Shown here: piece by piece, positions 1-64,000 of the stretch
Layout of the letters: each line of letters begins with the position of its first letter
Numbering within the stretch: position 1 is the stretch's first letter
Virus record (IMG/VR): IMGVR_UViG_3300032053_005343
Coordinates: 62,001-126,000 of that record
Direction: 5' to 3' (one strand)
DNA length: 64,000 bases
From: a virus
Notes under the pieces: model-generated
What the model saw: the letters and a program-made list of their open reading frames with translations, nothing else
Database searches by the model: none
Told to the model about the DNA's origin: nothing
Program-made: the position numbers and the translations under genes

Positions 1-29
1 AAAGACAACCTTATTATTTTATTATTCAT
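1..29 (-). CDS. 5' end of an unidentified gene (partial)
   Basis: An ATG lies two bases after the stop of the next gene in transcription order, and nine codons (MNNKIIRLS) run off the window edge. Nothing can be said about function. Confidence 0.35.
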
Positions 30-30
30 T

Positions 31-252
31 TTATATGCGCCATTCTAAATTATCCGCGCAATTATTTTCCTTGTTTCTATCTTTGTGCCATGGTTTATGT
101 TGGGGTGATGGTTGTGGACCAATGAAAGTTTCAAGAACGAGTTGCGCTATCATATGTTTATGAAATTTTCCTTTTTTATCTTTTAAATATACAAAAAGAT
201 GACCGTCCGACCCCATATGGTTTTTAAGATATTCTTCTTTTCCTTTTTTCAT
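31..252 (-). CDS. Truncated NUMOD4/HNH-family homing endonuclease
   Basis: A 73-residue protein carrying only the central part of the NUMOD4/HNH family seen elsewhere in the window: a short basic strand region, the LVLETFIGPQP segment, then a modified HNH core (WHKDRNKENN, DNLEW), after which it stops. The N-terminal NUMOD4 domain and C-terminal helix-turn-helix are missing, and the usual HLDGN is HKDRN, so activity is doubtful. The start is the ATG at 252, which overlaps the TGA of the cupin gene and has AAGGAG upstream; a TTG one codon earlier is less likely. Likely a decaying mobile gene. Confidence 0.6.
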   Translation of the reverse strand: MKKGKEEYLKNHMGSDGHLFVYLKDKKGKFHKHMIAQLVLETFIGPQPSPQHKPWHKDRNKENNCADNLEWRI

Positions 253-665
253 CAAACGAACTCCTTATCCAACTCCTGCCCACGATAAGGGCCGATTTTT
301 ATCTCGTACACCAACGTATCCTCACTCAATGCCACGTAGTTGTGCCCTCCCTCTATTGTCGCAGAAAAATCACCTGGGAATAATTCAATTTCCTCTAAAA
401 TAGTGTTATCAATGTCATAAAGAATCGCCCTTACTTTTCCTCTTACAACTATCCAACTTTCGTTCGCAATTTTTAATCCATTATAATAATTCCAAATGTG
501 TCGGTGACTACGAAAGGTTTGATTATTTTTCAATGGTATCGTAGCAATTTGTAGGAAATTGTCCGGAGGAATAATGTCCTCCCTTTTATCTTTTACCTCT
601 AATAGTCTATGAATAATATGTAATAATCTAGTTGGTTGGATTTTACTGTAAATGTAACGAGCCAT
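252..665 (-). CDS. Cupin-fold sugar-metabolism protein (WbuC/FdtA-like)
   Basis: A 137-residue single-domain cupin. Visible landmarks are SHRHIWNYYNGLKI (metal-ligand-like histidines), WIVVRGKVRAILYD (first cupin strand pair), LFPGDFSATIEGGHNY (second cupin motif) and a C-terminal KIGPYRGQELDKEF typical of cupins found in lipopolysaccharide and O-antigen gene clusters. These are small sugar-binding or isomerase-like proteins, often near nucleotide-sugar enzymes; here gmd and an aminotransferase follow upstream in transcription. The exact reaction is not predictable. One endonuclease gene separates it from gmd. Confidence 0.65.
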   Translation of the reverse strand: MARYIYSKIQPTRLLHIIHRLLEVKDKREDIIPPDNFLQIATIPLKNNQTFRSHRHIWNYYNGLKIANESWIVVRGKVRAILYDIDNTILEEIELFPGDFSATIEGGHNYVALSEDTLVYEIKIGPYRGQELDKEFV

Positions 666-670
666 TTAAT

Positions 671-1339
671 TTACTCCAAATGTGTCCAAGTTTTATAATT
701 CACTATAGAACAAATTGTTGTTATATTGACATTAAATCTGATAGATAATTCCTTTTGAGACACACCTTCGGCATATGATTTTCTTATTTCTCTAATTTTA
801 TTGTCATTTAATTTCGATAATCCGTTTTTAATTCCATTATTTATGGGCTGATATCTTGTTCCATGCCTTATCGAGTCTTTAGCATTTTCTGATCTTGTAC
901 CCCATATAATATTATAAGGTAAACTATTTGCCGGATTCCCGTCTAGGTGTCTGCACACCGCTTCGGGGAAGGGTTTTGGTCCCACAAAATGTATTAACAT
1001 TAGTTCATGTATAAAAAATCTTTTATATTTATGATCTTTGTATAAGTCAACATAAGAATATCCTCCTGGGTGAATTCTTGGTTTTAATAGTGTCCATCTA
1101 TCTTTATATGATTTTAAATTTCTTTTAATTTTTGATATTGTGGTTTGGGAAATATCAAATTCCTTAGCTATTTTATACCCCCTTATTTTATTCTCTATCC
1201 TTTTTATAATTTCGGTTATTTTTCTTGGATCTATTTTCATTCTATAATTAAATGATTTTATTTCCATCAAATTAGATATCTCATATAATCCTTCATAATC
1301 AGTTATAGGTTTCCAAGTTTCTATTATTGTATTTAGCAT
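671..1339 (-). CDS. NUMOD4/HNH homing endonuclease with extra internal HTH
   Basis: 222 residues. N-terminal NUMOD4 (ETWKPITDYEGLYEISNL), then an inserted helix-turn-helix of about 45 residues (YKIAKEFDISQTTISKIKR), the HNH core (VCRHLDGNPANS, WGTRSENAKDSIRHGT) and a C-terminal HTH (QKELSIRFNVNITTICSIV). The inserted HTH is shared only with the gene at 6476-7171. The ATG sits inside the last codons of gmd (overlap 7 bases). Predicted to cut DNA of a related genome lacking the insert. Confidence 0.85.
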   Translation of the reverse strand: MLNTIIETWKPITDYEGLYEISNLMEIKSFNYRMKIDPRKITEIIKRIENKIRGYKIAKEFDISQTTISKIKRNLKSYKDRWTLLKPRIHPGGYSYVDLYKDHKYKRFFIHELMLIHFVGPKPFPEAVCRHLDGNPANSLPYNIIWGTRSENAKDSIRHGTRYQPINNGIKNGLSKLNDNKIREIRKSYAEGVSQKELSIRFNVNITTICSIVNYKTWTHLE

Positions 1340-2325
1340 GTTAAAATTCCCTTAGATAATTTGTTTTGCATAGACTCTATCATAGAATCAATTAATTGTT
1401 CGAAATTGAATTCTGGTTTCCACCCCAATGTTTTTCTAATTTTTGTACTATCTCCTTTGAGCATTTTTAGTTCTTCTGATCTATAAAATTTTGGATCAAT
1501 TTCTACATAATCTTTATAGTTCATTCCAAGTTTTTTAAATACGATACTACAAAATTCTTCTATCGAATGCGTTTCTCCACTTGCTACAACGAAATCATCC
1601 GCTTCTTTATGGTTAATAATCATATTCATAGCTCTGACCATATCTCTTGCGTCGGACCAGTCACGACTAGCATTTAAATTTCCTAAGACTAATTTTTTAC
1701 TTAATCCTAAACTTATCTCAACGGCACCCTTTACTATTTTTTGGGTTACAAAATTAGCTCCCCTACGCGAGCCCTCGTGGTTAAAGCACACGGAATTACA
1801 GGCGTGTAAATTATATGCTCGTCTATAATATCTTGTCATGCTATATCCGAATAATTTTGTACAACCGTAAACGCTTACGGGGTGCATCGGAGTAGTTTCT
1901 CTTTGAAATCCGTCATCGTCATAACAATTTCCAAACATTTCCGAGCTTGACGCCTGTATAAATCTGGCGTTTGGTGCAAATTTTCGATAAGTTTCCAGGA
2001 GATTGGTAATTCCTATTGCATTAGATTGTACAGTATAGATAGGAATATCTCCCCCGGCCTTGACGTGAGATTGACTTGCCAATGAATATATTTCATCTGG
2101 TTGAGACGATTTAATAACTTTTTCTAACGATGAGATATCTAAAAGATCGCCATATTCTAAATTAATAAGACCGGAAATGTGCGCAATTCTTGAATCCTGG
2201 TTCTCCGAAACAGAGTGTCTGCGGATTATTCCCCAAACATCATAATCTTTTTCCAACAATAGTTCAGCAAGCCACGATCCGTCCTGCCCCGAAATGCCGG
2301 TTATAAAAGCTCTTTTTTTATTCAT
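1333..2325 (-). CDS. gmd: GDP-mannose 4,6-dehydratase
   Basis: Extended short-chain dehydrogenase of 330 residues that converts GDP-D-mannose to GDP-4-keto-6-deoxymannose with bound NADP. The N-terminal Rossmann motif TGISGQDGS is at residues 9-17, the active-site SSSEMFG at 126-132 and the catalytic Tyr153-x-x-x-Lys157 pair in YGCTK; the NHEGSRRG segment is typical of the family. Length is slightly short of the usual 340-370. A GGAGG Shine-Dalgarno sits in the 3' end of the aminotransferase gene, which overlaps by 8 bases, so the two are translationally coupled and probably act in sequence (dehydration, then transamination at C4). Confidence 0.93.
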   Translation of the reverse strand: MNKKRAFITGISGQDGSWLAELLLEKDYDVWGIIRRHSVSENQDSRIAHISGLINLEYGDLLDISSLEKVIKSSQPDEIYSLASQSHVKAGGDIPIYTVQSNAIGITNLLETYRKFAPNARFIQASSSEMFGNCYDDDGFQRETTPMHPVSVYGCTKLFGYSMTRYYRRAYNLHACNSVCFNHEGSRRGANFVTQKIVKGAVEISLGLSKKLVLGNLNASRDWSDARDMVRAMNMIINHKEADDFVVASGETHSIEEFCSIVFKKLGMNYKDYVEIDPKFYRSEELKMLKGDSTKIRKTLGWKPEFNFEQLIDSMIESMQNKLSKGILTC

Positions 2326-3382
2326 CTTTCTCCTCCACCCTTTTAATTATACGACAGATTCTTTTTATTTTTCTTCTTTTTAAATTAAGAGACGATGGTA
2401 AATAAATTATTTCTTTATAAATTTGTTCGGCCACAGGATATTTAATTTTTGTTTTATATGGTGGATTGTAACTTATGGGTTTATAATATTTTACAGCTTG
2501 TATGTTTTCTTTCTTTAGAGCTTCAATTATTTGATCAGCCTTTTTAGATCTATATATGACCATCCAACCGCTTTCTTTTTCCGACACATAAGGAACAAAT
2601 CTATATGGTTTAATATCATTTATATAATAATAATAAAATAATTTCCATCTTTTATTAAGTAATAATTTTATATCTTTTAATTGACTTAAAATATAACTTG
2701 CCTGTATGTCCGTGTAACGAAAATTTACTCCGATATATTGATGTAAACGGTCTTTGCGCCAATTGCCGCCATGATCTCTAATTTGCTCTAATCTTTTCGC
2801 TATTTTATCATCGTCGGTAACTACAGCACCACCTTGGCCCCCTGTTATTAATTTAGGATACGAAAAAGAAAATATGCCAATGTCTCCGGTTTTACCAGCG
2901 TTTTTTATTGCAATTGATTGGCAACAGTCCTCTATCATTGGAATATTATGTATATTACAAATTTGTCTAACTTTATTTAAATCAGAACCATTATAACCAT
3001 TGTGCGAGACAAAAATTATACAAGAAACGTTCCCAGTAATTTTAATTAAATCCGGATTCATACATAAAGTATATGGATTTATATCTACCAATTTAATCTT
3101 ATAGCCTAAAAATCTCGCTGCGTTTGCTGCGGATAGAAAAGTATATGCCGGGAATAAAATGGTTGAACCTTTTGGAAGATTAAGAGATTCTATAGCCATA
3201 ATTAAACCAGTTGTCCCACTTGTCGTTATAAAACAATATTTTAAATCTATCAATTTTTTAATCTTTTCTTCCAACAGAAGACATTCTGGACCTGGGCCTA
3301 AATTGCCTTTCATAATAGTTTTAAAAACATTCCAGGCATATTTAATTTTAATAATCTGTTTAAATTGTTTAATTTCTTTCAT
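2318..3382 (-). CDS. DegT/DnrJ/EryC1-type PLP sugar aminotransferase
   Basis: 354 residues, the usual length. Visible are the PLP-phosphate-binding SGTTGLIMAIESL, the PAYTF segment, the Asp in IEDCCQ (residue 152) that contacts the pyridine nitrogen, and the Schiff-base lysine in FSFSYPKLITGGQGG (Lys177). Such enzymes transaminate keto-sugar nucleotides. Directly coupled to gmd, the simplest inference is GDP-4-keto-6-deoxymannose to GDP-perosamine, although other keto-sugars cannot be excluded. The C-terminus is very basic (KRRKIKRICRIIKR). Confidence 0.85.
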   Translation of the reverse strand: MKEIKQFKQIIKIKYAWNVFKTIMKGNLGPGPECLLLEEKIKKLIDLKYCFITTSGTTGLIMAIESLNLPKGSTILFPAYTFLSAANAARFLGYKIKLVDINPYTLCMNPDLIKITGNVSCIIFVSHNGYNGSDLNKVRQICNIHNIPMIEDCCQSIAIKNAGKTGDIGIFSFSYPKLITGGQGGAVVTDDDKIAKRLEQIRDHGGNWRKDRLHQYIGVNFRYTDIQASYILSQLKDIKLLLNKRWKLFYYYYINDIKPYRFVPYVSEKESGWMVIYRSKKADQIIEALKKENIQAVKYYKPISYNPPYKTKIKYPVAEQIYKEIIYLPSSLNLKRRKIKRICRIIKRVEEKDE

Positions 3383-4023
3383 TTTATTTTCTTTTTATAT
3401 TTTTTTACAGGAATTGTTAGAGTCTCTTCTGTAGACCACCCAGATTTTATCCTTGAATAAATAATTTGATAAGGAATACCAGTTTCATCGCTCCATTTGG
3501 CTACGCATTGATTTTTATTGTTATATTCCAACATATGATTGTTTCTTTTATTACGATTATTATTTTTGCGAGATGTCCATCTGCAATTTTCTTTGAAATA
3601 TCCTTTATTATTATCAATGCGATCTATTTGGTGCTGCGCACTTGGTGGTTCACCCATATCTTCAAGAAAATTAATAAATCCATTGTTTTTATCCAGCCAA
3701 CGATCACACACTACAATTGGTGAAATTCTTCCTCCATAGTTTTTATATTCTTTGTTTTTGATATTCGTGCATCTTTGAATCATATTTTCCCAAATGTGAT
3801 AAATTCTTGTATTAGAATATCCGTGTTTGGTTATAATTTCTTTGTTTAAACAACCACAACTTTTAGTATGCCCCGATCTTAGTCTCTCTCCAATAATTAT
3901 CTTTATGTTCCCACAATCACATAAACACAACCATCTTATTTTATTATATTTATCATTATTCAATTTCTCAATAACTAATAATCTTCCAAATTTTTTACCC
4001 GTTAAATTAATAAGTTTTGGCAT
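3379..4023 (-). CDS. Zinc-ribbon/DRIDN-type HNH-like homing endonuclease
   Basis: 214-residue member of the largest mobile family here. Order: N-terminal LTGKKFGRLLVIEK; a four-cysteine zinc ribbon (CLCDCGN, KSCGCL); an AP2-like block (IYHIWENMIQRCTN, YKNYGG, VVCDRWLD, GFINFLEDMG); a beta-beta-alpha-metal-like nuclease core (IDRIDNNKGYFKENCRWTS); a C-terminal helix-turn-helix ending GWSTEETLTIPVKKYKKK. Family function is inferred, since members are annotated variously as HNH or AP2 proteins. Overlaps the aminotransferase start by 4 bases. Confidence 0.8.
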   Translation of the reverse strand: MPKLINLTGKKFGRLLVIEKLNNDKYNKIRWLCLCDCGNIKIIIGERLRSGHTKSCGCLNKEIITKHGYSNTRIYHIWENMIQRCTNIKNKEYKNYGGRISPIVVCDRWLDKNNGFINFLEDMGEPPSAQHQIDRIDNNKGYFKENCRWTSRKNNNRNKRNNHMLEYNNKNQCVAKWSDETGIPYQIIYSRIKSGWSTEETLTIPVKKYKKKIK

Positions 4024-4833
4024 TTATTTAAGTTCCAAGGAACGACTAGCAAGACCGCACAATTTATTATAAAGTTCTATCAATTTATTATCTGCGCAAT
4101 ATTCTGGATTATCTGGATTAAAGTGTATCAATTCTTTTTCTGCGAAATTTTTATTAATTTCATGCCCTACAAAATCTGATAACGTTTGAAGGCCAATTCC
4201 ACTTACCAGATTTTTACAATTAACAAAAAACATGTCTAAATTTGAATAATGATGTAAGATATACGTATATGTATTGAACCATAATTTTTCAAAAGATTTT
4301 TTATCCGTATTGGTTGTCGCTAAATAATCTGCTGTTCTAACAATATTGTCTATACTTTGTAGAAATTCCGATGGATGCCTAAAAACACAAATAAATTTAC
4401 AATTTTGTAAATAGGGAAGCCAAACTGGTAGTGTGTACGAAAATCGCGGATCTTTAAATAGGTATGGTTGTATAGCAACTAGTTCGAGTATTCTTTTTTG
4501 TATACTTGCTTTTACAAGCGGGTTTTGTCCCGAATATAAAGCGCAGTGGTTAAGTTCTTTAGATTCTGTAATTTTTGTATTAATATCTAGAGTAGAAAGC
4601 CATCCTTGGCGAGATTTTACACGGCTTTTTATTGTTTCTGTTTTTGGACATGACCATAAAATATCGTCGTTTAAACCATTAACTATTCCTGTTTCAAAGT
4701 ATCCTTTTTCATTAAATTTATCTGGGGTGTGCGATTTTCCGCCAAGATTATACTTTCGGTCAGCAGTTGCGATTACCCCCGCAACCATTGAAGTACCGGA
4801 GCGCCCCGTTCCTAAAATTATTAGGTTATTCAT
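4024..4833 (-). CDS. Sulfotransferase-family protein
   Basis: 269 residues with a PAPS-dependent sulfotransferase layout: an N-terminal 5'-phosphosulfate loop, LGTGRSGTSMVAGV (residues 7-20), and a 3'-phosphate motif, FICVFRHPSEFLQSI, near residue 150. KDPRFSYTLP precedes it, as in bacterial sulfotransferases acting on glycans. It probably sulfates a sugar made or transferred by the surrounding glycan genes; the acceptor cannot be told. It is bracketed by two zinc-ribbon endonuclease genes, abutting one and overlapping the other by 8 bases. Confidence 0.8.
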   Translation of the reverse strand: MNNLIILGTGRSGTSMVAGVIATADRKYNLGGKSHTPDKFNEKGYFETGIVNGLNDDILWSCPKTETIKSRVKSRQGWLSTLDINTKITESKELNHCALYSGQNPLVKASIQKRILELVAIQPYLFKDPRFSYTLPVWLPYLQNCKFICVFRHPSEFLQSIDNIVRTADYLATTNTDKKSFEKLWFNTYTYILHHYSNLDMFFVNCKNLVSGIGLQTLSDFVGHEINKNFAEKELIHFNPDNPEYCADNKLIELYNKLCGLASRSLELK

Positions 4834-5476
4834 TATTTTGTCTCTTTTTATATTTTCTAACAGGTTTTGTTAAGGCATCTTCTGTGGATTGACCACGATT
4901 TAATCTGTACCTTAATATTTCTGGACTAATATTGTGTTTTCTTGCTAATTCTGTAATATTATATTTTTTATCATTATATGGAATTATATGATTATTTCTT
5001 CTGTTGTTCGCTTGTTCTTTTCTTGTGGCCCACCTCCAATTATCGGGAAAATATCCTTTGTTATTGTCAATTCTATCTAGGGTTAACCCCTTTGGGGGAT
5101 CTCCCACATCTTTATAAAAATTTTCGAACTTTAACCATCGTTCACAAACAATAATTTCACGTTTACCATAATTTTTATATGCTTCACAATTAAAATTCGT
5201 GCATCTTTGAATCATACCATCCCATATTTTATAAATTTTTGTTTTGGTGAGGCCATGTGTTGTGCTATAAATCTTGCCGTTTGAATAACACTGTTCTTTT
5301 CTTAGACAACCACAACTTTTTGTATTACCATTTTTAATATTTTTTCCTATTACACTTACAAAATTGCCACAATCACATTTACAAGACCAAATATATTTAT
5401 TATCCTTGGTTTTACCACATATTTTTATTGGAGTTAATCTATTAAATTTTTTATTACTCAAATCCAATGGTTTCAT
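4826..5476 (-). CDS. Zinc-ribbon/DRIDN-type HNH-like homing endonuclease
   Basis: 216 residues with all family blocks: KKFNRLTPIK, CKCDCGN and KSCGCL cysteines, KIYKIWDGMIQRCTN, VCERWLKFENFYKDVGDPP (a shorter loop than in its relatives), LDRIDNNKGYFPDNWRWAT followed by the Q-x3-NRRNN helix, and the GQSTEDALTKPVRKYKKR tail. In the core, Trp replaces the usual Cys (NWRWAT for NCRWAT). It lies between the RMF-like gene and the sulfotransferase, overlapping each by a few bases. Confidence 0.8.
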   Translation of the reverse strand: MKPLDLSNKKFNRLTPIKICGKTKDNKYIWSCKCDCGNFVSVIGKNIKNGNTKSCGCLRKEQCYSNGKIYSTTHGLTKTKIYKIWDGMIQRCTNFNCEAYKNYGKREIIVCERWLKFENFYKDVGDPPKGLTLDRIDNNKGYFPDNWRWATRKEQANNRRNNHIIPYNDKKYNITELARKHNISPEILRYRLNRGQSTEDALTKPVRKYKKRQNNE

Positions 5477-5697
5477 TATGATTCATCTCTTTTTTTAATT
5501 TTATCTTCCCACATAGCAATTTGCCATCCTATTCTCCAGTCGCAGAAGTCAGATTCTTGTGTTTTTGGATAGGGATTTGCAATTAAACCCTTGCCATCAA
5601 GAAAATCTTTTTGCCCTCTTCCGAAAGCCATTTCATTATATAAATTTGGTGAATCATTAGTCATTTGAAAATTCCAATTTTTTATTTTTAGGGACAA
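5476..5697 (-). CDS. RMF/CrpP-like small protein
   Basis: 73 residues. The core AFGRGQKDFLDGKG followed by NPYP, a Cys and DWRIGWQIAM resembles ribosome modulation factor and the related CrpP family: a Gly-rich helix start, NPYP and W-x-x-GW pattern. RMF dimerises ribosomes in stationary phase; CrpP-like proteins are found on plasmids and phages with debated roles. Homology is inferred from the motif pattern only. It overlaps the downstream endonuclease by one base and the upstream glycosyltransferase by ten. Confidence 0.5.
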   Translation of the reverse strand: MSLKIKNWNFQMTNDSPNLYNEMAFGRGQKDFLDGKGLIANPYPKTQESDFCDWRIGWQIAMWEDKIKKRDES

Positions 5698-6479
5698 TAA
5701 TCCGGATCGCCCTCACCCCACAACACCCCAACATTCCTTATTATACCCGTCTCTCGTTTTTTATTATATAAAATCTTCATTTCTTCATATTTTTCTTTAT
5801 CGTTGCCATAAACATCTGGTTTTGGGTGATGCAGATGAATTGGGCGACAATTTTTATCAAAATATTGTTTTAATCCACTTTTCATTAATCTGTTCCACAT
5901 GTCGGCGTCTTCGAAGCCGTAGCTTTTAAAATCTTCGTCATAACCACCAAGTTGTCTAAAACATTCCGTAGGAGCGCTATGGCCCCAATGCCAACACACG
6001 TACTCTTCTGTAATTGGGTGTCCAGGGGTTCTTCTTTGTAATTCGTTTATGTCTATTTGATTATTAAAATATAAATCTGTATCATTTTTTGTGCAAGAAT
6101 ATGAGCATTCGCCACAACGATATAAAACATCTTGATGATCAAAAGATCTTTTAATGAAATCTCCAGTAAAAAGAATCTCAGGATCTCTCTGTGCGATCAT
6201 TTTTGATTGAGAATATTTAATTGCTATATTGCGAATAAATCCACCGCCTCGTTCAACCGGGGGGTTTCTCTCTAGCGTAAAGTAGGTTACATTCTTATCG
6301 GCAAGATCAGAAAAATCTTCGTGGATTCCATCGTTTATAATCAATATTAACCATTTATTTTTTGGAATATCGGTTTCTATTAGATTGTTTAGAGTTTTTC
6401 TAATATAAATGGATCTTTTAAAGTTGGGTATTAAAAATAATAGTTCCACATTTGTTTGAGACCAATCGAAATTAATCAT
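5688..6479 (-). CDS. GT-A fold glycosyltransferase (GT2-like), paralog 1
   Basis: 263 residues from the ATG at 6479 (ATGA overlap with the preceding endonuclease stop). N-terminal strand LLFLIPNFKRSIYIRKTLNN, LIINDGIHEDF (nucleotide-sugar side), and a C-terminal GGYDEDFKSYGFEDADMWNR block like the galactosyltransferase-associated domain that holds the ED catalytic pair. Clearly paralogous to the genes at 7172-7939 and 11341-12120. Probably adds a sugar to a surface or virion glycan; donor and acceptor unknown. Ends with a conserved ...IRNVGVLWGEGDPD tail. Confidence 0.8.
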   Translation of the reverse strand: MINFDWSQTNVELLFLIPNFKRSIYIRKTLNNLIETDIPKNKWLILIINDGIHEDFSDLADKNVTYFTLERNPPVERGGGFIRNIAIKYSQSKMIAQRDPEILFTGDFIKRSFDHQDVLYRCGECSYSCTKNDTDLYFNNQIDINELQRRTPGHPITEEYVCWHWGHSAPTECFRQLGGYDEDFKSYGFEDADMWNRLMKSGLKQYFDKNCRPIHLHHPKPDVYGNDKEKYEEMKILYNKKRETGIIRNVGVLWGEGDPDYCP

Positions 6480-7171
6480 ATATGATTCCAACTTTGTTTA
6501 TTTAGGATTTTATATATACACGAATTGCTAACATCAAAAATTTTGGCTATTCTATACCCAGTTATACCCTTTTCATGCATTTCTCTAATTTTTAAAATAT
6601 CGTTGTCATTAAATTTAGACATTCCATTTTTGCTACCACGGCAATCAGATTTAAATAAATGTATCTTATTTGTTCCATGTTTTACTCTATCTTTGGCATT
6701 TATAGATCGGGTAGTCCATTCTAAATTATTTATATTATTATTTAATTTATTCCCGTCTAAATGACGAGCCTCCATTCCCGGTGGACAGGGACCAATAAAG
6801 GCTTCAAGAACCAACCTATGGACTAGAAATTTTTTATGTTTTTTATTTTTACATAATGTTACATACAAATATCCATGATTACCTATGTGTTGTTTTAATA
6901 CTCTCTTTTTATTTAAATATTTTTGTGAATTATTCCGCAAATTAAAATAAAATGATTGACTAATATTGAATCTTTTAATAACTGAATATCTTGATTCTTT
7001 TTTATTTATTGCACATATTATTTGTTTTATTTCTTCTGTGGATTTTCCTTTGCAATTTATAGAATTTATATTACCAAAATTGGATGCTTCATATAAATTT
7101 TCATATTTATAAATATCTTTATAAATTTCATTTTTCATTACTTTCACACCGATATTCTCTTTCTTATTCAC
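6476..7171 (-). CDS. NUMOD4/HNH homing endonuclease with extra internal HTH
   Basis: 231 residues from a GTG directly after the upstream stop, with GGGGAG about 8 bases before; an ATG at 7138 is an alternative. NUMOD4 (IYKDIYKYENLYEASNFG), inserted HTH (YSVIKRFNISQSFYFNLR), HNH core (ARHLDGNKLNNNINNLEW) and C-terminal HTH (GYRIAKIFDVSNSCIYKIL). Same architecture as 671-1339. Lies between two glycosyltransferase paralogs. Confidence 0.85.
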   Translation of the reverse strand: MNKKENIGVKVMKNEIYKDIYKYENLYEASNFGNINSINCKGKSTEEIKQIICAINKKESRYSVIKRFNISQSFYFNLRNNSQKYLNKKRVLKQHIGNHGYLYVTLCKNKKHKKFLVHRLVLEAFIGPCPPGMEARHLDGNKLNNNINNLEWTTRSINAKDRVKHGTNKIHLFKSDCRGSKNGMSKFNDNDILKIREMHEKGITGYRIAKIFDVSNSCIYKILNKQSWNHI

Positions 7172-7939
7172 TTATCCCTCTCCCCAGTTTATCCCAATAT
7201 TTCTTATTATACCCTCTTTTTGTTTTTGTTTATATACATTTTTCATTTCTTCGTGGCTGGTATTTGGAACCCCGTGATATAAATGAATTGGGCTACATTG
7301 TTTATCGAAGAATGGTTGAAGTCCGCATCCCAATAATCTGTCATACATATCGTGATCTTCTGGGCCATACGACGTAAAATCTTCATCATAGCCGTTTATC
7401 TTTCTAAAATAGTTTATTGATACGCAATGGCCGTAATGGAAATATACGTATTGATTTTCTAATATAGGAAATTTTACAGATATTTGTGCCAATTCCTTTT
7501 CATTTATGACTCCATTGAAAAACTTATGTTTTTGGTCTTGCTTTGTTAAATGCGCTATTCCTCCACATCTATATAAAACACTTGAATTATTAAAGCATCC
7601 CGCAATAAAATCTCCTGTAAACAAAACCTCTGGATCTTTCTGCGCCAATAAATTGCATTGGCAACGTTTTATGGCTATATTACGTATAAAAGCACCATTA
7701 CGTTCGACAAGGGGGGATCTTTCAAACGTAAAATAGTAGACATTCTTGTCTTGCAAATCTTCAAATGATTCATGGAACCCATCATTAATAACTAAAACGA
7801 CCCACTTGTCTCTTGGGATAGATGTTTTAATTAAATTGTTTATTGTTTTTTGTATGTAATCCGCCCTTTTAAAATTGGGTATTAATATAACTAAATCTTT
7901 TCTTGTTATATCCCAGTCAAAATCAGAAGATTTAATCAT
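7172..7939 (-). CDS. GT-A fold glycosyltransferase (GT2-like), paralog 2
   Basis: 255 residues, colinear with the 5688 gene: LVILIPNFKRADYIQKTINN, VVLVINDGFHESFEDL, FERSPLVERNGAFIRNIAIK, then INGYDEDFTSYGPEDHDMYDR with the same acidic ED motif, and a YKQKQKEGIIRNIGINWGEG end. Overlaps the upstream GT12-like gene by 4 bases. Substrate unknown. Confidence 0.82.
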   Translation of the reverse strand: MIKSSDFDWDITRKDLVILIPNFKRADYIQKTINNLIKTSIPRDKWVVLVINDGFHESFEDLQDKNVYYFTFERSPLVERNGAFIRNIAIKRCQCNLLAQKDPEVLFTGDFIAGCFNNSSVLYRCGGIAHLTKQDQKHKFFNGVINEKELAQISVKFPILENQYVYFHYGHCVSINYFRKINGYDEDFTSYGPEDHDMYDRLLGCGLQPFFDKQCSPIHLYHGVPNTSHEEMKNVYKQKQKEGIIRNIGINWGEG

Positions 7940-8832
7940 TTTGTTTTCCTAGAAAGCGTATTTCCGGTGGGTCCGATAAATTTTTGTAAATTAAATTTTT
8001 CTAGTATTAAATTGAAAAAATAATTTGCTTTTTCATTTTTAAGTTTTTCATAATTTTCAGATGAATTTTTTCTAGTATGGGAATGATCTACTTTAACTCT
8101 ATCGCAATAAGCAATTTTTATTTTGTTAAAAGCTCTTAAAAAGAATACGCTATGTTCAACCACTTTAAATTCATCGTCCCACGCACCGAACTTTTTAATT
8201 GCCTCTGTTTTGCCCATCCAAAACGACAGGGTTATATCAAATAATGGACATCCATACTCATTTCCCTTGTTCTTTTTCTCGAAATGTACTATTCCATTTT
8301 TAAATTCTTCCTCGTTAAGACAAGCCTCGTAATGGGGAAATCCTTGCACATCCCCTCCAACCAAATCTATACTTGAACTTTCTAATATATCTAACCATAT
8401 TTCCAGTTGTGTTTTTTCTGTAAAAATAAAATCATCGTCCAAGACAACAACATACGGAGTTTTGACCGCAAATAATGCCCGATTTTTTCCATAAGAAATT
8501 CCAGTATTAAATGGTAACACGATACGAGAAAAGTTTTTTCTTGAAATTGAGAATATTTCTCTACTATCATCAGCAACAATAATTTTAATATTTGGGTAAA
8601 ATTGATCAATACTTTTAATAAGTCTATCTAAACACAACGGTCTTTCAAAAGCTTTAATTATAAGTGTAACATCGTCTAATGACCCACGCAATTTAACAAG
8701 TTCCTGTGGGGGTAATGGTGGTTGTAATGGTTGCGGTGGAAGCAATGGTTCTGGCAAAGGTAATATTTTAGGATTTTCCTGTGAGATGTCACCAGCTTCT
8801 CTTCTTTTTCTTTTTTCTTCTCTACTAAGCAT
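7936..8832 (-). CDS. GT12/B4GALNT-like glycosyltransferase with proline-rich N-terminus
   Basis: 298 residues. The first 45 are charged then proline-rich (PLPEPLLPPQPLQPPLPP), probably disordered. From DDVTLIIKAFERPLCLDRLI a GT-A fold follows: IIVADDS, PFNTGISYGKNRALF, VVLDDDFIF (the DxD metal site), FWMGKTEAIKKFGAWDDEF and a C-terminal VDHSHTR. This pattern resembles beta-1,4-N-acetylgalactosaminyltransferases of family GT12. Overlaps the next gene upstream by 8 bases. Confidence 0.78.
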   Translation of the reverse strand: MLSREEKRKRREAGDISQENPKILPLPEPLLPPQPLQPPLPPQELVKLRGSLDDVTLIIKAFERPLCLDRLIKSIDQFYPNIKIIVADDSREIFSISRKNFSRIVLPFNTGISYGKNRALFAVKTPYVVVLDDDFIFTEKTQLEIWLDILESSSIDLVGGDVQGFPHYEACLNEEEFKNGIVHFEKKNKGNEYGCPLFDITLSFWMGKTEAIKKFGAWDDEFKVVEHSVFFLRAFNKIKIAYCDRVKVDHSHTRKNSSENYEKLKNEKANYFFNLILEKFNLQKFIGPTGNTLSRKTK

Positions 8833-10024
8833 GTTTTTCCCTTATAAATAAAACCGCAGCCCTTTTTCCATTACAATAATCGTCCTCTGCTCTCATAACA
8901 GAAGAGCATGACGAAGATGGTGTTAGTTGGTGGGCTTTAAATCCGCTGTTTTCGAATTTCTTGATAATATGATTTATATCCGGTAGTTTTAGATTTAGAT
9001 GTGTATCAATGTTGCCAAAAAATATATCTGTTCTAGGTTTGAATACATTTGTACCAATCTTAGTATCTATTAAAACCGCTTCTGTGCTAGACTCGATGAG
9101 TTTATCAATAAGAAAATCGTGATCTTCTATGTGATGTAAAATTCCTGCGCAAATCACAAAATTAAACTTTCTTTCCGACATAGTTTTTTGCCAAAAGACA
9201 GGATCAAGAATGTCACAATTAACAAATTCATAATTGTCTTCTGGTAAGAACTGATTAGAACTCCAATATAGGAGACCCTGAAGAATATATTTATTTCTTC
9301 CTTCTAGTGCGGTTAAACTTTTTGCACCATATCTTACGTATCTAGAACCCCAATAAGAAACATTAGATCCAACGTCTAATATGCTTTTACCTTTGAAGTC
9401 ATATTTATCTACTACTTGGTCAACCAGTAAGTTCTCCCTGTATTTGTTTCTTACGGATAATTCTTGTGGAGATCGAGAAGTTCCAATGCCTGGAACAACT
9501 GTTTCCCCGCCTATTTCTAGTGGGTAATACCATGGATTGAGCATATTAATAACATGATTTACATTTTTAACCCTCTTTTTTATTTCTGTAGAAGAGACGC
9601 CCTTGTAATATGGTAATGTAACGATCCTTGTGGTAGATGGAATACTGGATTTAACAACATGTCTAAGCTCTTCGTCATGAGATTCACTTTCTGCGACAAC
9701 ATCTGGTTTTATATGTAATATGTTGTTAACAGGAGAGTATGTGTCTTGGCAAACTACCAAATCGACATATTTTATGGATTCTATTACCCTAACTCTTTCG
9801 TCCATTGACATAATCGGAGGATTCTTTCTCTCCATTATTGCTTCGTCTGTTAAAACCCCAACAACCAATATGTCTCCCAAAGCTTTAGCATTTTTTAAAT
9901 GAAGCACATGTCCATAATGAACTATGTCTCCACAAACATACGCATAGACTACTACAGGAGCGGTTTGTTCCTTAAGCACTTCGGATTTCTCGCACAATGC
10001 CATTGAGTTACTGGGATTTTCCAT
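8825..10024 (-). CDS. Cytidylyltransferase fused to SAM-dependent methyltransferase
   Basis: 399 residues, two domains. Residues about 24-155 are a TagD/choline-phosphate-type cytidylyltransferase: DIVHYGHVLHLKNAK contains the HxGH site (36-39), MSMDERVRVIES follows, and VSSTEIKKRV is the ISSTxIK-like motif. Residues about 205-330 are a class I methyltransferase, with ILDVGSNVSYWG (motif I, from 215), ALEGR (motif II acidic) and FVICAGILHHIED. It overlaps the LicD-like gene by 73 bases if the ATG at 10024 is used (GAGG upstream); a later start is possible. With LicD it suggests CDP-activated choline or polyol transfer. Confidence 0.82.
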   Translation of the reverse strand: MENPSNSMALCEKSEVLKEQTAPVVVYAYVCGDIVHYGHVLHLKNAKALGDILVVGVLTDEAIMERKNPPIMSMDERVRVIESIKYVDLVVCQDTYSPVNNILHIKPDVVAESESHDEELRHVVKSSIPSTTRIVTLPYYKGVSSTEIKKRVKNVNHVINMLNPWYYPLEIGGETVVPGIGTSRSPQELSVRNKYRENLLVDQVVDKYDFKGKSILDVGSNVSYWGSRYVRYGAKSLTALEGRNKYILQGLLYWSSNQFLPEDNYEFVNCDILDPVFWQKTMSERKFNFVICAGILHHIEDHDFLIDKLIESSTEAVLIDTKIGTNVFKPRTDIFFGNIDTHLNLKLPDINHIIKKFENSGFKAHQLTPSSSCSSVMRAEDDYCNGKRAAVLFIREKHA

Positions 10025-10524
10025 TCCCCATATTGTTCCTCAAGATATTTTTCTATTTGTTTTACTACGTTAACTTTTACGCCCTTAAATTCGACTTTTT
10101 CAAATTCGTCAAAAAGATCTTTGGAATAACAATAATATAATATTCCAGGATTCCAGACTCCGTGCCAGAGACAATTTATCCCTTCGAAGAAAAAAAACCA
10201 TTCAATTTTAACTTCGTTTCTGACAAAAGAAATTTCTAAACCGTCGTTCCTATTTCCAAGAATATGGGCGAGTTGAAAGCCCCTGCCTTTCATCTTGTCT
10301 ATAAGTTCTTGTTGTTTTAATTCACTCAAATCAGAGATATTGGCCCCAAGGTCAATGTCATCGTCATGAGATATGAAATCTTTGTCTCTATAATAACCTA
10401 AACACGTACCGCAATGAAGCCATGTAAATAAACCAATTTCATTGCATACCTCATACGCTTCTTTTAAATTTGCTATAGCATTTTTTACAACATCTGGCGA
10501 AGATCCAAACAAAGGAGCGACCAT
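9952..10524 (-). CDS. LicD-family phosphotransferase
   Basis: 190 residues from the ATG at 10524, chosen because AAGGAG lies 7 bases upstream; earlier in-frame starts would overlap the zinc-protein gene. LHCGTCLGYYRDKDFISHDD and DDDID are the nucleotidyltransferase-fold signature of LicD/fukutin proteins, which transfer phosphocholine or polyol-phosphates from CDP donors to glycans. HGVWNPGILYYCYSKDLFDE and LEEQYGEWKIP are also typical. Adjacent cytidylyltransferase-methyltransferase supports a shared pathway. Confidence 0.82.
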   Translation of the reverse strand: MVAPLFGSSPDVVKNAIANLKEAYEVCNEIGLFTWLHCGTCLGYYRDKDFISHDDDIDLGANISDLSELKQQELIDKMKGRGFQLAHILGNRNDGLEISFVRNEVKIEWFFFFEGINCLWHGVWNPGILYYCYSKDLFDEFEKVEFKGVKVNVVKQIEKYLEEQYGEWKIPVTQWHCARNPKCLRNKPLL

Positions 10525-10525
10525 A

Positions 10526-10804
10526 TTAAATCTCCTTGTCTTGTCCATTATTTTCTTTACATTCATCACATTGATATTTTTCTATTTCGAACTCTTCATT
10601 ACAATTTTTGCATTTCACATCTATTGGATATAGATATGACGCCGCACTCACTGCATCGGGATCGTCCAAGTCTTCTAGTATAGCTTGTTCTTCTTCTGGG
10701 TCTATTTCCTCATTGATTAGTCTTAAAAAATTATCTTCTCCACATTCATTACAAATCCACATCGCTGCTGGTATTAGTTCCACCGTTTCTTTTCTTTTTT
10801 TCAT
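10526..10804 (-). CDS. Small zinc-ribbon protein, acidic
   Basis: 92 residues with three CxxC knuckles (CNEC, CKNC, CDEC) flanking a very acidic middle (DPEEEQAILEDLDDPD). Probably binds zinc. No family recognised. Lies just upstream of the LicD-like gene. Confidence 0.6.
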   Translation of the reverse strand: MKKRKETVELIPAAMWICNECGEDNFLRLINEEIDPEEEQAILEDLDDPDAVSAASYLYPIDVKCKNCNEEFEIEKYQCDECKENNGQDKEI

Positions 10805-10816
10805 TTATATCTCCTG

Positions 10817-11344
10817 TTAAACTTTTATATGTTTCCATGTTCTTTCTTTTTTTATATCACAAATAGTTTGTGGCGATAGATTAAACTTGTGTGCGATTTG
10901 ATTTTGTGTTAATATTTTTTCTTTAATTAATATTTTAATTTCTTTAATTTGTAATTCATTTGATTTTGCCATTCCGCTTTTAGATCCTTTGTTGTCCGGT
11001 AATACCATGGTGCCATGCGAAATTTTATCTAACGCATTTTCTGATCTTGTTGCATATTTTAAATTATTTATATTGTTGTTTAATTTATTGCCGTCAATAT
11101 GACATCCCTCCATTCCTTTTGGACATGGACCCTTGAATGCAAGAAGAATTATTCTGTGTAATAAAATTCTTTTGCGTTTGCCATTTTTTATTAGGGATAT
11201 TCTAATATAACCACTGACTATATCATTTTTTCTTAATACTCTTTCCTTTTTACAACATATCCCTATCAATCTTTTAACTTCGCCACCACTGGAAGCTTGA
11301 TAAAAGCCTTCATATCCAGCAAAATCTTTCCACACTTCTTTCAT
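10817..11344 (-). CDS. NUMOD4/HNH homing endonuclease
   Basis: 175 residues from the ATG at 11344, which forms an ATGA overlap with the glycosyltransferase stop; a GTG 15 bases earlier is less likely. NUMOD4 (EVWKDFAGYEGFYQASSGG), HNH core (GCHIDGNKLNNNINNLKY, RSENALDKISHGT) and C-terminal HTH (QIAHKFNLSPQTICDIK). HIDGN replaces HLDGN; otherwise canonical. Confidence 0.85.
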   Translation of the reverse strand: MKEVWKDFAGYEGFYQASSGGEVKRLIGICCKKERVLRKNDIVSGYIRISLIKNGKRKRILLHRIILLAFKGPCPKGMEGCHIDGNKLNNNINNLKYATRSENALDKISHGTMVLPDNKGSKSGMAKSNELQIKEIKILIKEKILTQNQIAHKFNLSPQTICDIKKERTWKHIKV

Positions 11345-12120
11345 ATGCCGTTTCCCCACTCTCGATTCTTGTTAGCATCTATTTGTAAATTTTCTTTTAA
11401 TTTTTTATATATTTTTTCATTATCAATTATTGTTTTGTGGAAACTCCTTATTACGGGGTGGTTAATATGATATGTTATTACACTATCATCTATAATTATT
11501 TTTACACCACTTTTTTTTATTCTATCTAAAAGATTGACATCTTCGTAACCATACCCGTCTTGAAATTCTTCCTCATATCCTTTCATCTCTTTTAATCTTT
11601 GTGTTCTTATAGTCACACAATTATGGAAGCCTTCATAATTTTTTGGAGTTACTTTCCATTGTCTCAATACCGGGAATTGTTTTAAATCAACTAATGGATT
11701 ATCAATTATTTGTTGTGTTTCTTGTGGACAAAGTTCAATCATACCTCCGGGACGATACACAATATTATCTAAATCTATTATTTTTGATATAATATCATTT
11801 TCAATAATAATTTCTGGATCTTTTGTACACAGCCATTTTGACATACATCGTTTGATAACGAAGTTCCTGATTAGGCACCCATTTCTTTCGTTCGCTGGAT
11901 TTCTATCAAACGTAAAATATCTAAGATTAAACTCTTTTTCTAAATCTTCCATTGGTTCGTGAGGTCCATCATTTACAATTAGCCACAAATATTTATCATC
12001 AGACACAGATGTTTTAAATCTTCGGAGAGTGGGAACCAATAGATGCTTACGAGAAAAATTGGGTACAAAAATTATAAGCTCCCTATTTGTTATAGACCAG
12101 TCAAATTGTTTATGATTCAT
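11341..12120 (-). CDS. GT-A fold glycosyltransferase (GT2-like), paralog 3
   Basis: 259 residues. Colinear with the 5688 and 7172 genes but more divergent: LIIFVPNFSRKHLLVPTLRR, LIVNDGPHEPMEDL, FDRNPANERNGCLIRNFVIK, and MKGYEEEFQDGYGYEDVNLL carrying the acidic catalytic motif. Ends in REWGNGI. Probably a member of one glycan-assembly set with the two paralogs. Confidence 0.8.
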   Translation of the reverse strand: MNHKQFDWSITNRELIIFVPNFSRKHLLVPTLRRFKTSVSDDKYLWLIVNDGPHEPMEDLEKEFNLRYFTFDRNPANERNGCLIRNFVIKRCMSKWLCTKDPEIIIENDIISKIIDLDNIVYRPGGMIELCPQETQQIIDNPLVDLKQFPVLRQWKVTPKNYEGFHNCVTIRTQRLKEMKGYEEEFQDGYGYEDVNLLDRIKKSGVKIIIDDSVITYHINHPVIRSFHKTIIDNEKIYKKLKENLQIDANKNREWGNGI

Positions 12121-12667
12121 TTTTAATATATCCCCATCTTTTGCCAGTATTAATGTTACTTATTTCTGATTGGCCTATCTTAAATATTTGACCAATTTCT
12201 TTTTGTGATAATTCGTCTTGTTTTAATAATTGTTTTATAATACGAATTATCCAATTATTTAATTTTGCTTTTCCATGAAGTTCTCCTCTATTATTTGGTT
12301 TAAGCCAATTAAAATTACCATGTTTTGTCCTGTCTTTCATATTGTTGGAATGAGTCCCCCAACAAAGATTGTCTAATTTATTGTTTCTTGGATTCCCATC
12401 CAAATGTCTACATTCCATTCCCGAAGGACATGTGCCGATAAATGTTTCCAAAACGAGGGTGTGAATTAAATAAAATTTCTTTTTCTTATTTTTGTATAAA
12501 CAAACGGATAAATATCCATCCCTATGTTTACCTGGATTTAAAATCCTTTTTTCTGTACCATTCCATTTAATTAAACTTCTAATAGAACCAAAGATAGATG
12601 CCTGATAAAGCCCTTTATATCCCGGAATATTTTTCCAAATTTCAATATTATTTTGATTTGGTAACAT
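12110..12667 (-). CDS. NUMOD4/HNH homing endonuclease
   Basis: 185 residues: NUMOD4 (EIWKNIPGYKGLYQASIFG), a basic linker, HNH core (ECRHLDGNPRNNKLDNLCW, HSNNMKDRTKHG) and C-terminal HTH (QKEIGQIFKIGQSEISNI). Overlaps the glycosyltransferase start by 11 bases and the upstream cysteine-rich gene by 20. Confidence 0.86.
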   Translation of the reverse strand: MLPNQNNIEIWKNIPGYKGLYQASIFGSIRSLIKWNGTEKRILNPGKHRDGYLSVCLYKNKKKKFYLIHTLVLETFIGTCPSGMECRHLDGNPRNNKLDNLCWGTHSNNMKDRTKHGNFNWLKPNNRGELHGKAKLNNWIIRIIKQLLKQDELSQKEIGQIFKIGQSEISNINTGKRWGYIKNES

Positions 12668-13055
12668 ATTTTATTATTTTCCTAACTTCTACTTTTCTTG
12701 TTAAATTTTGTTTTTCTTGAAAACATGAATCACAAATGCTGCCCTGAATTCTATAATCTTGCCTACTTAACATGTCCTCTAATTGATCAAATTTGCTTCC
12801 AAACCCAAAATGAATTTCGATCGTTCCACCCTCTAGGTTCGGCAATACTCCTTCTTCATCATTTCCCGCATATCCATCTGTATAAATTGGTATTTCTTTT
12901 TCACAGCAAATACAAATCCATTTCCATTTTTTATTTATTTTACAAATACATTTTTCGGGAATTTTTCGACACCCATTACACAAACCCTCTGTGCTATCTT
13001 GGTGCGGACAACAAACGTTTGATTCGCATCCACACGAATTATATTGCTTTTTCAT
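12648..13055 (-). CDS. Cysteine-rich zinc-binding protein
   Basis: 135 residues. Many cysteines: CGCESNVCCPH, CNGCRKIPEKCIC, CICCEKEIP, and a late CDSC. The middle (GGTIEIHFGFGSKFDQLED) looks like a small beta domain, and the order zinc knuckle, beta strand, CDxC recalls phage and bacterial 'treble clef' proteins that sense or bind nucleic acids. Family not recognised. Overlaps the MazG-like gene by one base. Confidence 0.55.
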   Translation of the reverse strand: MKKQYNSCGCESNVCCPHQDSTEGLCNGCRKIPEKCICKINKKWKWICICCEKEIPIYTDGYAGNDEEGVLPNLEGGTIEIHFGFGSKFDQLEDMLSRQDYRIQGSICDSCFQEKQNLTRKVEVRKIIKYVTKSK

Positions 13056-13429
13056 TATTTGTTCCTTTGTTTATCTATTTCTTTTACTATGTTTGGTAAA
13101 CTAAAATTTTCACCTTTTATTGGTTTGTTGGTTGGACCAATGGGTGAATCTTTACTCATATTAGAGCGATGTATTTCTTCGAACATGGGTTCTATGTCTA
13201 TTCCCATACAAACACACATACCAAAAGTTACATACAATAAATCGCCTATTCCATCGCATATACCAATCAAATCACTGTTTTTTGACGCACAAATAATCTC
13301 GTTTAATTCTTCTTGTAAAAAATCCAGTCTGAATTTTAATAGTTCTGGTTGTAATATAGATGGAGAATAACCAATACTATGATTATATTTTTTATGAAAA
13401 TCTTGAACCATTTGTTGCATTTTATTCAT
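13055..13429 (-). CDS. MazG/HisE-like NTP pyrophosphohydrolase
   Basis: 124 residues, all-alpha. LRLDFLQEELNEI-type helix (residues about 34-46, here FRLDFLQEELNEII) with the ExxE metal-binding pattern, then DGIGDLLYVTFGMCVCMGI carrying the second acidic motif. These hydrolyse NTP or dNTP to NMP and pyrophosphate, cleaning the nucleotide pool or lowering alarmones. Overlaps the kinase-like gene by 8 bases. Confidence 0.72.
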   Translation of the reverse strand: MNKMQQMVQDFHKKYNHSIGYSPSILQPELLKFRLDFLQEELNEIICASKNSDLIGICDGIGDLLYVTFGMCVCMGIDIEPMFEEIHRSNMSKDSPIGPTNKPIKGENFSLPNIVKEIDKQRNK

Positions 13430-13883
13430 AAATTATATCATCGAACCCTTCCGACATCTCCGGTTTTTCCATTTGCTTATAAAGATTCACAAGAATATTC
13501 TCCGGAACCTTGTTTTCTTTTCTTTGTTCATTATTTTTTAAACAAAATTCTAGAGATTTATTAAAACTAAGAGCTATAACTTTAAATCCAAGTTTTTTAC
13601 CAAAGTCAATCCAATATTCTCTACTTTTCTTATTAATGAACCATTTACTCTCGTCAATTATTATACTAAGATTTGGATTTTTAGATAGGGCAAAAATAAT
13701 ATGTCCTATAATTTGTTTTAAATACTCTTCTTTTGAGTCGTTATATTGTTCTTTATAAAACGCTAATCTAAAATCATCTACCGAAAGAACCACAATATTT
13801 TTTTCTCTTTCTGCTATTTTTCTGCATGTTGTAGTTTTCTTAGATGCAGGAGGAGCGATGGTTAAATAAAAATACCTATTCAT
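13422..13883 (-). CDS. Polynucleotide kinase-like P-loop protein with altered Walker A
   Basis: 153 residues resembling the AAA_33/T4 Pnk kinase domain: LTIAPPASKKTTTCRKIA at the P-loop position, VVLSVDDFRLAFY (DxxR-like), LSIIIDESKWFINKKSREYWI (Walker B-like region) and a basic lid. The loop reads APPASKKT where family members have GxPGSGKS; the catalytic Lys and Thr remain but two glycines are replaced, so activity is uncertain. The C-terminus overlaps the MazG-like gene. Confidence 0.6.
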   Translation of the reverse strand: MNRYFYLTIAPPASKKTTTCRKIAEREKNIVVLSVDDFRLAFYKEQYNDSKEEYLKQIIGHIIFALSKNPNLSIIIDESKWFINKKSREYWIDFGKKLGFKVIALSFNKSLEFCLKNNEQRKENKVPENILVNLYKQMEKPEMSEGFDDIIYE

Positions 13884-13885
13884 AA

Positions 13886-14365
13886 TTAATTATCTTTCCA
13901 CGTTTTATGCAATTTAATACAAGCTTCCAATAATCTATTAATTATTCTAATTTTCCATTCGTTTAATTTTGCATTATTATTTTTTGATCCCTTTTGATTC
14001 TCTTGTAGTGGTGGTGGTTTAAATGTACCATGTTTAATTTTATCGTTTTCATTACTCTTGTGAAAATCCCACCTTAAATTTTCTATTAAATAATTTTTTG
14101 GATTACCATTATTGTGACAAGCCTCCATCCCTTTAGGTCGCTGGCCAACAAAATACTCTAAAACTAAACGGTGAATTCTTATTAGTTTATGTTTACCATT
14201 TTTATATAAATTGACAAATGGATATCTAGCTTTGATATGAATTTTTAATATTTTGTTAGAAATATTCCCATATCTATTAAATAATCTTTTTATTCTATAC
14301 AAATTAGAAAATTGATATATTCTTTCAAAGCCAATAATATCTTTCCAGACTTCAATATTATTCAT
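13886..14365 (-). CDS. NUMOD4/HNH homing endonuclease with shortened C-terminus
   Basis: 159 residues: NUMOD4 (EVWKDIIGFERIYQFSNLY), HNH core (ACHNNGNPKNYLIENLRW, NENDKIKHGT), then KLNEWKIRIINRLLEACIKL and directly HKTWKDN. The family's recognition helix-turn-helix is missing about 15 residues, as if internally deleted, and the HNH His-Leu-Asp is now HNN. Its ATG overlaps the stop of the truncated polymerase gene by 8 bases. It may be the element that once split the polymerase gene but is probably decaying. Confidence 0.78.
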   Translation of the reverse strand: MNNIEVWKDIIGFERIYQFSNLYRIKRLFNRYGNISNKILKIHIKARYPFVNLYKNGKHKLIRIHRLVLEYFVGQRPKGMEACHNNGNPKNYLIENLRWDFHKSNENDKIKHGTFKPPPLQENQKGSKNNNAKLNEWKIRIINRLLEACIKLHKTWKDN

Positions 14366-16721
14366 TTATTTCGACATCTTCTTGGATTTCTATTTTACTA
14401 TCAACTTGATTAATGAGATCTTGCGCCAACCAAATCTTATCCAATGCCACAATTCCCAATAGATCGAACTTGACGCAACCCATAGCCTCCGCAGAACCCA
14501 TTTCAAGTCCGACAATTCTTGTTTTATTCTTCGGGTCGAAAACAAGAGGAACCAGTTCGCTAATTGGAATGTCTGCTATAACGAGACCTGCTGCATGTTT
14601 TGACTGACTTTTCTTCGTTTTTTCTAATCTTATCCCCTGATCAAACAATGGTTTATACCATTGATAATATTCTTTAATTTTATCTATATTATCAATACTC
14701 CAGTTTAAAATTCCGTAATCATTATTTTCTGTTTCTTCTCGCATTTTTTGTAAATCGTCTATAATAGAGGCTTCATCAGGCATCAAAGAAGTAATTTCAT
14801 TACATAAATCAAACGGAGTTATAGAAATTTCATCTGGATTTTTGCCCTCTTTTGTTGCTTTTACTTTCATTAAATGTTTTACTAAATCTGGCTGGGCACG
14901 AAACACTTCTTTAAGGGCTGCTTTTCCCTGGAGTCTACCGAAGGTCACCATTTGATTGACTCGTTCGGAACCGTACTTGTTTATTAAATATTCGACTACT
15001 TTCTCGCGGAAGACGACCGAAAGATCGAGATCAATGTCTGGAAGACTAATATGACCTGGATTTATTTTAACGGGTTCGCCTGGGTCTAATTTGCAATGCA
15101 TTCTTAATGCGTCCATAATATGTGAATTATTTGGATTTGGAAATTCTAATCCTAAAACCTGATCTTCCGAGGACGAACACATAGTTTGATTATTCTTAAA
15201 TATTTCTAATATGTATAACCACATTTTCGGATTATTTTTATCTATCCAATCAGCTTCTTCTTTAAGTAATTTTTTATTACTTATACTTCTATATTTTAAA
15301 TTATATTGAATAATCAAATTTTTAATGGTATTTCTGGCATCATCAATTTTTTCTTGAATTATAGAATCGGAATTATCTGATAACCATTGCATAAAAGTTA
15401 TTTGCCCGACATCAAAGTGTGGGGGAATATTACGCCCGCTATTATAAAATCTTTGAAAGTAGAGATCGTATTCAAGAGGATCAATTTGGGTTATGTTTAA
15501 TAGATAATTGATCAAAGACCCAGCCCCCGATCCTCTTCCCTTTCCTCTTGGTTTGTTGTTTTCGTCAACGAATTTGCAAATATCATAAACTATTAAAAAA
15601 TAATCTGCCAATTTAGCTTCTTTGATAACATCCAGTTCATATAGTAATCTTTCCCAATAAATTTTCTTTTTTTCTATTGGGAAATTTATTAATTTCTTTT
15701 TTGCTCCTTTTATACATAATTCTTTTAAATAGTCGTCGGATGAAACTTCGTTTGGGGTTTTATATTTAGGCAAACAGGGTCTTCGCCCCAATTTCGTTGG
15801 TTGGATCATGTCGGAAATTACAAGGGTTTGTTCAATTTCTTCTTTTGTGTAGTGTTCGGCCATTTCCTCTGGTGAAAAGATATAAAAAGTATCCCTAAAG
15901 AAAAAAGACATGGTATCAGAGCCTTCTGATTTCAACCTAGCCTGTTCTTCTGCTGTTGTGTGTAATTGACTATAAAGAAGTATTCTATGGTCTTCTACCT
16001 GTTCTTTTCTCGCATAATGGGCATCAAGAGTCGATACCGACCGTATATTTAAGGCTTTTGAGATCTCACGAAGACATTCTACTGCCACCTTCTGCGCAGG
16101 CATTCCCTCCTCCTGCAATTCGATAAAATAATTTTCCTTGCCAAAAATTGATATATACCTAGAAACAATTTCATCAGCTATATTTCGCCAATTGGGTTTA
16201 AGTAATTTTTTAACCTCATCTATATTTTCGGTTTGTTCACCAATTAGACATGCCTTCCCAACATCTTCAAATAACGATTTGGAAAGTTCGCCTATGATAC
16301 AGCCACTTAAACATATTAAATTTTTATTTTTTGTGAACAGTGATAAATTATCTACAGAAATTCTAGGCTTCCGGTAAAAGTTTTGAGGTAGGTTGGTATA
16401 ACTAACTAACGACATCAAATCCTTAATACCATTTTCGTTTTTTGCTAATAGTGTAAGGTGATTGTGGGATTTGTTTGTATTGTCTTTAATAGTTTGATCT
16501 AATTTACTCGTGTAAATCTCGCAGGCCACAATTTGCTTGATATCATATTTTTTACAAGCTTTTTGAAAATCTATTATATGAGACACGTTGCCGTGATCGG
16601 TTATACAACAAGCAGGACAACCAATTTCTTTTGCTCGTTTTGCTATTTGTTCCGGAGAACAAAGACCGTCTAAAATTGAATAATCCGAGTGGAGATGGAG
16701 TGGGACATATGTATTACTCAT
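14358..16721 (-). CDS. dnaE: DNA polymerase III alpha subunit, N-terminal two-thirds (DnaE-like)
   Basis: 787 residues. The PHP domain opens the protein (LHLHSDYSILDGLCSPEQ, CITDHGNVSH). The palm follows: RGKGRGSGAGSLINYLL, then ISLPDIDLDLS with the first two catalytic aspartates, and GCVKFDLLGIVAL with the third. The reading frame ends about 30 residues after that, so fingers, beta-clamp-binding and OB regions (several hundred residues) are missing. Between RFYNSGRNIP and the catalytic motif there is also an insertion of roughly 110 residues compared with bacterial DnaE. The rest of the polymerase is not in this window. An HNH gene overlaps its stop codon. Confidence 0.9.
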   Translation of the reverse strand: MSNTYVPLHLHSDYSILDGLCSPEQIAKRAKEIGCPACCITDHGNVSHIIDFQKACKKYDIKQIVACEIYTSKLDQTIKDNTNKSHNHLTLLAKNENGIKDLMSLVSYTNLPQNFYRKPRISVDNLSLFTKNKNLICLSGCIIGELSKSLFEDVGKACLIGEQTENIDEVKKLLKPNWRNIADEIVSRYISIFGKENYFIELQEEGMPAQKVAVECLREISKALNIRSVSTLDAHYARKEQVEDHRILLYSQLHTTAEEQARLKSEGSDTMSFFFRDTFYIFSPEEMAEHYTKEEIEQTLVISDMIQPTKLGRRPCLPKYKTPNEVSSDDYLKELCIKGAKKKLINFPIEKKKIYWERLLYELDVIKEAKLADYFLIVYDICKFVDENNKPRGKGRGSGAGSLINYLLNITQIDPLEYDLYFQRFYNSGRNIPPHFDVGQITFMQWLSDNSDSIIQEKIDDARNTIKNLIIQYNLKYRSISNKKLLKEEADWIDKNNPKMWLYILEIFKNNQTMCSSSEDQVLGLEFPNPNNSHIMDALRMHCKLDPGEPVKINPGHISLPDIDLDLSVVFREKVVEYLINKYGSERVNQMVTFGRLQGKAALKEVFRAQPDLVKHLMKVKATKEGKNPDEISITPFDLCNEITSLMPDEASIIDDLQKMREETENNDYGILNWSIDNIDKIKEYYQWYKPLFDQGIRLEKTKKSQSKHAAGLVIADIPISELVPLVFDPKNKTRIVGLEMGSAEAMGCVKFDLLGIVALDKIWLAQDLINQVDSKIEIQEDVEINE

Positions 16722-17372
16722 TTATATTGTACCATAAATTTTAATAGGAGTTGTTAGTGATTTTTCTATTGACCAATTTAAAGTATGTATTCTAGTATAT
16801 AATGTTCCATAATTAATTTTATATTCTATTGACCAAGCCTTTAAGCATTGAGTTTTACCTTTAAAAGTATAATTGGTATTTGACCGAGTATTCCTTGCTT
16901 GAACTTGATTTGTCGTAAATCTACAGTTTTCTTTATAATACCCCTTATTGTTGTCTATTCTATCTAAAGAAAGACCCGGTGGACATTCGCCCATGTCTTC
17001 TAAGAAATTTTCAAAAGACCCTCCTTTTTTGGGATTCCATCTGTCGCAAACTGTAATTCCTCTTCCATAATAATTCTCATCATTTTTATTTTTGCATCTT
17101 CTTATCATATGATACCATATGCTGTGTGTTCTTGATTCTTTGCCATTTCTAGCATGACCATGTTTCAAATTACAATCTTTTTTCAAACATCCGCAACTTT
17201 GGGTAGGCTTAGATTTATTTGTCAAATGAAATCCAGCAATAATTTTTTCATTACCACAGTCGCATTTACACAACCACCTTGAATTTCTAAATTTGCCATT
17301 GTCTTTTCTTTCTTTAACGACTAATTTCCCAAATCTTCGTCCAATTAAATCAATAAAGTTATGTGACATCAT
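16722..17372 (-). CDS. Zinc-ribbon/DRIDN-type HNH-like homing endonuclease
   Basis: 216 residues: IGRRFGKLVVKER, CKCDCGN, QSCGCL, THSIWYHMIRRCKN, VCDRWNPKKGGSFENFLEDMG, LDRIDNNKGYYKENCRFTT and an RNTRSN helix, then the HTH with SIEKSLTTPIKIYG. Begins inside the stop of the PD-(D/E)XK gene (ATGA) and ends one base before dnaE. Confidence 0.82.
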   Translation of the reverse strand: MMSHNFIDLIGRRFGKLVVKERKDNGKFRNSRWLCKCDCGNEKIIAGFHLTNKSKPTQSCGCLKKDCNLKHGHARNGKESRTHSIWYHMIRRCKNKNDENYYGRGITVCDRWNPKKGGSFENFLEDMGECPPGLSLDRIDNNKGYYKENCRFTTNQVQARNTRSNTNYTFKGKTQCLKAWSIEYKINYGTLYTRIHTLNWSIEKSLTTPIKIYGTI

Positions 17373-18256
17373 TTTATATCATCCAAATTTAATTTATAAT
17401 ATTTATTCGTTACATATTCTTGCCCAAGTGTATTTAAATCGTACCAAATTTTCGTACACAGGTCGTTCTTTTCATAAGGGCACAGCCGACACTTCCAACT
17501 ACGGCTTCTTCTTATTAGGCTATCACCCTTTATCCTAACGAATATACAATGAAGTTGATTTAAAATTTCGGGTATCTCTTCATCCGATAATCCTATACTT
17601 GTCGGCCCCAAATCTTGAGTATAATAAAAAGTGACAACGCAATTCTTGTATTGTGGAAACAAAATTTTAGCTGCCATAAAATAAATCTTTGCCTGTAATT
17701 TTTTAGTTAAATTGTAAAAATCCATAGTGTTTTTATCAAACGGACTATTTCTCGAACCCGTCTTATAATCAACAATCTCAATCGTATCTTTATCTAGTTC
17801 GTGAATCAAATCTATGTAGCCTCGCACACATAATTGCTTCGTCTCGCCATCTTTTTTAACTTCCCATTCTTGTCCCGGCAATCCTATTTCAAACCATTTC
17901 TCCGCATCTACAACGGTAAGATTATATGGATTATAAAATTCATCCTCAACAACTTTAAAGAATGAAGCCTTGGCTTTTTTATAATCTGCTGATAATCCTT
18001 TGCTTGTGAATTTTCTTAAATCTGGATGGGGATTTTCGTCCCATGATCGTTCGAACAACCATTCCGGGCTTACGCTTGTCTTTCCCCTCTTTTTTAATAG
18101 AGCGGCCCATTCAAGAGCCCGATGAACTATTGTCCCAATGGTTGCTGCTTTACCAGAACCAGATGATTCTAATTCTAGCACATAGGTTAGCCAATATTTG
18201 AATGCGCAGAATTTATAGGTTTCCGCTAAACTCGAACTAAATTTATTTATTAACAT
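17369..18256 (-). CDS. PD-(D/E)XK nuclease, Cas4/RecB-like with cysteine cluster
   Basis: 295 residues. Family motifs in order: SSLAETYKFCAFKYW (first cysteine), GTIVHRALEW (motif with His), RGYIDLIHEL (the D of PD), EIVDYKTG (the ExK position appears as DYK), LQAKIYFMAA (QxxxY) and a C-terminal CRLCPYEKNDLC. One N-terminal and three C-terminal cysteines are what AddB/Cas4-type nucleases use to hold a 4Fe-4S cluster. Likely 5' end-processing nuclease for recombination or replication. A second copy type is at 31182-32102. The start overlaps the kinase stop by one base. Confidence 0.82.
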   Translation of the reverse strand: MLINKFSSSLAETYKFCAFKYWLTYVLELESSGSGKAATIGTIVHRALEWAALLKKRGKTSVSPEWLFERSWDENPHPDLRKFTSKGLSADYKKAKASFFKVVEDEFYNPYNLTVVDAEKWFEIGLPGQEWEVKKDGETKQLCVRGYIDLIHELDKDTIEIVDYKTGSRNSPFDKNTMDFYNLTKKLQAKIYFMAAKILFPQYKNCVVTFYYTQDLGPTSIGLSDEEIPEILNQLHCIFVRIKGDSLIRRSRSWKCRLCPYEKNDLCTKIWYDLNTLGQEYVTNKYYKLNLDDIK

Positions 18257-19002
18257 TATTTATTATAAAGTTTATTTAACCATAAAGTGGCGTGAGGTTT
18301 CAAAAACTCACATTGTTCGTCCACGCTCATATTCGTGTTATCAACCACTAATGAAAATTTATTTTTATCATAATTATCAAGAACAGTTTCAGAAGAATGT
18401 TCGTCGTTTCCCGCCACGTTTCTCAATAATCTCACGGTGATTCCACCAATCTCATTAATAGCATTTATTTCGTTGGGGAAACGACCGTCTGTAATTAGTG
18501 CCAGTTTAACATTATCATTCTTGATTTTATTAATGGTTGCATTAACCCACGCATTATCGCACATTTTTCTTACTATATCTGTTCCAAAATATTGAAGAAC
18601 TTCTCTTCCGGTCATTATTGGATCAAAATCGGCAACACAAGTTCCATCATCTTTATACGTTGGCATTTTGCTCCAATGTAAATTGGTTCGGCTATTTTTT
18701 TCATCTTCTGTACCATAACATTGTTCATATGTTAAGCCAAGAACATTAATACAAAATTCTTTTAAACAATCTGCAAAACTATATAATCTAACTTCTGCTC
18801 CATTAAATATTTTGTTAAATTCGCCTTCTTCTACTGTAAACCAATGATCATTTTTTCTGGCTTCAAGCAACCCTAATTTATTTATTTTAAAATCTTTTAT
18901 ACTGGCATTTCTTTTTAAGAAAGAAGCTGCTATGTGATTTACACAAGTATTTTTACCGCTTCGTTTTTTACCAGATACGCATACTATAAGTTGATTGGAC
19001 AT
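18256..19002 (-). CDS. Deoxynucleoside monophosphate kinase
   Basis: 248 residues. Walker A VSGKKRSGKNT near the N-terminus, then RLYSFADCLKEFCINVLGL, TGREVLQYFGTDIVRKM and LALITDGRFPNEINAI, the set seen in T4 gp1-like dNMP kinases. Phosphorylates dNMPs (in T4: dTMP, dGMP, hydroxymethyl-dCMP) to supply dNTP synthesis. Fits with dCMP deaminase, ThyX and NrdJ elsewhere in the window. Confidence 0.85.
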   Translation of the reverse strand: MSNQLIVCVSGKKRSGKNTCVNHIAASFLKRNASIKDFKINKLGLLEARKNDHWFTVEEGEFNKIFNGAEVRLYSFADCLKEFCINVLGLTYEQCYGTEDEKNSRTNLHWSKMPTYKDDGTCVADFDPIMTGREVLQYFGTDIVRKMCDNAWVNATINKIKNDNVKLALITDGRFPNEINAINEIGGITVRLLRNVAGNDEHSSETVLDNYDKNKFSLVVDNTNMSVDEQCEFLKPHATLWLNKLYNK

Positions 19003-19154
19003 TCGAATCTCTCCACCGTTCTTTTACAATCAAAACATTGTTTATATGTTATACTCATTCGCCCCCAAAAAGTCCATAACCAGTCTGATACCGCAAGTCG
19101 TAGTGGTTGCATTATATTTACAATAATTCCATTGCATTCTTCGCATCTTTCCAT
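18984..19154 (-). CDS. Small zinc-knuckle protein
   Basis: 56 residues with CEEC at the N-terminus and CFDC later, a treble-clef-like spacing. The ATG at 19154 is chosen over a TTG 15 bases upstream because AAAGGGAAC precedes it. Overlaps the dNMP kinase start by 19 bases. Function unknown. Confidence 0.6.
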   Translation of the reverse strand: MERCEECNGIIVNIMQPLRLAVSDWLWTFWGRMSITYKQCFDCKRTVERFECPINL

Positions 19155-19165
19155 ATCGTTCCCTT

Positions 19166-19330
19166 TCAATAATCATAGTGACTATTAATACGATCTCTAC
19201 AATTTTCACACAAAATAATTCTTGGTTCTTTTTTGTGTCCGGGGATATCTAATCCCACATCTTCTATGGTTCGTCCACCTTTTCTCTTGGCGTCTTGTTT
19301 ACAGATAGAACACAATAATTTAATTTTCAT
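19166..19330 (-). CDS. Small zinc-ribbon protein (54 aa)
   Basis: Codes for 54 residues starting MKIKLLCSICKQ and containing a second CENC near the end, so a two-knuckle zinc ribbon. The ATG immediately follows the primase TAA, and the TGA overlaps a possible TTG of the next gene. Fills what would otherwise be a 160-base gap. Function unknown. Confidence 0.6.
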   Translation of the reverse strand: MKIKLLCSICKQDAKRKGGRTIEDVGLDIPGHKKEPRIILCENCRDRINSHYDY

Positions 19331-20467
19331 TTAATTATCCTTTAATAAAAACTCTTTATTATTATTGTTTAATATTTTACCTATTTTTTCTAATATATCA
19401 TCCTTGCTCATTTCTGCGACATCTTTTGAATTTCCAAGATCTACGGGCACAATCCTAAAATAATAATTAAGTTCTTCTGATAATTTTTGGGTAGCCTCTT
19501 TGCCAGTTTGATCGTTGTCCATTGCTAAAATTAATGTAAGAGCACCAGCTTTTTGAAGCAATAGCCTCTGGTGTTTAGACATAGAACACCCCATTAAAGA
19601 TACTCCATTTTTAATTCCATTTTCTTCAAGTTTCCAAATGTTCCCAGGTGATTCTACTACGGTTGCTGTTCCAGTTTTTGAGATATTATATTTGGCAAAA
19701 TTATAATTATACAGGTGTAACTCTTTTTTCAGACCCTTAGAATGTAACCATTTGCTGTAGAATAAAGACTTCTCTTTCGGCGGGCATTCCATTGTTGAAT
19801 TATGGTATAATCTGCATAGTTTACATTTGTCCCAAACACTTCTTCCAGAGAATCCAACAACGTATTTTCCAGAATCATCTAAAATTGGAAAGAACGCCCT
19901 CTCAAAGAATAATTTTCCTTTTTTATTACATGATGAAATATAATATTTATCTATGATATTTTGAGATATTCCGCGAGATGGATAGTATTTGGTATCTTTT
20001 CTCAACAGGGGAAGAACTTCTGATAATAGAGGAAATCCATTCTTTTCTATTTTTTTCTTTTTTTTGTATTGTTTAATGATCTTAAAAATTTCAATGTTTT
20101 CTTCGGTTTCTGCGTCTAGTTTAAGATTAGATAAATTTAAAACGGTTGCCGCAAAAGCTACCGATTCTACGAATGAAAATGGACGATTTAATTTATTGGT
20201 CATTGTACCGCGAATAAGTCCGAATACACTATTGGAATTTCCTGAAATTGAATTTCTGTGGCACTGTTTTGTGCTACATTCCCAATGACTGGTGCGAGTG
20301 GCCCACCAAAATGATCTAGGATTATCTCCGCTATGTGCAGGACAAGACCCTTGGAAATAGTCGGATCTTTCCGTATACTCAATTCCAAGAGCGTCCAATA
20401 TTTCTGTTATTCGTTCGCAGGCCCGATCCTGTATGTAGTTAATTTCTGATTGATTAAATTTCTTCAT
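19331..20467 (-). CDS. DnaG-type primase
   Basis: 378 residues from the ATG at 20467, preceded by AAAAGGTGG with good spacing; a GTG 12 bases earlier overlaps that Shine-Dalgarno. N-terminal zinc-binding domain (CPAHSGDNPRSFWW, WECSTKQC), then a basic linker, and a TOPRIM domain with VVESPGNIWKLEENG (acidic catalytic Glu) and LILAMDNDQTGKEA (DxD). Synthesises RNA primers; DnaB lies one gene upstream, separated by an endonuclease. Smaller than bacterial DnaG because the helicase-binding C-domain is reduced. Confidence 0.87.
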   Translation of the reverse strand: MKKFNQSEINYIQDRACERITEILDALGIEYTERSDYFQGSCPAHSGDNPRSFWWATRTSHWECSTKQCHRNSISGNSNSVFGLIRGTMTNKLNRPFSFVESVAFAATVLNLSNLKLDAETEENIEIFKIIKQYKKKKKIEKNGFPLLSEVLPLLRKDTKYYPSRGISQNIIDKYYISSCNKKGKLFFERAFFPILDDSGKYVVGFSGRSVWDKCKLCRLYHNSTMECPPKEKSLFYSKWLHSKGLKKELHLYNYNFAKYNISKTGTATVVESPGNIWKLEENGIKNGVSLMGCSMSKHQRLLLQKAGALTLILAMDNDQTGKEATQKLSEELNYYFRIVPVDLGNSKDVAEMSKDDILEKIGKILNNNNKEFLLKDN

Positions 20468-20482
20468 TTTAAAAACCACCTT

Positions 20483-21556
20483 TTAGACAACCAATTCTAT
20501 TGGTTTGGCTCTTTTAATGTATCTATTGCATCTATAACAAAGAAGTGATAAATTATCTAAATTGAAAAGTTTCAATAATTCTTCTTTTGTTTTTGCTGTT
20601 GAGGTTGGAATTATGTGATCTACATCATATTTGATTTTATTATAGGATTTATTGCACATTGGACAACAATTATTTTGTGATATTCTTATGCTCTCTAAGT
20701 GGTCTTGTAATTGTTTGGAATTATAGGGTAAATATTTTGAAAAACCTATTTTATTCTTGTCTTTTGATATCATTTCACTTAAAGAATCTATTAGTTTACG
20801 CCCATATTGGCGGATAAGCAATGATTTTTTATCAAGATTGCTTCTTCTATTATTCGCTTGTTGCTTGGGCGTAGCCCACCTACAATTGTTAGGAGAATAG
20901 CCATCTATTAATTTATTATTATCTTTTCTATCCAAAGACAACCCAGGAGGACATTCGCCCATGTCTTCTAGAAAATTTTGAAATCCATTATCTTTATCTA
21001 ACCATCGTTCACATATTGTTATTCCTCGTCCTCCATAATCTTTATAGTTTGACATATTTGGATTAGCACATCTTTGTTTCATGCTATCCCAAGCCTTATA
21101 GGTTTTTGATCTTTTCCCAGGCTTATTATGTCCGTGCTTGAAACTTCTTTTAGCTGTTAATTCCTTACTCAAGCATCTACAACTTCTTATAGTTCCGCTT
21201 TTAAGATGGTAGTCTTTGACAATTGTTGTTTCACCACAATCACATAAGCATTCCCACAGAGAATTACCAAGCTTATATCTATTGACACATTTTGTAACGG
21301 TCAATCTGTCAAATTTTTGTCCCGTTAAATCAATAAATCTATTTTTATTTCTTTCTATAGTTTTCACTATAGCAAAACAACCACAACTATTAGTTTTACC
21401 TTCTCTTAAGTTTCCACCGAGAACTATTTTTTCGTTTCCACAATCACATTTACACAACCACATATGTTTACTATTTTTATTTTTGCCCATATATTTTATA
21501 GGGGTCAATCTCCCGAATTTTTTTCCTATCAAATCAATTAATTTTCGTCCTCTCAT
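20483..21556 (-). CDS. Compound homing endonuclease: two zinc ribbons, DRIDN core and a classical HNH
   Basis: 357 residues, the longest of the zinc-ribbon family. Residues 1-65: a first KKFGRLTPIK plus CKCDCGN/NSCGC ribbon. Residues 70-125: a second copy (GQKFDRLTVTK, CLCDCGE, RSCRCL). Then the AP2-like block (WDSMKQRCAN, GFQNFLEDMG), the DRIDN-type core in altered form (LDRKDNNKLIDGYSPNNCR) and, instead of the usual HTH, a classical HNH: CCPMCNKSYNKIKYDVDHI with LSLLCYRCN. The classical HNH looks intact. The ATG overlaps the dnaB stop (ATGA). Confidence 0.82.
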   Translation of the reverse strand: MRGRKLIDLIGKKFGRLTPIKYMGKNKNSKHMWLCKCDCGNEKIVLGGNLREGKTNSCGCFAIVKTIERNKNRFIDLTGQKFDRLTVTKCVNRYKLGNSLWECLCDCGETTIVKDYHLKSGTIRSCRCLSKELTAKRSFKHGHNKPGKRSKTYKAWDSMKQRCANPNMSNYKDYGGRGITICERWLDKDNGFQNFLEDMGECPPGLSLDRKDNNKLIDGYSPNNCRWATPKQQANNRRSNLDKKSLLIRQYGRKLIDSLSEMISKDKNKIGFSKYLPYNSKQLQDHLESIRISQNNCCPMCNKSYNKIKYDVDHIIPTSTAKTKEELLKLFNLDNLSLLCYRCNRYIKRAKPIELVV

Positions 21557-22977
21557 ATTTTCTCGTTTAAGAATGAGTGCTGTTGCTCAGAAAGCATTTT
21601 TCCTTCTGTCATTTTAGATCGAGACAAATCGGTCAAAATATTTACATAGTCCCCCTTGTCCATTCCGGGACCGTATCGCGTGTCACATATTACCAATTTT
21701 TTGACGCCATTCTGCGGGGGATCCTCTATCAACTCCTCTTGTGATTTATTCTTTAATATGCCAAAAGATGAACACAGCCATAATATTCTATCAGACGCAG
21801 AAATAAATTCCGAGCCTTCACGAGACACCCCCTCTCTATTTAATTGCACTGTAGCAAATATAGGGATATTAAACTTTAATGCAAAATTATGTAAAGAAGT
21901 CATCATAAATCCCAAAAGTTGAGTTTCCATCATGTTTGATTTCATATCGGAGGTATCCATTAATTTAATATAATCATAAATAATTAGGCATTCTTTTGTC
22001 AGTCCACTATCTAAAAATCCAACTTCTTTGATAATCCATCTTCTACATAAAGACAATATAGACTCGGTAGATAAACTAGCTATTGAACAGTGTGTAATTG
22101 GTAAATTTTTTATAATTTCTTTGCACGACCACACGGCTTCCTTTTCTTCTTTATTTGTGGAAAATTTTCCAGTCTCTATTTTTAAACATTCAACACCAGA
22201 AATTAATGAAATAAACCTATTCATTTGAATTTGTTGAGATAATTCCGTGTCAAGATACAACACAGGAATACCTAATTCGGCTAAATTTTTAGCAATATTG
22301 AGACATAGAAATGATTTTCCGCCTTTGCTTCTTGAACCCACTACATTAACAGTACTCCTTCGCAAGCCCCCTCCGATAGCCGAATCATAACGAGCCATTC
22401 CGGTGGGAAGCCCGACGATATCCTTCGGCTTTTCAGATAATGCGTTTAATGTTTGTTCAAAATTATCACAAATATGAACCATATTTTTATTATCTTTATT
22501 TAACTTAGAAGTAAATTCGAAAATAGGTTCTTCGATCTTTGAAATTATGTCATCAATTTTTTCACTACCATTTATATTTTTTAAATCTTCTACAATATTG
22601 TTGACACACTCAATACTTTGTCTTGCTAAAGACAATTTATATACTTGTACTGCTATAGATTTGGCATTGTTGTATGTTGGAGTATTTGCAAATAATGCTT
22701 CCAGATATTCTGATTCTTTTGAATTTCCATCAAATTTATCATAATTAAATATTTTTGCATTAGCGACTATTGTTGGTCCATCAAATTTATCTAAACTCTT
22801 TTCGTGAACAAGATGTTTAATAATAGAAAATATTGTTCTATTAATCGACCAATAAAAATCTTTTGTATCTAAAATTTCTTCAATATCTATAAGGAGATCT
22901 GACCCATGATTTAGGATAGCAGATAAAACAGATCGTTCACATCCCGAATCATTCAAAATATTTGTTTGTTTATCCAT
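21553..22977 (-). CDS. dnaB: Replicative DNA helicase (DnaB)
   Basis: 474 residues. N-terminal helical domain (CERSVLSAILNHG, ALFANTPTYNNA) and RecA-like C-domain: TGMARYDSAIGGG (the DnaB leader), Walker A GSRSKGGKSF, LYLDTELS, CLIIYDYIKLMD (Walker B), FATVQLNREG and DRILWLCSS. 5'-3' hexameric helicase that would pair with the primase downstream. The N-terminus overlaps an HNH gene by 25 bases. Confidence 0.92.
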   Translation of the reverse strand: MDKQTNILNDSGCERSVLSAILNHGSDLLIDIEEILDTKDFYWSINRTIFSIIKHLVHEKSLDKFDGPTIVANAKIFNYDKFDGNSKESEYLEALFANTPTYNNAKSIAVQVYKLSLARQSIECVNNIVEDLKNINGSEKIDDIISKIEEPIFEFTSKLNKDNKNMVHICDNFEQTLNALSEKPKDIVGLPTGMARYDSAIGGGLRRSTVNVVGSRSKGGKSFLCLNIAKNLAELGIPVLYLDTELSQQIQMNRFISLISGVECLKIETGKFSTNKEEKEAVWSCKEIIKNLPITHCSIASLSTESILSLCRRWIIKEVGFLDSGLTKECLIIYDYIKLMDTSDMKSNMMETQLLGFMMTSLHNFALKFNIPIFATVQLNREGVSREGSEFISASDRILWLCSSFGILKNKSQEELIEDPPQNGVKKLVICDTRYGPGMDKGDYVNILTDLSRSKMTEGKMLSEQQHSFLNEKI

Positions 22978-23465
22978 TGGATACCCGTATCACTTTCTTT
23001 TTGTTCTAATTTTCTATGACAATTTGAACATAAGACAATACATTTCTCGACCTCTTTCATTGTTTGTAATAAATCCCGTCCTTTAGAATTGCCTATAGTA
23101 AATTTCTTTGTTTTATAATCTTTGTGATGAAAATCTAAACATCTTGGATCATTTTCACAGCACACCATACATCCACTATCTTTTTTAATATTAGCAAGTA
23201 ACTCTTTTCTTTTTAATCTTCGTAATCGGCTATATTCTGGATGTTTTGCATATAAACTTCTCATATAGGTGTTATAAAGATCCCTGTTTTCGGCTCGATA
23301 TTTTCTCATATAAAGTTTATGTCTTTCGTTGCGCCTATCCTTATTTTTAAAATGATATTCTTTCATATAGAGTCTATATTTTTCTTTATCTCTATCTTTA
23401 TTCTTCAATCTATATCTTTTGTTATATTCTTTCATGTAAAGTTTACGTTTTTCTTTATTTAACAT
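22953..23465 (-). CDS. HNH endonuclease with basic tandem repeats
   Basis: 170 residues. The first ~90 residues are a fourfold repeat around LYMKEY...KNKDR, strongly basic and helical, probably DNA-binding. Then the HNH: SGCMVCCEND, LDFHHKDY, CIVLCSNCHRKLE with zinc-type cysteines. The repeats resemble those of many phage HNH proteins. Start and stop both overlap or abut neighbours. Confidence 0.82.
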   Translation of the reverse strand: MLNKEKRKLYMKEYNKRYRLKNKDRDKEKYRLYMKEYHFKNKDRRNERHKLYMRKYRAENRDLYNTYMRSLYAKHPEYSRLRRLKRKELLANIKKDSGCMVCCENDPRCLDFHHKDYKTKKFTIGNSKGRDLLQTMKEVEKCIVLCSNCHRKLEQKESDTGIQWINKQIF

Positions 23466-23479
23466 ATTATATCTTATAA

Positions 23480-24022
23480 TTATTCAATTATTTTTCCATT
23501 AATTGTATCTTGCAGGCACTTTGGACATTTTTGCCCAAAATCTTTGCTTTCTTGTCTGTCCGATTCAAAATTTTGCTCACATTGCGAACACTTTATATTA
23601 TATTTTTTGGGAGGACTTCTTTTTGTTTTTCGTTCCTTGGTAATAGTAGCTTTTTCGATATTTTTGTTTACTTCTTCTTCTGAAACATTTTCTGTCAAGG
23701 GTTTAGTTTCATTGCCATAATATCCCCTTTTATTTGTTGTAGAAAATCCAGTAGCCAATGGTGGTGTTTTATATTTATCAAAAACGACTGGTTCTTTATT
23801 TTTTGCAATTTTATCTAAATCTGAAGACTTTATATTCATTCGATTTTCTGATTTTTTATACTCATTAAGTAGTTGTTCTATTTGCTGTATTAAAGGATTT
23901 ATAATATCTGGCAATGGTTCTAATTTAATTTTTTCTCCAGTTAAAAGTTCAAATCCATTACAGATTTTTTCTAAATTATGTTGTAAAATACCCTCTCTAA
24001 TAATTTTAAGTGGATTATCCAT
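23480..24022 (-). CDS. Hypothetical protein with C-terminal zinc ribbon
   Basis: 180 residues. N-terminal half helical (coiled-coil-like, LIQQIEQLLNEYKKSENR), a low-complexity Lys/Thr/Glu middle, then YNIKCSQCEQNFESDRQ and GQKCPKCL, a two-CxxC zinc ribbon. No family recognised. It sits between an HNH gene and the small helical protein at 24015, within the recombination module. Confidence 0.55.
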   Translation of the reverse strand: MDNPLKIIREGILQHNLEKICNGFELLTGEKIKLEPLPDIINPLIQQIEQLLNEYKKSENRMNIKSSDLDKIAKNKEPVVFDKYKTPPLATGFSTTNKRGYYGNETKPLTENVSEEEVNKNIEKATITKERKTKRSPPKKYNIKCSQCEQNFESDRQESKDFGQKCPKCLQDTINGKIIE

Positions 24023-24437
24023 TTTTTATCTCCAAATTTCTTTGTCTTATTATTGTTTGTATAGTCTGACAATAAAACTCAACACGGCGAGACAGATAAA
24101 TTATTCTAGAGAGTCTAAGCTCTACTTTTTGCGATAGTCTTCCCGCTTTTGATTTATCTTCATTAAATAATTTACCTATAACATTTTTGGTCCATTTAAG
24201 ATAGCATTCGCATTCATTAGATTTTTTCTGTAGAAATATTAAATATTGAGAAAGCATAAATGAATATTCACAAAGTCTCATTGTTGTTTCTAATCTAACT
24301 TCTTCTATAGATAATTCGAGTATTTTTTCAATCTCTGATCTATTAGACTCTTTAAAGGAGAGGCATAAAGATTTTTCCCATGCTACGAGATCATCATTGT
24401 ATTTCTTATATTCTTCATCGAAGTTATTACTTATCAT
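24015..24437 (-). CDS. Small all-helical protein near the recombinase
   Basis: 140 residues from the ATG at 24437, which overlaps the nuclease gene stop; an upstream ATG would need a hydrophobic extension inside that gene. Predicted mainly helical, with several Cys and aromatic residues (YLIFLQKKSNECECYLKW, RIIYLSRRVEFYCQTIQ). Size and position close to a RecA-like gene recall the T4 recombination mediator UvsY, but no motif proves that. Confidence 0.5.
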   Translation of the reverse strand: MISNNFDEEYKKYNDDLVAWEKSLCLSFKESNRSEIEKILELSIEEVRLETTMRLCEYSFMLSQYLIFLQKKSNECECYLKWTKNVIGKLFNEDKSKAGRLSQKVELRLSRIIYLSRRVEFYCQTIQTIIRQRNLEIKNG

Positions 24438-24783
24438 ATACGGCCACAAATTTAAAATTGTTAAGTAGACAAAAATTAATTTTACGTTCATCTCGATTTT
24501 TTTGATTATTAAAATCTATTTTTGTTTTATGAAAAAACTTTATATGCATAGAATGCTGTTTTCCTTGGATTTCTATCACAAGCTGACGTGAAGGGATAAA
24601 AAGATCAAGATAAAATTTTTCAATAGGTATGTATACTTCTTCATAGATATTGTCCGAAGGATATTCTTCCTTTAATTGTTCTTTAATTCTTGTTTGAAAT
24701 TTTGATCTCTGATATGTCTCTTTTAATAAATATTTTTTTAAATTTATATTAATTTCTGATCCATCATATATTTTAACAATCAT
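24427..24783 (-). CDS. PD-(D/E)XK nuclease, Vsr/DUF559-like
   Basis: 118 residues. FYLDLFIPSRQLVIEIQGKQHS contains the D...ExxGxQH pattern typical of very-short-patch-repair-like and DUF559 nucleases, followed by IDFNNQKNRDERKINFCLLNNF. Probably a small structure- or mismatch-directed nuclease in the recombination module. The stop overlaps the next gene's ATG. Confidence 0.68.
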   Translation of the reverse strand: MIVKIYDGSEININLKKYLLKETYQRSKFQTRIKEQLKEEYPSDNIYEEVYIPIEKFYLDLFIPSRQLVIEIQGKQHSMHIKFFHKTKIDFNNQKNRDERKINFCLLNNFKFVAVYDK

Positions 24784-24784
24784 T

Positions 24785-25738
24785 TTATTTTCTTTTTTTA
24801 TATTTTCTAATCGGAGTTGATAAAGCCCTTTTTAATGACCATCCCGCTTTATTCAGTCTATACTGTAGTGTTTGGGGACTCATCTTATATTCTTGTGCCA
24901 AATCTGTAATACATTGTTTCTTATTTTTATAATCATAAAATTTATTTCGTAGTTTACAATTTTTGGGGGAATAATTACCATTGTTATTGATTCTATCAAG
25001 AGATTTACCCTTTGGTATTTCGCCAATATCCTCTAAAAAATTTTGAAATCCATTTTTATTATTAGACCATCTTTTACAAACCGCAATCGGAGGATTTCTT
25101 CCTCCGTAATATTTATAGGCTGGATGATTTTTGTTGGTGCATTTTTGAGCCATTCTTCTCCAGGTGTTATATGTTCTTGATGTTTTATCATTTGTACTAT
25201 GACCATGCCTTATTCTTAATTTGCTTGCCTCGCACGCCATTTCTTTCTGTAAACACCCACAACTTTTAGTGCTACTATCTTTAAGACTTTTCCCGGCAAC
25301 AATTGTTTCTTTACCACAATCGCATATACATTCCCATAAATAATTACCTCCCTTGGTTTTACCATTAGGTTTTATTGCAATAAGTTTTCCAAACCTTTGT
25401 CCAGTTAAGTCAATGAAGCTTCCTTTTCCTGGGGCTTGGGGATCAGAAGAAACATTAAAACCTATTTTTCTATTGCAACAATTGGTGGCGTCAATCCACC
25501 ATTTCTCTCTCGCGTATAAATCTTTTATGTTATAAATATTTTCAATAATCTCGTATCTAAAGTTTTTCTCTCCATACCTATTCCATGAATTTTGTAAATA
25601 TAGATTATAATGTTTATTTTTACGTAAAAATCTTATGTGATCTTTCAATCTTCTGTCAATATTTACGCTACTTCCTATATAAAATTTATTATTATTTTTA
25701 CATATAATTTTATAAATACCAGATATATTATTCATCAT
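24785..25738 (-). CDS. Chimeric GIY-YIG / zinc-ribbon HNH-like endonuclease
   Basis: 317 residues. Residues 1-95 are a GIY-YIG nuclease (GIYKIICKNNNKFYIGSS, RYGEKNFRYEIIE with the catalytic Glu region). From about residue 108 it continues as a zinc-ribbon/AP2-like protein (QRFGKLIAIK, CICDCGK, KSCGCL, WRRMAQKCTN, VCKRW, GFQNFLEDIG). The DRIDN core reads LDRINNNGNYSPKNCKLRNK and lacks about 14 residues of the usual RWATxxxQxxNRRN helix, so the second nuclease is probably inactive and cleavage relies on GIY-YIG. The C-terminal HTH is present. Confidence 0.83.
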   Translation of the reverse strand: MMNNISGIYKIICKNNNKFYIGSSVNIDRRLKDHIRFLRKNKHYNLYLQNSWNRYGEKNFRYEIIENIYNIKDLYAREKWWIDATNCCNRKIGFNVSSDPQAPGKGSFIDLTGQRFGKLIAIKPNGKTKGGNYLWECICDCGKETIVAGKSLKDSSTKSCGCLQKEMACEASKLRIRHGHSTNDKTSRTYNTWRRMAQKCTNKNHPAYKYYGGRNPPIAVCKRWSNNKNGFQNFLEDIGEIPKGKSLDRINNNGNYSPKNCKLRNKFYDYKNKKQCITDLAQEYKMSPQTLQYRLNKAGWSLKRALSTPIRKYKKRK

Positions 25739-25743
25739 ACCAA

Positions 25744-26787
25744 TTATTTTCTTTCAGGGAGCAATATATCTCTTATCTCTTTGTCAAATTTTTCAATATA
25801 TTGAGGATTACTTTTAAAGTATTCACGAACCTTTTCAAGTCCCTGTAATTTAATAGGGTTGCCATCTGCGTCTAGTATTGATGGAACAATAAACCAACTT
25901 GCACTTTTTTGAATCAAACCAAGATTTTCTGCATTGATTAAAATATCTTTTATGCGATCTACACCCTCACCAAAGCGAAGAGGAACGGCGCAGGGAAGGA
26001 ATGGTTTACCTAAAGCAGAACATATCACGGTTATCATCGCGTCGTGCCCGGCAGGTGCGTTAGTCTCCGGGTCTTTATCCCATTGTTTAGCCCAGTTACA
26101 AGTAAGCCATACGCTGCAAGCATAACCTATTGCGAGCCCTCCTTTAGTCTCGAATTTCTTTCCCATAGGCTCCCTACTAGTCATTAGCTGCGAAATAAAG
26201 AGGACGATAGAATTTGTATCATCTATTGTTTGTTGAACTTTCCTGAAAAAGCTGGCAAGAAGTTTAGGTGTCCCGCTCATATCCCGCGATTCGCCCAGTA
26301 ATTCTGATTGCTCGGCGAGCGTGCTTAGCGCAGCGATGCTATCTATAACAATTACAGCTTTTCGATTTTCCTTTATTGTCGTTTCAATAACCCTAAGCCA
26401 CTCCTCGGCGCTTAGCACCTTGTCTGGTGTAGATTTTATAATATTTAATTTCTCTGTATTTAATCCTTGGATAGTTTTCAAAAGGCTATGGGAACAGCGT
26501 CTCTCGATGTCCACATAAAAGGCGGGACGATCTGCATCTATTGCATTCTTTAGAATTTCTAGGCAGATTGAAGTTTTTCCAACTTTGCTTTTGCCACTAA
26601 TAAGGCAGGTAGCGCCATCAGGAATCCCCCCACTTAAACTAATGTCGAGAGATAATACCGTCTTGAGAATATCTCTTTTCTTATCTAGTATTTTATCCGC
26701 TTTTTGAATGATTCCAATCCCATACTGCCTTTCGAGAAAGGAATTAAAACTTTCATCAACAATCTTGTCTTTATTCTTTTTTGCCAT
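25744..26787 (-). CDS. RecA/UvsX-like recombinase
   Basis: 347 residues from the ATG at 26787. Walker A ISGKSKVGKTSICLEILK, the catalytic-Glu region FYVDIERRC, Walker B VIVIDSIAALS, and an L1/L2-like stretch (MTSREPMGKKFETKGGLAIG). The sequence is closer to phage UvsX/RecA-like proteins than to bacterial RecA, with a 30-residue N-terminal lead (FNSFLERQYG). Strand exchange in replication-dependent recombination; also the machinery that homing depends on. Confidence 0.87.
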   Translation of the reverse strand: MAKKNKDKIVDESFNSFLERQYGIGIIQKADKILDKKRDILKTVLSLDISLSGGIPDGATCLISGKSKVGKTSICLEILKNAIDADRPAFYVDIERRCSHSLLKTIQGLNTEKLNIIKSTPDKVLSAEEWLRVIETTIKENRKAVIVIDSIAALSTLAEQSELLGESRDMSGTPKLLASFFRKVQQTIDDTNSIVLFISQLMTSREPMGKKFETKGGLAIGYACSVWLTCNWAKQWDKDPETNAPAGHDAMITVICSALGKPFLPCAVPLRFGEGVDRIKDILINAENLGLIQKSASWFIVPSILDADGNPIKLQGLEKVREYFKSNPQYIEKFDKEIRDILLPERK

Positions 26788-27226
26788 TTTCCTCAATATC
26801 TTTCAAAATCGACAATTTATTTTTTGTCCCAGTATCTACATATCTTGCATTTTCTTCTGGAGAAAAGATACTCACAACTATTTTTTCGTCACTTATTTTT
26901 CTCTTCTCTATTTCTTTTTTATATAATATATCTAATTTTTTAATTATTGTATTTAAAGTCTTTTTAGCCGAAAGAGATTTAATCCAACCATCTTTAATAA
27001 TACCAATTAATAATTTTTGAATTAAAGGATTATTAAAATCTGTTAATTTACTTAAGTTGCTTATGCCTTTAATTTCTCTCGGATATTTTTTGGCCCAATA
27101 ATTATTGGATTTCCAGAATCGAGGACCGAGTTTCTTATCCATATTTAAACACACTAATTCTACGACGTAATTACGAAAATCTATAGGAAGACCTGGGGTT
27201 GTTGGTGAATCAAAAGTCTTTTCCAT
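26771..27226 (-). CDS. Hypothetical protein upstream of recombinase
   Basis: 151 residues, mixed, basic in the middle (SLSAKKTLNTIIKKLDILYKKEIEKRK), predicted helical. No family recognised. Its stop lies within the recombinase N-terminus (overlap 17 bases), so the genes are coupled and a role in recombination or loading is possible. Confidence 0.5.
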   Translation of the reverse strand: MEKTFDSPTTPGLPIDFRNYVVELVCLNMDKKLGPRFWKSNNYWAKKYPREIKGISNLSKLTDFNNPLIQKLLIGIIKDGWIKSLSAKKTLNTIIKKLDILYKKEIEKRKISDEKIVVSIFSPEENARYVDTGTKNKLSILKDIEENGKKE

Positions 27227-27228
27227 TT

Positions 27229-27642
27229 TTATTCTTCGTTACAGATAAGAAAAAATCCACATTTGTCCTTATTTCGCGTTTCTTTTCCCACCATTTCTCC
27301 GTCCTCGGATATCCAAAACAATGTTGCATTTACACCATCATAATATCCAACACAAATTCCTTGCACTTCTACGTTTCCCATAAAAATTTTTACCATCTTT
27401 TTACCAAAACAATAACCTTTTTGTAATTTTGGCATATCAAAACTTTTATTTCCTTCGATAAGTCTAAGGTCTACGATTTTTAAATCTGGATTTAATTGTA
27501 AAAATTGTTTTAGTCTTATCCATGAATGAGGCCCATCTTTTCTCTCGTCTTGAAAGACTTCTTTGTTATTTGATAAAGTTGCAACATAATATTTGCTGCA
27601 ATTTGTCGGAACCATAAAACTTATTAATTCTTCATTATTCAT
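27229..27642 (-). CDS. Hypothetical protein
   Basis: 137 residues, beta-rich in appearance (VATLSNNKEVF, LKIVDLRLIEG, MGNVEVQGICVGYYDG). No catalytic signature visible. Overlaps the upstream gene by 8 bases. Confidence 0.5.
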   Translation of the reverse strand: MNNEELISFMVPTNCSKYYVATLSNNKEVFQDERKDGPHSWIRLKQFLQLNPDLKIVDLRLIEGNKSFDMPKLQKGYCFGKKMVKIFMGNVEVQGICVGYYDGVNATLFWISEDGEMVGKETRNKDKCGFFLICNEE

Positions 27643-27997
27643 TCTTTTTTACTCCGGAGTACCTTTCACTATCAGCCTTCATGGATTCTGATGCCGTCAT
27701 AATAGTAGTTCCTTTCCCCCCATCTATTGGGTTTTTTATTTTTATACTTATAACATTAGCGTTTTTTGGTTTGTTATCTTTTGGAACAATAGGTGAAGAT
27801 GTTGATTCTGATTGTTCGTAGAGAAACAAATCTGAAACAATATACGTATTTATAAATTCTTCAAATAATGTCGTACATCTATTAAAAAGATCTAACTTAT
27901 TTTTGGTTTGTTTTAAGGGTTTGTCGTTTTTATAAAAAAGTTTTCGGTCTAAAAATTTTGAAAAATCATCAGACAGTTTTTTATCTACATGTTTCAT
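27635..27997 (-). CDS. Hypothetical protein
   Basis: 120 residues, charged and low complexity after residue 60 (STSSPIVPKDNKPKNANVISI). N-terminal half looks helical. No family recognised. Confidence 0.45.
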   Translation of the reverse strand: MKHVDKKLSDDFSKFLDRKLFYKNDKPLKQTKNKLDLFNRCTTLFEEFINTYIVSDLFLYEQSESTSSPIVPKDNKPKNANVISIKIKNPIDGGKGTTIMTASESMKADSERYSGVKKNE

Positions 27998-28012
27998 TTT
28001 ATTTCCTTTATT

Positions 28013-28327
28013 TTAATTTAAATAATTTCTTTGCGCCAGCGTTAAATGTGTCCTGTTTTTCGTTTTTAGGAAAAGAACATAATAATCAAAACATAATTTA
28101 TTACATTTTTTCAAATTGTAGGATAGTCCACCCTTCTCCAAATCTTTTTTGTTTCTATTGTCATAAGATTGAGGATTAAACAAATCGCCATCATTGGAAA
28201 TCAACACAAAATTCATATCACCAATCGTATAGGCGAAAACATCTTTATTTGAATACAATGTTGCTTCTGTTTCGGATTTAGTAATATGTGGAGTACCATT
28301 TTTATCTATGTATTTTATGTCGTGCAT
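28013..28327 (-). CDS. Hypothetical protein
   Basis: 104 residues. IKYIDKNGTPHITKSETEA and FAYTIGDMNFVLISNDGDLF suggest a small beta domain. Shares a junction base with the next gene upstream. Function unknown. Confidence 0.48.
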   Translation of the reverse strand: MHDIKYIDKNGTPHITKSETEATLYSNKDVFAYTIGDMNFVLISNDGDLFNPQSYDNRNKKDLEKGGLSYNLKKCNKLCFDYYVLFLKTKNRTHLTLAQRNYLN

Positions 28328-28671
28328 TATTTTCTCCTATTAACTTTAAAAATAACGTCGCAGTCAGGACTTAATCCACCACCATGTTGAATATTTTCAT
28401 CTATTTCGAATTTAGTTTGATCATTTGCTGCTCCTGGATAAAATTGTCCTTTGATTGAGATAACCCTATTTATATTTTTACAATTTTCGCAATAAACAGC
28501 TATTCTTGTGGTGATAGGATTTTTATTTTCTCCTACAAGTTCTTCGTTTGTTTTTGTTAATTGAAAAATCATGAGATTTTTTTCGCACTTATTACATTTT
28601 GCTACGACAGAACCTCTGTCTGCAATACCAAGAGTAATTCTTTTTCCTGGTTCATTTATATTTAATTCCAT
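28327..28671 (-). CDS. Hypothetical zinc-ribbon protein
   Basis: 114 residues, CNKC near the N-terminus and CENC mid-protein, a two-knuckle zinc ribbon with intervening beta strands (RIAVYCENC). A DNA- or RNA-binding accessory role is possible. Confidence 0.52.
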   Translation of the reverse strand: MELNINEPGKRITLGIADRGSVVAKCNKCEKNLMIFQLTKTNEELVGENKNPITTRIAVYCENCKNINRVISIKGQFYPGAANDQTKFEIDENIQHGGGLSPDCDVIFKVNRRK

Positions 28672-29210
28672 TAAATTTCTCCTTTATCTACGGTTATATG
28701 TTTCCATATTTTCTTTCTTTTGATATATGAAATTGTTTGTCTCGTTACATTAAATATGTCGGCGATTTCTTGCTGAATTAAATATCCATCTTCTATTAAT
28801 CTTATAATTATTCTAACTTTCCAGTCATTTAATTTTGCTAACCCCTGCTTAGAACCCTTAATAAAAGTCCCGTGTTTAATTGAATCTTTAGCATTATTTT
28901 TATGTGTATCCCATCTCAAATTTCCAACATAGTTATTTGAGGGTTTTCCATCATTGTGGCATCCTTCCATCCCTGGTGGGCAAGGACCAACAAATGCTTC
29001 AAGAACCAATCTATGTATAGAATAATTTTTTCTTATATTATTTTTATACAAACTTACTTGCAAATGTCCATATTTATTGATTTTTAAAGATTTTAAAATT
29101 TTAAATGGTTTATGATTTTTATTTCTATTGAATCGTTTTATTCCTCCGTAATTTGATACTTGATATAATCCTTCATAATCTTTAATATCTTTCCAAATTT
29201 CCTCGGTCAT
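28671..29210 (-). CDS. NUMOD4/HNH homing endonuclease
   Basis: 179 residues: NUMOD4 (EIWKDIKDYEGLYQVSNYGG), HRLVLEAFVGPCPPGM, HNH core (GCHNDGKPSNNYVGNLRW, NNAKDSIKHGT) and a C-terminal HTH (QQEIADIFNVTRQTISYIK). HNDGK varies from HLDGN. The ATG forms an ATGA overlap with the small gene upstream. Confidence 0.85.
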   Translation of the reverse strand: MTEEIWKDIKDYEGLYQVSNYGGIKRFNRNKNHKPFKILKSLKINKYGHLQVSLYKNNIRKNYSIHRLVLEAFVGPCPPGMEGCHNDGKPSNNYVGNLRWDTHKNNAKDSIKHGTFIKGSKQGLAKLNDWKVRIIIRLIEDGYLIQQEIADIFNVTRQTISYIKRKKIWKHITVDKGEI

Positions 29211-29380
29211 TTGGTTTTATCTTCTATTTCCTTCACAACAAGATTTTTATCTATTTTCATTTCTTCACGATCTTTATCGCCCATAATATTCAATTTCTTT
29301 TTACCAAACACAGATTCCCAGTTTGCGGTTTCAATCTCCGGAGAAACTTGGCATTTACGTTTATTAGAACCTTTCCCCAT
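29207..29380 (-). CDS. Small charged protein (57 aa)
   Basis: 57 residues beginning MGKGSNKRKCQVSPEIETA. Its TGA overlaps the ATG of the following HNH gene, and AAAGGATTTTAAA lies ahead of the start. Function unknown; charged, no membrane segment. Confidence 0.5.
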   Translation of the reverse strand: MGKGSNKRKCQVSPEIETANWESVFGKKKLNIMGDKDREEMKIDKNLVVKEIEDKTK

Positions 29381-29391
29381 TTTAAAATCCT

Positions 29392-29568
29392 TTAAATTAT
29401 TGGCCAGTTAATATCATTATTTTCTTTTAATCTTTCATCAAACAATTTTTTTAATTCCAGTGGGTCGTCATCAATAATTCTGTTGAGACAAAAACATTTT
29501 ACTGTTCTAACAAACAAAAGGATCTCTCCCGTTCCTTTACAGTCCGGACACTTAGGGTCTGGCATCAT
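29392..29568 (-). CDS. Small protein with DnaJ-type zinc knuckle (58 aa)
   Basis: 58 residues starting MMPDPKCPDCKGTGEI; CPDCKGTG matches one CxxCxGxG repeat of DnaJ-type zinc domains, with a second C-x-C (CFC) later. Two in-frame ATGs precede it. A TATAAT hexamer about 9 bases upstream has no matching -35 and also forms the end of the upstream gene. Confidence 0.55.
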   Translation of the reverse strand: MMPDPKCPDCKGTGEILLFVRTVKCFCLNRIIDDDPLELKKLFDERLKENNDINWPII

Positions 29569-29574
29569 AACGTA

Positions 29575-30141
29575 TTATACTATGGATTTAATTACTTTTT
29601 CGACGAAAGTTCCGTTGGCTTTAGTGAATTTTGCCAAAAGATTTTTATGCTTCTCCGTCAAAGGTCCGCCATTAGATGTTTGAGATTCAATAGCACCCTT
29701 AACTCTTCTTTGGGTTTCTGGGTCAACATTTTTAACCGCCTTGGTTACTAAATTTAACATATTCATACTATTCTTAGCTTTAAGATAATATTTGAGAAAT
29801 ATACCGATGGCCAAAAGAAAAATAATAGCCATTAAAGAAGTGCCGACAATAACGGCCAATGCCCCACTATATTTGATTATTCCTGAATTATTTACAGTCT
29901 TACTTACTTCAAATAATTGTTGTTTTAATTCCTCTATAGTTTCGGCATCAACTTTGTTGTCAACTATTTTTTCAAGTTTATTTAAATTATTTTCTACCGA
30001 TGCAATTTTTGCCATAGCCTCTGTTTTAACGGCTCCCGGAGAAACACAAGACGTTGTAAAGAAAAGTATTATACCCGCTATTATTCCTGCTAACAATATT
30101 GCCAACATCCCAGAGCCAAACATAATTTTATTTCTTAACAT
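29575..30141 (-). CDS. Membrane protein with two TM segments and coiled coil
   Basis: 188 residues from the ATG at 30141, which lies inside the last codons of the RNase H gene. TM1 (MLAILLAGIIAGIILFF) precedes TTSC, a weak lipobox; a coiled coil follows (VENNLNKLEKIVDNKVDAETIEELKQQL), then TM2 (ALAVIVGTSLMAIIFLLAIGIF) and a soluble tail. A holin-like or spanin-like role is possible but not supported by specific motifs. Confidence 0.6.
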   Translation of the reverse strand: MLRNKIMFGSGMLAILLAGIIAGIILFFTTSCVSPGAVKTEAMAKIASVENNLNKLEKIVDNKVDAETIEELKQQLFEVSKTVNNSGIIKYSGALAVIVGTSLMAIIFLLAIGIFLKYYLKAKNSMNMLNLVTKAVKNVDPETQRRVKGAIESQTSNGGPLTEKHKNLLAKFTKANGTFVEKVIKSIV

Positions 30142-30550
30142 TTTTTTTCTTACCACCAAAGATTTTATTCACTAACTCATCAGCTAACTTATTGTTTTCT
30201 CTAGATTCCCATTTTATTGAGAATTCTTTAAATTGCTCTAATAATTCTAAAACTTTATCCCTATGCTTAATCAATTCTTCGTTATTTGTTTTTGCTGCCT
30301 TTGTAATCTGTTTTACAATCAATTGACTATCAACTATTATATGAATTATTTCAATTTTTTCTTTAAGAGCATGTGTCAAACCGGCGATCAACCCCCGGTA
30401 CTCGGCTATATTACTTGTGCCTTTTTTTCCACATTTTTTAGAACCTTGAAAAACAATTTCCTTAACATCTTCTGGATTGAATGCAATCCAAGCACAAGCC
30501 ATTCTACCTTCTCTTATTCCTCCGTCCGTCCTCAGTATAATCTCTCTCAT
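30128..30550 (-). CDS. rnhA: Ribonuclease H type I
   Basis: 140 residues from the ATG at 30550 (CAATGA overlap with the GIY-YIG stop); a TTG 15 bases upstream is less likely. Catalytic acids are visible: Asp in RTDGG, Glu in NIAEYRGLIAGL, Asp in VDSQLIV and a late Asp in NNKLADELVN. Removes RNA primers during replication. Length is typical of the short phage/archaeal-type enzymes. Confidence 0.85.
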   Translation of the reverse strand: MREIILRTDGGIREGRMACAWIAFNPEDVKEIVFQGSKKCGKKGTSNIAEYRGLIAGLTHALKEKIEIIHIIVDSQLIVKQITKAAKTNNEELIKHRDKVLELLEQFKEFSIKWESRENNKLADELVNKIFGGKKKNVKK

Positions 30551-31182
30551 TGTATGTGTTTCCAACTCTTGTTGTTTATAATATCATAAATTGTGTTTGA
30601 ATGAACATTATAGATATTGGCTATTTCTTTTACGGAAAATCCATTTTTATACATTGCTCTAATTTCTTGAATATTAAGATCTGTTAATTTTGCAAAATGA
30701 TTTTTAGATCCCTGGTGTGTAATACTCATTTTAAGCTTACTTTCTTTGGTGTGCTTATTGCCGTCACGAGAAAGTCCAATATTTCTTTTGTGACTATCGG
30801 TTAATATTCTACCACTCATTGCTATACTTATTTTTGATTTAGATTTTTCACTATGTTTTCGTCCAAGCATAGGAAATGTACCTGGATTAATAATATTAAA
30901 TCCATATTTATGATCAAAACACTTAGTCCTTTTGAACCAACTTAATTCTCTTTCTATCAAAAGATTAGTTTTAACATTTTCCATTATTTCAAATTTAAAA
31001 TTATTTTCTCCATATTTATTCCAGGAATTTTGTAAATATGTGTTCGGATGTGCATTTCTTTTTAACGCACTTTTATGTAATTTCCATCTGATTATTATAT
31101 TTGTTGAACTTCCTATATAAAATTTATTATTTTTTAAACACGTTATCTTATAAATCCCACCAATATGACCTTTTATAAACAT
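30547..31182 (-). CDS. GIY-YIG homing endonuclease
   Basis: 211 residues. GIY-YIG domain (GGIYKITCLKNNKFYIGSS, RWKLHKSAL, YGENNFKFEIME), then a zinc-free linker with NUMOD3-like repeats (GRKHSEKSKSKISIAMSGR, LTDSHKRNIGLSRDG, HTKESKLKMSI) and a C-terminal HTH (SVKEIANIYNVHSNTIYDII). I-TevI/SegA-like arrangement. Sits between RNase H and the second PD-(D/E)XK nuclease, overlapping by 4 and 1 bases. Confidence 0.88.
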   Translation of the reverse strand: MFIKGHIGGIYKITCLKNNKFYIGSSTNIIIRWKLHKSALKRNAHPNTYLQNSWNKYGENNFKFEIMENVKTNLLIERELSWFKRTKCFDHKYGFNIINPGTFPMLGRKHSEKSKSKISIAMSGRILTDSHKRNIGLSRDGNKHTKESKLKMSITHQGSKNHFAKLTDLNIQEIRAMYKNGFSVKEIANIYNVHSNTIYDIINNKSWKHIQ

Positions 31183-32102
31183 TATCTTTCAGCCCCAGGG
31201 CAGATTCTCTTAAAATTGCAATAAATACATTTATTGAGATTCTCGGTCATTTCAAATAATTCTCTATCTTCCCTATTCTTATGGGCCTTCGCCAATAGAG
31301 GATATTCTCTTTTAATAATATCAATTTGATTTTTAATCTGCAATTTATTAATCTCAATTGTAGGAAATGCTGCCACGGGATCGTCCTCAAAATAGGCTAG
31401 AAACGCCGGAATAATTACTATATCTTCTAACTTTTCTACCCATTTCATTTTTAGGGCATACATCGAATAAACAGTCATCTGTTCAACAATGTCATTGTTC
31501 GGCTTACCTGTTTTGAAATCTACGAGAATCAGCTTTCCATTATCCTTAAACGCGCAGTCTAATTTGACACTAATTTCTTCTCCTGTTATCATTTTAAATT
31601 TTTGAAATTCCTCGACAGTTATCCATTGATTTTTTTCTAGTGAACTCATAGTTTTAAACAGGTCACACTTGTAAAAAGCTTCTATGCATTTTAATGCTTT
31701 TATTTTATAGCTACTCAACTTTTGCTTGTCGGGCATTCTGTCATAATACATTTCGAAGAAGTTTACCTTTTTGGCACTAGTTTTCCATTCTTGATTTTTT
31801 GATTCCACCCATCCCTTCCGCAACAAATTAACAACTTTATCTTTAGAATCATTTAAAGATATCCATTTTCCGGTTGACCTAAAAGTTTTAATCGCATACT
31901 CTATTGTTTCATGTACAATCGAACCGACATACATCGGAAAATTAGTCAAGTTCTTTAATAGATATGCTTCTTTTTGTTCTTTTGTGGCATTCTTCATCCA
32001 GCCCCCCCAAGAGGCAAAGTAATTATACCAGTATTTGCGAGCACATTCCCGGAGAGTTTTAATCCTACTGGCCGACCAAGAAAAATTTAATTCTAAAGAC
32101 AT
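31182..32102 (-). CDS. Second PD-(D/E)XK nuclease, Cas4/RecB-like with cysteine cluster
   Basis: 306 residues: SASRIKTLRECARKYWYNYF (N-terminal cysteine and RxCxxxYWY motif), GSIVHETIEYAI, VKLDCAF, LILVDFKTGKPN (the D-x-K core), QMTVYSMYAL and a C-terminal CIYCNFKRICPG. Same architecture as 17369-18256 but not closely similar. The four-cysteine pattern suggests an Fe-S cluster. Confidence 0.82.
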   Translation of the reverse strand: MSLELNFSWSASRIKTLRECARKYWYNYFASWGGWMKNATKEQKEAYLLKNLTNFPMYVGSIVHETIEYAIKTFRSTGKWISLNDSKDKVVNLLRKGWVESKNQEWKTSAKKVNFFEMYYDRMPDKQKLSSYKIKALKCIEAFYKCDLFKTMSSLEKNQWITVEEFQKFKMITGEEISVKLDCAFKDNGKLILVDFKTGKPNNDIVEQMTVYSMYALKMKWVEKLEDIVIIPAFLAYFEDDPVAAFPTIEINKLQIKNQIDIIKREYPLLAKAHKNREDRELFEMTENLNKCIYCNFKRICPGAER

Positions 32103-32632
32103 CTTATTCCATTCTTTATTCTTGATATAGTAGCCTGAACAACATTAAATATTTCGGAGATTTCTTTTTGGGTTAAATAATCGTCCTCTATTAATCTTGT
32201 AATAACCCTAAATTGTGATTCGTTTAATTTTGAACTATGATGTTTTGATCCTTTTGGAGGAGTGGGAAAGATAGAATAATGGGTGCCATGCTTAATAGAA
32301 TCTTGGGCATTTTCTGATTTTGTTCCCCATTTTAAATTTTCTAATCTATTATTTTGGGGATTACCATCAAGATGTCTACACTCCATTCCGGGTGGACATG
32401 GACCTACAAAAGCTATTAAAACTAATCTGTGAATATAGAATGTTTTTATTTCATTGTTTTTACATAGGGCGACACCAATATGACCCATTGCGTCACAGCG
32501 ACGTTGTTTTAAAATCTTTTGTTTTTCATATTTTAAACTTTTAATTCTCCCCAAATCAGAAACTTCATATAATCCTTCATAATTAATAATAGGCTTCCAA
32601 ATCTCTTTTGCTGTTTCTGTAATTTTAGCCAT
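32093..32632 (-). CDS. NUMOD4/HNH homing endonuclease
   Basis: 179 residues from the ATG at 32632 (TAATG overlap with the lipoprotein stop). NUMOD4 (EIWKPIINYEGLYEVSDLG), HNH core (ECRHLDGNPQNNRLENLKW, ENAQDSIKHGT), C-terminal HTH (QKEISEIFNVVQATISRI). Ends inside the start of the second PD-(D/E)XK nuclease gene. Confidence 0.86.
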   Translation of the reverse strand: MAKITETAKEIWKPIINYEGLYEVSDLGRIKSLKYEKQKILKQRRCDAMGHIGVALCKNNEIKTFYIHRLVLIAFVGPCPPGMECRHLDGNPQNNRLENLKWGTKSENAQDSIKHGTHYSIFPTPPKGSKHHSSKLNESQFRVITRLIEDDYLTQKEISEIFNVVQATISRIKNGIRCL

Positions 32633-32778
32633 TAATAAATCCAAACCTCAACATAATCACAACATGGTTCTTCGATATAATATATTGGAGATGGAACATA
32701 TACTGTATCTGTCACAAAATCTATATCACAACCGCTGATTAAAACTAAAAAACCAATTCCTAACAATAATTTTTTCAT
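32632..32778 (-). CDS. Small lipoprotein
   Basis: 48 residues from the ATG at 32778 with AAGGAA upstream. Signal peptide MKKLLLGIGFLVLISGC contains a good lipobox (LISGC). The mature part (DIDFVTDTVYVPSPIYYIEEPC) is short and aromatic, with CC near the end. Could be a small envelope-interaction or superinfection-exclusion protein, but no family is recognised. Confidence 0.7.
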   Translation of the reverse strand: MKKLLLGIGFLVLISGCDIDFVTDTVYVPSPIYYIEEPCCDYVEVWIY

Positions 32779-32779
32779 T

Positions 32780-33154
32780 TTATTCCTTCCAAAATATATA
32801 AACATTTTTACCATCCCTCTTTGCGAGATCAATACTATTTTTCGTTCCCTTTGATTCTCCGTTCCAAAAAGCTATGATGGCGTCTGATTGATTTATTATT
32901 AATTTGTTTCTTTTAAATCCGGCGCTTTTTCCGTACTGATTCCAATCTGGTAAAATTTCTGTTATAGGAATATTTTTTTCTTCTGCGTATCTTCTTGCGA
33001 GACTGTCTGCGCCTTTCGCGCCTCCACTTACAATTTCAGAAAAAGAAAAACTATCAAGAATTTCTTTCATAAATTCATAGTTAACAAAAGTTCGTGAACC
33101 TATTACACCAACTTTATTAAAATCTTTTATCACCATAAATTCTATATTATTCAT
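32780..33154 (-). CDS. SLOG-domain protein (DUF2493/YspA-like)
   Basis: 124 residues: KVGVIGSRTFVNYEFM, IVSGGAKGADSLARRYAEE, ITEILPDWNQYGKSAGFKRN, and AIIAFWNGESKGTKNSIDLA, a full SLOG Rossmann-like fold with the GG-x-GAD motif. SLOG proteins bind nucleotides or derivatives and are tied to nucleotide signalling; the substrate is unknown. ATGA overlap with the preceding gene. Confidence 0.78.
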   Translation of the reverse strand: MNNIEFMVIKDFNKVGVIGSRTFVNYEFMKEILDSFSFSEIVSGGAKGADSLARRYAEEKNIPITEILPDWNQYGKSAGFKRNKLIINQSDAIIAFWNGESKGTKNSIDLAKRDGKNVYIFWKE

Positions 33155-33879
33155 TTTTCATCCATTGTTATTAATGCGTCGTCAATTATTTGATTATTAT
33201 CTATTGTTCCCGAAGAAAAATGGAGAATGTATGGCTTGTAAATTTTAACTCTATGTAACCATTCTTTTACATATCCAACCCCACCGTTGCAGGGATGTGA
33301 ATTATAAATATTACCGTTCAATAATTTAATTTTATAGATATCGTTATGGTTTTTATATAGATTTGTAATTAATTCCGATAATGCTCGTTGGTCCCTAGAC
33401 GGAGCATTGTGTAAACTTTTTTGTCTTTCCACCCACTGGTTTATAAAATCTTTTATTTGATCACAATTTTTAAGTGCTACGAATCCCGCGCTTATATTAT
33501 TTGTTCTATATTTTTCCTTGACTTCTGGATAAATTGTAACAAAAATATTTGCATTTTCTTTGAACAAATTATTAAGATCCTTCACAATTAAGCAATCAAT
33601 ATCTAAAAGAAGAATATTTTCAAATTTATTATTATTAATAAAATATTTTAATGATTCAGCCTTTCTTGCGCAATTTATACCAAAACATGTCGAATCATCA
33701 TCAAATATTTCAATAAATTTTACTTTATTTAAATTTTTATACTTGTTAAGATCAGATTGATCTATTTCGTTTGTGTAGATAAAAATATTTTCTACGGAAG
33801 ATTGGTCGTTCCAATTTTTAAGTGTTTTTTCTAGTTTTGAAAAATAACTTGCTGAGCAAAAACTAATTATGTCAAACAT
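33151..33879 (-). CDS. GT-A nucleotide-sugar transferase (GT8/GT77-like)
   Basis: 242 residues. NIFIYTNEID, CARKAESLKYFI, ILLLDIDCLIVKDLNNLF (the DxD metal site and extended acidic follow-up) and YKPYILHFSSG at the C-terminus resemble glycosyltransferases of the GT8/GT77 type. Lies apart from the glycan cluster. Substrate not predictable. Confidence 0.7.
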   Translation of the reverse strand: MFDIISFCSASYFSKLEKTLKNWNDQSSVENIFIYTNEIDQSDLNKYKNLNKVKFIEIFDDDSTCFGINCARKAESLKYFINNNKFENILLLDIDCLIVKDLNNLFKENANIFVTIYPEVKEKYRTNNISAGFVALKNCDQIKDFINQWVERQKSLHNAPSRDQRALSELITNLYKNHNDIYKIKLLNGNIYNSHPCNGGVGYVKEWLHRVKIYKPYILHFSSGTIDNNQIIDDALITMDEK

Positions 33880-33880
33880 T

Positions 33881-34909
33881 TTATTCTGGTTCTAGTCCAT
33901 TGTGTTTTAGAAAATTTTCAAAACCTTTACCCTTTGGCTCTTTCCAGTCGCAGTCGGTGGCTAACCCGATCCCTTTCCCTCCATAGTCTTTGTATTCGGC
34001 GTGGTCTGGATCTTCATATCTTCCGAGAGTGTCTTCGTAAGCCTTATAAGTTTTAATCATTCTTTTTTCAAAAGTTCCATTTGCTTTAGCTTCCTCTATA
34101 TCTTCTTCTATGGTTGATCTCCACTCTAATGGATATCCCAATTTAACACCATGTTTACCTAATTTTTTAACGTCTTCTTCTGTAGCTCTGCGAGTGACTA
34201 TACTGTTTCTCCCCATATATCTGTCGTTATGAATAAGATCGTACTCATCTATCTCCTCTTCCTCTTCTATTTCTGAATCATTTTCTTCGTTTTCACAACA
34301 ACATTCATCCAAAGCCCCATTCGCTTCTGCCTCGGCAACCTCTTCTTCAGTTGCTTTTCGAAGAACTGTCAAATTACCAAATTTTTGGCCTGTTAAATCT
34401 TCTTCTGGTTCCTCTTCTTCGTCGTCTCCTGTTAATATTCTTTTTGCTCCACTATAGATACCTTCTGCAAGAACAGTAATTCCAAGAGCAATTGTAAAAT
34501 TTTGATCATCGTCATATACTTGTTTAAGGGCATCATTATTAAACGAATCGGCAATAGCAATGGCGGAACATGTTTGAAAAATGAAAACTATACTCTCTAA
34601 AATTTCGGCACTAAAAAATTTATCTTTAACATATTCTTCAACAAGTTCGCCAAGTGCTTCAAAAGAATTATCGGATTTTATATCTTCTTTCTTATCTTTC
34701 TTAAATTCTTCTGCCATTTCAAGTATTGCTTCTACTACTTCTTGTTCTTTGTGGCAAAGAAATTTATTAGTTATAATATCACACTTAAGTTTTACAAGCT
34801 GTAATGAATTTGCAACATTCTTTAATTCTTCTTTTGTGTCAATAGCAATAGTTTCTACTCCATCTTTGTTTGTTATTTTTGTTTTCTTTGTTAAATTTTT
34901 CTTTTTCAT
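33881..34909 (-). CDS. Acidic protein containing degenerate zinc-ribbon endonuclease segments
   Basis: 342 residues. The first ~175 are helical and charged with no recognised domain. From about 176, DLTGQKFGNLTVLRKA matches the opening of the zinc-ribbon endonuclease family, then CCCENEE sits where CxCG belongs, and KTYKAYEDTLGRYEDPDHAE, YKDYGGKGI and GFENFLKHNG follow the AP2-like block almost point by point. The nuclease core (LDRIDNN) is absent, and basic positions are replaced by Glu/Asp, with three related segments (ATEEEVAEAEANGA, ATEEDVKKLG, STIEEDIEEAKANG). It may be a domesticated or decayed descendant; not predicted to cut DNA. Confidence 0.65.
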   Translation of the reverse strand: MKKKNLTKKTKITNKDGVETIAIDTKEELKNVANSLQLVKLKCDIITNKFLCHKEQEVVEAILEMAEEFKKDKKEDIKSDNSFEALGELVEEYVKDKFFSAEILESIVFIFQTCSAIAIADSFNNDALKQVYDDDQNFTIALGITVLAEGIYSGAKRILTGDDEEEEPEEDLTGQKFGNLTVLRKATEEEVAEAEANGALDECCCENEENDSEIEEEEEIDEYDLIHNDRYMGRNSIVTRRATEEDVKKLGKHGVKLGYPLEWRSTIEEDIEEAKANGTFEKRMIKTYKAYEDTLGRYEDPDHAEYKDYGGKGIGLATDCDWKEPKGKGFENFLKHNGLEPE

Positions 34910-34992
34910 TTATTTTCCTTTATTATGCATTTAAATATTTCCACAATGGATTTGTATTTTTAATTGGAAGTTGTATATTTTTGTACATCTCA

Positions 34993-35052
34993 TCATATTA
35001 CAACTTCTAGTTTTCCAAACACTTGTCCGGTTAAATCAATAAGTTTGCGCAT
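34993..35052 (-). pseudogene. Relic of a zinc-ribbon endonuclease start (19 codons)
   Basis: Directly after the metallophosphatase stop lie 19 codons reading MRKLIDLTGQVFGKLEVV followed by I and a TGA. This matches the conserved opening of the zinc-ribbon endonuclease family (ILTGQKFGRLTVI-type). The rest is missing; about 80 further bases down to 34910 carry no recognisable coding sequence. Reading: a degraded insertion. Confidence 0.6.
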
Positions 35053-35056
35053 AATT

Positions 35057-36244
35057 TTAATCCACAAAAATAGGAGCTTCTACGGTTTTGCCCCATATCG
35101 GATGTACCAAAAAGAATGATTGTTGGGGCTTTTCAAACGCGGCCTTTATACTAAGACTATAAGGCCCATACCCAATTATTGATCCATTTACTATAAAATT
35201 CTTGCTTGACAATCTTTGGTGCCAATGCCCAAAGACATCTAGATCAGCATATTTACCCTGGTTCCATTGGGCTATTGCCTTATTAATGGGGATACTAATA
35301 CCCCCCACGCCACCAGAGTATCTTATGAAGTTTCCGTGATGAAATCTTACGGTATAGTCATATATATCTAAATAATTAAAATATCCTCTAGATAGTTTAA
35401 ACTTAATTATATCTGATTTTTCGTAGTGGCTTGACAAGAAATTGTATATTAGCCATTCGTAATTGTTTTCCACGCAGGTGGATATTCTAATTTTTTCTGT
35501 AGTACGAGAGTGGTTGCCTACGCTTGTTACTATTACTATCTCGTTGAAATCTCCGGCTTCTATCAGAAAATCTATTGCTGAAACACATAGTTTATAAACA
35601 TCTATACTTGCCTCTATTGGACTCATGGCGTTGTTTTCCACAAGCTCCTCATGAATATAACCCGATATCAAGTCTCCCCCTAGCCACAAGACAAGTTTTT
35701 TAATATTTGATTTACTTCTGCACATTTCTATTAATTTTAATCCATTCTGAAACACTTTATGGAATCTCTCTTTTGCTATTGTTATATTATATTCATTTAA
35801 ACCGTCTACCGTTCTAGGATCAACGGTTTCTTCATAGTGTAAATCGGAGCATAAAATAATAGCTGTTGATTCGGAGGGCTTTCCTTCAGAAACTATTTTA
35901 ATTTTTTCGTGTTGAATTAAATCTATATTTTTACTAAACAATTCTATTGTATTAATTTGTCCAGACTGGTCCTCAAAAAGTTTTAGAAGTTCTTCGTATT
36001 TTTTCTGAAGATCTCTTTTTTCTTTGACAACTGTTTTCAACTTAGAATCAAGACCAATTTCTTGTTCCGGAGAGAGCATGGGGGTTCCAGAAACATATCC
36101 TTTATCCAGTGCCTTGTTGTATCTTCCTGACAAAGTTTTTCTAGGTATTTTCAAAACTTTTGCCGCTGCCGCAATAGAACCATATTTCTTTACTGAATCT
36201 ACAGCTTCTTGGAGATTTTTTCTTTCATCATTCACTAAATTCAC
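35057..36244 (-). CDS. HTH plus calcineurin-like metallophosphatase
   Basis: 395 residues. N-terminal helix-turn-helix of the Psq type (SIAAAAKVLKIPRKTLSGRY), a coiled linker (VKEKRDLQKKYEELLKLFED), then a binuclear metallophosphatase: CSDLHYEE, LWLGGDLISGYIHEE, TSVGNHSRTTEK, RFHHGNFIRY and VFGHWHQRL, all five metal motifs in order. Such HTH-phosphatase proteins occur in phages and conjugative elements; DNA end or nucleotide processing is inferred. GTG start at 36244, or 9 bases later where AAGGG has better spacing. Confidence 0.82.
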   Translation of the reverse strand: MNLVNDERKNLQEAVDSVKKYGSIAAAAKVLKIPRKTLSGRYNKALDKGYVSGTPMLSPEQEIGLDSKLKTVVKEKRDLQKKYEELLKLFEDQSGQINTIELFSKNIDLIQHEKIKIVSEGKPSESTAIILCSDLHYEETVDPRTVDGLNEYNITIAKERFHKVFQNGLKLIEMCRSKSNIKKLVLWLGGDLISGYIHEELVENNAMSPIEASIDVYKLCVSAIDFLIEAGDFNEIVIVTSVGNHSRTTEKIRISTCVENNYEWLIYNFLSSHYEKSDIIKFKLSRGYFNYLDIYDYTVRFHHGNFIRYSGGVGGISIPINKAIAQWNQGKYADLDVFGHWHQRLSSKNFIVNGSIIGYGPYSLSIKAAFEKPQQSFFLVHPIWGKTVEAPIFVD

Positions 36245-36248
36245 ACCC

Positions 36249-39200
36249 TTATTCTAATGAGCATTTCCCATTAAGACAACTATTGTCAGTAGATTCTACC
36301 TTTGTTGTTATTTCTTTTAAATATTTTTCTGCTTCTTTTGTTGGAAGGGGCATTAGTGGACTTTCGCCCTTGCTTCCATCTCGGAAAATACTTATTCCTT
36401 TGAGATCATACATATACTTTTTAATTAAATTTGATAATTGATTTTTTGTTGTATCTTTGGGCAAATTTATAGTTTTCGAGATGGCTCCGTCTATATGTTT
36501 CTGGCATATTGATTGTATTTTACAGTGTTGCTCTGGGGATATTTCGTGAGCACCCTCAAAATGAGAATAATCTTTTCCCTTTTCTATAAATTCTTTTAAT
36601 AGTGGATGAATAACAATTTCTGTTGATTTATTTGTAAGTTTTGAATGAATATCTTTATGTTTATTAAAATTCCTGCGATAAACCGGAGAGAATAAAGGCT
36701 CTATACCAGAACTACAACCAGCCACTATACTTGTTGTCCCAGTTGGTTGTATAGATAATATCGCGCAATTTCTAATCCCATAAGATAATATTTTTTTTCT
36801 TGTAGATATAGTCAAACATTCTTTACAAAATCCACTTTCTAAGAATTTTTTCCTATCAAGAAGGGGGAATGATCCCTTTTCCACCCCCAAAAAAACACTT
36901 GCTTCATAAGCTTTCTTTTTTATAAAGAGCATAATTTTATCTGTTATTTTCAATGCCTCTTCTGAACTATATTTTATTCCCATTTTAAGGAACATATCAT
37001 GTAAGCCTAAAATTCCAAGCCCAATTCTTCTGTGATTTTGACATGTTTTTTTAATTATTTCGAGGGGATATTCATTTTTGTCTAAAACATTATCTAGAAA
37101 TCTTACTCCCATACGAATTGTATCATCTAATAAGTCCCAATTTATTTCATCGTTACTTGTTACATGGACAGATAAATTTATTGATCCCAGTGTACATGCA
37201 TCATATACCGGCAACCATTGTTCACCACAAGGGTTAGTGGATGACATAGGAGCAACCCACCATATATTGTTATATTTATCTGCATTACCTATAGATAAAA
37301 TTCCAGGATCCCCGCACGACAAAGAATTTTCTATTATCTTGTCGTATAACCATTTTGCTTTAACAGTTTTTATTTCTTTTCCTGCCCATTCCAATATTAT
37401 ATCTTTATCTTTTTCTACTAAGTCTAAAAATTTATCGTCTATTAATACGCTAATATTAGCATTATTTAATTCCTTCTCGTCTAATTTGACACGTAAAAAT
37501 TCTTCAATATCTCCATGATCGTATCTTAAACAAAACATTAGCGCGGAATTATGTACCAATAATCCCTCGGATATAAATTTCGCATCATGTTCAATCTGGA
37601 TATCATATGTTTCTTCTTTTTCATTTTGTCTTGTTATGCTTAAAACTTTAATAGGAAGAAAATCTCTGTCTCCTTCTGTCAAAATAAATTTTTTCCAACT
37701 ACACTCCATTTTTGCTTTTTCCGAATTCTTAAGATCTGTCCAATACGCAGGACTAAAATTCCCTCTGTTATTATATTCTCGTAACATTTTTCTTGGTACT
37801 GTTAATGAAAATTGTTCCTTTTTTCTTTCTTGGATGCCATCTCTGGCATATTTTAAAGAATATGGAGATATATCATTTTTAATTTTTTCTATTCCAAAAT
37901 AAGAAAATGCTGCAACAGAATACATGTCTTTCCATTCTCCTGTGGCTTCCCTATCAAGTCTAGTTTTAGAGACTATACCAAGAGAAGAAAGAACGGCTCT
38001 TATTTGTCTTAAAAAATCTGGATAGACGGATGATGCTATTTTGGGCAAAGTTTTCTTTTTTGTTTTTCCAAGATATCCATCTGCATCTAATAACCCCGCC
38101 AAGTATGCCTTTCTAATTTCTGGCAATCCTTGTAAAATAAAATCAGGCACGTTCATTGTTTGGTGGGGTAATTTAAATTGAGATAAGTATTCTGCAAGTT
38201 GTTTTGAACAAACACGAGGCTTACTACATTTTTCTTTCGTTTGAAAGTAATCATTTATATGTAAATTATCCCCGAATCTTTTTATATTTTTAACAATTCT
38301 ATTGTGTATTTCAGGAATATCATATGGACAAGAAAATGAAACAGTGCCCTTGTTTCCTTCGTTTAAGATTTCTACACATCCATTCCCATGCAAATATCCA
38401 AAAAGCCATGCAATTTCTGTATCCAGGGTCGGTATTGTAATATCCTTGCATGTTGTGGACATTTTTGGTTTAATATAATTATATTCGGGCAATTTTGTTT
38501 TATGCCCTTGTATTTCTTCTGGAATAAATAAAATTCTGTCCCCATAAATTAAATCTTTGGCAAGCTTCCATTCTACTTTACCAGTTAAATTTTTTAGAGT
38601 AGCCCATCTATGATTTAAAGAAGATTTAAATATACCCATTTGTGTATCAATTAAAACTATTTCTTGATTTCCGGTGCGTTCAGATGCAATAACTTTATCG
38701 TATTTGTTTAATCCCGTTTGTACAATATCTCCAATTTTAATATTTTCAATTTTGATTAGTCCGTTATAAGTATGTATTAGCGATCCCTTTGGGAGACATC
38801 TTCTCCCGCCGCCTTCTCTTAATTCATTACATATACCATCTACCATTTTCATCAAACTTACAGCCCCAGTAGCGGTTCCACCACTGCCTTTTATTGGTGT
38901 TCCTCTTGGTCTTACTGAGCTAAAATTGCATCCAACGCCACCACCAAGACTTGTAATTACTGTTATATCATATAGTAATTGTGCCCATTCTTCTCTACTG
39001 TCACCACATTTTACTACGAAACAATTAAGCATAGCAGATTTTTTTCGTCCTGCCCCACGGAATATTCTTCCGCCAGGAACTAATCTATTCTGACTCAATA
39101 TTTCATAGAATTTTTTTTCAAATTCTTTTATTTTTTCTCCATCTTCTGCACTTGCCATAAAGTTAGCTACACGACGACACGCTTCCTGGAATCCCTCGTC

Positions 39201-39278
39201 TTGACTTATCGCATAACGATCTTTAAATATCTGAAGAGCGAATCCTGAAGGTTCGTAAATTGGGAGAGTATTTTCCAC
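36249..39278 (-). CDS. nrdJ: Class II (B12-dependent) ribonucleotide reductase with intein
   Basis: 1009 residues including a 417-residue intein (residues 161-577), leaving about 592 residues of enzyme. Extein motifs: MLNCFVVK (active-site Cys), SSTNPCGEQ, CTLGSINLSV (second redox Cys), SIQPTGTTSIVAGCSSGIEP, and a C-terminal CLNGKC thiol pair. No class I small-subunit gene is seen here, in keeping with the class II call. Reduces nucleotides to deoxy forms using adenosylcobalamin. Starts with GTG, overlapping the stop of the upstream gene by one base. Confidence 0.9.
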   Translation of the reverse strand: MENTLPIYEPSGFALQIFKDRYAISQDEGFQEACRRVANFMASAEDGEKIKEFEKKFYEILSQNRLVPGGRIFRGAGRKKSAMLNCFVVKCGDSREEWAQLLYDITVITSLGGGVGCNFSSVRPRGTPIKGSGGTATGAVSLMKMVDGICNELREGGGRRCLPKGSLIHTYNGLIKIENIKIGDIVQTGLNKYDKVIASERTGNQEIVLIDTQMGIFKSSLNHRWATLKNLTGKVEWKLAKDLIYGDRILFIPEEIQGHKTKLPEYNYIKPKMSTTCKDITIPTLDTEIAWLFGYLHGNGCVEILNEGNKGTVSFSCPYDIPEIHNRIVKNIKRFGDNLHINDYFQTKEKCSKPRVCSKQLAEYLSQFKLPHQTMNVPDFILQGLPEIRKAYLAGLLDADGYLGKTKKKTLPKIASSVYPDFLRQIRAVLSSLGIVSKTRLDREATGEWKDMYSVAAFSYFGIEKIKNDISPYSLKYARDGIQERKKEQFSLTVPRKMLREYNNRGNFSPAYWTDLKNSEKAKMECSWKKFILTEGDRDFLPIKVLSITRQNEKEETYDIQIEHDAKFISEGLLVHNSALMFCLRYDHGDIEEFLRVKLDEKELNNANISVLIDDKFLDLVEKDKDIILEWAGKEIKTVKAKWLYDKIIENSLSCGDPGILSIGNADKYNNIWWVAPMSSTNPCGEQWLPVYDACTLGSINLSVHVTSNDEINWDLLDDTIRMGVRFLDNVLDKNEYPLEIIKKTCQNHRRIGLGILGLHDMFLKMGIKYSSEEALKITDKIMLFIKKKAYEASVFLGVEKGSFPLLDRKKFLESGFCKECLTISTRKKILSYGIRNCAILSIQPTGTTSIVAGCSSGIEPLFSPVYRRNFNKHKDIHSKLTNKSTEIVIHPLLKEFIEKGKDYSHFEGAHEISPEQHCKIQSICQKHIDGAISKTINLPKDTTKNQLSNLIKKYMYDLKGISIFRDGSKGESPLMPLPTKEAEKYLKEITTKVESTDNSCLNGKCSLE
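37548..38798 (-). mobile_element. Intein with LAGLIDADG homing endonuclease in nrdJ
   Basis: 417 residues from Cys161 (block A CLPKGSLIHTYNG) to the terminal Asn577 (LLVHN) followed by Ser578 as nucleophile. Block B SSLNHRWATL includes the splicing His. The homing domain has WLFGYLHGNG and AYLAGLLDADGYLG. It interrupts the conserved GGGRR-SALM segment near the catalytic region of the reductase. All splicing residues look intact, so it should splice and could still be mobile. Confidence 0.9.
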
Positions 39279-39583
39279 TAATCAATACTTTCTTCGTATT
39301 CGTGAATTTCCGCGAGTTCTTTTTCAACTAATTCATCAATAAAATCGTCTGGACCTTCGATGGATATGAAATGACAATCTGCATCTATTTTTATATTTTT
39401 AATTTCTTTAAAATATTTATTTTTAATAAGATTTCTAATTTTATCTAAATGACGACCACAGTATTTGAGCATTTCTGAATGATTTTCTAGTCCTTGAACA
39501 ATATTATAATCCGCCCCCTCTAGACACGCTTGTAAGTCATCGCCCTGTTTAAAATATAATAAATGAATTTCTGCTGTTTTCAA
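39278..39583 (-). CDS. Hypothetical protein upstream of nrdJ
   Basis: 101 residues, acidic C-terminus (ELVEKELAEIHEYEESID). Mixed alpha/beta look; Cys residues scattered (CLEGADYN, KYCGRH). No family recognised. Its TAG overlaps the GTG of nrdJ by one base. Confidence 0.5.
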   Translation of the reverse strand: MKTAEIHLLYFKQGDDLQACLEGADYNIVQGLENHSEMLKYCGRHLDKIRNLIKNKYFKEIKNIKIDADCHFISIEGPDDFIDELVEKELAEIHEYEESID

Positions 39584-39631
39584 AATTTGATCTCCTGTTT
39601 CTTGTTAGGGATTATACACAAGTTTGGATTT

Positions 39632-40162
39632 TTAAAATGGAATATCAATTGTTTTATAATTTTCTTCTAATATATTAATAATTGATTTGAATTCCTCAAT
39701 TAATAAATTCAAATTTTGAGGTTCCCACTCTTTCAATTTAATATCATATCCATCTAATAAATTTTTAATTATTTTATTTTCAGATTCTTTAAAATGCGGA
39801 CTTTCTGGATTTTTAGATTTTACGGGACCATAAATTATTTCTTTAATTCCGGCTTGCATCAATAAACATAAACATCTAACACATGGATGTCCAGAAATAT
39901 ATGCCTTGCATCCTTCTACACTAGAATTTGCGTTGAGTAGAGCATTGGATTCTCCGTGGATATAGACAAAATATTTGTCTGGAGCCAAATGCGAAAGCAA
40001 TTCCTCTTTGCACGATCTAGGTGTTCCGTTGTACCCCCAAGAGACAGCTTTATTGTTTTTATCTACTAAAAGGCAACCGTGGCGTGTTGAACTATCTTTA
40101 CTTTTCCTGCTAATAAATAGGGTTAATCCCATAAAATAATCATCCCAACAAATCCTGTCCAA
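39632..40162 (-). CDS. dCMP deaminase
   Basis: 176 residues of the cytidine-deaminase superfamily. Zinc site: His69 and catalytic Glu71 in HGESNAL, and HPCVRC (Cys94, Cys97). SWGYNGTPRSC and STRHGC are typical of dCMP deaminases, which make dUMP for ThyX. About 48 bases separate it from the gene downstream; nothing recognisable lies in that gap. Confidence 0.85.
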   Translation of the reverse strand: MDRICWDDYFMGLTLFISRKSKDSSTRHGCLLVDKNNKAVSWGYNGTPRSCKEELLSHLAPDKYFVYIHGESNALLNANSSVEGCKAYISGHPCVRCLCLLMQAGIKEIIYGPVKSKNPESPHFKESENKIIKNLLDGYDIKLKEWEPQNLNLLIEEFKSIINILEENYKTIDIPF

Positions 40163-40182
40163 TTAATTCTCCTTTTAATCTA

Positions 40183-40947
40183 CTATTGAATTATACATGA
40201 TCTCGAATTTAAATTATTATCAAATTTTTCACCAAGAGAACCGTCTGAATTAATTTTCCACCAGACACAATATAATTTTTTGTCTTTATGCATTCCTCTT
40301 TCTATTTCTCTGTGATGATTTGGACAAAGAGAAGAAATATTTTCTTTGGTGTTGTTTTCTCTGTTCCCGTCTATGTGGTGCAAATCTATACACAAATTAT
40401 ATCTACATAAACAGCATTCTGATCCAACAGTCCCATTTTGCATTGCTTGTTTGATAGATGAATAGAAATTTTTTGACCTAAAACGTAGTTTTGTACTACG
40501 TTCTTTATATGAAGATATATGATATTTTCTTAATTTTGTTCTTATAGAGTTAATTGATAGTCCAAGTATTTCTTTTATTTCATTTAAATTTTTATTTTCA
40601 TTATATAAAATAAGAAGTTTTTGATTTTCTTCTTCTCCACCCCTTTTACGACCATTGCCTATACAATGTTTAATAGCATAAAGTTTACAATATACCTGTT
40701 TTTTAGATCTATGCAAAGTTTGGGCTATTGTTTTTATAGATATTTTTTTATAATTATCTGTTAAATAATTTATATCTTTTTGTGTCCAATGTTTTTTATC
40801 AATTGACTTAGCACAATTCAATTTGATTAGTTTGTTGTTGATAGAAGGAATTGTTCTTCCAAGATATTTAGATAATTCATGGATTTTCATTAATTTATAA
40901 TTATTTATTAACCAAATCTCGTCTTCTCTTGACCACTGCTTATTCAT
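40183..40947 (-). CDS. HNH endonuclease with Myb-like N-terminal helices
   Basis: 254 residues from the ATG at 40947. Two SANT/Myb-like helix-turn-helix segments (QWSREDEIWLINNYKLMKIH, HWTQKDINYLTDNYKKIS) and a third HTH-like helix (LNEIKEILGLSINSIRTKLR) form the DNA-binding half. HNH core: CCLCRYNLCIDLHHIDGNRE, NISSLCPNHHREIERG. Unlike the two main families. Overlaps the protease stop (40955) only in its longer, less likely form. Confidence 0.83.
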   Translation of the reverse strand: MNKQWSREDEIWLINNYKLMKIHELSKYLGRTIPSINNKLIKLNCAKSIDKKHWTQKDINYLTDNYKKISIKTIAQTLHRSKKQVYCKLYAIKHCIGNGRKRGGEEENQKLLILYNENKNLNEIKEILGLSINSIRTKLRKYHISSYKERSTKLRFRSKNFYSSIKQAMQNGTVGSECCLCRYNLCIDLHHIDGNRENNTKENISSLCPNHHREIERGMHKDKKLYCVWWKINSDGSLGEKFDNNLNSRSCIIQ

Positions 40948-40954
40948 ATTTTTA

Positions 40955-41689
40955 TTAATTCTGAACCACAATTGGAATCTTGTTATCTTTTAAGAATCTG
41001 ATAAATGATTTCGAAGAAACATAATAAGAACAATGGAAAAAGATATACTCCCCTCTTATCGCTACCTGTACTGCAACTCCGATTAAACAATATTCGTCAC
41101 CATATTTCACAAATAATCCGCCGCCACTTGAGCCTGGAGATATTTGAGCATCACTAATTATAAAGTGCCCCGCTAATCTTGAAATTATTCCTTTAGTCAC
41201 AGATGGAAATTCCGATAATTGACAAGTACAAGAATAAACTTCTTTTATTAATTCATAATTCGTAGAAATTTTTGTTACAGCAAAATCTCGCGTAGACAAA
41301 AAAGTAATTACCATCACATCTAATTTTTCGTCACTAGAAAAAAATGTTCCATTATTAACTCCTACAACCTCCTCTTTATCATTATAAGAAGTTAACAAAA
41401 ATGGAATTTCTTGTGAAGATAATTTGTCTTCTTCAGGTATCTGGCCATTTATTAGATGGAAGGCCGTCAAGACATAATAAAGAAATTTTTCTTCCTGTTT
41501 TTCTTTACCTATGATAACCCCAGAACCATATCCAAACTCAGTTTCTATTTTTACTACCGAATCGTTCATTTTTTGAGTCGATTTAATAGGGGTACTTGTG
41601 AGAAAAAATACTGTCACACACACCATCACAAGACATACAAAATACGACGTTAATAATTTTTTATTGTTTTGAAGAAAACTTTTTTTCAT
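40955..41689 (-). CDS. Membrane-anchored trypsin-like serine protease
   Basis: 244 residues. N-terminal signal anchor (LLTSYFVCLVMVCVTVFFL, residues 12-30). Trypsin-fold triad: His78 in LTAFHLI, Asp124 in KLDVMVITF, Ser188 in SPGSSGGGLFVKY. GSGVIIGKEK precedes the His, as in HtrA-type enzymes, but no PDZ domain is present. Probably exposed on the periplasmic side, where it could act on envelope or phage proteins. Confidence 0.85.
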   Translation of the reverse strand: MKKSFLQNNKKLLTSYFVCLVMVCVTVFFLTSTPIKSTQKMNDSVVKIETEFGYGSGVIIGKEKQEEKFLYYVLTAFHLINGQIPEEDKLSSQEIPFLLTSYNDKEEVVGVNNGTFFSSDEKLDVMVITFLSTRDFAVTKISTNYELIKEVYSCTCQLSEFPSVTKGIISRLAGHFIISDAQISPGSSGGGLFVKYGDEYCLIGVAVQVAIRGEYIFFHCSYYVSSKSFIRFLKDNKIPIVVQN

Positions 41690-41708
41690 ATTATGTCTCC
41701 ATTATATT

Positions 41709-42191
41709 TTACGGCGTCGGCTTTGAATTTAAAGCTTTAATTTCTTTAAGTAGATCCAATATTTCTTTCAAAGAAGGGGTAGAGGATGGCGGTGATGGCT
41801 GATTATTTATTCCACCAAGAACACCTGGAATAGCTGAAATAGCATTATTAATGATGCTGGCAAACGCCTGCATATCTGCTTTATGGGCTTCTGCTTGAAC
41901 TTGATAGAACTGGAACATCGCCTGTGCTCTTTCTGATTCTGCGGCTATAACTGGAGACGGGCTAGAATTAACCTCCGTATCAATATCAAACGATCCAGTT
42001 GTTGCATCATATTTACCCTTAAGTTTACCATTAAATTCACTTCCTGCATCAAATGTAACACCGCGACTATTCCTTTCAAAGTGAAGTGAAGGATTACTAA
42101 GTTTCGCCGCATTTTGGGGGGAACTCAACATCGCACAACCGCCATACAAAAACATTTGTGACACCAGAGCCAATTTAATCATTTTTACCAT
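41709..42191 (-). CDS. Secreted or lipid-anchored hypothetical protein
   Basis: 160 residues. Signal-like N-terminus with MFLYGGC as a borderline lipobox, a helical middle (ERAQAMFQFYQVQAEAHKADM) and a proline-rich linker (NQPSPPSSTPS) before a short helix. Possibly anchored in the outer membrane. Next to the membrane-anchored protease, so an envelope role is plausible. Confidence 0.55.
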   Translation of the reverse strand: MVKMIKLALVSQMFLYGGCAMLSSPQNAAKLSNPSLHFERNSRGVTFDAGSEFNGKLKGKYDATTGSFDIDTEVNSSPSPVIAAESERAQAMFQFYQVQAEAHKADMQAFASIINNAISAIPGVLGGINNQPSPPSSTPSLKEILDLLKEIKALNSKPTP

Positions 42192-42209
42192 AAATTTCTC
42201 CTTTTCTTT

Positions 42210-42962
42210 CTATAGATTTAATACACCTTCGTTTAATTTATAACAATCCAGATTTTTATCAAAAATTATTATTTTTCTTTTAATTAATTCATACCCTATT
42301 TTCGAAATTTGAGCTTCAATTTTTCTATGAGTTGACATATTACATAAGTATAAATTTTCTATAATATTATTCGATTTATCTCCGTCTATATGGTGAATAA
42401 CTTCTTCTGTTTTTAATGATCTGCCTATATATTTCTCTATAACCAAGATATGTTCTTTAGTTTGCTTTCCTCTGTGATTATCTGGATGATAACGATTTAC
42501 AATTATATATCCGTTTTGGTTCTTATATTTTCCCATATATAAAGGATGTTTTTCTCCGCTATAATTTATACCTGTTGTTTTTGTTTTTTCATAAATATTT
42601 AATTGCTTTCTAGCTTGAACAACAACATTTTGACAAACTTGAAAACAATTTGCTACTTTTCGCCAATTTTTAAATTTATTATATGTTTCTAATAATAATT
42701 CTTTAGTTATTATTTTTCTAAAATTTATAATTGATTGAGTCGTGTTTTGATTTGTTGTTTTAGGACATCTCCAATCCTTTTTGTCTCCATATCCTAAGAT
42801 ATTAAACAATTTTTGAATCTTGCTTAAAGTTCCCCTATGCATATTAAAATATTTGGCAACTTTAGACCAATATTCTAATTCTGTATATTTTTCTAATAAT
42901 ATTTCTTTTGTGAGAAAATTATATGATGACCTCTTATACCATTTTTCTAGTTTTTCATTCAT
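42210..42962 (-). CDS. HNH_3-type homing endonuclease with repeated N-terminal HTH
   Basis: 250 residues. Two related N-terminal segments (TKEILLEKYTELEYWSKVAK and TKELLLETYNKFKNWRKVAN) each lead into a helix-turn-helix, then GKYKNQNGYIIV, HILVIEKYIGRSLKTEEV and IHHIDGDKSNNIIENLYLC form the HNH. No NUMOD4 or zinc ribbon. It lies 6 bases before the compound endonuclease at 42968. Confidence 0.78.
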   Translation of the reverse strand: MNEKLEKWYKRSSYNFLTKEILLEKYTELEYWSKVAKYFNMHRGTLSKIQKLFNILGYGDKKDWRCPKTTNQNTTQSIINFRKIITKELLLETYNKFKNWRKVANCFQVCQNVVVQARKQLNIYEKTKTTGINYSGEKHPLYMGKYKNQNGYIIVNRYHPDNHRGKQTKEHILVIEKYIGRSLKTEEVIHHIDGDKSNNIIENLYLCNMSTHRKIEAQISKIGYELIKRKIIIFDKNLDCYKLNEGVLNL

Positions 42963-42967
42963 ATGTT

Positions 42968-43171
42968 TTATTTAGAAGAAAATTTATGAAGTTCTTGAAG
43001 CCTATTTTCGGCCTCTTTTTTAGTTGGGTAACATGCTAATTTCTTCCCTGTTCTTTCACTCACAACACACCACTCTTTGCCAGGAGGACCAACTTTTTTA
43101 ACAAACGCCTCGGCCTTTTGCGCATCGAACTTGTCTAATTCTTCTGAAATTGATTTAAGATCATCTTGCAT
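42968..43171 (-). CDS. Internal start: small KVGPPGKEW protein
   Basis: 67 residues from the ATG at 43171 (residue 228 of the fusion), with AAAGG about ten bases upstream, so it may be made separately. KKVGPPGKEWCVVSERTGKK and YPTKKEAENRLQELHKF match a short domain often seen in phage and prophage proteins near prohead-protease or assembly genes. Probably the original gene that the endonuclease fused to. Confidence 0.5.
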   Translation of the reverse strand: MQDDLKSISEELDKFDAQKAEAFVKKVGPPGKEWCVVSERTGKKLACYPTKKEAENRLQELHKFSSK

Positions 43172-43852
43172 AATCAAATTACCTTTCAAATCTATTCGCA
43201 GTTTATTTCTTTTTCTAATTGGAATATTTAATGCCTTTTCTAAAGACATACCATTACGAATTCTGCCACGAATTGTACTATAGTTTAAATTTTTAATTTT
43301 GCAATAATCTTTTAAACACAGTCTATCAATTTTTATATTTGTCCTTCTATTTTTAGCCTGCACGCTTCTTGTTGCTAATCTCCAGTTGTCAAGAGAATAA
43401 TCTCCATTGTTATCTATTCTATCGAATGTTAGCCCTTTGGGTATTTCACCAATATCTTTTAAAAAGTTTTCAAACGATCCGCCCTTTTTGGGATTCCATC
43501 TATCGCAAACCGTTATTGGCTTATCTCGTCCTCCGTAATTTTTATATCCTATGTGTTTTGAATTGGTACATCTTTGAATCATACTACCCCAAGCCCTATA
43601 TGTTTTTGTTCCAGAGCATCCATGAGTTTCCCCATGTTTATTTTTAATGTTTCGAAGTTGTATTTTCTCTGTGTTTAGACAACCACAACTTTTGCTGCTT
43701 CCGGACACAAGACTATTGCCATTAATTATCTTTTCATTTCCACAATCACATCTGCACAACCACCTTGTCTTTCCAAATCTATCGTTTTCCTCCCTTTTTA
43801 TTACTAATAATCTATTAAATTTTTGTTCCGTTAAATCAATAAACTTGCTCAT
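42968..43852 (-). CDS. Zinc-ribbon endonuclease fused in frame to downstream protein
   Basis: 294 residues. Residues 1-215 are a complete zinc-ribbon family member (QKFNRLLVIKR, CRCDCGN, KSCGCL, MIQRCTN, GSFENFLKDIG, FDRIDNNGDYSLDNWRLAT, SLEKALNIPIRKR). There is no stop: the frame continues through RIDLKGNLI into a separate 67-residue module starting at Met228. Fusion protein or two overlapping products; see the separate entry for the internal start. Confidence 0.82.
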   Translation of the reverse strand: MSKFIDLTEQKFNRLLVIKREENDRFGKTRWLCRCDCGNEKIINGNSLVSGSSKSCGCLNTEKIQLRNIKNKHGETHGCSGTKTYRAWGSMIQRCTNSKHIGYKNYGGRDKPITVCDRWNPKKGGSFENFLKDIGEIPKGLTFDRIDNNGDYSLDNWRLATRSVQAKNRRTNIKIDRLCLKDYCKIKNLNYSTIRGRIRNGMSLEKALNIPIRKRNKLRIDLKGNLIMQDDLKSISEELDKFDAQKAEAFVKKVGPPGKEWCVVSERTGKKLACYPTKKEAENRLQELHKFSSK

Positions 43853-44377
43853 TTAAATTTTATCACCAAACTTTAATATTAATTTTTCGGTTGCTTTTTT
43901 TTGCAAATTCAATATAGAATAAGTTGAAAATCCCGTTTTTTCTGTAATTTCTAAAAGAGTCATATTACTTAGATATCTCAGTCTCAGAACTTCCGCTTCT
44001 TCTTCTTTTAAAGAATCAAACATTTCTTCAATAATAAGTCCCGATCCGACTGGCTCGTTATATTCAGCATTAATAAACTCTTTTCTTAATTCTGTTTCGT
44101 ATCTCGTTGCTTGTTTTATGTTTGAATCTATAAAATGTCTTATAGACCCACTTACACGATGATAAAGAAAAGTATTAAAAGCACCTAAAGTTATATTAAA
44201 ATGAATCATAGAATATAAAAGTTCTGTTCTTGCAATTGAAAGAAAATCGTTGAGATAATTTTCATCATATCCTTTTCCAAATTTTTTAAACAAATCATTT
44301 GCTATTTTTTTTAATAAGTTATATTTTTGTTTGTAATAAAAATCAAAATATCCACTGGTTATTCTTCTTTTAACCAT
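43853..44377 (-). CDS. Sigma-70-like factor
   Basis: 174 residues. The N-terminal part (YLNDFLSIARTELLYSMIHF, NTFLYHRVSGSIRHFID) looks like a shortened region 2; the C-terminal region 4-like HTH is EEEAEVLRLRYLSNMTLLEI followed by TEKTGFSTYSILNL. No region 1 or 3. Probably redirects host RNA polymerase to phage promoters. Overlap-free but tight between ClpP and the endonuclease fusion. Confidence 0.72.
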   Translation of the reverse strand: MVKRRITSGYFDFYYKQKYNLLKKIANDLFKKFGKGYDENYLNDFLSIARTELLYSMIHFNITLGAFNTFLYHRVSGSIRHFIDSNIKQATRYETELRKEFINAEYNEPVGSGLIIEEMFDSLKEEEAEVLRLRYLSNMTLLEITEKTGFSTYSILNLQKKATEKLILKFGDKI

Positions 44378-44379
44378 TA

Positions 44380-45009
44380 TTATTCCTTTAAAGAATTAAT
44401 ATTTAACTTATCTTCCATTTCCTTTGTCCAAATTCCATCTACAATCCCAATCTTAATAGCTTCTTCCGGCATTAACCAAGTTGTTTTATTTAACAATTCA
44501 TTAAATTTTTTCCTATTAATTTTAAGTCTGGAAACAAGATCTTTCGTTTTATCTTCCGAATATTTCGTCAAATGTTCTATAGCTGTTTTTTGTGAAAGAA
44601 TTTCATTCTCAGGAAGTGCAACATTAATATTATGAAGAAACATCGTACTATTTTTAGTAATGAAACGACACCCCTTGGTTCCGTAAGCTGTTATCGTAGC
44701 CGCCATACTTGCCGAGGTTCCGCGCACAATGGTATATATAGGAAATGGACTAAGTTCCATAGTATCTATAATTGCATAACCACCACCCAATTCTCCACCG
44801 GCACTATTAATATAAATATATACTGGTAATTTATTAAAAGCGTATGCCTGTAATCTCTGGCAAATATAGTCTGCTTTTTGATCTGTAATTTCTCCTGTGA
44901 GAAGGATGCGACGGGTCTTTATTAACATTTCTTCTAGATCGTTATTTAAATCATTTTCTGCTTGGCAAACTTCGCAATCGCATTCGGGCTCTTCTTTTTT
45001 ATTTTTCAT
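44380..45009 (-). CDS. ClpP-family serine protease
   Basis: 209 residues. VYIYINSAGGELGGGYAIID, RGTSASMAATI (Ser101 nucleophile) and STMFLHNI (His126) mark the ClpP fold; the third triad residue is not obvious by eye. An N-terminal CDCEVC pair may bind zinc. In phages such peptidases often act as prohead proteases; with the sigma-like factor and KVGPPGKEW protein downstream this suits a late or assembly region. ATGA overlap with the small ORF upstream. Confidence 0.82.
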   Translation of the reverse strand: MKNKKEEPECDCEVCQAENDLNNDLEEMLIKTRRILLTGEITDQKADYICQRLQAYAFNKLPVYIYINSAGGELGGGYAIIDTMELSPFPIYTIVRGTSASMAATITAYGTKGCRFITKNSTMFLHNINVALPENEILSQKTAIEHLTKYSEDKTKDLVSRLKINRKKFNELLNKTTWLMPEEAIKIGIVDGIWTKEMEDKLNINSLKE

Positions 45010-45188
45010 TTAATTTCTCGGAATTGAAAAAAAAAATGTACATAGGGGTATATTGCCAATGTTTCATAATTAATTATACCACAAGAATCATTTAAAAAAT
45101 GAAATTTTTTAGGCTTGCTAGACAAGGATAAGATGTGTGAATCGGGGAGATTCGCGGCATTATTTTTAATGGGCATCATTTTATTCAT
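45006..45188 (-). CDS. Possible small ORF leading the clpP operon
   Basis: 60 codons starting with AAAGGTAAGG before the ATG at 45188 and ending in an ATGA overlap with clpP. Composition is unremarkable (FHFLNDSCGIINYETLAIYP) and an extended -10 for clpP lies inside it, so it may be only a leader region. No family recognised. The surrounding 265-base interval (45010-45274) otherwise contains only the promoter elements listed separately. Confidence 0.35.
   Translation of the reverse strand: MNKMMPIKNNAANLPDSHILSLSSKPKKFHFLNDSCGIINYETLAIYPYVHFFFQFREIK
45073..45081 (-). promoter_or_regulatory. Possible extended -10 for clpP
   Basis: Read on the minus strand, TGGTATAAT forms an extended -10 about 65 bases before the clpP ATG. 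No -35 is visible at 17 bases. Confidence 0.35.
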
Positions 45189-45226
45189 CCAGCCTTACCT
45201 TTAACCGCAATTTCTTGTCGTGCTAT

Positions 45227-45255
45227 ATTATACATACACATTCGGTTTGTGTCTA
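45227..45255 (-). promoter_or_regulatory. Sigma-70-type promoter, minus strand
   Basis: On the minus strand: TAGACA (45250-45255), a 17-base spacer, then a perfect TATAAT (45227-45232). The expected start lies near 45220, with a Shine-Dalgarno and ATG following at 45188. It is the only convincing promoter in the window and heads the clpP, sigma-like and downstream genes. Confidence 0.6.
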
Positions 45256-45274
45256 ATTATAATAAAGTATATCT

Positions 45275-45478
45275 TTAATTCATACTATATTTACTGAATC
45301 TAAAATCATTATTAAATAACTTTATCTTTCTTCTCAATCTTTTATTTGTTTCTATCAATTTTCGTATCTTATCAATTAATTGTATTTTTGATAAATCCAA
45401 CATTTCAGTATCTTCTTTTAAATCTTTTACTAATTTTTTAATTTTTTTTCTACTGCATTTAAAGAATTCCTTTTGCAT
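45275..45478 (-). CDS. Small basic coiled-coil protein
   Basis: 67 residues, almost entirely helical and basic (KKLVKDLKEDTEMLDL, KIRKLIETNKRLRRKIKL). Similar in style to the short proteins at 55668 and 56322, though relationship is not certain. It is the last gene before the promoter gap. Confidence 0.5.
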   Translation of the reverse strand: MQKEFFKCSRKKIKKLVKDLKEDTEMLDLSKIQLIDKIRKLIETNKRLRRKIKLFNNDFRFSKYSMN

Positions 45479-45499
45479 ATTATTTTTCCTTAAAATTAT

Positions 45500-46162
45500 T
45501 TAATTTTTTTTTCTTTTCTTGATTGATGTTGTTAAAGCTTTTTCTAGGGGCCATTTAAGAGTATTTATTCTTATTATAATCGCATTGTAGTTTAAATTTT
45601 TTATTTTACAATAGTCTTTTAAACACAATAATTTTCCATTCAATGGAATAACAATATTATTTCTTTTATTTCTATTCTGTTCTTTTCGTGTTGCCCATCT
45701 GCAATTTGATTTATAATACCCTAAATTGTTATTTATTCTTTCAAGTGTTAATCCAGGAGAACATTCTCCCATGTCTTTTAAAAAGTTTTGAAATCCATTT
45801 TTCTTATTTGACCATCTTCTACAAACAGTGATTGGCTGTGTTCTTCCTCCATAGTTTTTATATGATTTATCATTTGGATTTGTGCATCTTTGTATCATGT
45901 GATGATATGCTTCATATGTTTTTGATGCTTTGTTATTTTTGGTATGATTATGTTTTGTTTGAGCCAATTTTATTTTTTCTATCATCAAACATCCACAACT
46001 TTTTGTATTCCCTGTCACAAGGCTATAACGAGGAATTATTTTAATAATACCACAATCACACAAGCACTCGTATAGGATTCGACCTAATTTGTTTTTACCA
46101 TATTCTTTAATGACAGTTAATCTTCCGAATTTTTTACCAATTAAATCTTTAATTTTATTCAT
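45500..46162 (-). CDS. Zinc-ribbon/DRIDN-type HNH-like homing endonuclease
   Basis: 220 residues: IGKKFGRLTVIKEYG, CLCDCGI, KSCGCL, AYHHMIQRCTN, GFQNFLKDMG, LERINNNLGYYKSNCRWAT and NRNKRNN, HTH ending PLEKALTTSIKKRKK. LERINNN in place of LDRIDNN keeps the overall pattern but changes two acidic positions. Overlaps the start of thyX's stop region by 8 bases. Confidence 0.8.
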   Translation of the reverse strand: MNKIKDLIGKKFGRLTVIKEYGKNKLGRILYECLCDCGIIKIIPRYSLVTGNTKSCGCLMIEKIKLAQTKHNHTKNNKASKTYEAYHHMIQRCTNPNDKSYKNYGGRTQPITVCRRWSNKKNGFQNFLKDMGECSPGLTLERINNNLGYYKSNCRWATRKEQNRNKRNNIVIPLNGKLLCLKDYCKIKNLNYNAIIIRINTLKWPLEKALTTSIKKRKKN

Positions 46163-46982
46163 TTAAAATTCTACGCACCCCCTCGCTTCCATCCTGGAGT
46201 TTAAAAAGTTCCATTTTGTACACAATAAGAGGAAATTCTTGTTGCATTATTTTGAACATTTCAACACTCAAAGATCTTATTTCAGGTTCTACACCTTCTC
46301 CTCCTCTTAGACTCATAAAATATCTAACGGATCTTCCGTTTAAAGTTGTCATGATTTTCGTTTCCGTCGCATTGGGCAACACAGACCTAGCTGCTTGTCT
46401 AGCTGCTTTTCTTTGTTCTGTTTTATTTGGCATATCTTTATACAATTCTGATAATTGGGTTGTTAATATTTCATAAAAATCTCTTGATTTTAAACAAAAT
46501 GTTTTCCATTCTTCTACTACAGATGGATTTATTTTTTCTAATTCTTGAATAGCTTTTGGTATAATAAAACAAACATCCGAAGAGTCTACGTATCTTTGGC
46601 TAAGTTGACTGTATGCGACTCCAATTCTAGTTCTTACGAGTTCGTGAGTTAATGATCTTGACACATTCCAAATTTGGAAATTAAAAGTCGCATGTTCTAA
46701 ACAACTTTCATGTCCTACATCTATTAAATGTTTAAGGTGTTCATCGTGTGTTCTACCTTTTAATTCTTCTCCTTTTTTAGGCCATGATTGGTAGCAATTT
46801 CTTCCGCCGAACTCTATTAGCCAGTTTCCATCGTCGTCGCCGAGATCAATATTCGAGTCAAGTTTTCTTTGAAATTCTGGCCAACACATATTTGAATCTT
46901 CTAAGAATGCCGTTAGACCATCTATATTTATTATGCTTTTTCCAATTAATTTTACTTTTGGTTTAATTATAAAATCATTCAT
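46155..46982 (-). CDS. thyX: Flavin-dependent thymidylate synthase
   Basis: 275 residues. Family core: GHESCLEHATFNFQIWNVSR, then ELVRTRIGVAYSQLSQRYVD, the FAD/dUMP motif (commonly R-H-R-x7-S). The middle His is Thr here and the spacing to Ser is one longer than in classical forms. C-terminal LPNATETKIMTTLNGRSVRY is also typical. Converts dUMP to dTMP with FAD, replacing ThyA; matches the dCMP deaminase. Confidence 0.88.
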   Translation of the reverse strand: MNDFIIKPKVKLIGKSIINIDGLTAFLEDSNMCWPEFQRKLDSNIDLGDDDGNWLIEFGGRNCYQSWPKKGEELKGRTHDEHLKHLIDVGHESCLEHATFNFQIWNVSRSLTHELVRTRIGVAYSQLSQRYVDSSDVCFIIPKAIQELEKINPSVVEEWKTFCLKSRDFYEILTTQLSELYKDMPNKTEQRKAARQAARSVLPNATETKIMTTLNGRSVRYFMSLRGGEGVEPEIRSLSVEMFKIMQQEFPLIVYKMELFKLQDGSEGVRRILNE

Positions 46983-46983
46983 T

Positions 46984-47235
46984 TCAATTATTCTCCTTGG
47001 CGAGTTCTATTTCAAATTCTTGAACATATATATCTTGAAAAATCATATTATTTGGTACTGTATCGCCGCCAAAAAAAGAGGCATTGGCGGATATATTTGG
47101 TGTAAGACTATTTTTAATTGGGCATCTAATTGTATAACCATATCCATCCCTTCCAACAACTTGACACATATGTTGTGGATTTATTTTCATTCTTACCATT
47201 TGTCCTTCAGAATATTTTCCAGATGACCTTCTCAT
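46984..47235 (-). CDS. Hypothetical protein, small beta barrel-like
   Basis: 83 residues: GQMVRMKINPQHMCQVVGRD, YTIRCPIK, IYVQEFEIELAKE. Looks like an SH3-like or small beta-barrel protein. Directly follows the ThyX start region upstream with one base between. Function unknown. Confidence 0.5.
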   Translation of the reverse strand: MRRSSGKYSEGQMVRMKINPQHMCQVVGRDGYGYTIRCPIKNSLTPNISANASFFGGDTVPNNMIFQDIYVQEFEIELAKENN

Positions 47236-47295
47236 ATTTTTTCCCTTCAGTCTTCATCAATTTCGTCTTCAACATTAACATCAAATCCTTAGTTT

Positions 47296-47574
47296 TCATT
47301 TAACAAGCTTTTGTAAAAAATCATGAAATAAATAATCCGTATTTGTATTCTTACAAGAATCAATAATTTCTTTGCATTTTTGAATACAGGTGTCTTTTCC
47401 TCTATGGCTCTCAAGAATATCATACAATAATTTTAATATATGTTGAGCGTTTCGAACATTTTCTTTGATCATAAAATGATTAAAACATATCTGACATCGA
47501 GTGTGTTCACCTTCTTTTCTTCCTGGACATTCTAAGCCGGGACGATTTCCACATTCAAAACATATATTATTCAT
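47296..47574 (-). CDS. Cysteine/histidine-rich zinc-binding protein
   Basis: 92 residues with CFEC, CQIC and further cysteine pairs in a helical C-terminal half (CIQKCKEIIDSCK). Likely zinc-binding. Overlaps the exonuclease gene by 8 bases. The 60 bases between it and 46984-47235 hold only a short acidic reading frame (VNVEDEIDED) without a start, possibly a gene remnant. Confidence 0.5.
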   Translation of the reverse strand: MNNICFECGNRPGLECPGRKEGEHTRCQICFNHFMIKENVRNAQHILKLLYDILESHRGKDTCIQKCKEIIDSCKNTNTDYLFHDFLQKLVK

Positions 47575-48133
47575 TTTTTAAAACCTCCCACAAATGAACG
47601 TTAAACCACGCATCAAACAAAGCATGATGCGCACCAAGTTTGTATATTTCTGGTTTCATAGACTTAAATACGTTGATAGCTTGCGCGGTTTTTTCTTTTT
47701 TGAAATCTACAAAATACAATTTTGAAAATTGCGACATATACATCATTACAGAATTTAAATCTAATGAACGATAATCAAATAATTCTATTGTTCCTGGTGA
47801 ATTTACCGATTGCGATAATTTTTTAATAAATTGTAAATCAAAAGATCCAACATTTAAACCCATAACTATTATTGGTTTATGATTGTATTGTCTTATTAAC
47901 CAAGTATTAAAATCACAAATTGCAATATATGGCTCTGATCGTTGAACATTTTCAATTTTACTAAAATCAATTTTTAAAAATGCTTGAGTTTTTGTGGATA
48001 CAAATAAATCTTTATAATATATTTCCCTATAAAATTCATCGTCGTCTATTAGATTAACTGCACCAATAGATATAACATTGTGTTTGTCTGGATCTAATCC
48101 GGTCGTTTCTATATCCAAAGATATTATATTCAT
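47567..48133 (-). CDS. DnaQ-like 3'-5' exonuclease
   Basis: 188 residues, DEDDh type: SLDIETTGLDPDKHNVISIG (first two acids), NVGSFDLQFIKKL (third Asp) and GAHHALFDAWF (His and final Asp). Possible proofreader for the DnaE polymerase, which lacks its own exonuclease. A gap of 36 bases separates it from the next gene upstream. Confidence 0.85.
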   Translation of the reverse strand: MNIISLDIETTGLDPDKHNVISIGAVNLIDDDEFYREIYYKDLFVSTKTQAFLKIDFSKIENVQRSEPYIAICDFNTWLIRQYNHKPIIVMGLNVGSFDLQFIKKLSQSVNSPGTIELFDYRSLDLNSVMMYMSQFSKLYFVDFKKEKTAQAINVFKSMKPEIYKLGAHHALFDAWFNVHLWEVLKNE

Positions 48134-48169
48134 TTAAAAATTCCTTTTATTGTCCAATTTATTTCATTT

Positions 48170-48562
48170 TTAGTGTTGTGAGTCACTTATTTCAACCATT
48201 ATCTTTTCAAATTCTAAATTAAATATCGCCTTGCCGCACAAGATATGCCTATCGCTGACATTAGATATCGTATCATTGAGATTGATCGTAATTTTTCCAT
48301 CTGAATCTTTTTGAAAAGTTTGACAAGTAAGATAACCATCTTTAATTTCTTTTACATATATATACAACCACCAATAATCTTTTTCTTCTTGTGGACACGA
48401 ATAACAATTCTTATATTTATAACATTTTCCAACAAATTCTTTTAAAGCTTTCTCTTTTTTAAGTTCTTCTCGTTTGTGTATTTCGTCCCAACAAATTTTA
48501 TAAATCTTTTCTAATTGAATGGGTGTCATATTTTCTGGCTTTTTAAGCAACAATTTGTTCAT
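48170..48562 (-). CDS. Hypothetical protein
   Basis: 130 residues, N-terminal helix pair (IQLEKIYKICWDEIHKREEL), then a beta region with CYKYKNCYSC, IYVKEIKDGYLTCQTF. Cysteine spacing might bind zinc. Overlaps the Dam gene by 20 bases. Confidence 0.5.
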   Translation of the reverse strand: MNKLLLKKPENMTPIQLEKIYKICWDEIHKREELKKEKALKEFVGKCYKYKNCYSCPQEEKDYWWLYIYVKEIKDGYLTCQTFQKDSDGKITINLNDTISNVSDRHILCGKAIFNLEFEKIMVEISDSQH

Positions 48563-49271
48563 CTAATTTTCCTTTAAACTTAAATAATTTTTCTTTTCTA
48601 TCAGCTTTTCCTCCGGTGATAGTATTCATACAAGTTTTTCTTTCTATTTGCCAAACACATTCGAAATCTTCTGGAGCTTGATATTCCGATATATATATAT
48701 CATGCTTGTCCGAAAATTCTCTTATAATATTCCAAAATCGAACATGGTCAAATTTAGATTTATATCCCGTTGTTTCCATATATGGCGGATCACAATAAAC
48801 AAAACACCCCAAAGGAAGAGTTCTTAACAAATCTTCATAATCCCTAGAATAAAATTTAACATCTTTTATAGTTTGTAAAAGTCTTATAGTACTATTGCGA
48901 GCGCCTTTAATAAAATCATATCCGCTCTTTGGATCACGAGCATATCCTCCCCAACCCTTTCCACCGAATGAACAAAAATACATAGCAAAACCTATTTCTC
49001 CGTTACACACTGTTTCTTTATATAATTGTTTTAACTCCTTATATCTTTCTTCTGATAATATTTCTGGAGGTAGCCATCCATCTTGTAACTGGCGATAGAA
49101 GGTTATTAGGTAAGGACAAAGATCAGATCCTATTCTTGGGCCATCTATTAAAGAAATAATAGCGCCACCTCCAACAAAAGGTTCAACATATATTTGCCCA
49201 GGCTTGCGAACCGATTTTAAAAAGGCTGTTAATTGTTTTGCTATTCTTACTTTTCCACCTAAATATCTCAT
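48543..49271 (-). CDS. DNA adenine methylase (Dam, D12 class)
   Basis: 242 residues from the ATG at 49271 (MRYLGGKVRIAKQL), with AGAGGA upstream; a longer frame starts within the neighbouring gene. VEPFVGGGAIISL is the SAM-binding FxGxG motif (about residues 32-36), and CDPPYMETTGY the catalytic DPPY (about 161). Methylates N6 of adenine in a short site, perhaps protecting phage DNA or regulating. It sits two small genes from the BrxL-like ATPase. Confidence 0.85.
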   Translation of the reverse strand: MRYLGGKVRIAKQLTAFLKSVRKPGQIYVEPFVGGGAIISLIDGPRIGSDLCPYLITFYRQLQDGWLPPEILSEERYKELKQLYKETVCNGEIGFAMYFCSFGGKGWGGYARDPKSGYDFIKGARNSTIRLLQTIKDVKFYSRDYEDLLRTLPLGCFVYCDPPYMETTGYKSKFDHVRFWNIIREFSDKHDIYISEYQAPEDFECVWQIERKTCMNTITGGKADRKEKLFKFKGKLDEQIVA

Positions 49272-49275
49272 CTTA

Positions 49276-49527
49276 TTAATATCCTCTTGGTAGAAACCAA
49301 ACTTCATTATATATCATTCTTTGTCCATCTTGGAGTTTTTCAATACCCTTAAAAAGAATACCATCGGCAGAAATAATAATGTCTAAAATATCCATTTCTA
49401 GTGTAAGACTATCTCCTGTAAAACAATATAATTTTTTATCATTACAACAAATATATCCTATATTTTTATTAGGATTTTTTATTTGCAAACCATCTATAGT
49501 TCTTTGAATGTAAAAATCTCCACGCAT
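49276..49527 (-). CDS. Hypothetical protein
   Basis: 83 residues, beta-rich (YICCNDKKLYCFTGDSLTLE, LDIIISADGILFKGIEKL). No family recognised. Between it and 49582 lie 54 bases with an unassigned G-rich frame (GGPKGPVSNYVCGRG, no start codon), maybe the remnant of another gene. Confidence 0.45.
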   Translation of the reverse strand: MRGDFYIQRTIDGLQIKNPNKNIGYICCNDKKLYCFTGDSLTLEMDILDIIISADGILFKGIEKLQDGQRMIYNEVWFLPRGY

Positions 49528-49581
49528 TTATCCTCTCCCACACACGTAATTAGATACTGGTCCCTTTGGGCCTCCAACATT

Positions 49582-49920
49582 TCATAAAATTATCTTTCTT
49601 TTATTGGATTTTACTTTAATAGGTTTGTTTTTAATTAATGGTTTAAAATATCCATATTGCTGTTGAACTATGTCGTTAAATTCTTCTATCCAATCAACAC
49701 CATCAACATTTTCTGTCCATCTTACTTTTACTCCACAAATAGTAATATCACCAAAAAAATCTCTTACTGGCGAACACACATCTATTGTAAAAGAATTATG
49801 AAACATTTCAAGAAATTCTCTTCTTTTTTCTTTTGATATAAAAATAACGTTTGGGTATTTACCATGCTTTGTTCTAAACTCATACATTGTTTTTCTTATG
49901 TCGTCAACATTATTAAACAT
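49582..49920 (-). CDS. Hypothetical protein
   Basis: 112 residues. FRTKHGKYPNVIFISKEKRR followed by FGDITICGVKVRWTENVDGV suggest an alpha/beta fold; a basic tail ends it (KVKSNKRKIIL). Its start overlaps the BrxL-like gene stop by 8 bases. Confidence 0.45.
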   Translation of the reverse strand: MFNNVDDIRKTMYEFRTKHGKYPNVIFISKEKRREFLEMFHNSFTIDVCSPVRDFFGDITICGVKVRWTENVDGVDWIEEFNDIVQQQYGYFKPLIKNKPIKVKSNKRKIIL

Positions 49921-51322
49921 TTATTTTATATCCAATTTGTGAATTTTTAAACTCTCCGGGACTAATAATTTTTAATTGGTCCAAAATTCTTTGTCGTAGA
50001 GAAATAGATAAATTCATAATCAACTCAAGTTCCTCGTTTAAGATAGTTTCAATTGTTCTATGAGGAAAAATAATTTTCAATAAACCTGACGCCAATTTTG
50101 TTAGAGCAATTTGATTTCTAAATCCTGTTTCTAAAAATTGAATCTTGGAATTAAGAACATAAGAATAATTCTTATCTCTCAATCTGTGAAAAATTTCAGA
50201 AAGATAGTCTGATGCAAACGCGTAATCTTGGGACAAAGAAGAAACAGAAATTTGTGGTAGTTTCCATCCAGGCAAGTATCCATGAAAACGATCCAAGAAA
50301 GCTCTGTCGTTTCTTATTTTTATAGGTAGCGGAACAAATAAATGTTGATACGTATTTTTAGGTTCATAGATTTTAAGATCACAATCAATATTACCTAAAA
50401 GTATGACTCCACAAGATGATGATAACTCCGTTTTGTCTCTCGAAAATTTTCCAGAATTTAAATAATCCTTGAGGGTATTGATTAATTCTTCGTTATTGAA
50501 CGATACGGAAGAAATTTCATCAAAAGCAAGAAAATCTTTATAACAGATTACGCCCGGAGATCTCCTTAGTTTATTATAAAAAAGACTCGCAATAGTAGGG
50601 TTGCTGCCCGATAAAACAAGACCGTATTGACTTAGGTTTCTAAAAAAATGAGTCTTGCTAGTGGCAACTGGCCCCAACTCAATTAAATTAACATTAGATT
50701 CTACAAATAAGATGAGACGACAAATATACAGTAGTTTTTGTTCTTGTGTTAGTCTTTCGGGATTAAAACCTATACTATTAATTAATAAATCAATCCATTC
50801 TTCTGTAGAAAACAATTTTCTTTTTTCAATATATTCATCCAAATTAATTTGAGTTATACTTAAAGGAACAAAGTCTATTATGACAAAAGGATAATTTTTC
50901 TTTTTTATTAGAGTGTTCGGATCATATGCAACAACTATATTTCCAAAACAACCCTCGGACAATAATTTGTCACCAAATTTTTCAAGCACGGTTCTATGTA
51001 TTCTAATATTATTATCTTCTAAAGAACTAATAGTTGCGAAATAGTCGTCTTTATTTTGGTCAAGTCGAACCTGGAGATGTCCCAAAAGATTATATCTTCC
51101 GATTTCTTTTATTCTAGATTTGATTAATTCTTTTTTAGAAGATTCTGCATAATTTTCTTCTAAGAGTTTTTGTATTTTCAATATACCTGTCTGTGGATTT
51201 TCGGAATCAACAAGTTGAGAAACAAGATAATCCGAAACAAAACTCGGAATTTGTCCAAACTTAACAGATATTTTTTTATCAATAATATATTCTTTTGGGA
51301 AGATTTCTAATATTTTATTCAT
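49913..51322 (-). CDS. BrxL-like AAA+ ATPase lacking the Lon protease domain
   Basis: 469 residues. From the N-terminus it follows the BREX protein BrxL: a helical N-domain (SFVSDYLVSQLVD, LLEENYAE), FVPLSITQINLDEY, FSTEEWIDLLINSIG, LILFVESNVNLIELGPVATSKTHF, VLSGSNPTIASLFYNKLRR, DFLAFDEISSVSF (Walker B), LKDYLNSGKFSRD, VILLGNIDCDL, FLDRFHGYLPGW. BrxL proteins are about 670-700 residues with a C-terminal Lon-type protease; this one stops before it. The Walker A is GPVATSKT, with two glycines changed. No other BREX gene is present. Confidence 0.8.
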   Translation of the reverse strand: MNKILEIFPKEYIIDKKISVKFGQIPSFVSDYLVSQLVDSENPQTGILKIQKLLEENYAESSKKELIKSRIKEIGRYNLLGHLQVRLDQNKDDYFATISSLEDNNIRIHRTVLEKFGDKLLSEGCFGNIVVAYDPNTLIKKKNYPFVIIDFVPLSITQINLDEYIEKRKLFSTEEWIDLLINSIGFNPERLTQEQKLLYICRLILFVESNVNLIELGPVATSKTHFFRNLSQYGLVLSGSNPTIASLFYNKLRRSPGVICYKDFLAFDEISSVSFNNEELINTLKDYLNSGKFSRDKTELSSSCGVILLGNIDCDLKIYEPKNTYQHLFVPLPIKIRNDRAFLDRFHGYLPGWKLPQISVSSLSQDYAFASDYLSEIFHRLRDKNYSYVLNSKIQFLETGFRNQIALTKLASGLLKIIFPHRTIETILNEELELIMNLSISLRQRILDQLKIISPGEFKNSQIGYKINV

Positions 51323-51809
51323 TTACATCTCCCCAATTTTTACCAGTTCTAATTTTAGAAATTGTTGATGGTGTTACTTTATATTTTTTTGCCAATTCCG
51401 TTCCTTTTAATTCCGATTTTTTTATTTCTATAACTTGAAATATTTTTAATTTATAATTACCAAAAGAAACCTTATGTTTAGTTCTATCTTGCGAATTTTC
51501 TTTTGGTGTTCCCCAACATAAGTTATCTAATCTATTATTTAATTTATATCCATCAATATGTCTACATTGCATTCCTAAAGGGCAAATACCAACAAATGTT
51601 TCTAAAACCAATCTGTGAACGGTATGTGATTTAATTTTACAATTTTTACTTAAATGAACAAATAAATATCCATATCTATCCTTACAAAGTTTTAAAATTT
51701 TAAACGGCTTAGCTTTATAATATTTATATAATCTTTTTATTTTTCCAAAATTTGAGGCTTCATATAATCCCCCGTATTTCGGAATATCTTTCCAAATCTC
51801 TTCTTCCAT
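51315..51809 (-). CDS. NUMOD4/HNH homing endonuclease
   Basis: 164 residues: NUMOD4 (EIWKDIPKYGGLYEASNFG), HRLVLETFVGICPLGM, HNH core (CRHIDGYKLNNRLDNLCW, ENSQDRTKH), C-terminal HTH (GTELAKKYKVTPSTISKI). HIDGY replaces HLDGN, with the final Asn lost, so its fitness is uncertain. Overlaps the start of the BrxL-like gene by 8 bases. Confidence 0.84.
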   Translation of the reverse strand: MEEEIWKDIPKYGGLYEASNFGKIKRLYKYYKAKPFKILKLCKDRYGYLFVHLSKNCKIKSHTVHRLVLETFVGICPLGMQCRHIDGYKLNNRLDNLCWGTPKENSQDRTKHKVSFGNYKLKIFQVIEIKKSELKGTELAKKYKVTPSTISKIRTGKNWGDVNE

Positions 51810-51820
51810 TAATTAATCTT

Positions 51821-52168
51821 TCAAAAATTTAAAATATTATTTCTAGCCAATGAATTGGAATCACCATCTATTATACGAGAATTCGGCGCAAAATTTTCTT
51901 CGTTTGCCCGACAAGAAATTATAGGAATATTGCCGTTCTGTAGACAATTAAAGTGTATGTAGAGTTCTTTTTGATCGTTTTCATACTCTAATCGCGCAAT
52001 CGTTTCATCGTGTTGTATTCTTTTTATTAATATTATTTTCGCTATTTTAGAGTCCTTAGAAATTTTATTTTTACAAATACAGCAAATTAAATTCATATAA
52101 ATTCTTGTCTCGCAAATCGGCATGTGAAGAGATATGATTTCATTGACTTTTGGTAGATAATAAAACAT
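51821..52168 (-). CDS. Hypothetical zinc-binding protein
   Basis: Up to 115 residues; the true start may be the ATG at 52096 (MNLICCICKNKISKDS). CCIC plus a later His-Cys (HFNCLQNG) suggests zinc binding. Ends 12 bases before the endonuclease gene. The interval 52169-52302 (134 bases) holds no convincing gene, promoter or terminator. Confidence 0.45.
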   Translation of the reverse strand: MFYYLPKVNEIISLHMPICETRIYMNLICCICKNKISKDSKIAKIILIKRIQHDETIARLEYENDQKELYIHFNCLQNGNIPIISCRANEENFAPNSRIIDGDSNSLARNNILNF

Positions 52169-52302
52169 AAACTACTATCTGTATAGTTCGTTTTCGTACT
52201 TTTGTTTCACAGAAAATTTGAGAATTCGTTAACCCTATATTTTATAACTATTTATGAATGAAAATTTTTTTGAGGAAGAGATTTGTGATTTAAATATTTA
52301 CT

Positions 52303-52824
52303 TTATTTTTTTAATCTAGGTTTAAATTTTCTTCTATTATTTGATTGCTCTTTCATCGTAGACCACTTACAATTTTCTTTGTAATAACCTTCGCTATTGT
52401 TTATTCTATCAATTGAATATTCTTTTCCAGGTCTTTCTCCCATATCTTCTAAGAAATTCTGAAATGATCCACCCATTTTAATATTCCATCTATCACAAAC
52501 GGTAATTCCGCGACCTCCGTAGTCTTGATGTCTTTTATAATTTGGATTATTGCATCTATTGAGCATATTAGTCCATGATCTATGTGTTATTGATTCTTTC
52601 CCAACCCTGCTGTGTCCGTGCTTTGTTGCATTTTTAATTTCTTTAAACAAACACCCACAACTTTGTGTTCGTCCAACGAGAAGACTATTTCCAATAATTG
52701 TTTTAATGTTTCCACAATTGCATTTACAAGACCACAGATATTGTCCATGTCTATTTTTACCCGATAGACCTATAACTAAAAGTCTTCCAAATTTTTGTCC
52801 AATTAAATCAATGAATTTTCCCAT
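52303..52824 (-). CDS. Zinc-ribbon HNH-like endonuclease without C-terminal HTH
   Basis: 173 residues: IGQKFGRLLVIGLSG, CKCNCGN, QSCGCL, WTNMLNRCNN, GSFQNFLEDMG, SIDRINNSEGYYKENCKWST and QSNNRRKF, then it stops at PRLKK without the GWSxExAL helix-turn-helix tail. A TATAAT hexamer ends 5 bases before the ATG on the minus strand without a fitting -35; read as chance in AT-rich DNA. Confidence 0.78.
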   Translation of the reverse strand: MGKFIDLIGQKFGRLLVIGLSGKNRHGQYLWSCKCNCGNIKTIIGNSLLVGRTQSCGCLFKEIKNATKHGHSRVGKESITHRSWTNMLNRCNNPNYKRHQDYGGRGITVCDRWNIKMGGSFQNFLEDMGERPGKEYSIDRINNSEGYYKENCKWSTMKEQSNNRRKFKPRLKK

Positions 52825-52870
52825 ACTATATTATACTATTTTTTATCAGATTTTTAATTAAATTTTTACT

Positions 52871-53038
52871 TTATTTTTCAACAATATCTGTTAGAGGAAC
52901 TAAAACATTGGCTCGGATATCAAGAATATTAACTAGGGCTTCCGAATCAAAGATTTCAAGAATTATTCCATCCGAACAGACACGTCCCCATTCTAGATCG
53001 TCTATGTCTACGTGAACAACGTCGTCTACCATCATCAT
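52871..53038 (-). CDS. Small acidic protein (55 aa)
   Basis: 55 residues from three consecutive ATGs with a strong AAAAGGAG upstream. Acidic start (MMMVDDVVHVDIDDLEW) and alternating hydrophobic pattern (ILEIFDSEALVNILDI). Clearly the gene that fills the 290-base interval between 52824 and 53115. Function unknown. Confidence 0.65.
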   Translation of the reverse strand: MMMVDDVVHVDIDDLEWGRVCSDGIILEIFDSEALVNILDIRANVLVPLTDIVEK

Positions 53039-53114
53039 TAGGTTTTCTCCTTTTAAAATCGGCTAGAGGTCTGTAAAAATCAATTTGGGTATACTTTAGG
53101 TGGTGAGTTTGGGC

Positions 53115-53744
53115 TTATTTTGTTCCATGTTTGAAATAGTAATGGCCGGTTTTAAATCCATTCATACTCTTTTTATTTTTTCCATTAATTTGGAATAATA
53201 AATAAAGATTAGGGTCTAATATTTTTAGCCACTTTCTTAAAGTAGGATCAGATATTTTAATAGTTTTTGATATTTCATACAAACTTTTATTTTCTTTTAC
53301 TAATACTCTAAGATTAGTCAATATATTTTTTATTATATTTTGTTTTGTCATATTTTGTAAGAATTTTTCACTCTTGCGAGTTAAACTCATTATTTGTCTT
53401 GTCTTTAATGAATGCTTCCTACCCGCCATCAACGCAAATGGATTTGTTGCAATATTAAAACCTATTTTGCCGTTACAACAATTAGTATTATCTAACCAGC
53501 ACTTTTCTTTTAGTAATAGTTGATTTGTATCGTTAATAGTTTCAATTATCTCAAATTTAAAATTTTTCTCCCCGTATTTATTCCAGCAATTTTGTAAATA
53601 TTTGTTGGGATGTTTATTGTGTTTCAAGAAACTAACATGATTCATTAATCTTTTATTTATATCAATAGTACTTCCTATATAGAATTTATTATTATTCAAA
53701 CACGTTATTTTATAAATACAGGAAGTTTTATTCTTCTTCGTCAT
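53115..53744 (-). CDS. GIY-YIG homing endonuclease
   Basis: 209 residues. CIYKITCLNNNKFYIGSTID, RLMNHVSFLKHNKHPNKYLQ, YGEKNFKFEIIET form the GIY-YIG domain; a shortened NUMOD3-like part (GRKHSLKTRQIMSL) and a C-terminal HTH (LYEISKTIKISDPTLRKWL) follow. Overlaps the phosphatase-ligase gene by 17 bases. Confidence 0.85.
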   Translation of the reverse strand: MTKKNKTSCIYKITCLNNNKFYIGSTIDINKRLMNHVSFLKHNKHPNKYLQNCWNKYGEKNFKFEIIETINDTNQLLLKEKCWLDNTNCCNGKIGFNIATNPFALMAGRKHSLKTRQIMSLTRKSEKFLQNMTKQNIIKNILTNLRVLVKENKSLYEISKTIKISDPTLRKWLKILDPNLYLLFQINGKNKKSMNGFKTGHYYFKHGTK

Positions 53745-55668
53745 TATTTATTTTTTCTTTTTTGAACATAGAAAAATTATATGTTTTAATATTTTGAAGA
53801 ATAATAGTTTTAAAAAAATTAGATTTGATAGGTTTATGATCCAGTAACGAAAAACACAAAGCCAGCTTTTCTCCAGAATATTTCTGTTTCATTAAAAGGG
53901 CAAAATCTTTTCTTGATAATTTTCTATTTTCTTCTACTAAGTTCGCTATGTGATTATACACATCGTTCGCTATTTGAGAAGCGGTACAGATAGAAGAAGC
54001 CGCCGGTACAATCACAACCCAAGTTTCATAATCAAAAGTTGATTGAAATTTGTTTTCAAAATCCCTGAAAGATGGTCTACCCCAACTCAGATATAGGTCT
54101 GTAATTGCTTCAGAATCAAGTTTAGATTTTAAAGCATGTAATATAAAATAATGGTCTGACTTAATTTTTACCAATTCTTGTTCATTATTCAATCTTATTA
54201 CGTATCCTTCAATTTCTTTTTCTGTTTTTAATTTTTCTATAAGATTAATTATTTCTGCATTATTTTTTAAACAAAAATATTCTGTGCAAGGCATCATATG
54301 ATCGTCATAAGTTGTTAAATCTTCTGTTATTTCTTCTAGTTGTTTCATTGTTAATAAAGAAAATTCATTTTCATACCATTTTGTATTTCTCTTAAAAGAT
54401 ACAGCGCCAACCAAATATATCTCTGGTTGATCATATTTTATTACAATCTGATTTTTTGGAGAAACCCATTCAAATAATAGAGATGTATCGGGATACATAG
54501 AGGCATGATTTAATTTTGGATATTTTTTAATAAACCCATCTATCTCATCTTTATTGTCAAGTCCAACCGTTAAAGATCCCCTTGTTCTCCATCCTACTAT
54601 TCCATCACGAACATATCTTATCAATAAGCTTCCGTCTATTTTTAGCGTAGCCATCAATCCTGTTTTATTGTCCAACAGATCTTGTTCAGAAACATTAAAA
54701 TCTCCGCACCCTTCTCCTATATTCATAAATTTTGGAAAACCAACGGAAATAACGTGGTCATTTCTATCTATATGCATCGACCTTAACCATCTTAGGTTGA
54801 AATCTTGCCATGCGTCATTTCCTACGCCAAACTCTGGACCTATTAGGGTTTCAAATTTTTCATTTGTCGATGTTTTAAATTGTTCTGGTATTTTCATGTC
54901 TTTTTTATATCCTTCTATTTCGACAATCTCATACTTATTATTTTGTATAATCATCGCTCTCAAAGTTCCTCCGTGACAACAACCACCATCCAAACAAAAC
55001 ACATTTGGGTTTGGTTGTACAATTGGTGAAACAATATGGCCCGACAGAACTGTGTATGTGCCGTCGAGAAAATCATACCAAATTCCTTTAGACTCATCAA
55101 AATAATTTTTTGGATCTATACCTCTAATATAGATACAAGTTTCTGGGGTTTGTTTGTCTATCGGATATTTGGCATCTACCCCTGCGTGGACGACATAACA
55201 TGGTTTATTATTTAAATCTGGTAGACGTATTATATGAGGAAGTGCGCCAAGATAAAGAGCTACTAATTGTTGAAAATATTCATGCGGAGATTTAATTTGA
55301 ATTTCATTTATTGTTGATTGCAGTGTTTTTCCTATCTTTACTTTATTACCAATTAAAGCTCTTTTTAATTTATCGTCGTGATTACCAGTTACAGAATAGA
55401 TATTGTGTTCTTGATGAGGATTGTCAGGCATAAAAAATCTTAGTACGTCTACAGAATTTGGGCCGCGATCACAAAGGTCTCCGCACGATATAATAATATC
55501 TGTTTCGTTATTATAATTACATTTTTGCAAAAGTTCTATCAATTGGTCGTAACAACCATGTATATCACCTATACATATAAATCTTCTATAATGTGTTCTT
55601 CCGGTTGACGAATATCTCCACCCTGTCGTTATTGATGATAAATCTAATATTTTAGCTAATTTTCTCAT
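53728..55668 (-). CDS. Metallophosphatase-RNA ligase fusion (Pnkp-like)
   Basis: 646 residues. Residues about 28-245 are a calcineurin-like phosphatase: ICIGDIHGCYDQLIELL (34-38), SCGDLCDRGPNS (63-69), VTGNHDD (95-98), HAGVDAKYP and LSGHIVSP. From about 265 there is a nucleotidyltransferase: LKIDGSLLIRY with the lysine of K-x-D-G (Lys343), LLFEWVSPKN, IEGYVIRLN and LVKIKSDHY, the ordered motifs of ATP-dependent RNA ligases. Together with the kinase gene at 55837 this reproduces the kinase-phosphatase-ligase content of bacterial Pnkp, split in two. Probable tRNA or RNA end repair. Confidence 0.85.
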   Translation of the reverse strand: MRKLAKILDLSSITTGWRYSSTGRTHYRRFICIGDIHGCYDQLIELLQKCNYNNETDIIISCGDLCDRGPNSVDVLRFFMPDNPHQEHNIYSVTGNHDDKLKRALIGNKVKIGKTLQSTINEIQIKSPHEYFQQLVALYLGALPHIIRLPDLNNKPCYVVHAGVDAKYPIDKQTPETCIYIRGIDPKNYFDESKGIWYDFLDGTYTVLSGHIVSPIVQPNPNVFCLDGGCCHGGTLRAMIIQNNKYEIVEIEGYKKDMKIPEQFKTSTNEKFETLIGPEFGVGNDAWQDFNLRWLRSMHIDRNDHVISVGFPKFMNIGEGCGDFNVSEQDLLDNKTGLMATLKIDGSLLIRYVRDGIVGWRTRGSLTVGLDNKDEIDGFIKKYPKLNHASMYPDTSLLFEWVSPKNQIVIKYDQPEIYLVGAVSFKRNTKWYENEFSLLTMKQLEEITEDLTTYDDHMMPCTEYFCLKNNAEIINLIEKLKTEKEIEGYVIRLNNEQELVKIKSDHYFILHALKSKLDSEAITDLYLSWGRPSFRDFENKFQSTFDYETWVVIVPAASSICTASQIANDVYNHIANLVEENRKLSRKDFALLMKQKYSGEKLALCFSLLDHKPIKSNFFKTIILQNIKTYNFSMFKKEKINNDEEE

Positions 55669-55862
55669 TATTTAATCATACTATATAAAAGAGTATTTAT
55701 TTTATCACACACATCTTGTGTTTGTGAAATTGCTCTAGATAAATTTTTAAGACGAATTTCTTTTTCGTCTTCTACGTATTGAGATAATTGACGTTGAAAT
55801 TCTTCTAATTTATCTTTTAATTTTTTCTCATAAGTTCTAAGTTTTTTGATTTCTTTGGTCAT
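55668..55862 (-). CDS. Small coiled-coil protein in the RNA-repair set
   Basis: 64 residues, coiled coil throughout (MTKEIKKLRTYEKKLKDKLE). Overlaps both the kinase (26 bases) and the phosphatase-ligase (1 base), so it is co-translated with both. Its start resembles the 56322 protein (KKLRTYEKKLK against KKLNTFNRKLQ). A bridging or structural role is guesswork. Confidence 0.5.
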   Translation of the reverse strand: MTKEIKKLRTYEKKLKDKLEEFQRQLSQYVEDEKEIRLKNLSRAISQTQDVCDKINTLLYSMIK

Positions 55863-56325
55863 TTTCTTCCCCCGTCTTAATTTCTGTCATATCGAAATTT
55901 TCCAAATCTCCTGGTTCTTCATATTTATCTTGAAAAAATTTTAGAACTTTCTTTTGTGTTTCATGATCATTATTTTTTATTGTTGGATGATTTTTTCTTT
56001 CTTTCATTCTTTTAAGACATATACTTTCTGGAGCAACGAAAAAATAATACATTATTTTATATCCAAATTTTTGTGCAGGTAGAACATATTGTAATCGTTG
56101 CTGGATAGAAAAGTTCATACGGTCAATTACGATAAGATCCATTCCCGATAAAAGTATTTCTAAAAATTTTCTATAGTGTCCTTTTCCAAAGTTGTCTTGT
56201 GAAATTCTAAAATAATTGTAAAGTGTGTGTTGGCAATAATAAGATTTTCCAGAACCAGGAGGTCCGATCAAAATCGCAAGTATTTTCTTATGGTGTTTTT
56301 TCTTTTCTTGTTTTAATTTTTTCAT
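55837..56325 (-). CDS. Polynucleotide kinase (AAA_33)
   Basis: 162 residues: basic N-terminus, Walker A AILIGPPGSGKSYYCQHTL, FRISQDNFGKGHYRKFL, LIVIDRMNFSIQQRLQYV, a helical lid with KRMKERKNHPTI. A 5'-OH kinase of the T4 Pnk type without its phosphatase domain, which is in the 53728 gene. Contrast with the 13422 protein, whose P-loop is altered. Confidence 0.82.
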   Translation of the reverse strand: MKKLKQEKKKHHKKILAILIGPPGSGKSYYCQHTLYNYFRISQDNFGKGHYRKFLEILLSGMDLIVIDRMNFSIQQRLQYVLPAQKFGYKIMYYFFVAPESICLKRMKERKNHPTIKNNDHETQKKVLKFFQDKYEEPGDLENFDMTEIKTGEENDQRNQKT

Positions 56326-56543
56326 AAAGGATTACAAACAGTATATCTTATCACATCTTCGCATAGTATATCTAAATTGTCCCAATATAAATCTATATCA
56401 TCCAATTCATCAGGGTCATCCTCAAAAACTTTGATATTTATATTTGTAATTTTTGTTAATCTTTTTGTTTCTTCGTTTATGTCTTTGGCCAATTTTTGTA
56501 ATTTTCTATTAAATGTATTTAATTTTTTAATCTGTCTTTTCAT
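56322..56543 (-). CDS. Small coiled-coil protein with acidic tail
   Basis: 73 residues: basic coiled coil (KKLNTFNRKLQKLAKDINEE) then an acidic stretch (EDDPDELDDIDLYWDNLDIL). Start and stop overlap neighbours (ATGA). Paralog-like to the 55668 protein in its N-terminus. Confidence 0.48.
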   Translation of the reverse strand: MKRQIKKLNTFNRKLQKLAKDINEETKRLTKITNINIKVFEDDPDELDDIDLYWDNLDILCEDVIRYTVCNPL

Positions 56544-57199
56544 TTTATTTTTTTTCTATATTTTTTAACTGGTGTTGTTAATGCCTTTTCTATTGACCAC
56601 CCAAGCCTATATAATCTGATCCATAATGTATTTGGATTAATATTATATTCTTTCGCCCAATCTATTAAAAATTGTGTTTTATTATTAAATGTTATTGGTC
56701 TATTCCAACGTTGATTTCTACGTTGCTCTTTTCTAGAAGACAGTTTCCAATTGTTAAAATCATAATTTCCATTATTATCTATTCTGTCTAACGTTAATCC
56801 TTTTGGTATTTCGCCAATATCTTCAAGAAAATTTTCAAACCCAGTTTTCTTGTTTAACCATCTTTCACAAACAGTTATTCCTCGTTCTCCATAATTTTTA
56901 TAATCTTTATTATTTTTATTAAAACATCTAGATTTCATATCTTGCCATGTTTTATATATTTTTGATTTTTTATTTCTTGCAAGACCATGCTTTAAATTTA
57001 ATCCATTTTTTATTTTTTCTTTATATAGACATCCACAACTCTTTGTATTCCCGCTCCTAAGACTATTTCCAGGAACAATTATTTCCTTGCCGCATTCACA
57101 CAAACAAGACCATGTTATGTGTCCATCTTTTGCATAACCAATTCTTTTCATAACTGTTAATCTACTAAATTTTAATCCTGTTAAATCAACAAATTTCAT
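56540..57199 (-). CDS. Zinc-ribbon/DRIDN-type HNH-like homing endonuclease
   Basis: 219 residues: GLKFSRLTVMKRIG, CLCECGK, KSCGCL, WQDMKSRCFN, GFENFLEDIG, LDRIDNNGNYDFNNWKLSS and QRRNQRWN, HTH with GWSIEKALTTPVKKYRKK. Contains the full set of blocks with Trp for the usual Cys at the core. Lies between RNA repair and DNA ligase. Confidence 0.82.
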   Translation of the reverse strand: MKFVDLTGLKFSRLTVMKRIGYAKDGHITWSCLCECGKEIIVPGNSLRSGNTKSCGCLYKEKIKNGLNLKHGLARNKKSKIYKTWQDMKSRCFNKNNKDYKNYGERGITVCERWLNKKTGFENFLEDIGEIPKGLTLDRIDNNGNYDFNNWKLSSRKEQRRNQRWNRPITFNNKTQFLIDWAKEYNINPNTLWIRLYRLGWSIEKALTTPVKKYRKKIK

Positions 57200-57218
57200 T
57201 CACGATATATCCTTCCTT

Positions 57219-58334
57219 TTAAATATCTTCTTCAACACGAACTCCGACAGGGAATCGTGGTAATCCATCAGAGGTTAGATTTTGAAATTTGACAGTTATT
57301 TGTTTTCCAATAACTATTTCTGGATTAATTAGATATTTTTTAAGATTTCCCAAAGACCCTTCCATTTTGCAGGAAAATTCATTACCCGTTTTCGTCCTAC
57401 ATATAAAAATTGCACAATCTACCATTCTCCCTTTCCCATTTTTTACACCTATGATTTCGAATTCATCGTCGGAGAATAATTTTATTTTTTGTAAATCATA
57501 AGACCTACCGTGTTTATACAAACTTTGAGCATTGCGTACCATACTTCCTTCCCACCCCCCGGCCAAATCTTTTTCAAATAAATCCATCAATTCTTCGACA
57601 TTGTTGACTTTCCGAGTTTCAACTTTTACAACCTTACTTCCGGCAAATTTTATTTTTTGAATTTTTTCTGTTCTTTCTTCAAAAGTCAAAGAATCATCTA
57701 TTAAATCATAAACATGATACTGGACCACTTCATATCCAGGTTTTGGGTTCTGTGATCTTATGAAGGATGTTATTTCTTCAAAATTATTTTTATAGGCGTG
57801 ATTATAAAGCTCCCCATCAAGAACAATACTTTCATTTGGAAATGTTGCTTCCATTACTTTGATAATATGGGGAACACTAGTTATTGGTTTGCGGGTGCGA
57901 GACCACAAAGTACACTTCCCATTATTTACAACACAGGCACAGCGATGACCGTCGAGCTTACTTTGAGAGTAACAAGGATAAATAATTTTTGATTCGTGAT
58001 CCTTGAACCGATGGGCAAGCATCACCTCCGCGCCCCCAGTTATAAACTCCTTATCCACCTTTCCTTGTCTCGCTTCCGCCTCTGTTTGACAGTATCCTGA
58101 TTTTAATTTTTTCTCCCATTGGGATTGTGCTTCAGACAAAGCTTGTTCTTCTGGGGAAGTTTCATTGACCTTTCCGATGTTTTTCCCTGCATTTATTTCA
58201 TCTTTTGTTTCCTGGATTTTGCCATTTATTTTACCATATTTTTTAATAATTATATTATCTTTTACAGATATATTCCATTGTTGGATTGAACCATCATTGT
58301 TTTTTGAATAAAGTGTGGGAAAATTTTTAATCAT
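57219..58334 (-). CDS. ATP-dependent DNA ligase with N-terminal WGR domain
   Basis: 371 residues from the ATG at 58334, preceded by CAGGAG; an upstream ATG in the same frame is less likely. Residues 1-55 are a WGR-like domain (QQWNISVKDNIIIKKYGKIN). The adenylation site is SKLDGHRCAC (Lys126), followed by VLDGELYNH, WEGSMVRNAQSLY and DLQKIKLFSDDEF (later ligase motifs), then a reduced OB domain. Seals nicks during replication or recombination. WGR-ligase fusions occur in phages and a few bacteria. Confidence 0.85.
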   Translation of the reverse strand: MIKNFPTLYSKNNDGSIQQWNISVKDNIIIKKYGKINGKIQETKDEINAGKNIGKVNETSPEEQALSEAQSQWEKKLKSGYCQTEAEARQGKVDKEFITGGAEVMLAHRFKDHESKIIYPCYSQSKLDGHRCACVVNNGKCTLWSRTRKPITSVPHIIKVMEATFPNESIVLDGELYNHAYKNNFEEITSFIRSQNPKPGYEVVQYHVYDLIDDSLTFEERTEKIQKIKFAGSKVVKVETRKVNNVEELMDLFEKDLAGGWEGSMVRNAQSLYKHGRSYDLQKIKLFSDDEFEIIGVKNGKGRMVDCAIFICRTKTGNEFSCKMEGSLGNLKKYLINPEIVIGKQITVKFQNLTSDGLPRFPVGVRVEEDI

Positions 58335-58357
58335 TATTTTATTCTCCTGTCCTAATT

Positions 58358-58549
58358 TCATTTAAATGTCCTTCCTACTGATGGGTGAATCATTATATCT
58401 GATTCTATCATAGCGCGAAGTCTTGCTTCGTAATTTTCAATTGCTAATTTGCTAACTCTAGTAATTTGTTTTTCAAATCCTGGTCTAAGTGCCGCTATTT
58501 TTGCCAATATAAATTTCTTAGTGGCAGATTGATTTAATATGCTGTTCAT
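58358..58549 (-). CDS. Hypothetical small protein
   Basis: 63 residues, helical and basic (LAKIAALRPGFEKQITRVSK). Abuts the DUF2997 gene (one-base overlap). No family recognised. Confidence 0.5.
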   Translation of the reverse strand: MNSILNQSATKKFILAKIAALRPGFEKQITRVSKLAIENYEARLRAMIESDIMIHPSVGRTFK

Positions 58550-58740
58550 TAATTTCTCTCTTTCTGCTTAGTGCTGGTTTTCATATTGTATTCTTTTTTC
58601 TTCGTGGAGGATATTGTTTTACCTATCGAATCCGCTATCTCTTTTATGAAATGATCGCATTCAGGTCCGACGAAATTATTTCCTTCTATTGACACATCTC
58701 CTGTTTTGGTTATATCTACTATAATTTTTTTATTATTCAT
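58549..58740 (-). CDS. DUF2997-like protein
   Basis: 63 residues. IIVDITKTGDVSIEGNNFVG followed by PECDHFIKEIADSIG fits DUF2997: short beta hairpin with a conserved G-x-x-C helix start. DUF2997 proteins are often neighbours of DUF1257 (Ycf35), a member of which lies at 63257-63670. Function unknown. Confidence 0.6.
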   Translation of the reverse strand: MNNKKIIVDITKTGDVSIEGNNFVGPECDHFIKEIADSIGKTISSTKKKEYNMKTSTKQKERN

Positions 58741-58990
58741 TATAATATTTACCCCCGCATTGAAAATTTTCTATCTCCCATTCGACGCACTTATCTCTAA
58801 TCTTATTTTGATAGACAATTTCATTTGTTTGTGCGTTTATAATTTCCCAATATTGTTTTTCTTGATTAAACAAAATATGAGATGCTCTACGGATATTTGT
58901 TACTAAACCTAGATCATATAAATCTATAAAATCATTATAAATCGTTGATATATTGCCTTTTTCATTTATTTCCATAATAGGTATTTGCAT
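58733..58990 (-). CDS. Hypothetical protein
   Basis: 85 residues from the ATG at 58990 with AAAGGAA upstream. NISTIYNDFIDLYDLGLVTN, ASHILFNQEKQYWEI, IENFQCGGKYYNE. Small and unclassified. Overlaps the DUF2997-like gene by 8 bases. Confidence 0.5.
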   Translation of the reverse strand: MQIPIMEINEKGNISTIYNDFIDLYDLGLVTNIRRASHILFNQEKQYWEIINAQTNEIVYQNKIRDKCVEWEIENFQCGGKYYNE

Positions 58991-58992
58991 TA

Positions 58993-59232
58993 TTATTTTC
59001 CTTTCGTCAAATCGTTGAGGCAACATCTCAATTCGTGGGAATCTAGATCTTTTGCATCTCTCCCATTTATTTTTACATTAACGATATCGTTTGCACCATT
59101 TAATTCTACATATACTCTTCTGTCGCTTATTGTAGAACAGGGCCATTGCGCATTAGGTCTGCGACTCCATTTAAACGTGTCGTTTTGGGACAACCACACC
59201 CTCGTTGTGTTTCCTATTTTTTTAATTTTCAT
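58993..59232 (-). CDS. Hypothetical protein
   Basis: 79 residues: TTRVWLSQNDTFKWSRRPNA, VYVELNGANDIVNVKINGRD. Likely a small beta-rich domain. No family recognised. Its start is ATGAAA within the BRCT gene's 3' end. Confidence 0.48.
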   Translation of the reverse strand: MKIKKIGNTTRVWLSQNDTFKWSRRPNAQWPCSTISDRRVYVELNGANDIVNVKINGRDAKDLDSHELRCCLNDLTKGK

Positions 59233-59552
59233 AGAATTATTTTCCTCAATAGTTTTTTGGTTTGTTCTGCAATAATTTTTTGCTCAAACTCGGCTTTATG
59301 CTCAGTACATGTATTGTTTTTTATATTACACATTACAAAAAATGTTTGTGGGCCAATCAAATCTATGCCATTTTCACGAGCCTTTTTTGCCTTAGTTGAT
59401 TGGCTATTCATATCCATTATAACTAGTATAGTTGTTTTATTAGTTATAGACTTTGTGACCGATGCTCCAGCCTTGATAGCTATGTCTGTCATTTGATTAC
59501 GAGATATTGGACCTTTCCCGGTGAAACAGAATACTATATCTTTATTTAACAT
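59229..59552 (-). CDS. Stand-alone BRCT-domain protein
   Basis: 107 residues. DIVFCFTGKGPISRNQMTDI, AGASVTKSITNKTTILVIMD, TKAKKARENGIDLIGPQTFF are a complete BRCT domain most like the C-terminal one of NAD-dependent DNA ligase. Binding of DNA ends or of the nearby ligase could be its role. The C-terminal 25 residues are helical. Confidence 0.83.
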   Translation of the reverse strand: MLNKDIVFCFTGKGPISRNQMTDIAIKAGASVTKSITNKTTILVIMDMNSQSTKAKKARENGIDLIGPQTFFVMCNIKNNTCTEHKAEFEQKIIAEQTKKLLRKIIL

Positions 59553-59561
59553 ATTTAGCCT

Positions 59562-61628
59562 CTATATCAGAATAAATTCACACCCCCTCTGAAAATCTTG
59601 AATGTTATCAAAACCGGCATAACTTATCGCGCTTCTTAATGCCCCCGCATACCTATTTAAAAGTGATTCTACTGGTTCTCCTATGTCAAGATGAATTAAT
59701 TTGCCCTCTGCCGAAGTTCCTGGTTTTAAACCACCCTTCCATTTATTCTGGACATATTCACTATTGCCACACCACGTATATTTATTGTTTCTTCTTACAC
59801 ATAATATTCCATTAGGAACCTCTGCGCAATACACTTTGCCACTATAATCTATAAAACTATAGTGTTTTGGGAGGATGGTGGGGTTATGCCAATATTTACC
59901 TACATAAACAGAAAATGAATCATATTTTCTAACGAAACTTTTCCCATTAATTTCTCCTAAAGATCCCTTTGGATGATTCAAGTGAATTGTTGGAGTTAAT
60001 CCACATTTTATACATATCTCTGATATATCGTCTATAAATTTAGTGGAAGAACTAGTTATAGAATTTCTGTTTTTACAACCGTCACCGAGAAATATTGAAT
60101 TTATTAAAATCTCTAATAATTTAGTCGGTAGATTTTTAATTTTTTTCGGAATAAATTTTTCATGAGCCTTCCCAAATTTCATCAAATAACTGCAAAGGGG
60201 CATGTTTTGTATTGTAAGTTCATAATTTTTATTCCTTTTTCTTACAAAGGAACCAATATTATATTTTCTTAATAAGGTTACATAATGATTTATCAATTTT
60301 TTATTATTATTTGAAATACTTATGGAATACACAAAATGATTAGGATTATAACTGATATGTTTTTTTGATTTTGATATTCTTTTATTTGCCCACCCTTCTG
60401 CTAACCAGAATCCAAAAAAATCAATCCATTCTTCTGTCAGAAAATTTGTTCCTATTTTCTTATATTTATTTTTATATCCAGAGACAACATCGGGTATCTT
60501 AAAAAATTTGGAATATTCTCCCTTCCATCCGCATATTTTTTGATACTTAAAATTTTCCTTACAACACCGTTCCGCCTTAACGAATTTAAATTTTTCTTTA
60601 TATCCATCCTTAATTCTTGCTCGTTTAGCAACATACATTCTGTGATTTGGTGTTACTAATAAATCAATAGCTTTATGATTTATATTTATCATTTCCCCGT
60701 TATAATTATAATTAAAAATATTTGTTGGTTTTTGAAATTCCATTAATTTTGTTTCTGTATTTAAAGTTGCTAAATCGTCAGATAATTTTATTTCTGAAAA
60801 ATTTTTCCATCCATTGATGGTTAATATTTCTGTGTCGTCGCTATAACATGACATGCCCGCCAGAATTTTCTTCTTTATCCCATCAATTTCTATCGTTTCT
60901 GAAGCACTCTCTGGGCATCTGGCGAATATACTACCAGCCATAGCACAACTAGCTCCTGCCCCGATAGCTTTGGTGAAATCGGCGGGGCAACGAATGTTCC
61001 CGTCACTAATGATTGGCATACCATATTTTTGTGAGATTTCTTTTAAATCATAGATAGCAGAAAATTGATTTTTTGTACAACCAACTACTGTCGCCGTCGA
61101 ACAGGAATTACCACCACCTATGCCGATTTTTATTGCATCTACATAATCATTGAACATCCCTATCATATCAGGATTAATAGTATTTCCGGCGACAACTTTT
61201 ATTGTTGGATAGAATTTTTTTATATGTTGGCACATTTGTAATGCATATTTATTAAAACCATGAGCTACATCGACGAAAATAATGTTAGATCCAGCTTTTA
61301 TTAATTTTTCAACCAATATATAATCTGAATCTTTTATTCCAATGGAAACCGCAACAGAGGGAATTTCCTTTGTTATTTTTTTTGTTTCCGATATATAATC
61401 ATCTGTATTTGGAAAAGCTCTGTGTAAAACCCCCATAGCCCCAAGCCTATAAAGCCCTATCGAGAATTCCGCATTCGTGACTGTTGACATATTCGCTGCC
61501 AAAAGGGGAAGTGGACGGATTACTCCGCGAATTATCTCGCTTTTTATTTTTGTGTCAAGCCGACTTTTGCAAATATTCTCTTTTTGATAAATTGCTATGT
61601 CAGAAAATTTATATGATTTTTTAAACAT
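59562..61628 (-). CDS. guaC: GMP reductase with intein
   Basis: 688 residues including a 362-residue intein (residues 261-622), leaving 326 for the enzyme. Extein motifs: PLLAANMSTVTNAEFSIGLY, AGSNIIFVDVAHG, IKIGIGGGNSCSTATVVGCT (loop with the active-site Cys), GMPIISDGNIRCPADFTKAI and the AGMS-SEYV junction in the substrate-binding loop. Belongs to the IMPDH/GMP reductase fold; no CBS domain and the length favour GMP reductase. A purine salvage enzyme that would return GMP toward IMP. A fragment of a second copy lies upstream (62254). Confidence 0.85.
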   Translation of the reverse strand: MFKKSYKFSDIAIYQKENICKSRLDTKIKSEIIRGVIRPLPLLAANMSTVTNAEFSIGLYRLGAMGVLHRAFPNTDDYISETKKITKEIPSVAVSIGIKDSDYILVEKLIKAGSNIIFVDVAHGFNKYALQMCQHIKKFYPTIKVVAGNTINPDMIGMFNDYVDAIKIGIGGGNSCSTATVVGCTKNQFSAIYDLKEISQKYGMPIISDGNIRCPADFTKAIGAGASCAMAGSIFARCPESASETIEIDGIKKKILAGMSCYSDDTEILTINGWKNFSEIKLSDDLATLNTETKLMEFQKPTNIFNYNYNGEMININHKAIDLLVTPNHRMYVAKRARIKDGYKEKFKFVKAERCCKENFKYQKICGWKGEYSKFFKIPDVVSGYKNKYKKIGTNFLTEEWIDFFGFWLAEGWANKRISKSKKHISYNPNHFVYSISISNNNKKLINHYVTLLRKYNIGSFVRKRNKNYELTIQNMPLCSYLMKFGKAHEKFIPKKIKNLPTKLLEILINSIFLGDGCKNRNSITSSSTKFIDDISEICIKCGLTPTIHLNHPKGSLGEINGKSFVRKYDSFSVYVGKYWHNPTILPKHYSFIDYSGKVYCAEVPNGILCVRRNNKYTWCGNSEYVQNKWKGGLKPGTSAEGKLIHLDIGEPVESLLNRYAGALRSAISYAGFDNIQDFQRGCEFILI
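59763..60848 (-). mobile_element. Intein with LAGLIDADG-like homing domain in guaC
   Basis: 362 residues from Cys261 (block A CYSDDTEILTINGWKNFSEI) to Asn622, followed by Ser623. Block B LLVTPNHRMYV has the splicing His; blocks F and G are VYCAEVPNGILCVRRNNKYT and WCGN. The homing domain has FFGFWLAEGWANK and SIFLGDGCKNR, weakly LAGLIDADG. It interrupts the AGMSSEYV loop of the active site. The C-terminal GN-S lacks the usual penultimate His, which is known from some inteins. Confidence 0.85.
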
Positions 61629-62254
61629 TATTTTATTTTTCTCCTGATGGGTTCGTTTAATGCTCTATCAATATTCCAACCCCTCCTTATTCTTGTCCGA
61701 AGTGTATCGTAAGGAAGATTATATTCTTCGGCCCAGGCTGCAATACATTGTGTTTTACCTTTATATGTTAACATATGGCTATCTCTTCTGTTGTAATTAT
61801 TTTCTTTATTGGTGCTCCATCGACAATTCTTTTTATGATATCCTTTATTGTTATCAATTCTATCTATCTGATGCTTCTTGCTTGGCGGTAGTCCCATGTC
61901 ATTAAGAAAATTAATAAATCCGTTATTTTTAGGCAACCACCTTTTGCAAACCGTAATGCCTCTATTTCCGTAATCTTTATATCTTGGATTTTTGGGGTTG
62001 GTACACCTTTGAATCATAGATTTCCATATTTTATCAATATGAGAATTGCTAAGCCCATGTTTGGTCATTATATCTTTGTGCAGGCATCCGCAACTTTTTG
62101 AATCTCCTGTTCTTAAACTATATCCGTCTATATTTTTTATGATTCCGCAACTACATTCACATTTCCATCTAGATTTCTTTTTGTTGGTGTTTATTTGTTT
62201 AAGAATTGTCCATCTTCCAAATTTTAATCCCGTTAAATCAATAAATTTGCCCAT
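61628..62254 (-). CDS. Zinc-ribbon/DRIDN-type HNH-like homing endonuclease inside guaC locus
   Basis: 208 residues: GLKFGRWTILKQI, CECSCGI, KSCGCL, WKSMIQRCTN, GFINFLNDMG, IDRIDNNKGYHKKNCRWST and NYNRRDS, HTH with GWNIDRALNEPIRRK. Its start (TAATG) overlaps the stop of the guaC fragment and its last codons contain AGGAGA, which serves as the ribosome-binding site of the guaC ATG. Confidence 0.84.
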   Translation of the reverse strand: MGKFIDLTGLKFGRWTILKQINTNKKKSRWKCECSCGIIKNIDGYSLRTGDSKSCGCLHKDIMTKHGLSNSHIDKIWKSMIQRCTNPKNPRYKDYGNRGITVCKRWLPKNNGFINFLNDMGLPPSKKHQIDRIDNNKGYHKKNCRWSTNKENNYNRRDSHMLTYKGKTQCIAAWAEEYNLPYDTLRTRIRRGWNIDRALNEPIRRKIK

Positions 62255-62370
62255 TACCTATATTCCCTTATTTCCCCTCTATTTTTTGCGTCTAGCCTAC
62301 TATTACAAATATTTTCTTTTTGGCAAATTGCTACGTCCTTAAAATTATATGATCGGACTAAATCGCTCAT
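62254..62370 (-). pseudogene. Truncated duplicate of the guaC 5' end (38 codons)
   Basis: 38 codons with AAGGAA before the ATG. The middle, SYNFKDVAICQKENICNSRL, matches the start of guaC (SYKFSDIAIYQKENICKSRL), and the aligned DNA is about 80 percent identical by eye. After DAKNRG it diverges and ends in a stop overlapping the next ATG. A diverged, partial second copy, left by or before the endonuclease insertion. Confidence 0.72.
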
Positions 62371-62375
62371 TTATT

Positions 62376-63047
62376 TTATTCCTTGATATGTTTCCATGTT
62401 ATTTTATGTGTCAATAACCAAATTGTTTTATAGCTGGCTCCATATTTTATAACTAATTCCTTATAAGACAATCCTTTTTTATGATCTCTTATAATGTCTA
62501 TCGCTGTTTTTTCGTTTATTGTAGCTGCTCCGTGCTTACTTCCTGGTTGACTTGATTGTGGTTTCGGGATACCAATCTGTGCTTTTCTAATTTTTTCCTT
62601 AACTAAACTGGGTCGGTGTCGTCCCTTTAAAGCAATACTTAATTTTAATTTATGTTCTTTGGTGAGCCTTGTTCCTTTTTTAGAATTGCTTATTTTTTCT
62701 TTTGTTGCTCTTGTATGATTCCGGCCCAACATTGGAGTAATAGTATTTTTAGAAATATTGAATCCAATATTTGAATTATAACATTTTGTTTGGTCTAACC
62801 ACAATTGTTCTTTTATTGATAATTTTTTTATATCATAAACAATTTCAATTATTTCAAATTTAAAATTTTCTTTTCCATATTTATTCCATGAGTTTTGTAA
62901 ATAGGTATTGATATGATTTCCGTTTTTTAATCTAGATAAATGAAACTCGAACCGTCTTTTAAGATTAATAGCACTTCCTATATAAAATTTTCCTGTTGAT
63001 GAACAGGTTATTCTATAAATACCAGAGATATAACCTTTAATAAACAT
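62376..63047 (-). CDS. GIY-YIG homing endonuclease
   Basis: 223 residues: SGIYRITCSSTGKFYIGSA, RRFEFHLSRLKNGNH, YGKENFKFEIIE; NUMOD3-like repeats (GRNHTRATKEKISNSKKGTR, LTKEHKLKLSIALKGR) and an HTH (SYKELVIKYGASYKTIWLL). Same type as 30547 and 53115. Immediately upstream of the guaC fragment, so three mobile genes converge on the guaC locus. Confidence 0.87.
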   Translation of the reverse strand: MFIKGYISGIYRITCSSTGKFYIGSAINLKRRFEFHLSRLKNGNHINTYLQNSWNKYGKENFKFEIIEIVYDIKKLSIKEQLWLDQTKCYNSNIGFNISKNTITPMLGRNHTRATKEKISNSKKGTRLTKEHKLKLSIALKGRHRPSLVKEKIRKAQIGIPKPQSSQPGSKHGAATINEKTAIDIIRDHKKGLSYKELVIKYGASYKTIWLLTHKITWKHIKE

Positions 63048-63053
63048 AAAATT

Positions 63054-63245
63054 TTAACATACACTTCCTTTGCTTATATGACGACCATTTGTGATTTTAA
63101 ATTTTGGATTACAGACAAAATCTTCAATAGGTATTCCTTCGGGAATAAAATCTTCCGATAGTTCGCAAAACATAGTAAAAATTGTTTCCTTATCTCTTAT
63201 TAGTGTACAGTATCCCTCGCTGTTAAAATATAATATTTTTTGCAT
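63054..63245 (-). CDS. Hypothetical protein
   Basis: 63 residues: ILYFNSEGYCTLIRDKETIF, EGIPIEDFVCNPKFKI. Placed between the DUF1257 gene and a GIY-YIG gene. No family recognised. Confidence 0.48.
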   Translation of the reverse strand: MQKILYFNSEGYCTLIRDKETIFTMFCELSEDFIPEGIPIEDFVCNPKFKITNGRHISKGSVC

Positions 63246-63256
63246 TTCATTTTCCT

Positions 63257-63670
63257 TTATCTATATCCATGAATTGTTACCCTCTGTTTACCGTCTGGTA
63301 ATTTGGTTCTAGATACTTGTCTACCTTTCTTTTCTTGTTGAAGGCGAATTGCTTGGAAAGCGTAGTTTTGTTTCAACTTATTCGTCCAGTGTTCCGAATA
63401 TTTAGTTTTGTCAAATTCTGATATAATAGCCGTATAGGTATTATCTTCGTTTTTAATAAATCCCAGGTCGTTTGAAGACATTCCCACATTTTTACGACGA
63501 ATAATAATATTAGCTTTATCTTGTCTTAAATCTCCCCTATATCCGAAAAGATGTTGTGGTTCATCATAAATTTCTATTTGTTCCCTTTGCCACAAGCCAG
63601 TTTCCATCAAAGCAAAAATTAAAGCTTCTTGATTTTTCATAGCAGTTTCAATTTGACAATAAAGGGACAT
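63257..63670 (-). CDS. DUF1257 (Ycf35-like) protein
   Basis: 137 residues. YCQIETAMKNQEALIFALME, LFGYRGDLRQDKANIIIRRK, NDLGFIKNEDNTYTAII, LKQNYAFQAIRLQQEKKGRQ and DGKQRVTIHGY follow the DUF1257/Ycf35 consensus closely. Known in cyanobacteria, plastids, other bacteria and phages; function unknown. Partner domain DUF2997 is at 58549. The ATG follows an AGGAGA encoded in the last codons of the endonuclease upstream. Confidence 0.75.
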   Translation of the reverse strand: MSLYCQIETAMKNQEALIFALMETGLWQREQIEIYDEPQHLFGYRGDLRQDKANIIIRRKNVGMSSNDLGFIKNEDNTYTAIISEFDKTKYSEHWTNKLKQNYAFQAIRLQQEKKGRQVSRTKLPDGKQRVTIHGYR

Positions 63671-64000
63671 TATTTTTTTCTCCTATTATATTTTCTTATT
63701 GGTATTGTTAAAGCTTCTTCCATAGAATATCCGTATGTATCTATCCTTGTCATTATCGTATGATAATTTAGATTAAATTTTTTGCAATGATCTTTTAAAC
63801 ACAATCCATTAATGTTTATGTTAGTTTTCATGTTTCTATGTTGTTGTTTGTTTGTTGCCCATCTCCAGTTACCTGGAAAATACCCCTTGTTATTGTCTGT
63901 TCTATCAAGAGATTTTTTATATGGTGGATCGCCAACGTCTTTATAAAAATTTTCAAATCCGTTTTTCTTATTTGACCATCTTTTACAAACTGTAATTGGA
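63670..64000 (-). CDS. Zinc-ribbon/DRIDN-type HNH-like homing endonuclease (5' part beyond window)
   Basis: The last 110 codons of a family member whose start is outside the window. Visible: ITVCKRWSNKKNGFENFYKD, LDRTDNNKGYFPGNWRWAT and NKQQ, a shorter helix, then the HTH ending EEALTIPIRKYNRRKK. The stop (TAATG) overlaps the DUF1257 start. Confidence 0.8.
   Translation of the reverse strand, partial: PITVCKRWSNKKNGFENFYKDVGDPPYKKSLDRTDNNKGYFPGNWRWATNKQQHRNMKTNININGLCLKDHCKKFNLNYHTIMTRIDTYGYSMEEALTIPIRKYNRRKK

Follow-up and report, generated by a model that had tools for sequence, protein, structure and literature searches.

BrxL is a restriction factor of BREX, a defence found in only ~10% of bacteria and archaea (PMC13326643). 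Both E. coli and Acinetobacter need it for BREX restriction (PMC12839542, PMC10164562), and mutation of residue E280 of the Acinetobacter protein (AcBrxL) abolishes restriction (PMC10164562). Type-1 BrxL carries an N-domain, an AAA+ part, and a C-terminal Lon-like or HKD domain; the C-terminal domain joins two BrxL rings into a double ring (PMC10164562). Helicase activity of BrxL could not be demonstrated (PMC10164562). The BrxL of Type-4 BREX has no C-terminal extension (PMC12839542, a 2026 survey).

For a BrxL encoded by a tailed phage, the nearest precedent is a pair of ATPases of archaeal rod-shaped viruses, AFV2 ORF425 and SIRV1 ORF440, which are annotated only as Lon-like. They are virus-encoded, protease-less AAA+ proteins similar in size to the protein described here, but they share 16% identity with it, come from archaeal hosts, and stand in another gene context.

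A BrxL homologue in a tailed-phage genome

The DNA analysed here (the window) is a stretch of 64,000 nucleotides from a 137,011-base virus record. The record encodes a tail tape-measure protein, DnaB helicase, SSB, DNA polymerase, UvsX, and ribonucleotide reductase (RNR). The tape-measure, DnaB, and SSB genes indicate that the record belongs to a tailed phage. The features of the window considered below are as follows.

21553-22977, minus strand: DnaB-like replicative helicase, ~28 kb from brxL
36249-39278, minus strand: RNR large subunit, interrupted, probably by an intein; syntenic block
43853-44377, minus strand: sigma-70 region-4 protein; syntenic block
44380-45009, minus strand: ClpP-like protease; syntenic block, used as independent bait
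46155-46982, minus strand: ThyX-like gene, named from its sequence and not by a profile; syntenic block
48543-49307, minus strand: D12-class (Dam-like) adenine methyltransferase, ~606 bases from brxL
49582-49920, minus strand: small ORF of 112 aa, overlapping the stop of brxL with its start (8 nt)
49913-51322, minus strand: BrxL homologue of 469 aa, with BrxL_N (residues 11-133) and MCM-like AAA+ ATPase (residues 146-462) and no C-terminal Lon/HKD domain
51315-51809, minus strand: NUMOD4/HNH homing endonuclease upstream of brxL, whose stop overlaps the brxL start codon

The 112-aa ORF is found only beside the brxL of the window and of three relatives (L001, L009, and L020), and family searches with it gave no significant match.

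The window carries a very heavy load of HNH and GIY-YIG homing endonucleases at many sites (for example 51315-51809, 52303-52824, 53115-53744, 56540-57199, and 61628-62254). In three ORFs, the RNR (36249-39278), a PhoH/ThyX-like ORF (59562-61628), and the DNA polymerase (14358-16721), the profile matches fall in separated parts and the inserts are endonuclease-like or other-like, which suggests inteins. A single ORF at 53728-55668 combines a metallophosphoesterase-like N-terminal half with an RNA-ligase-like C-terminal half.

The protein encoded at 49913-51322 is firmly identified as a BrxL-family member. Pfam BrxL_N (PF20442) matches residues 11-133 with an E value of 3e-23, and Pfam BrxL_ATPase (PF13337) matches residues 146-462 with an E value of 2e-104 over profile positions 1-311 of 313; the earlier note had claimed that the N-domain and AAA+ part align along their full length, and both are indeed matched along nearly entire profiles. 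The NCBIfam Lon-less model TIGR02688 is passed with 422 bits (cut-off 329), and against the long Lon-containing model TIGR02653 (675 positions) the protein covers 25-468 only and stays below the cut-off. The best PADLOC BrxL model gives an E value of 1e-121, and PDB 8emc (Acinetobacter BrxL) aligns with residues 21-465 with an E value of 3e-73. The ORF stops after the AAA+ part, and the C-terminal domain of Type-1 BrxL is absent.

The earlier note had also suggested structure prediction. An AlphaFold2 model built from 50 aligned homologues (pLDDT 92.3) is closest to BrxL: the top Foldseek matches are all BrxL chains (best 8emh, TMq 0.86), followed by MCM helicases as the second-best structural match (E ~1e-12). 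AFV2 ORF425 and a SIRV9 protein reach a TMq of ~0.6. MCM proteins share just 11-15% identity with phage BrxL over the aligned part; the likeness lies in the fold and the P-loop. Profiles, PDB alignment, and fold thus agree on a BrxL-like ATPase without Lon domain in a phage genome.

The ATPase elements map to the following positions.

50651-50674, minus strand: Walker A, GPVATSKT, residues 217-224, read from the sequence
50561-50581, minus strand: pore loop, FYNKLRR, residues 248-254, a basic stretch conserved within the phage clade
50516-50521, minus strand: Walker B, D268-E269, from alignment of phage members with AcBrxL

Across 14 aligned phage members, residues K223 and T224 (Walker A), D268 and E269 (Walker B), N311 (sensor-1 Asn), and R345 (the Arg of DRFH/DRIH) are invariant. 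Residue E269 aligns with E280 of AcBrxL, and the Walker B, sensor 1, and DRFH residues are common to Type-1 and phage BrxL at ~30% overall identity. In the same alignment, the pore loop has the consensus FY(N/D)KLRR with a nearly invariant K-x-R-R, more basic in the phage proteins (KLRR) than in the Acinetobacter Type-1 protein (MSSRR).

The P-loop GPVATSKT, correctly given in the earlier note, differs from that of Type-1 BrxL in having Ser before the Walker A Lys, in place of the second Gly. It is found in the window, L001, and L020 only; L009 has GGTETAKT, and GPPETGKT and similar loops occur elsewhere, so that Ser or Ala before the Lys is confined to this subclade. In the archaeal MCM P-loop (GDPGTAKS in two genomes), the Lys is likewise preceded by a small residue that is not Gly. 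GPVATSKT is therefore a local change resembling the MCM P-loop rather than a mark of a dead enzyme.

The dN/dS of brxL is ~0.13 in two comparisons, window/L001 (dN 0.048, dS 0.36) and window/L020 (dN 0.199, dS 1.58), indicating purifying selection on phage brxL. Given this low dN/dS and the retention of all the catalytic residues (Walker A Lys and Thr, Walker B DE, sensor-1 Asn, and DRFH Arg), the proposal of a passive decoy of host BrxL, made in the earlier note, is therefore disfavoured.

Conservation of brxL across an uncultured phage lineage

A profile scan of IMG/VR identifies 64 BrxL loci. Many of them are ordinary whole Type-1 or Type-4 BREX loci. A second set encodes BrxL proteins that are 36-93% identical to the window protein and have no C-terminal domain. 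About ten records share a syntenic block of brxL, thyX, (a tyrosine recombinase), a clpP-like gene, a sigma region-4 gene, small genes, and RNR; where present, a peptide-deformylase-like gene and other small genes precede brxL (deformylase, tyrosine recombinase, and ThyX are named from sequence). Since these loci had been chosen through brxL, the scan was repeated with the ClpP-like protein as bait. It yields 31 lineage loci, and brxL is present in all 25 that reach far enough upstream; the remaining six end before the brxL position. Some of the 25 contigs were already known from the brxL scan and many are new. Another 17 loci, whose ClpP proteins are more distantly related (28-37% identity), have no brxL.

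The gene is single copy in all nine records checked whole. Mean amino-acid identity across the lineage is 0.62 for BrxL, 0.68 for RNR, 0.69 for ThyX, 0.51 for ClpP, and 0.40 for sigma, and brxL identity mostly tracks that of the backbone genes (Spearman 0.80, 231 pairs). Where a phage-clade record is long enough, it nearly always encodes DnaB too, at a distance of some 15-28 kb from brxL. A T4-type Gp23 capsid profile gave no match, and no control matched either. In a collection of 50,697 records of isolated phages, no close BrxL relative is found (best 34%). Thus, brxL belongs to the core genome of an uncultured lineage of large tailed phages, where it lies in one syntenic block. PMC full-text searches found no report of BrxL as a tailed-phage core gene; this retention is the larger finding, Lon-less BrxL itself being known already.

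The earlier note had stated that all other BREX genes are missing, and this holds for the sequences covered. No PglZ profile match was obtained in the 137-kb record or in the whole records of relatives that were searched. Type-1/4 PglZ, PglX, and BrxC queries found nothing by tblastn in the window, and tblastn with Type-1/4 queries found no BREX homologue in the covered flanks of the phage-set loci; the test for a BREX system thus comprises PglZ by profile in whole records, and PglX and BrxC by tblastn in the window and loci.

Given the whole Type-1 or Type-4 BREX loci on many IMG/VR contigs, the phage-set brxL could be an accessory or prophage-borne BREX remnant, or part of a host fragment mis-binned as virus. 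This has next to no probability: the window's record has a tape-measure gene, six relatives encode a terminase, DnaB is present, and the synteny extends over dozens of contigs with a single clade under purifying selection. Synteny and virion genes lead us to reject a host-contig artefact or BREX remnant for the phage lineage.

The large terminase gene, present in 6 of 13 records, also bears on a possible function of the ring as a virion or packaging ATPase that packages or injects DNA. Archaeal rod-shaped viruses encode BrxL/MCM-like ATPases of comparable size (AFV2 ORF425, SIRV1 ORF440), which might suggest such a function. We regard it as very unlikely, because six relatives have a large terminase of their own and brxL sits with the ThyX, RNR, and sigma genes, apart from the virion genes, which form a block on the opposite strand.

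The distribution of brxL further argues against the idea that the phage protein enters host BrxL rings and disables them. Most or all phage members retain E79 and L134, positions at the ring interface of AcBrxL, and mixed rings could be faulty because the C-terminal double-ring domain is missing. However, the ATPase residues are intact and under selection, identity to Type-1 or Type-4 BrxL is only ~30-35%, and brxL is present in all testable lineage members, as opposed to BREX in ~10% of bacteria and archaea. Such subunit poisoning is therefore improbable.

Possible roles of the phage protein

By analogy with BrxL and MCM structures, phage BrxL is likely to be a ring motor that encircles DNA, given its intact ATPase, its basic pore loop, and its MCM-like fold. 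We propose that it is a ring-forming, MCM-type AAA+ ATPase that would encircle and move on DNA, and that one lineage of large tailed phages would have taken it up long ago and kept it as a core gene. The ring is expected to be single, in contrast to the double ring of BrxL, because the domain that joins two rings is missing. Ring formation, DNA movement, and a replication-side role are inferred.

We consider the chances balanced that phage BrxL is an active Lon-less ring motor that has a role, throughout the lineage, in the DNA metabolism of the phage itself, for example by loading helicase, restarting forks, or handling the genome alongside the phage DnaB. Such a role is favoured by the universal presence and slow evolution of brxL and by its neighbours, which are nucleotide-metabolism, sigma, and protease genes. 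In 13 records, no DnaC/IstB-type loader scores above the cut-off, and the sole two weak matches fall on brxL; there would therefore be room for a loader-like or second-motor role. A search for a gp59 loader gave no match, with no control matching either. Against such a metabolic role, synteny is no proof of function, DnaB in nearly all adequate records means that a second motor is not obviously needed, and the lack of demonstrable BrxL helicase activity (PMC10164562) counts against it as well. The 'second motor beside DnaB' of the earlier note is compatible with everything found and is offered as a proposal only.

The divergence of the brxL-dam stretch between the window and a mosaic relative, G022 (L152; L204-L207), also counts against a function in phage DNA metabolism, as it would equally fit a gene facing rivals. 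Patches of these two genomes range from 70% to 99.8% nucleotide identity. The brxL-dam stretch, at 70-74%, is among the most diverged (BrxL 57% amino-acid identity), and many other patches are at 92-99.8%. At the protein level, window and L152 are 0.57 identical in BrxL versus 1.00 in ThyX, ClpP, sigma, and RNR; L167 and L171 are 0.67 identical in BrxL versus 0.84-0.92 in the neighbour genes. The opposite pattern is seen between the window and the 7-kb contig L001, where BrxL is 93% identical and several flanking genes are only 52-66% identical, with dS of 1-2. The opposite patterns of window/G022 and window/L001 indicate that brxL probably moves by homologous replacement within the phage lineage, a recombination perhaps helped by the adjoining homing endonucleases. 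DnaB, UvsX, polymerase, and other patches of the window/G022 pair also fall to 70-87%, and an arms race is therefore not taken as proven. The idea that exchanged brxL alleles mark an arms race was rejected as unspecific, other stretches of this mosaic being at 70-80%.

The earlier note had paired brxL with a Dam methylase. The D12 gene is indeed present ~606 bases away, but the pairing does not extend to the rest of the lineage. D12 profile matches are obtained in the window, L001, L009, and L020, and a nucleotide match adds L152, giving five close relatives; in the remaining lineage records searched, of up to 180 kb, no D12 methylase is found. Because D12 genes are limited to the closest relatives, Dam is an accessory neighbour of brxL and no lineage trait, and a Dam partnership as a rule is rejected.

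These alleles and Dam neighbours are the phage-side evidence for a different function, in which phage BrxL blocks the DNA replication of competing phages or the host (superinfection exclusion or host take-over) and the phage's own DNA is spared by modification, by Dam in the window's subclade. The requirement for BrxL in BREX restriction, the divergent alleles in closely related genomes (window/L152 and L167/L171), and the Dam neighbours in five relatives fit such a use. Yet no PglZ or other BREX partner is found, Dam is absent from most of the lineage, brxL evolves slowly and mostly follows the backbone genes, and mosaic divergence strikes DnaB, UvsX, and polymerase too. We consider use against competitors unlikely, though worth keeping in view. 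Both this use and host-ring poisoning have less support than a function in the DNA metabolism of the phage itself.

Chromosomal relatives and a possible shared motor

In a tree of 56 rows, all 18 phage BrxL proteins fall in one branch (support 100/99) and Type-4 BrxL forms a separate branch (100/100); the separation of the two rests on these 100/99 and 100/100 branches. Type-4 BrxL has the same two-domain, Lon-less architecture as phage BrxL and a similar length, but its genes sit with BrxP-, BrxC-, and PglZ-like genes. For example, a 474-aa BrxL follows PglZ-, BrxC-, and BrxP-like genes (names read from sequences) in the Type-4 locus L005.

The sister of the phage branch is a pair of Lon-less BrxL proteins, L074 and L075 (support 100/99), from Verrucomicrobia/PVC-group MAGs, with 45-47% identity to the phage proteins. 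Here, the genomic context differs from that of phage brxL, since a PglZ gene adjoins brxL: in L074, brxL comes immediately after the gene of a divergent PglZ-domain protein (29.4 bits against a cut-off of 25), and an ABC-type ATPase gene and a methylase-like gene adjoin PglZ and the Lon-less BrxL (L074:2-8417). By its gene content, L074 appears to be a chromosomal BREX-like locus other than Type-4. Phage BrxL thus seems to share ancestry with the Lon-less BrxL of a chromosomal PglZ-containing locus, and transfer could have run either way.

The earlier note had implied that the missing Lon domain is special. Loss of Lon as a phage peculiarity is rejected, as Lon-less BrxL occurs in Type-4 BREX (PMC12839542), beside PglZ in L074, in L075, and in archaea.

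These relationships suggest that the same motor serves phage and BREX defence. A broader idea, which we hold as doubtful, is that BrxL-type rings are a general DNA-replication motor common to phages and defence systems: a whole lineage of large tailed phages would replicate by means of a DnaB and an MCM/BrxL ring, and BREX would have redirected this motor at phage replication, or the phage would have acquired it from BREX. Being apart from all BREX partners, phage BrxL offers a minimal version for the study of this restriction factor; if it serves replication, its action would reveal how BrxL affects phage DNA in BREX, and a single MCM-like motor would connect the replication apparatus of phages with an immune system.

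Further BrxL relatives outside the phage clade were observed. Lon-less BrxL proteins of 449-479 aa are encoded in Pyrodictiaceae and Thermofilum genomes (L117, L139, and L151), with no BREX homologue in flanks of up to 8 kb. Planctomycete BrxL proteins of ~700 aa (L093, L095, L096, L099, L101, and L104) carry a C-terminal extension and have no Type-1/4 BREX homologue nearby. A Bathyarchaeal relative (L145) has 938 aa, including a 467-aa C-terminal extension. Another clade with a C-terminal domain and the Walker A PRETGK (L077-L091, L019, and L067) comes from diverse bacteria and Methanothrix and is often adjoined by a divergent PglZ (~970 aa) and a ~1450-aa ATPase. In L067, Lon_C matches the C-terminal domain with an E value of 1e-52.
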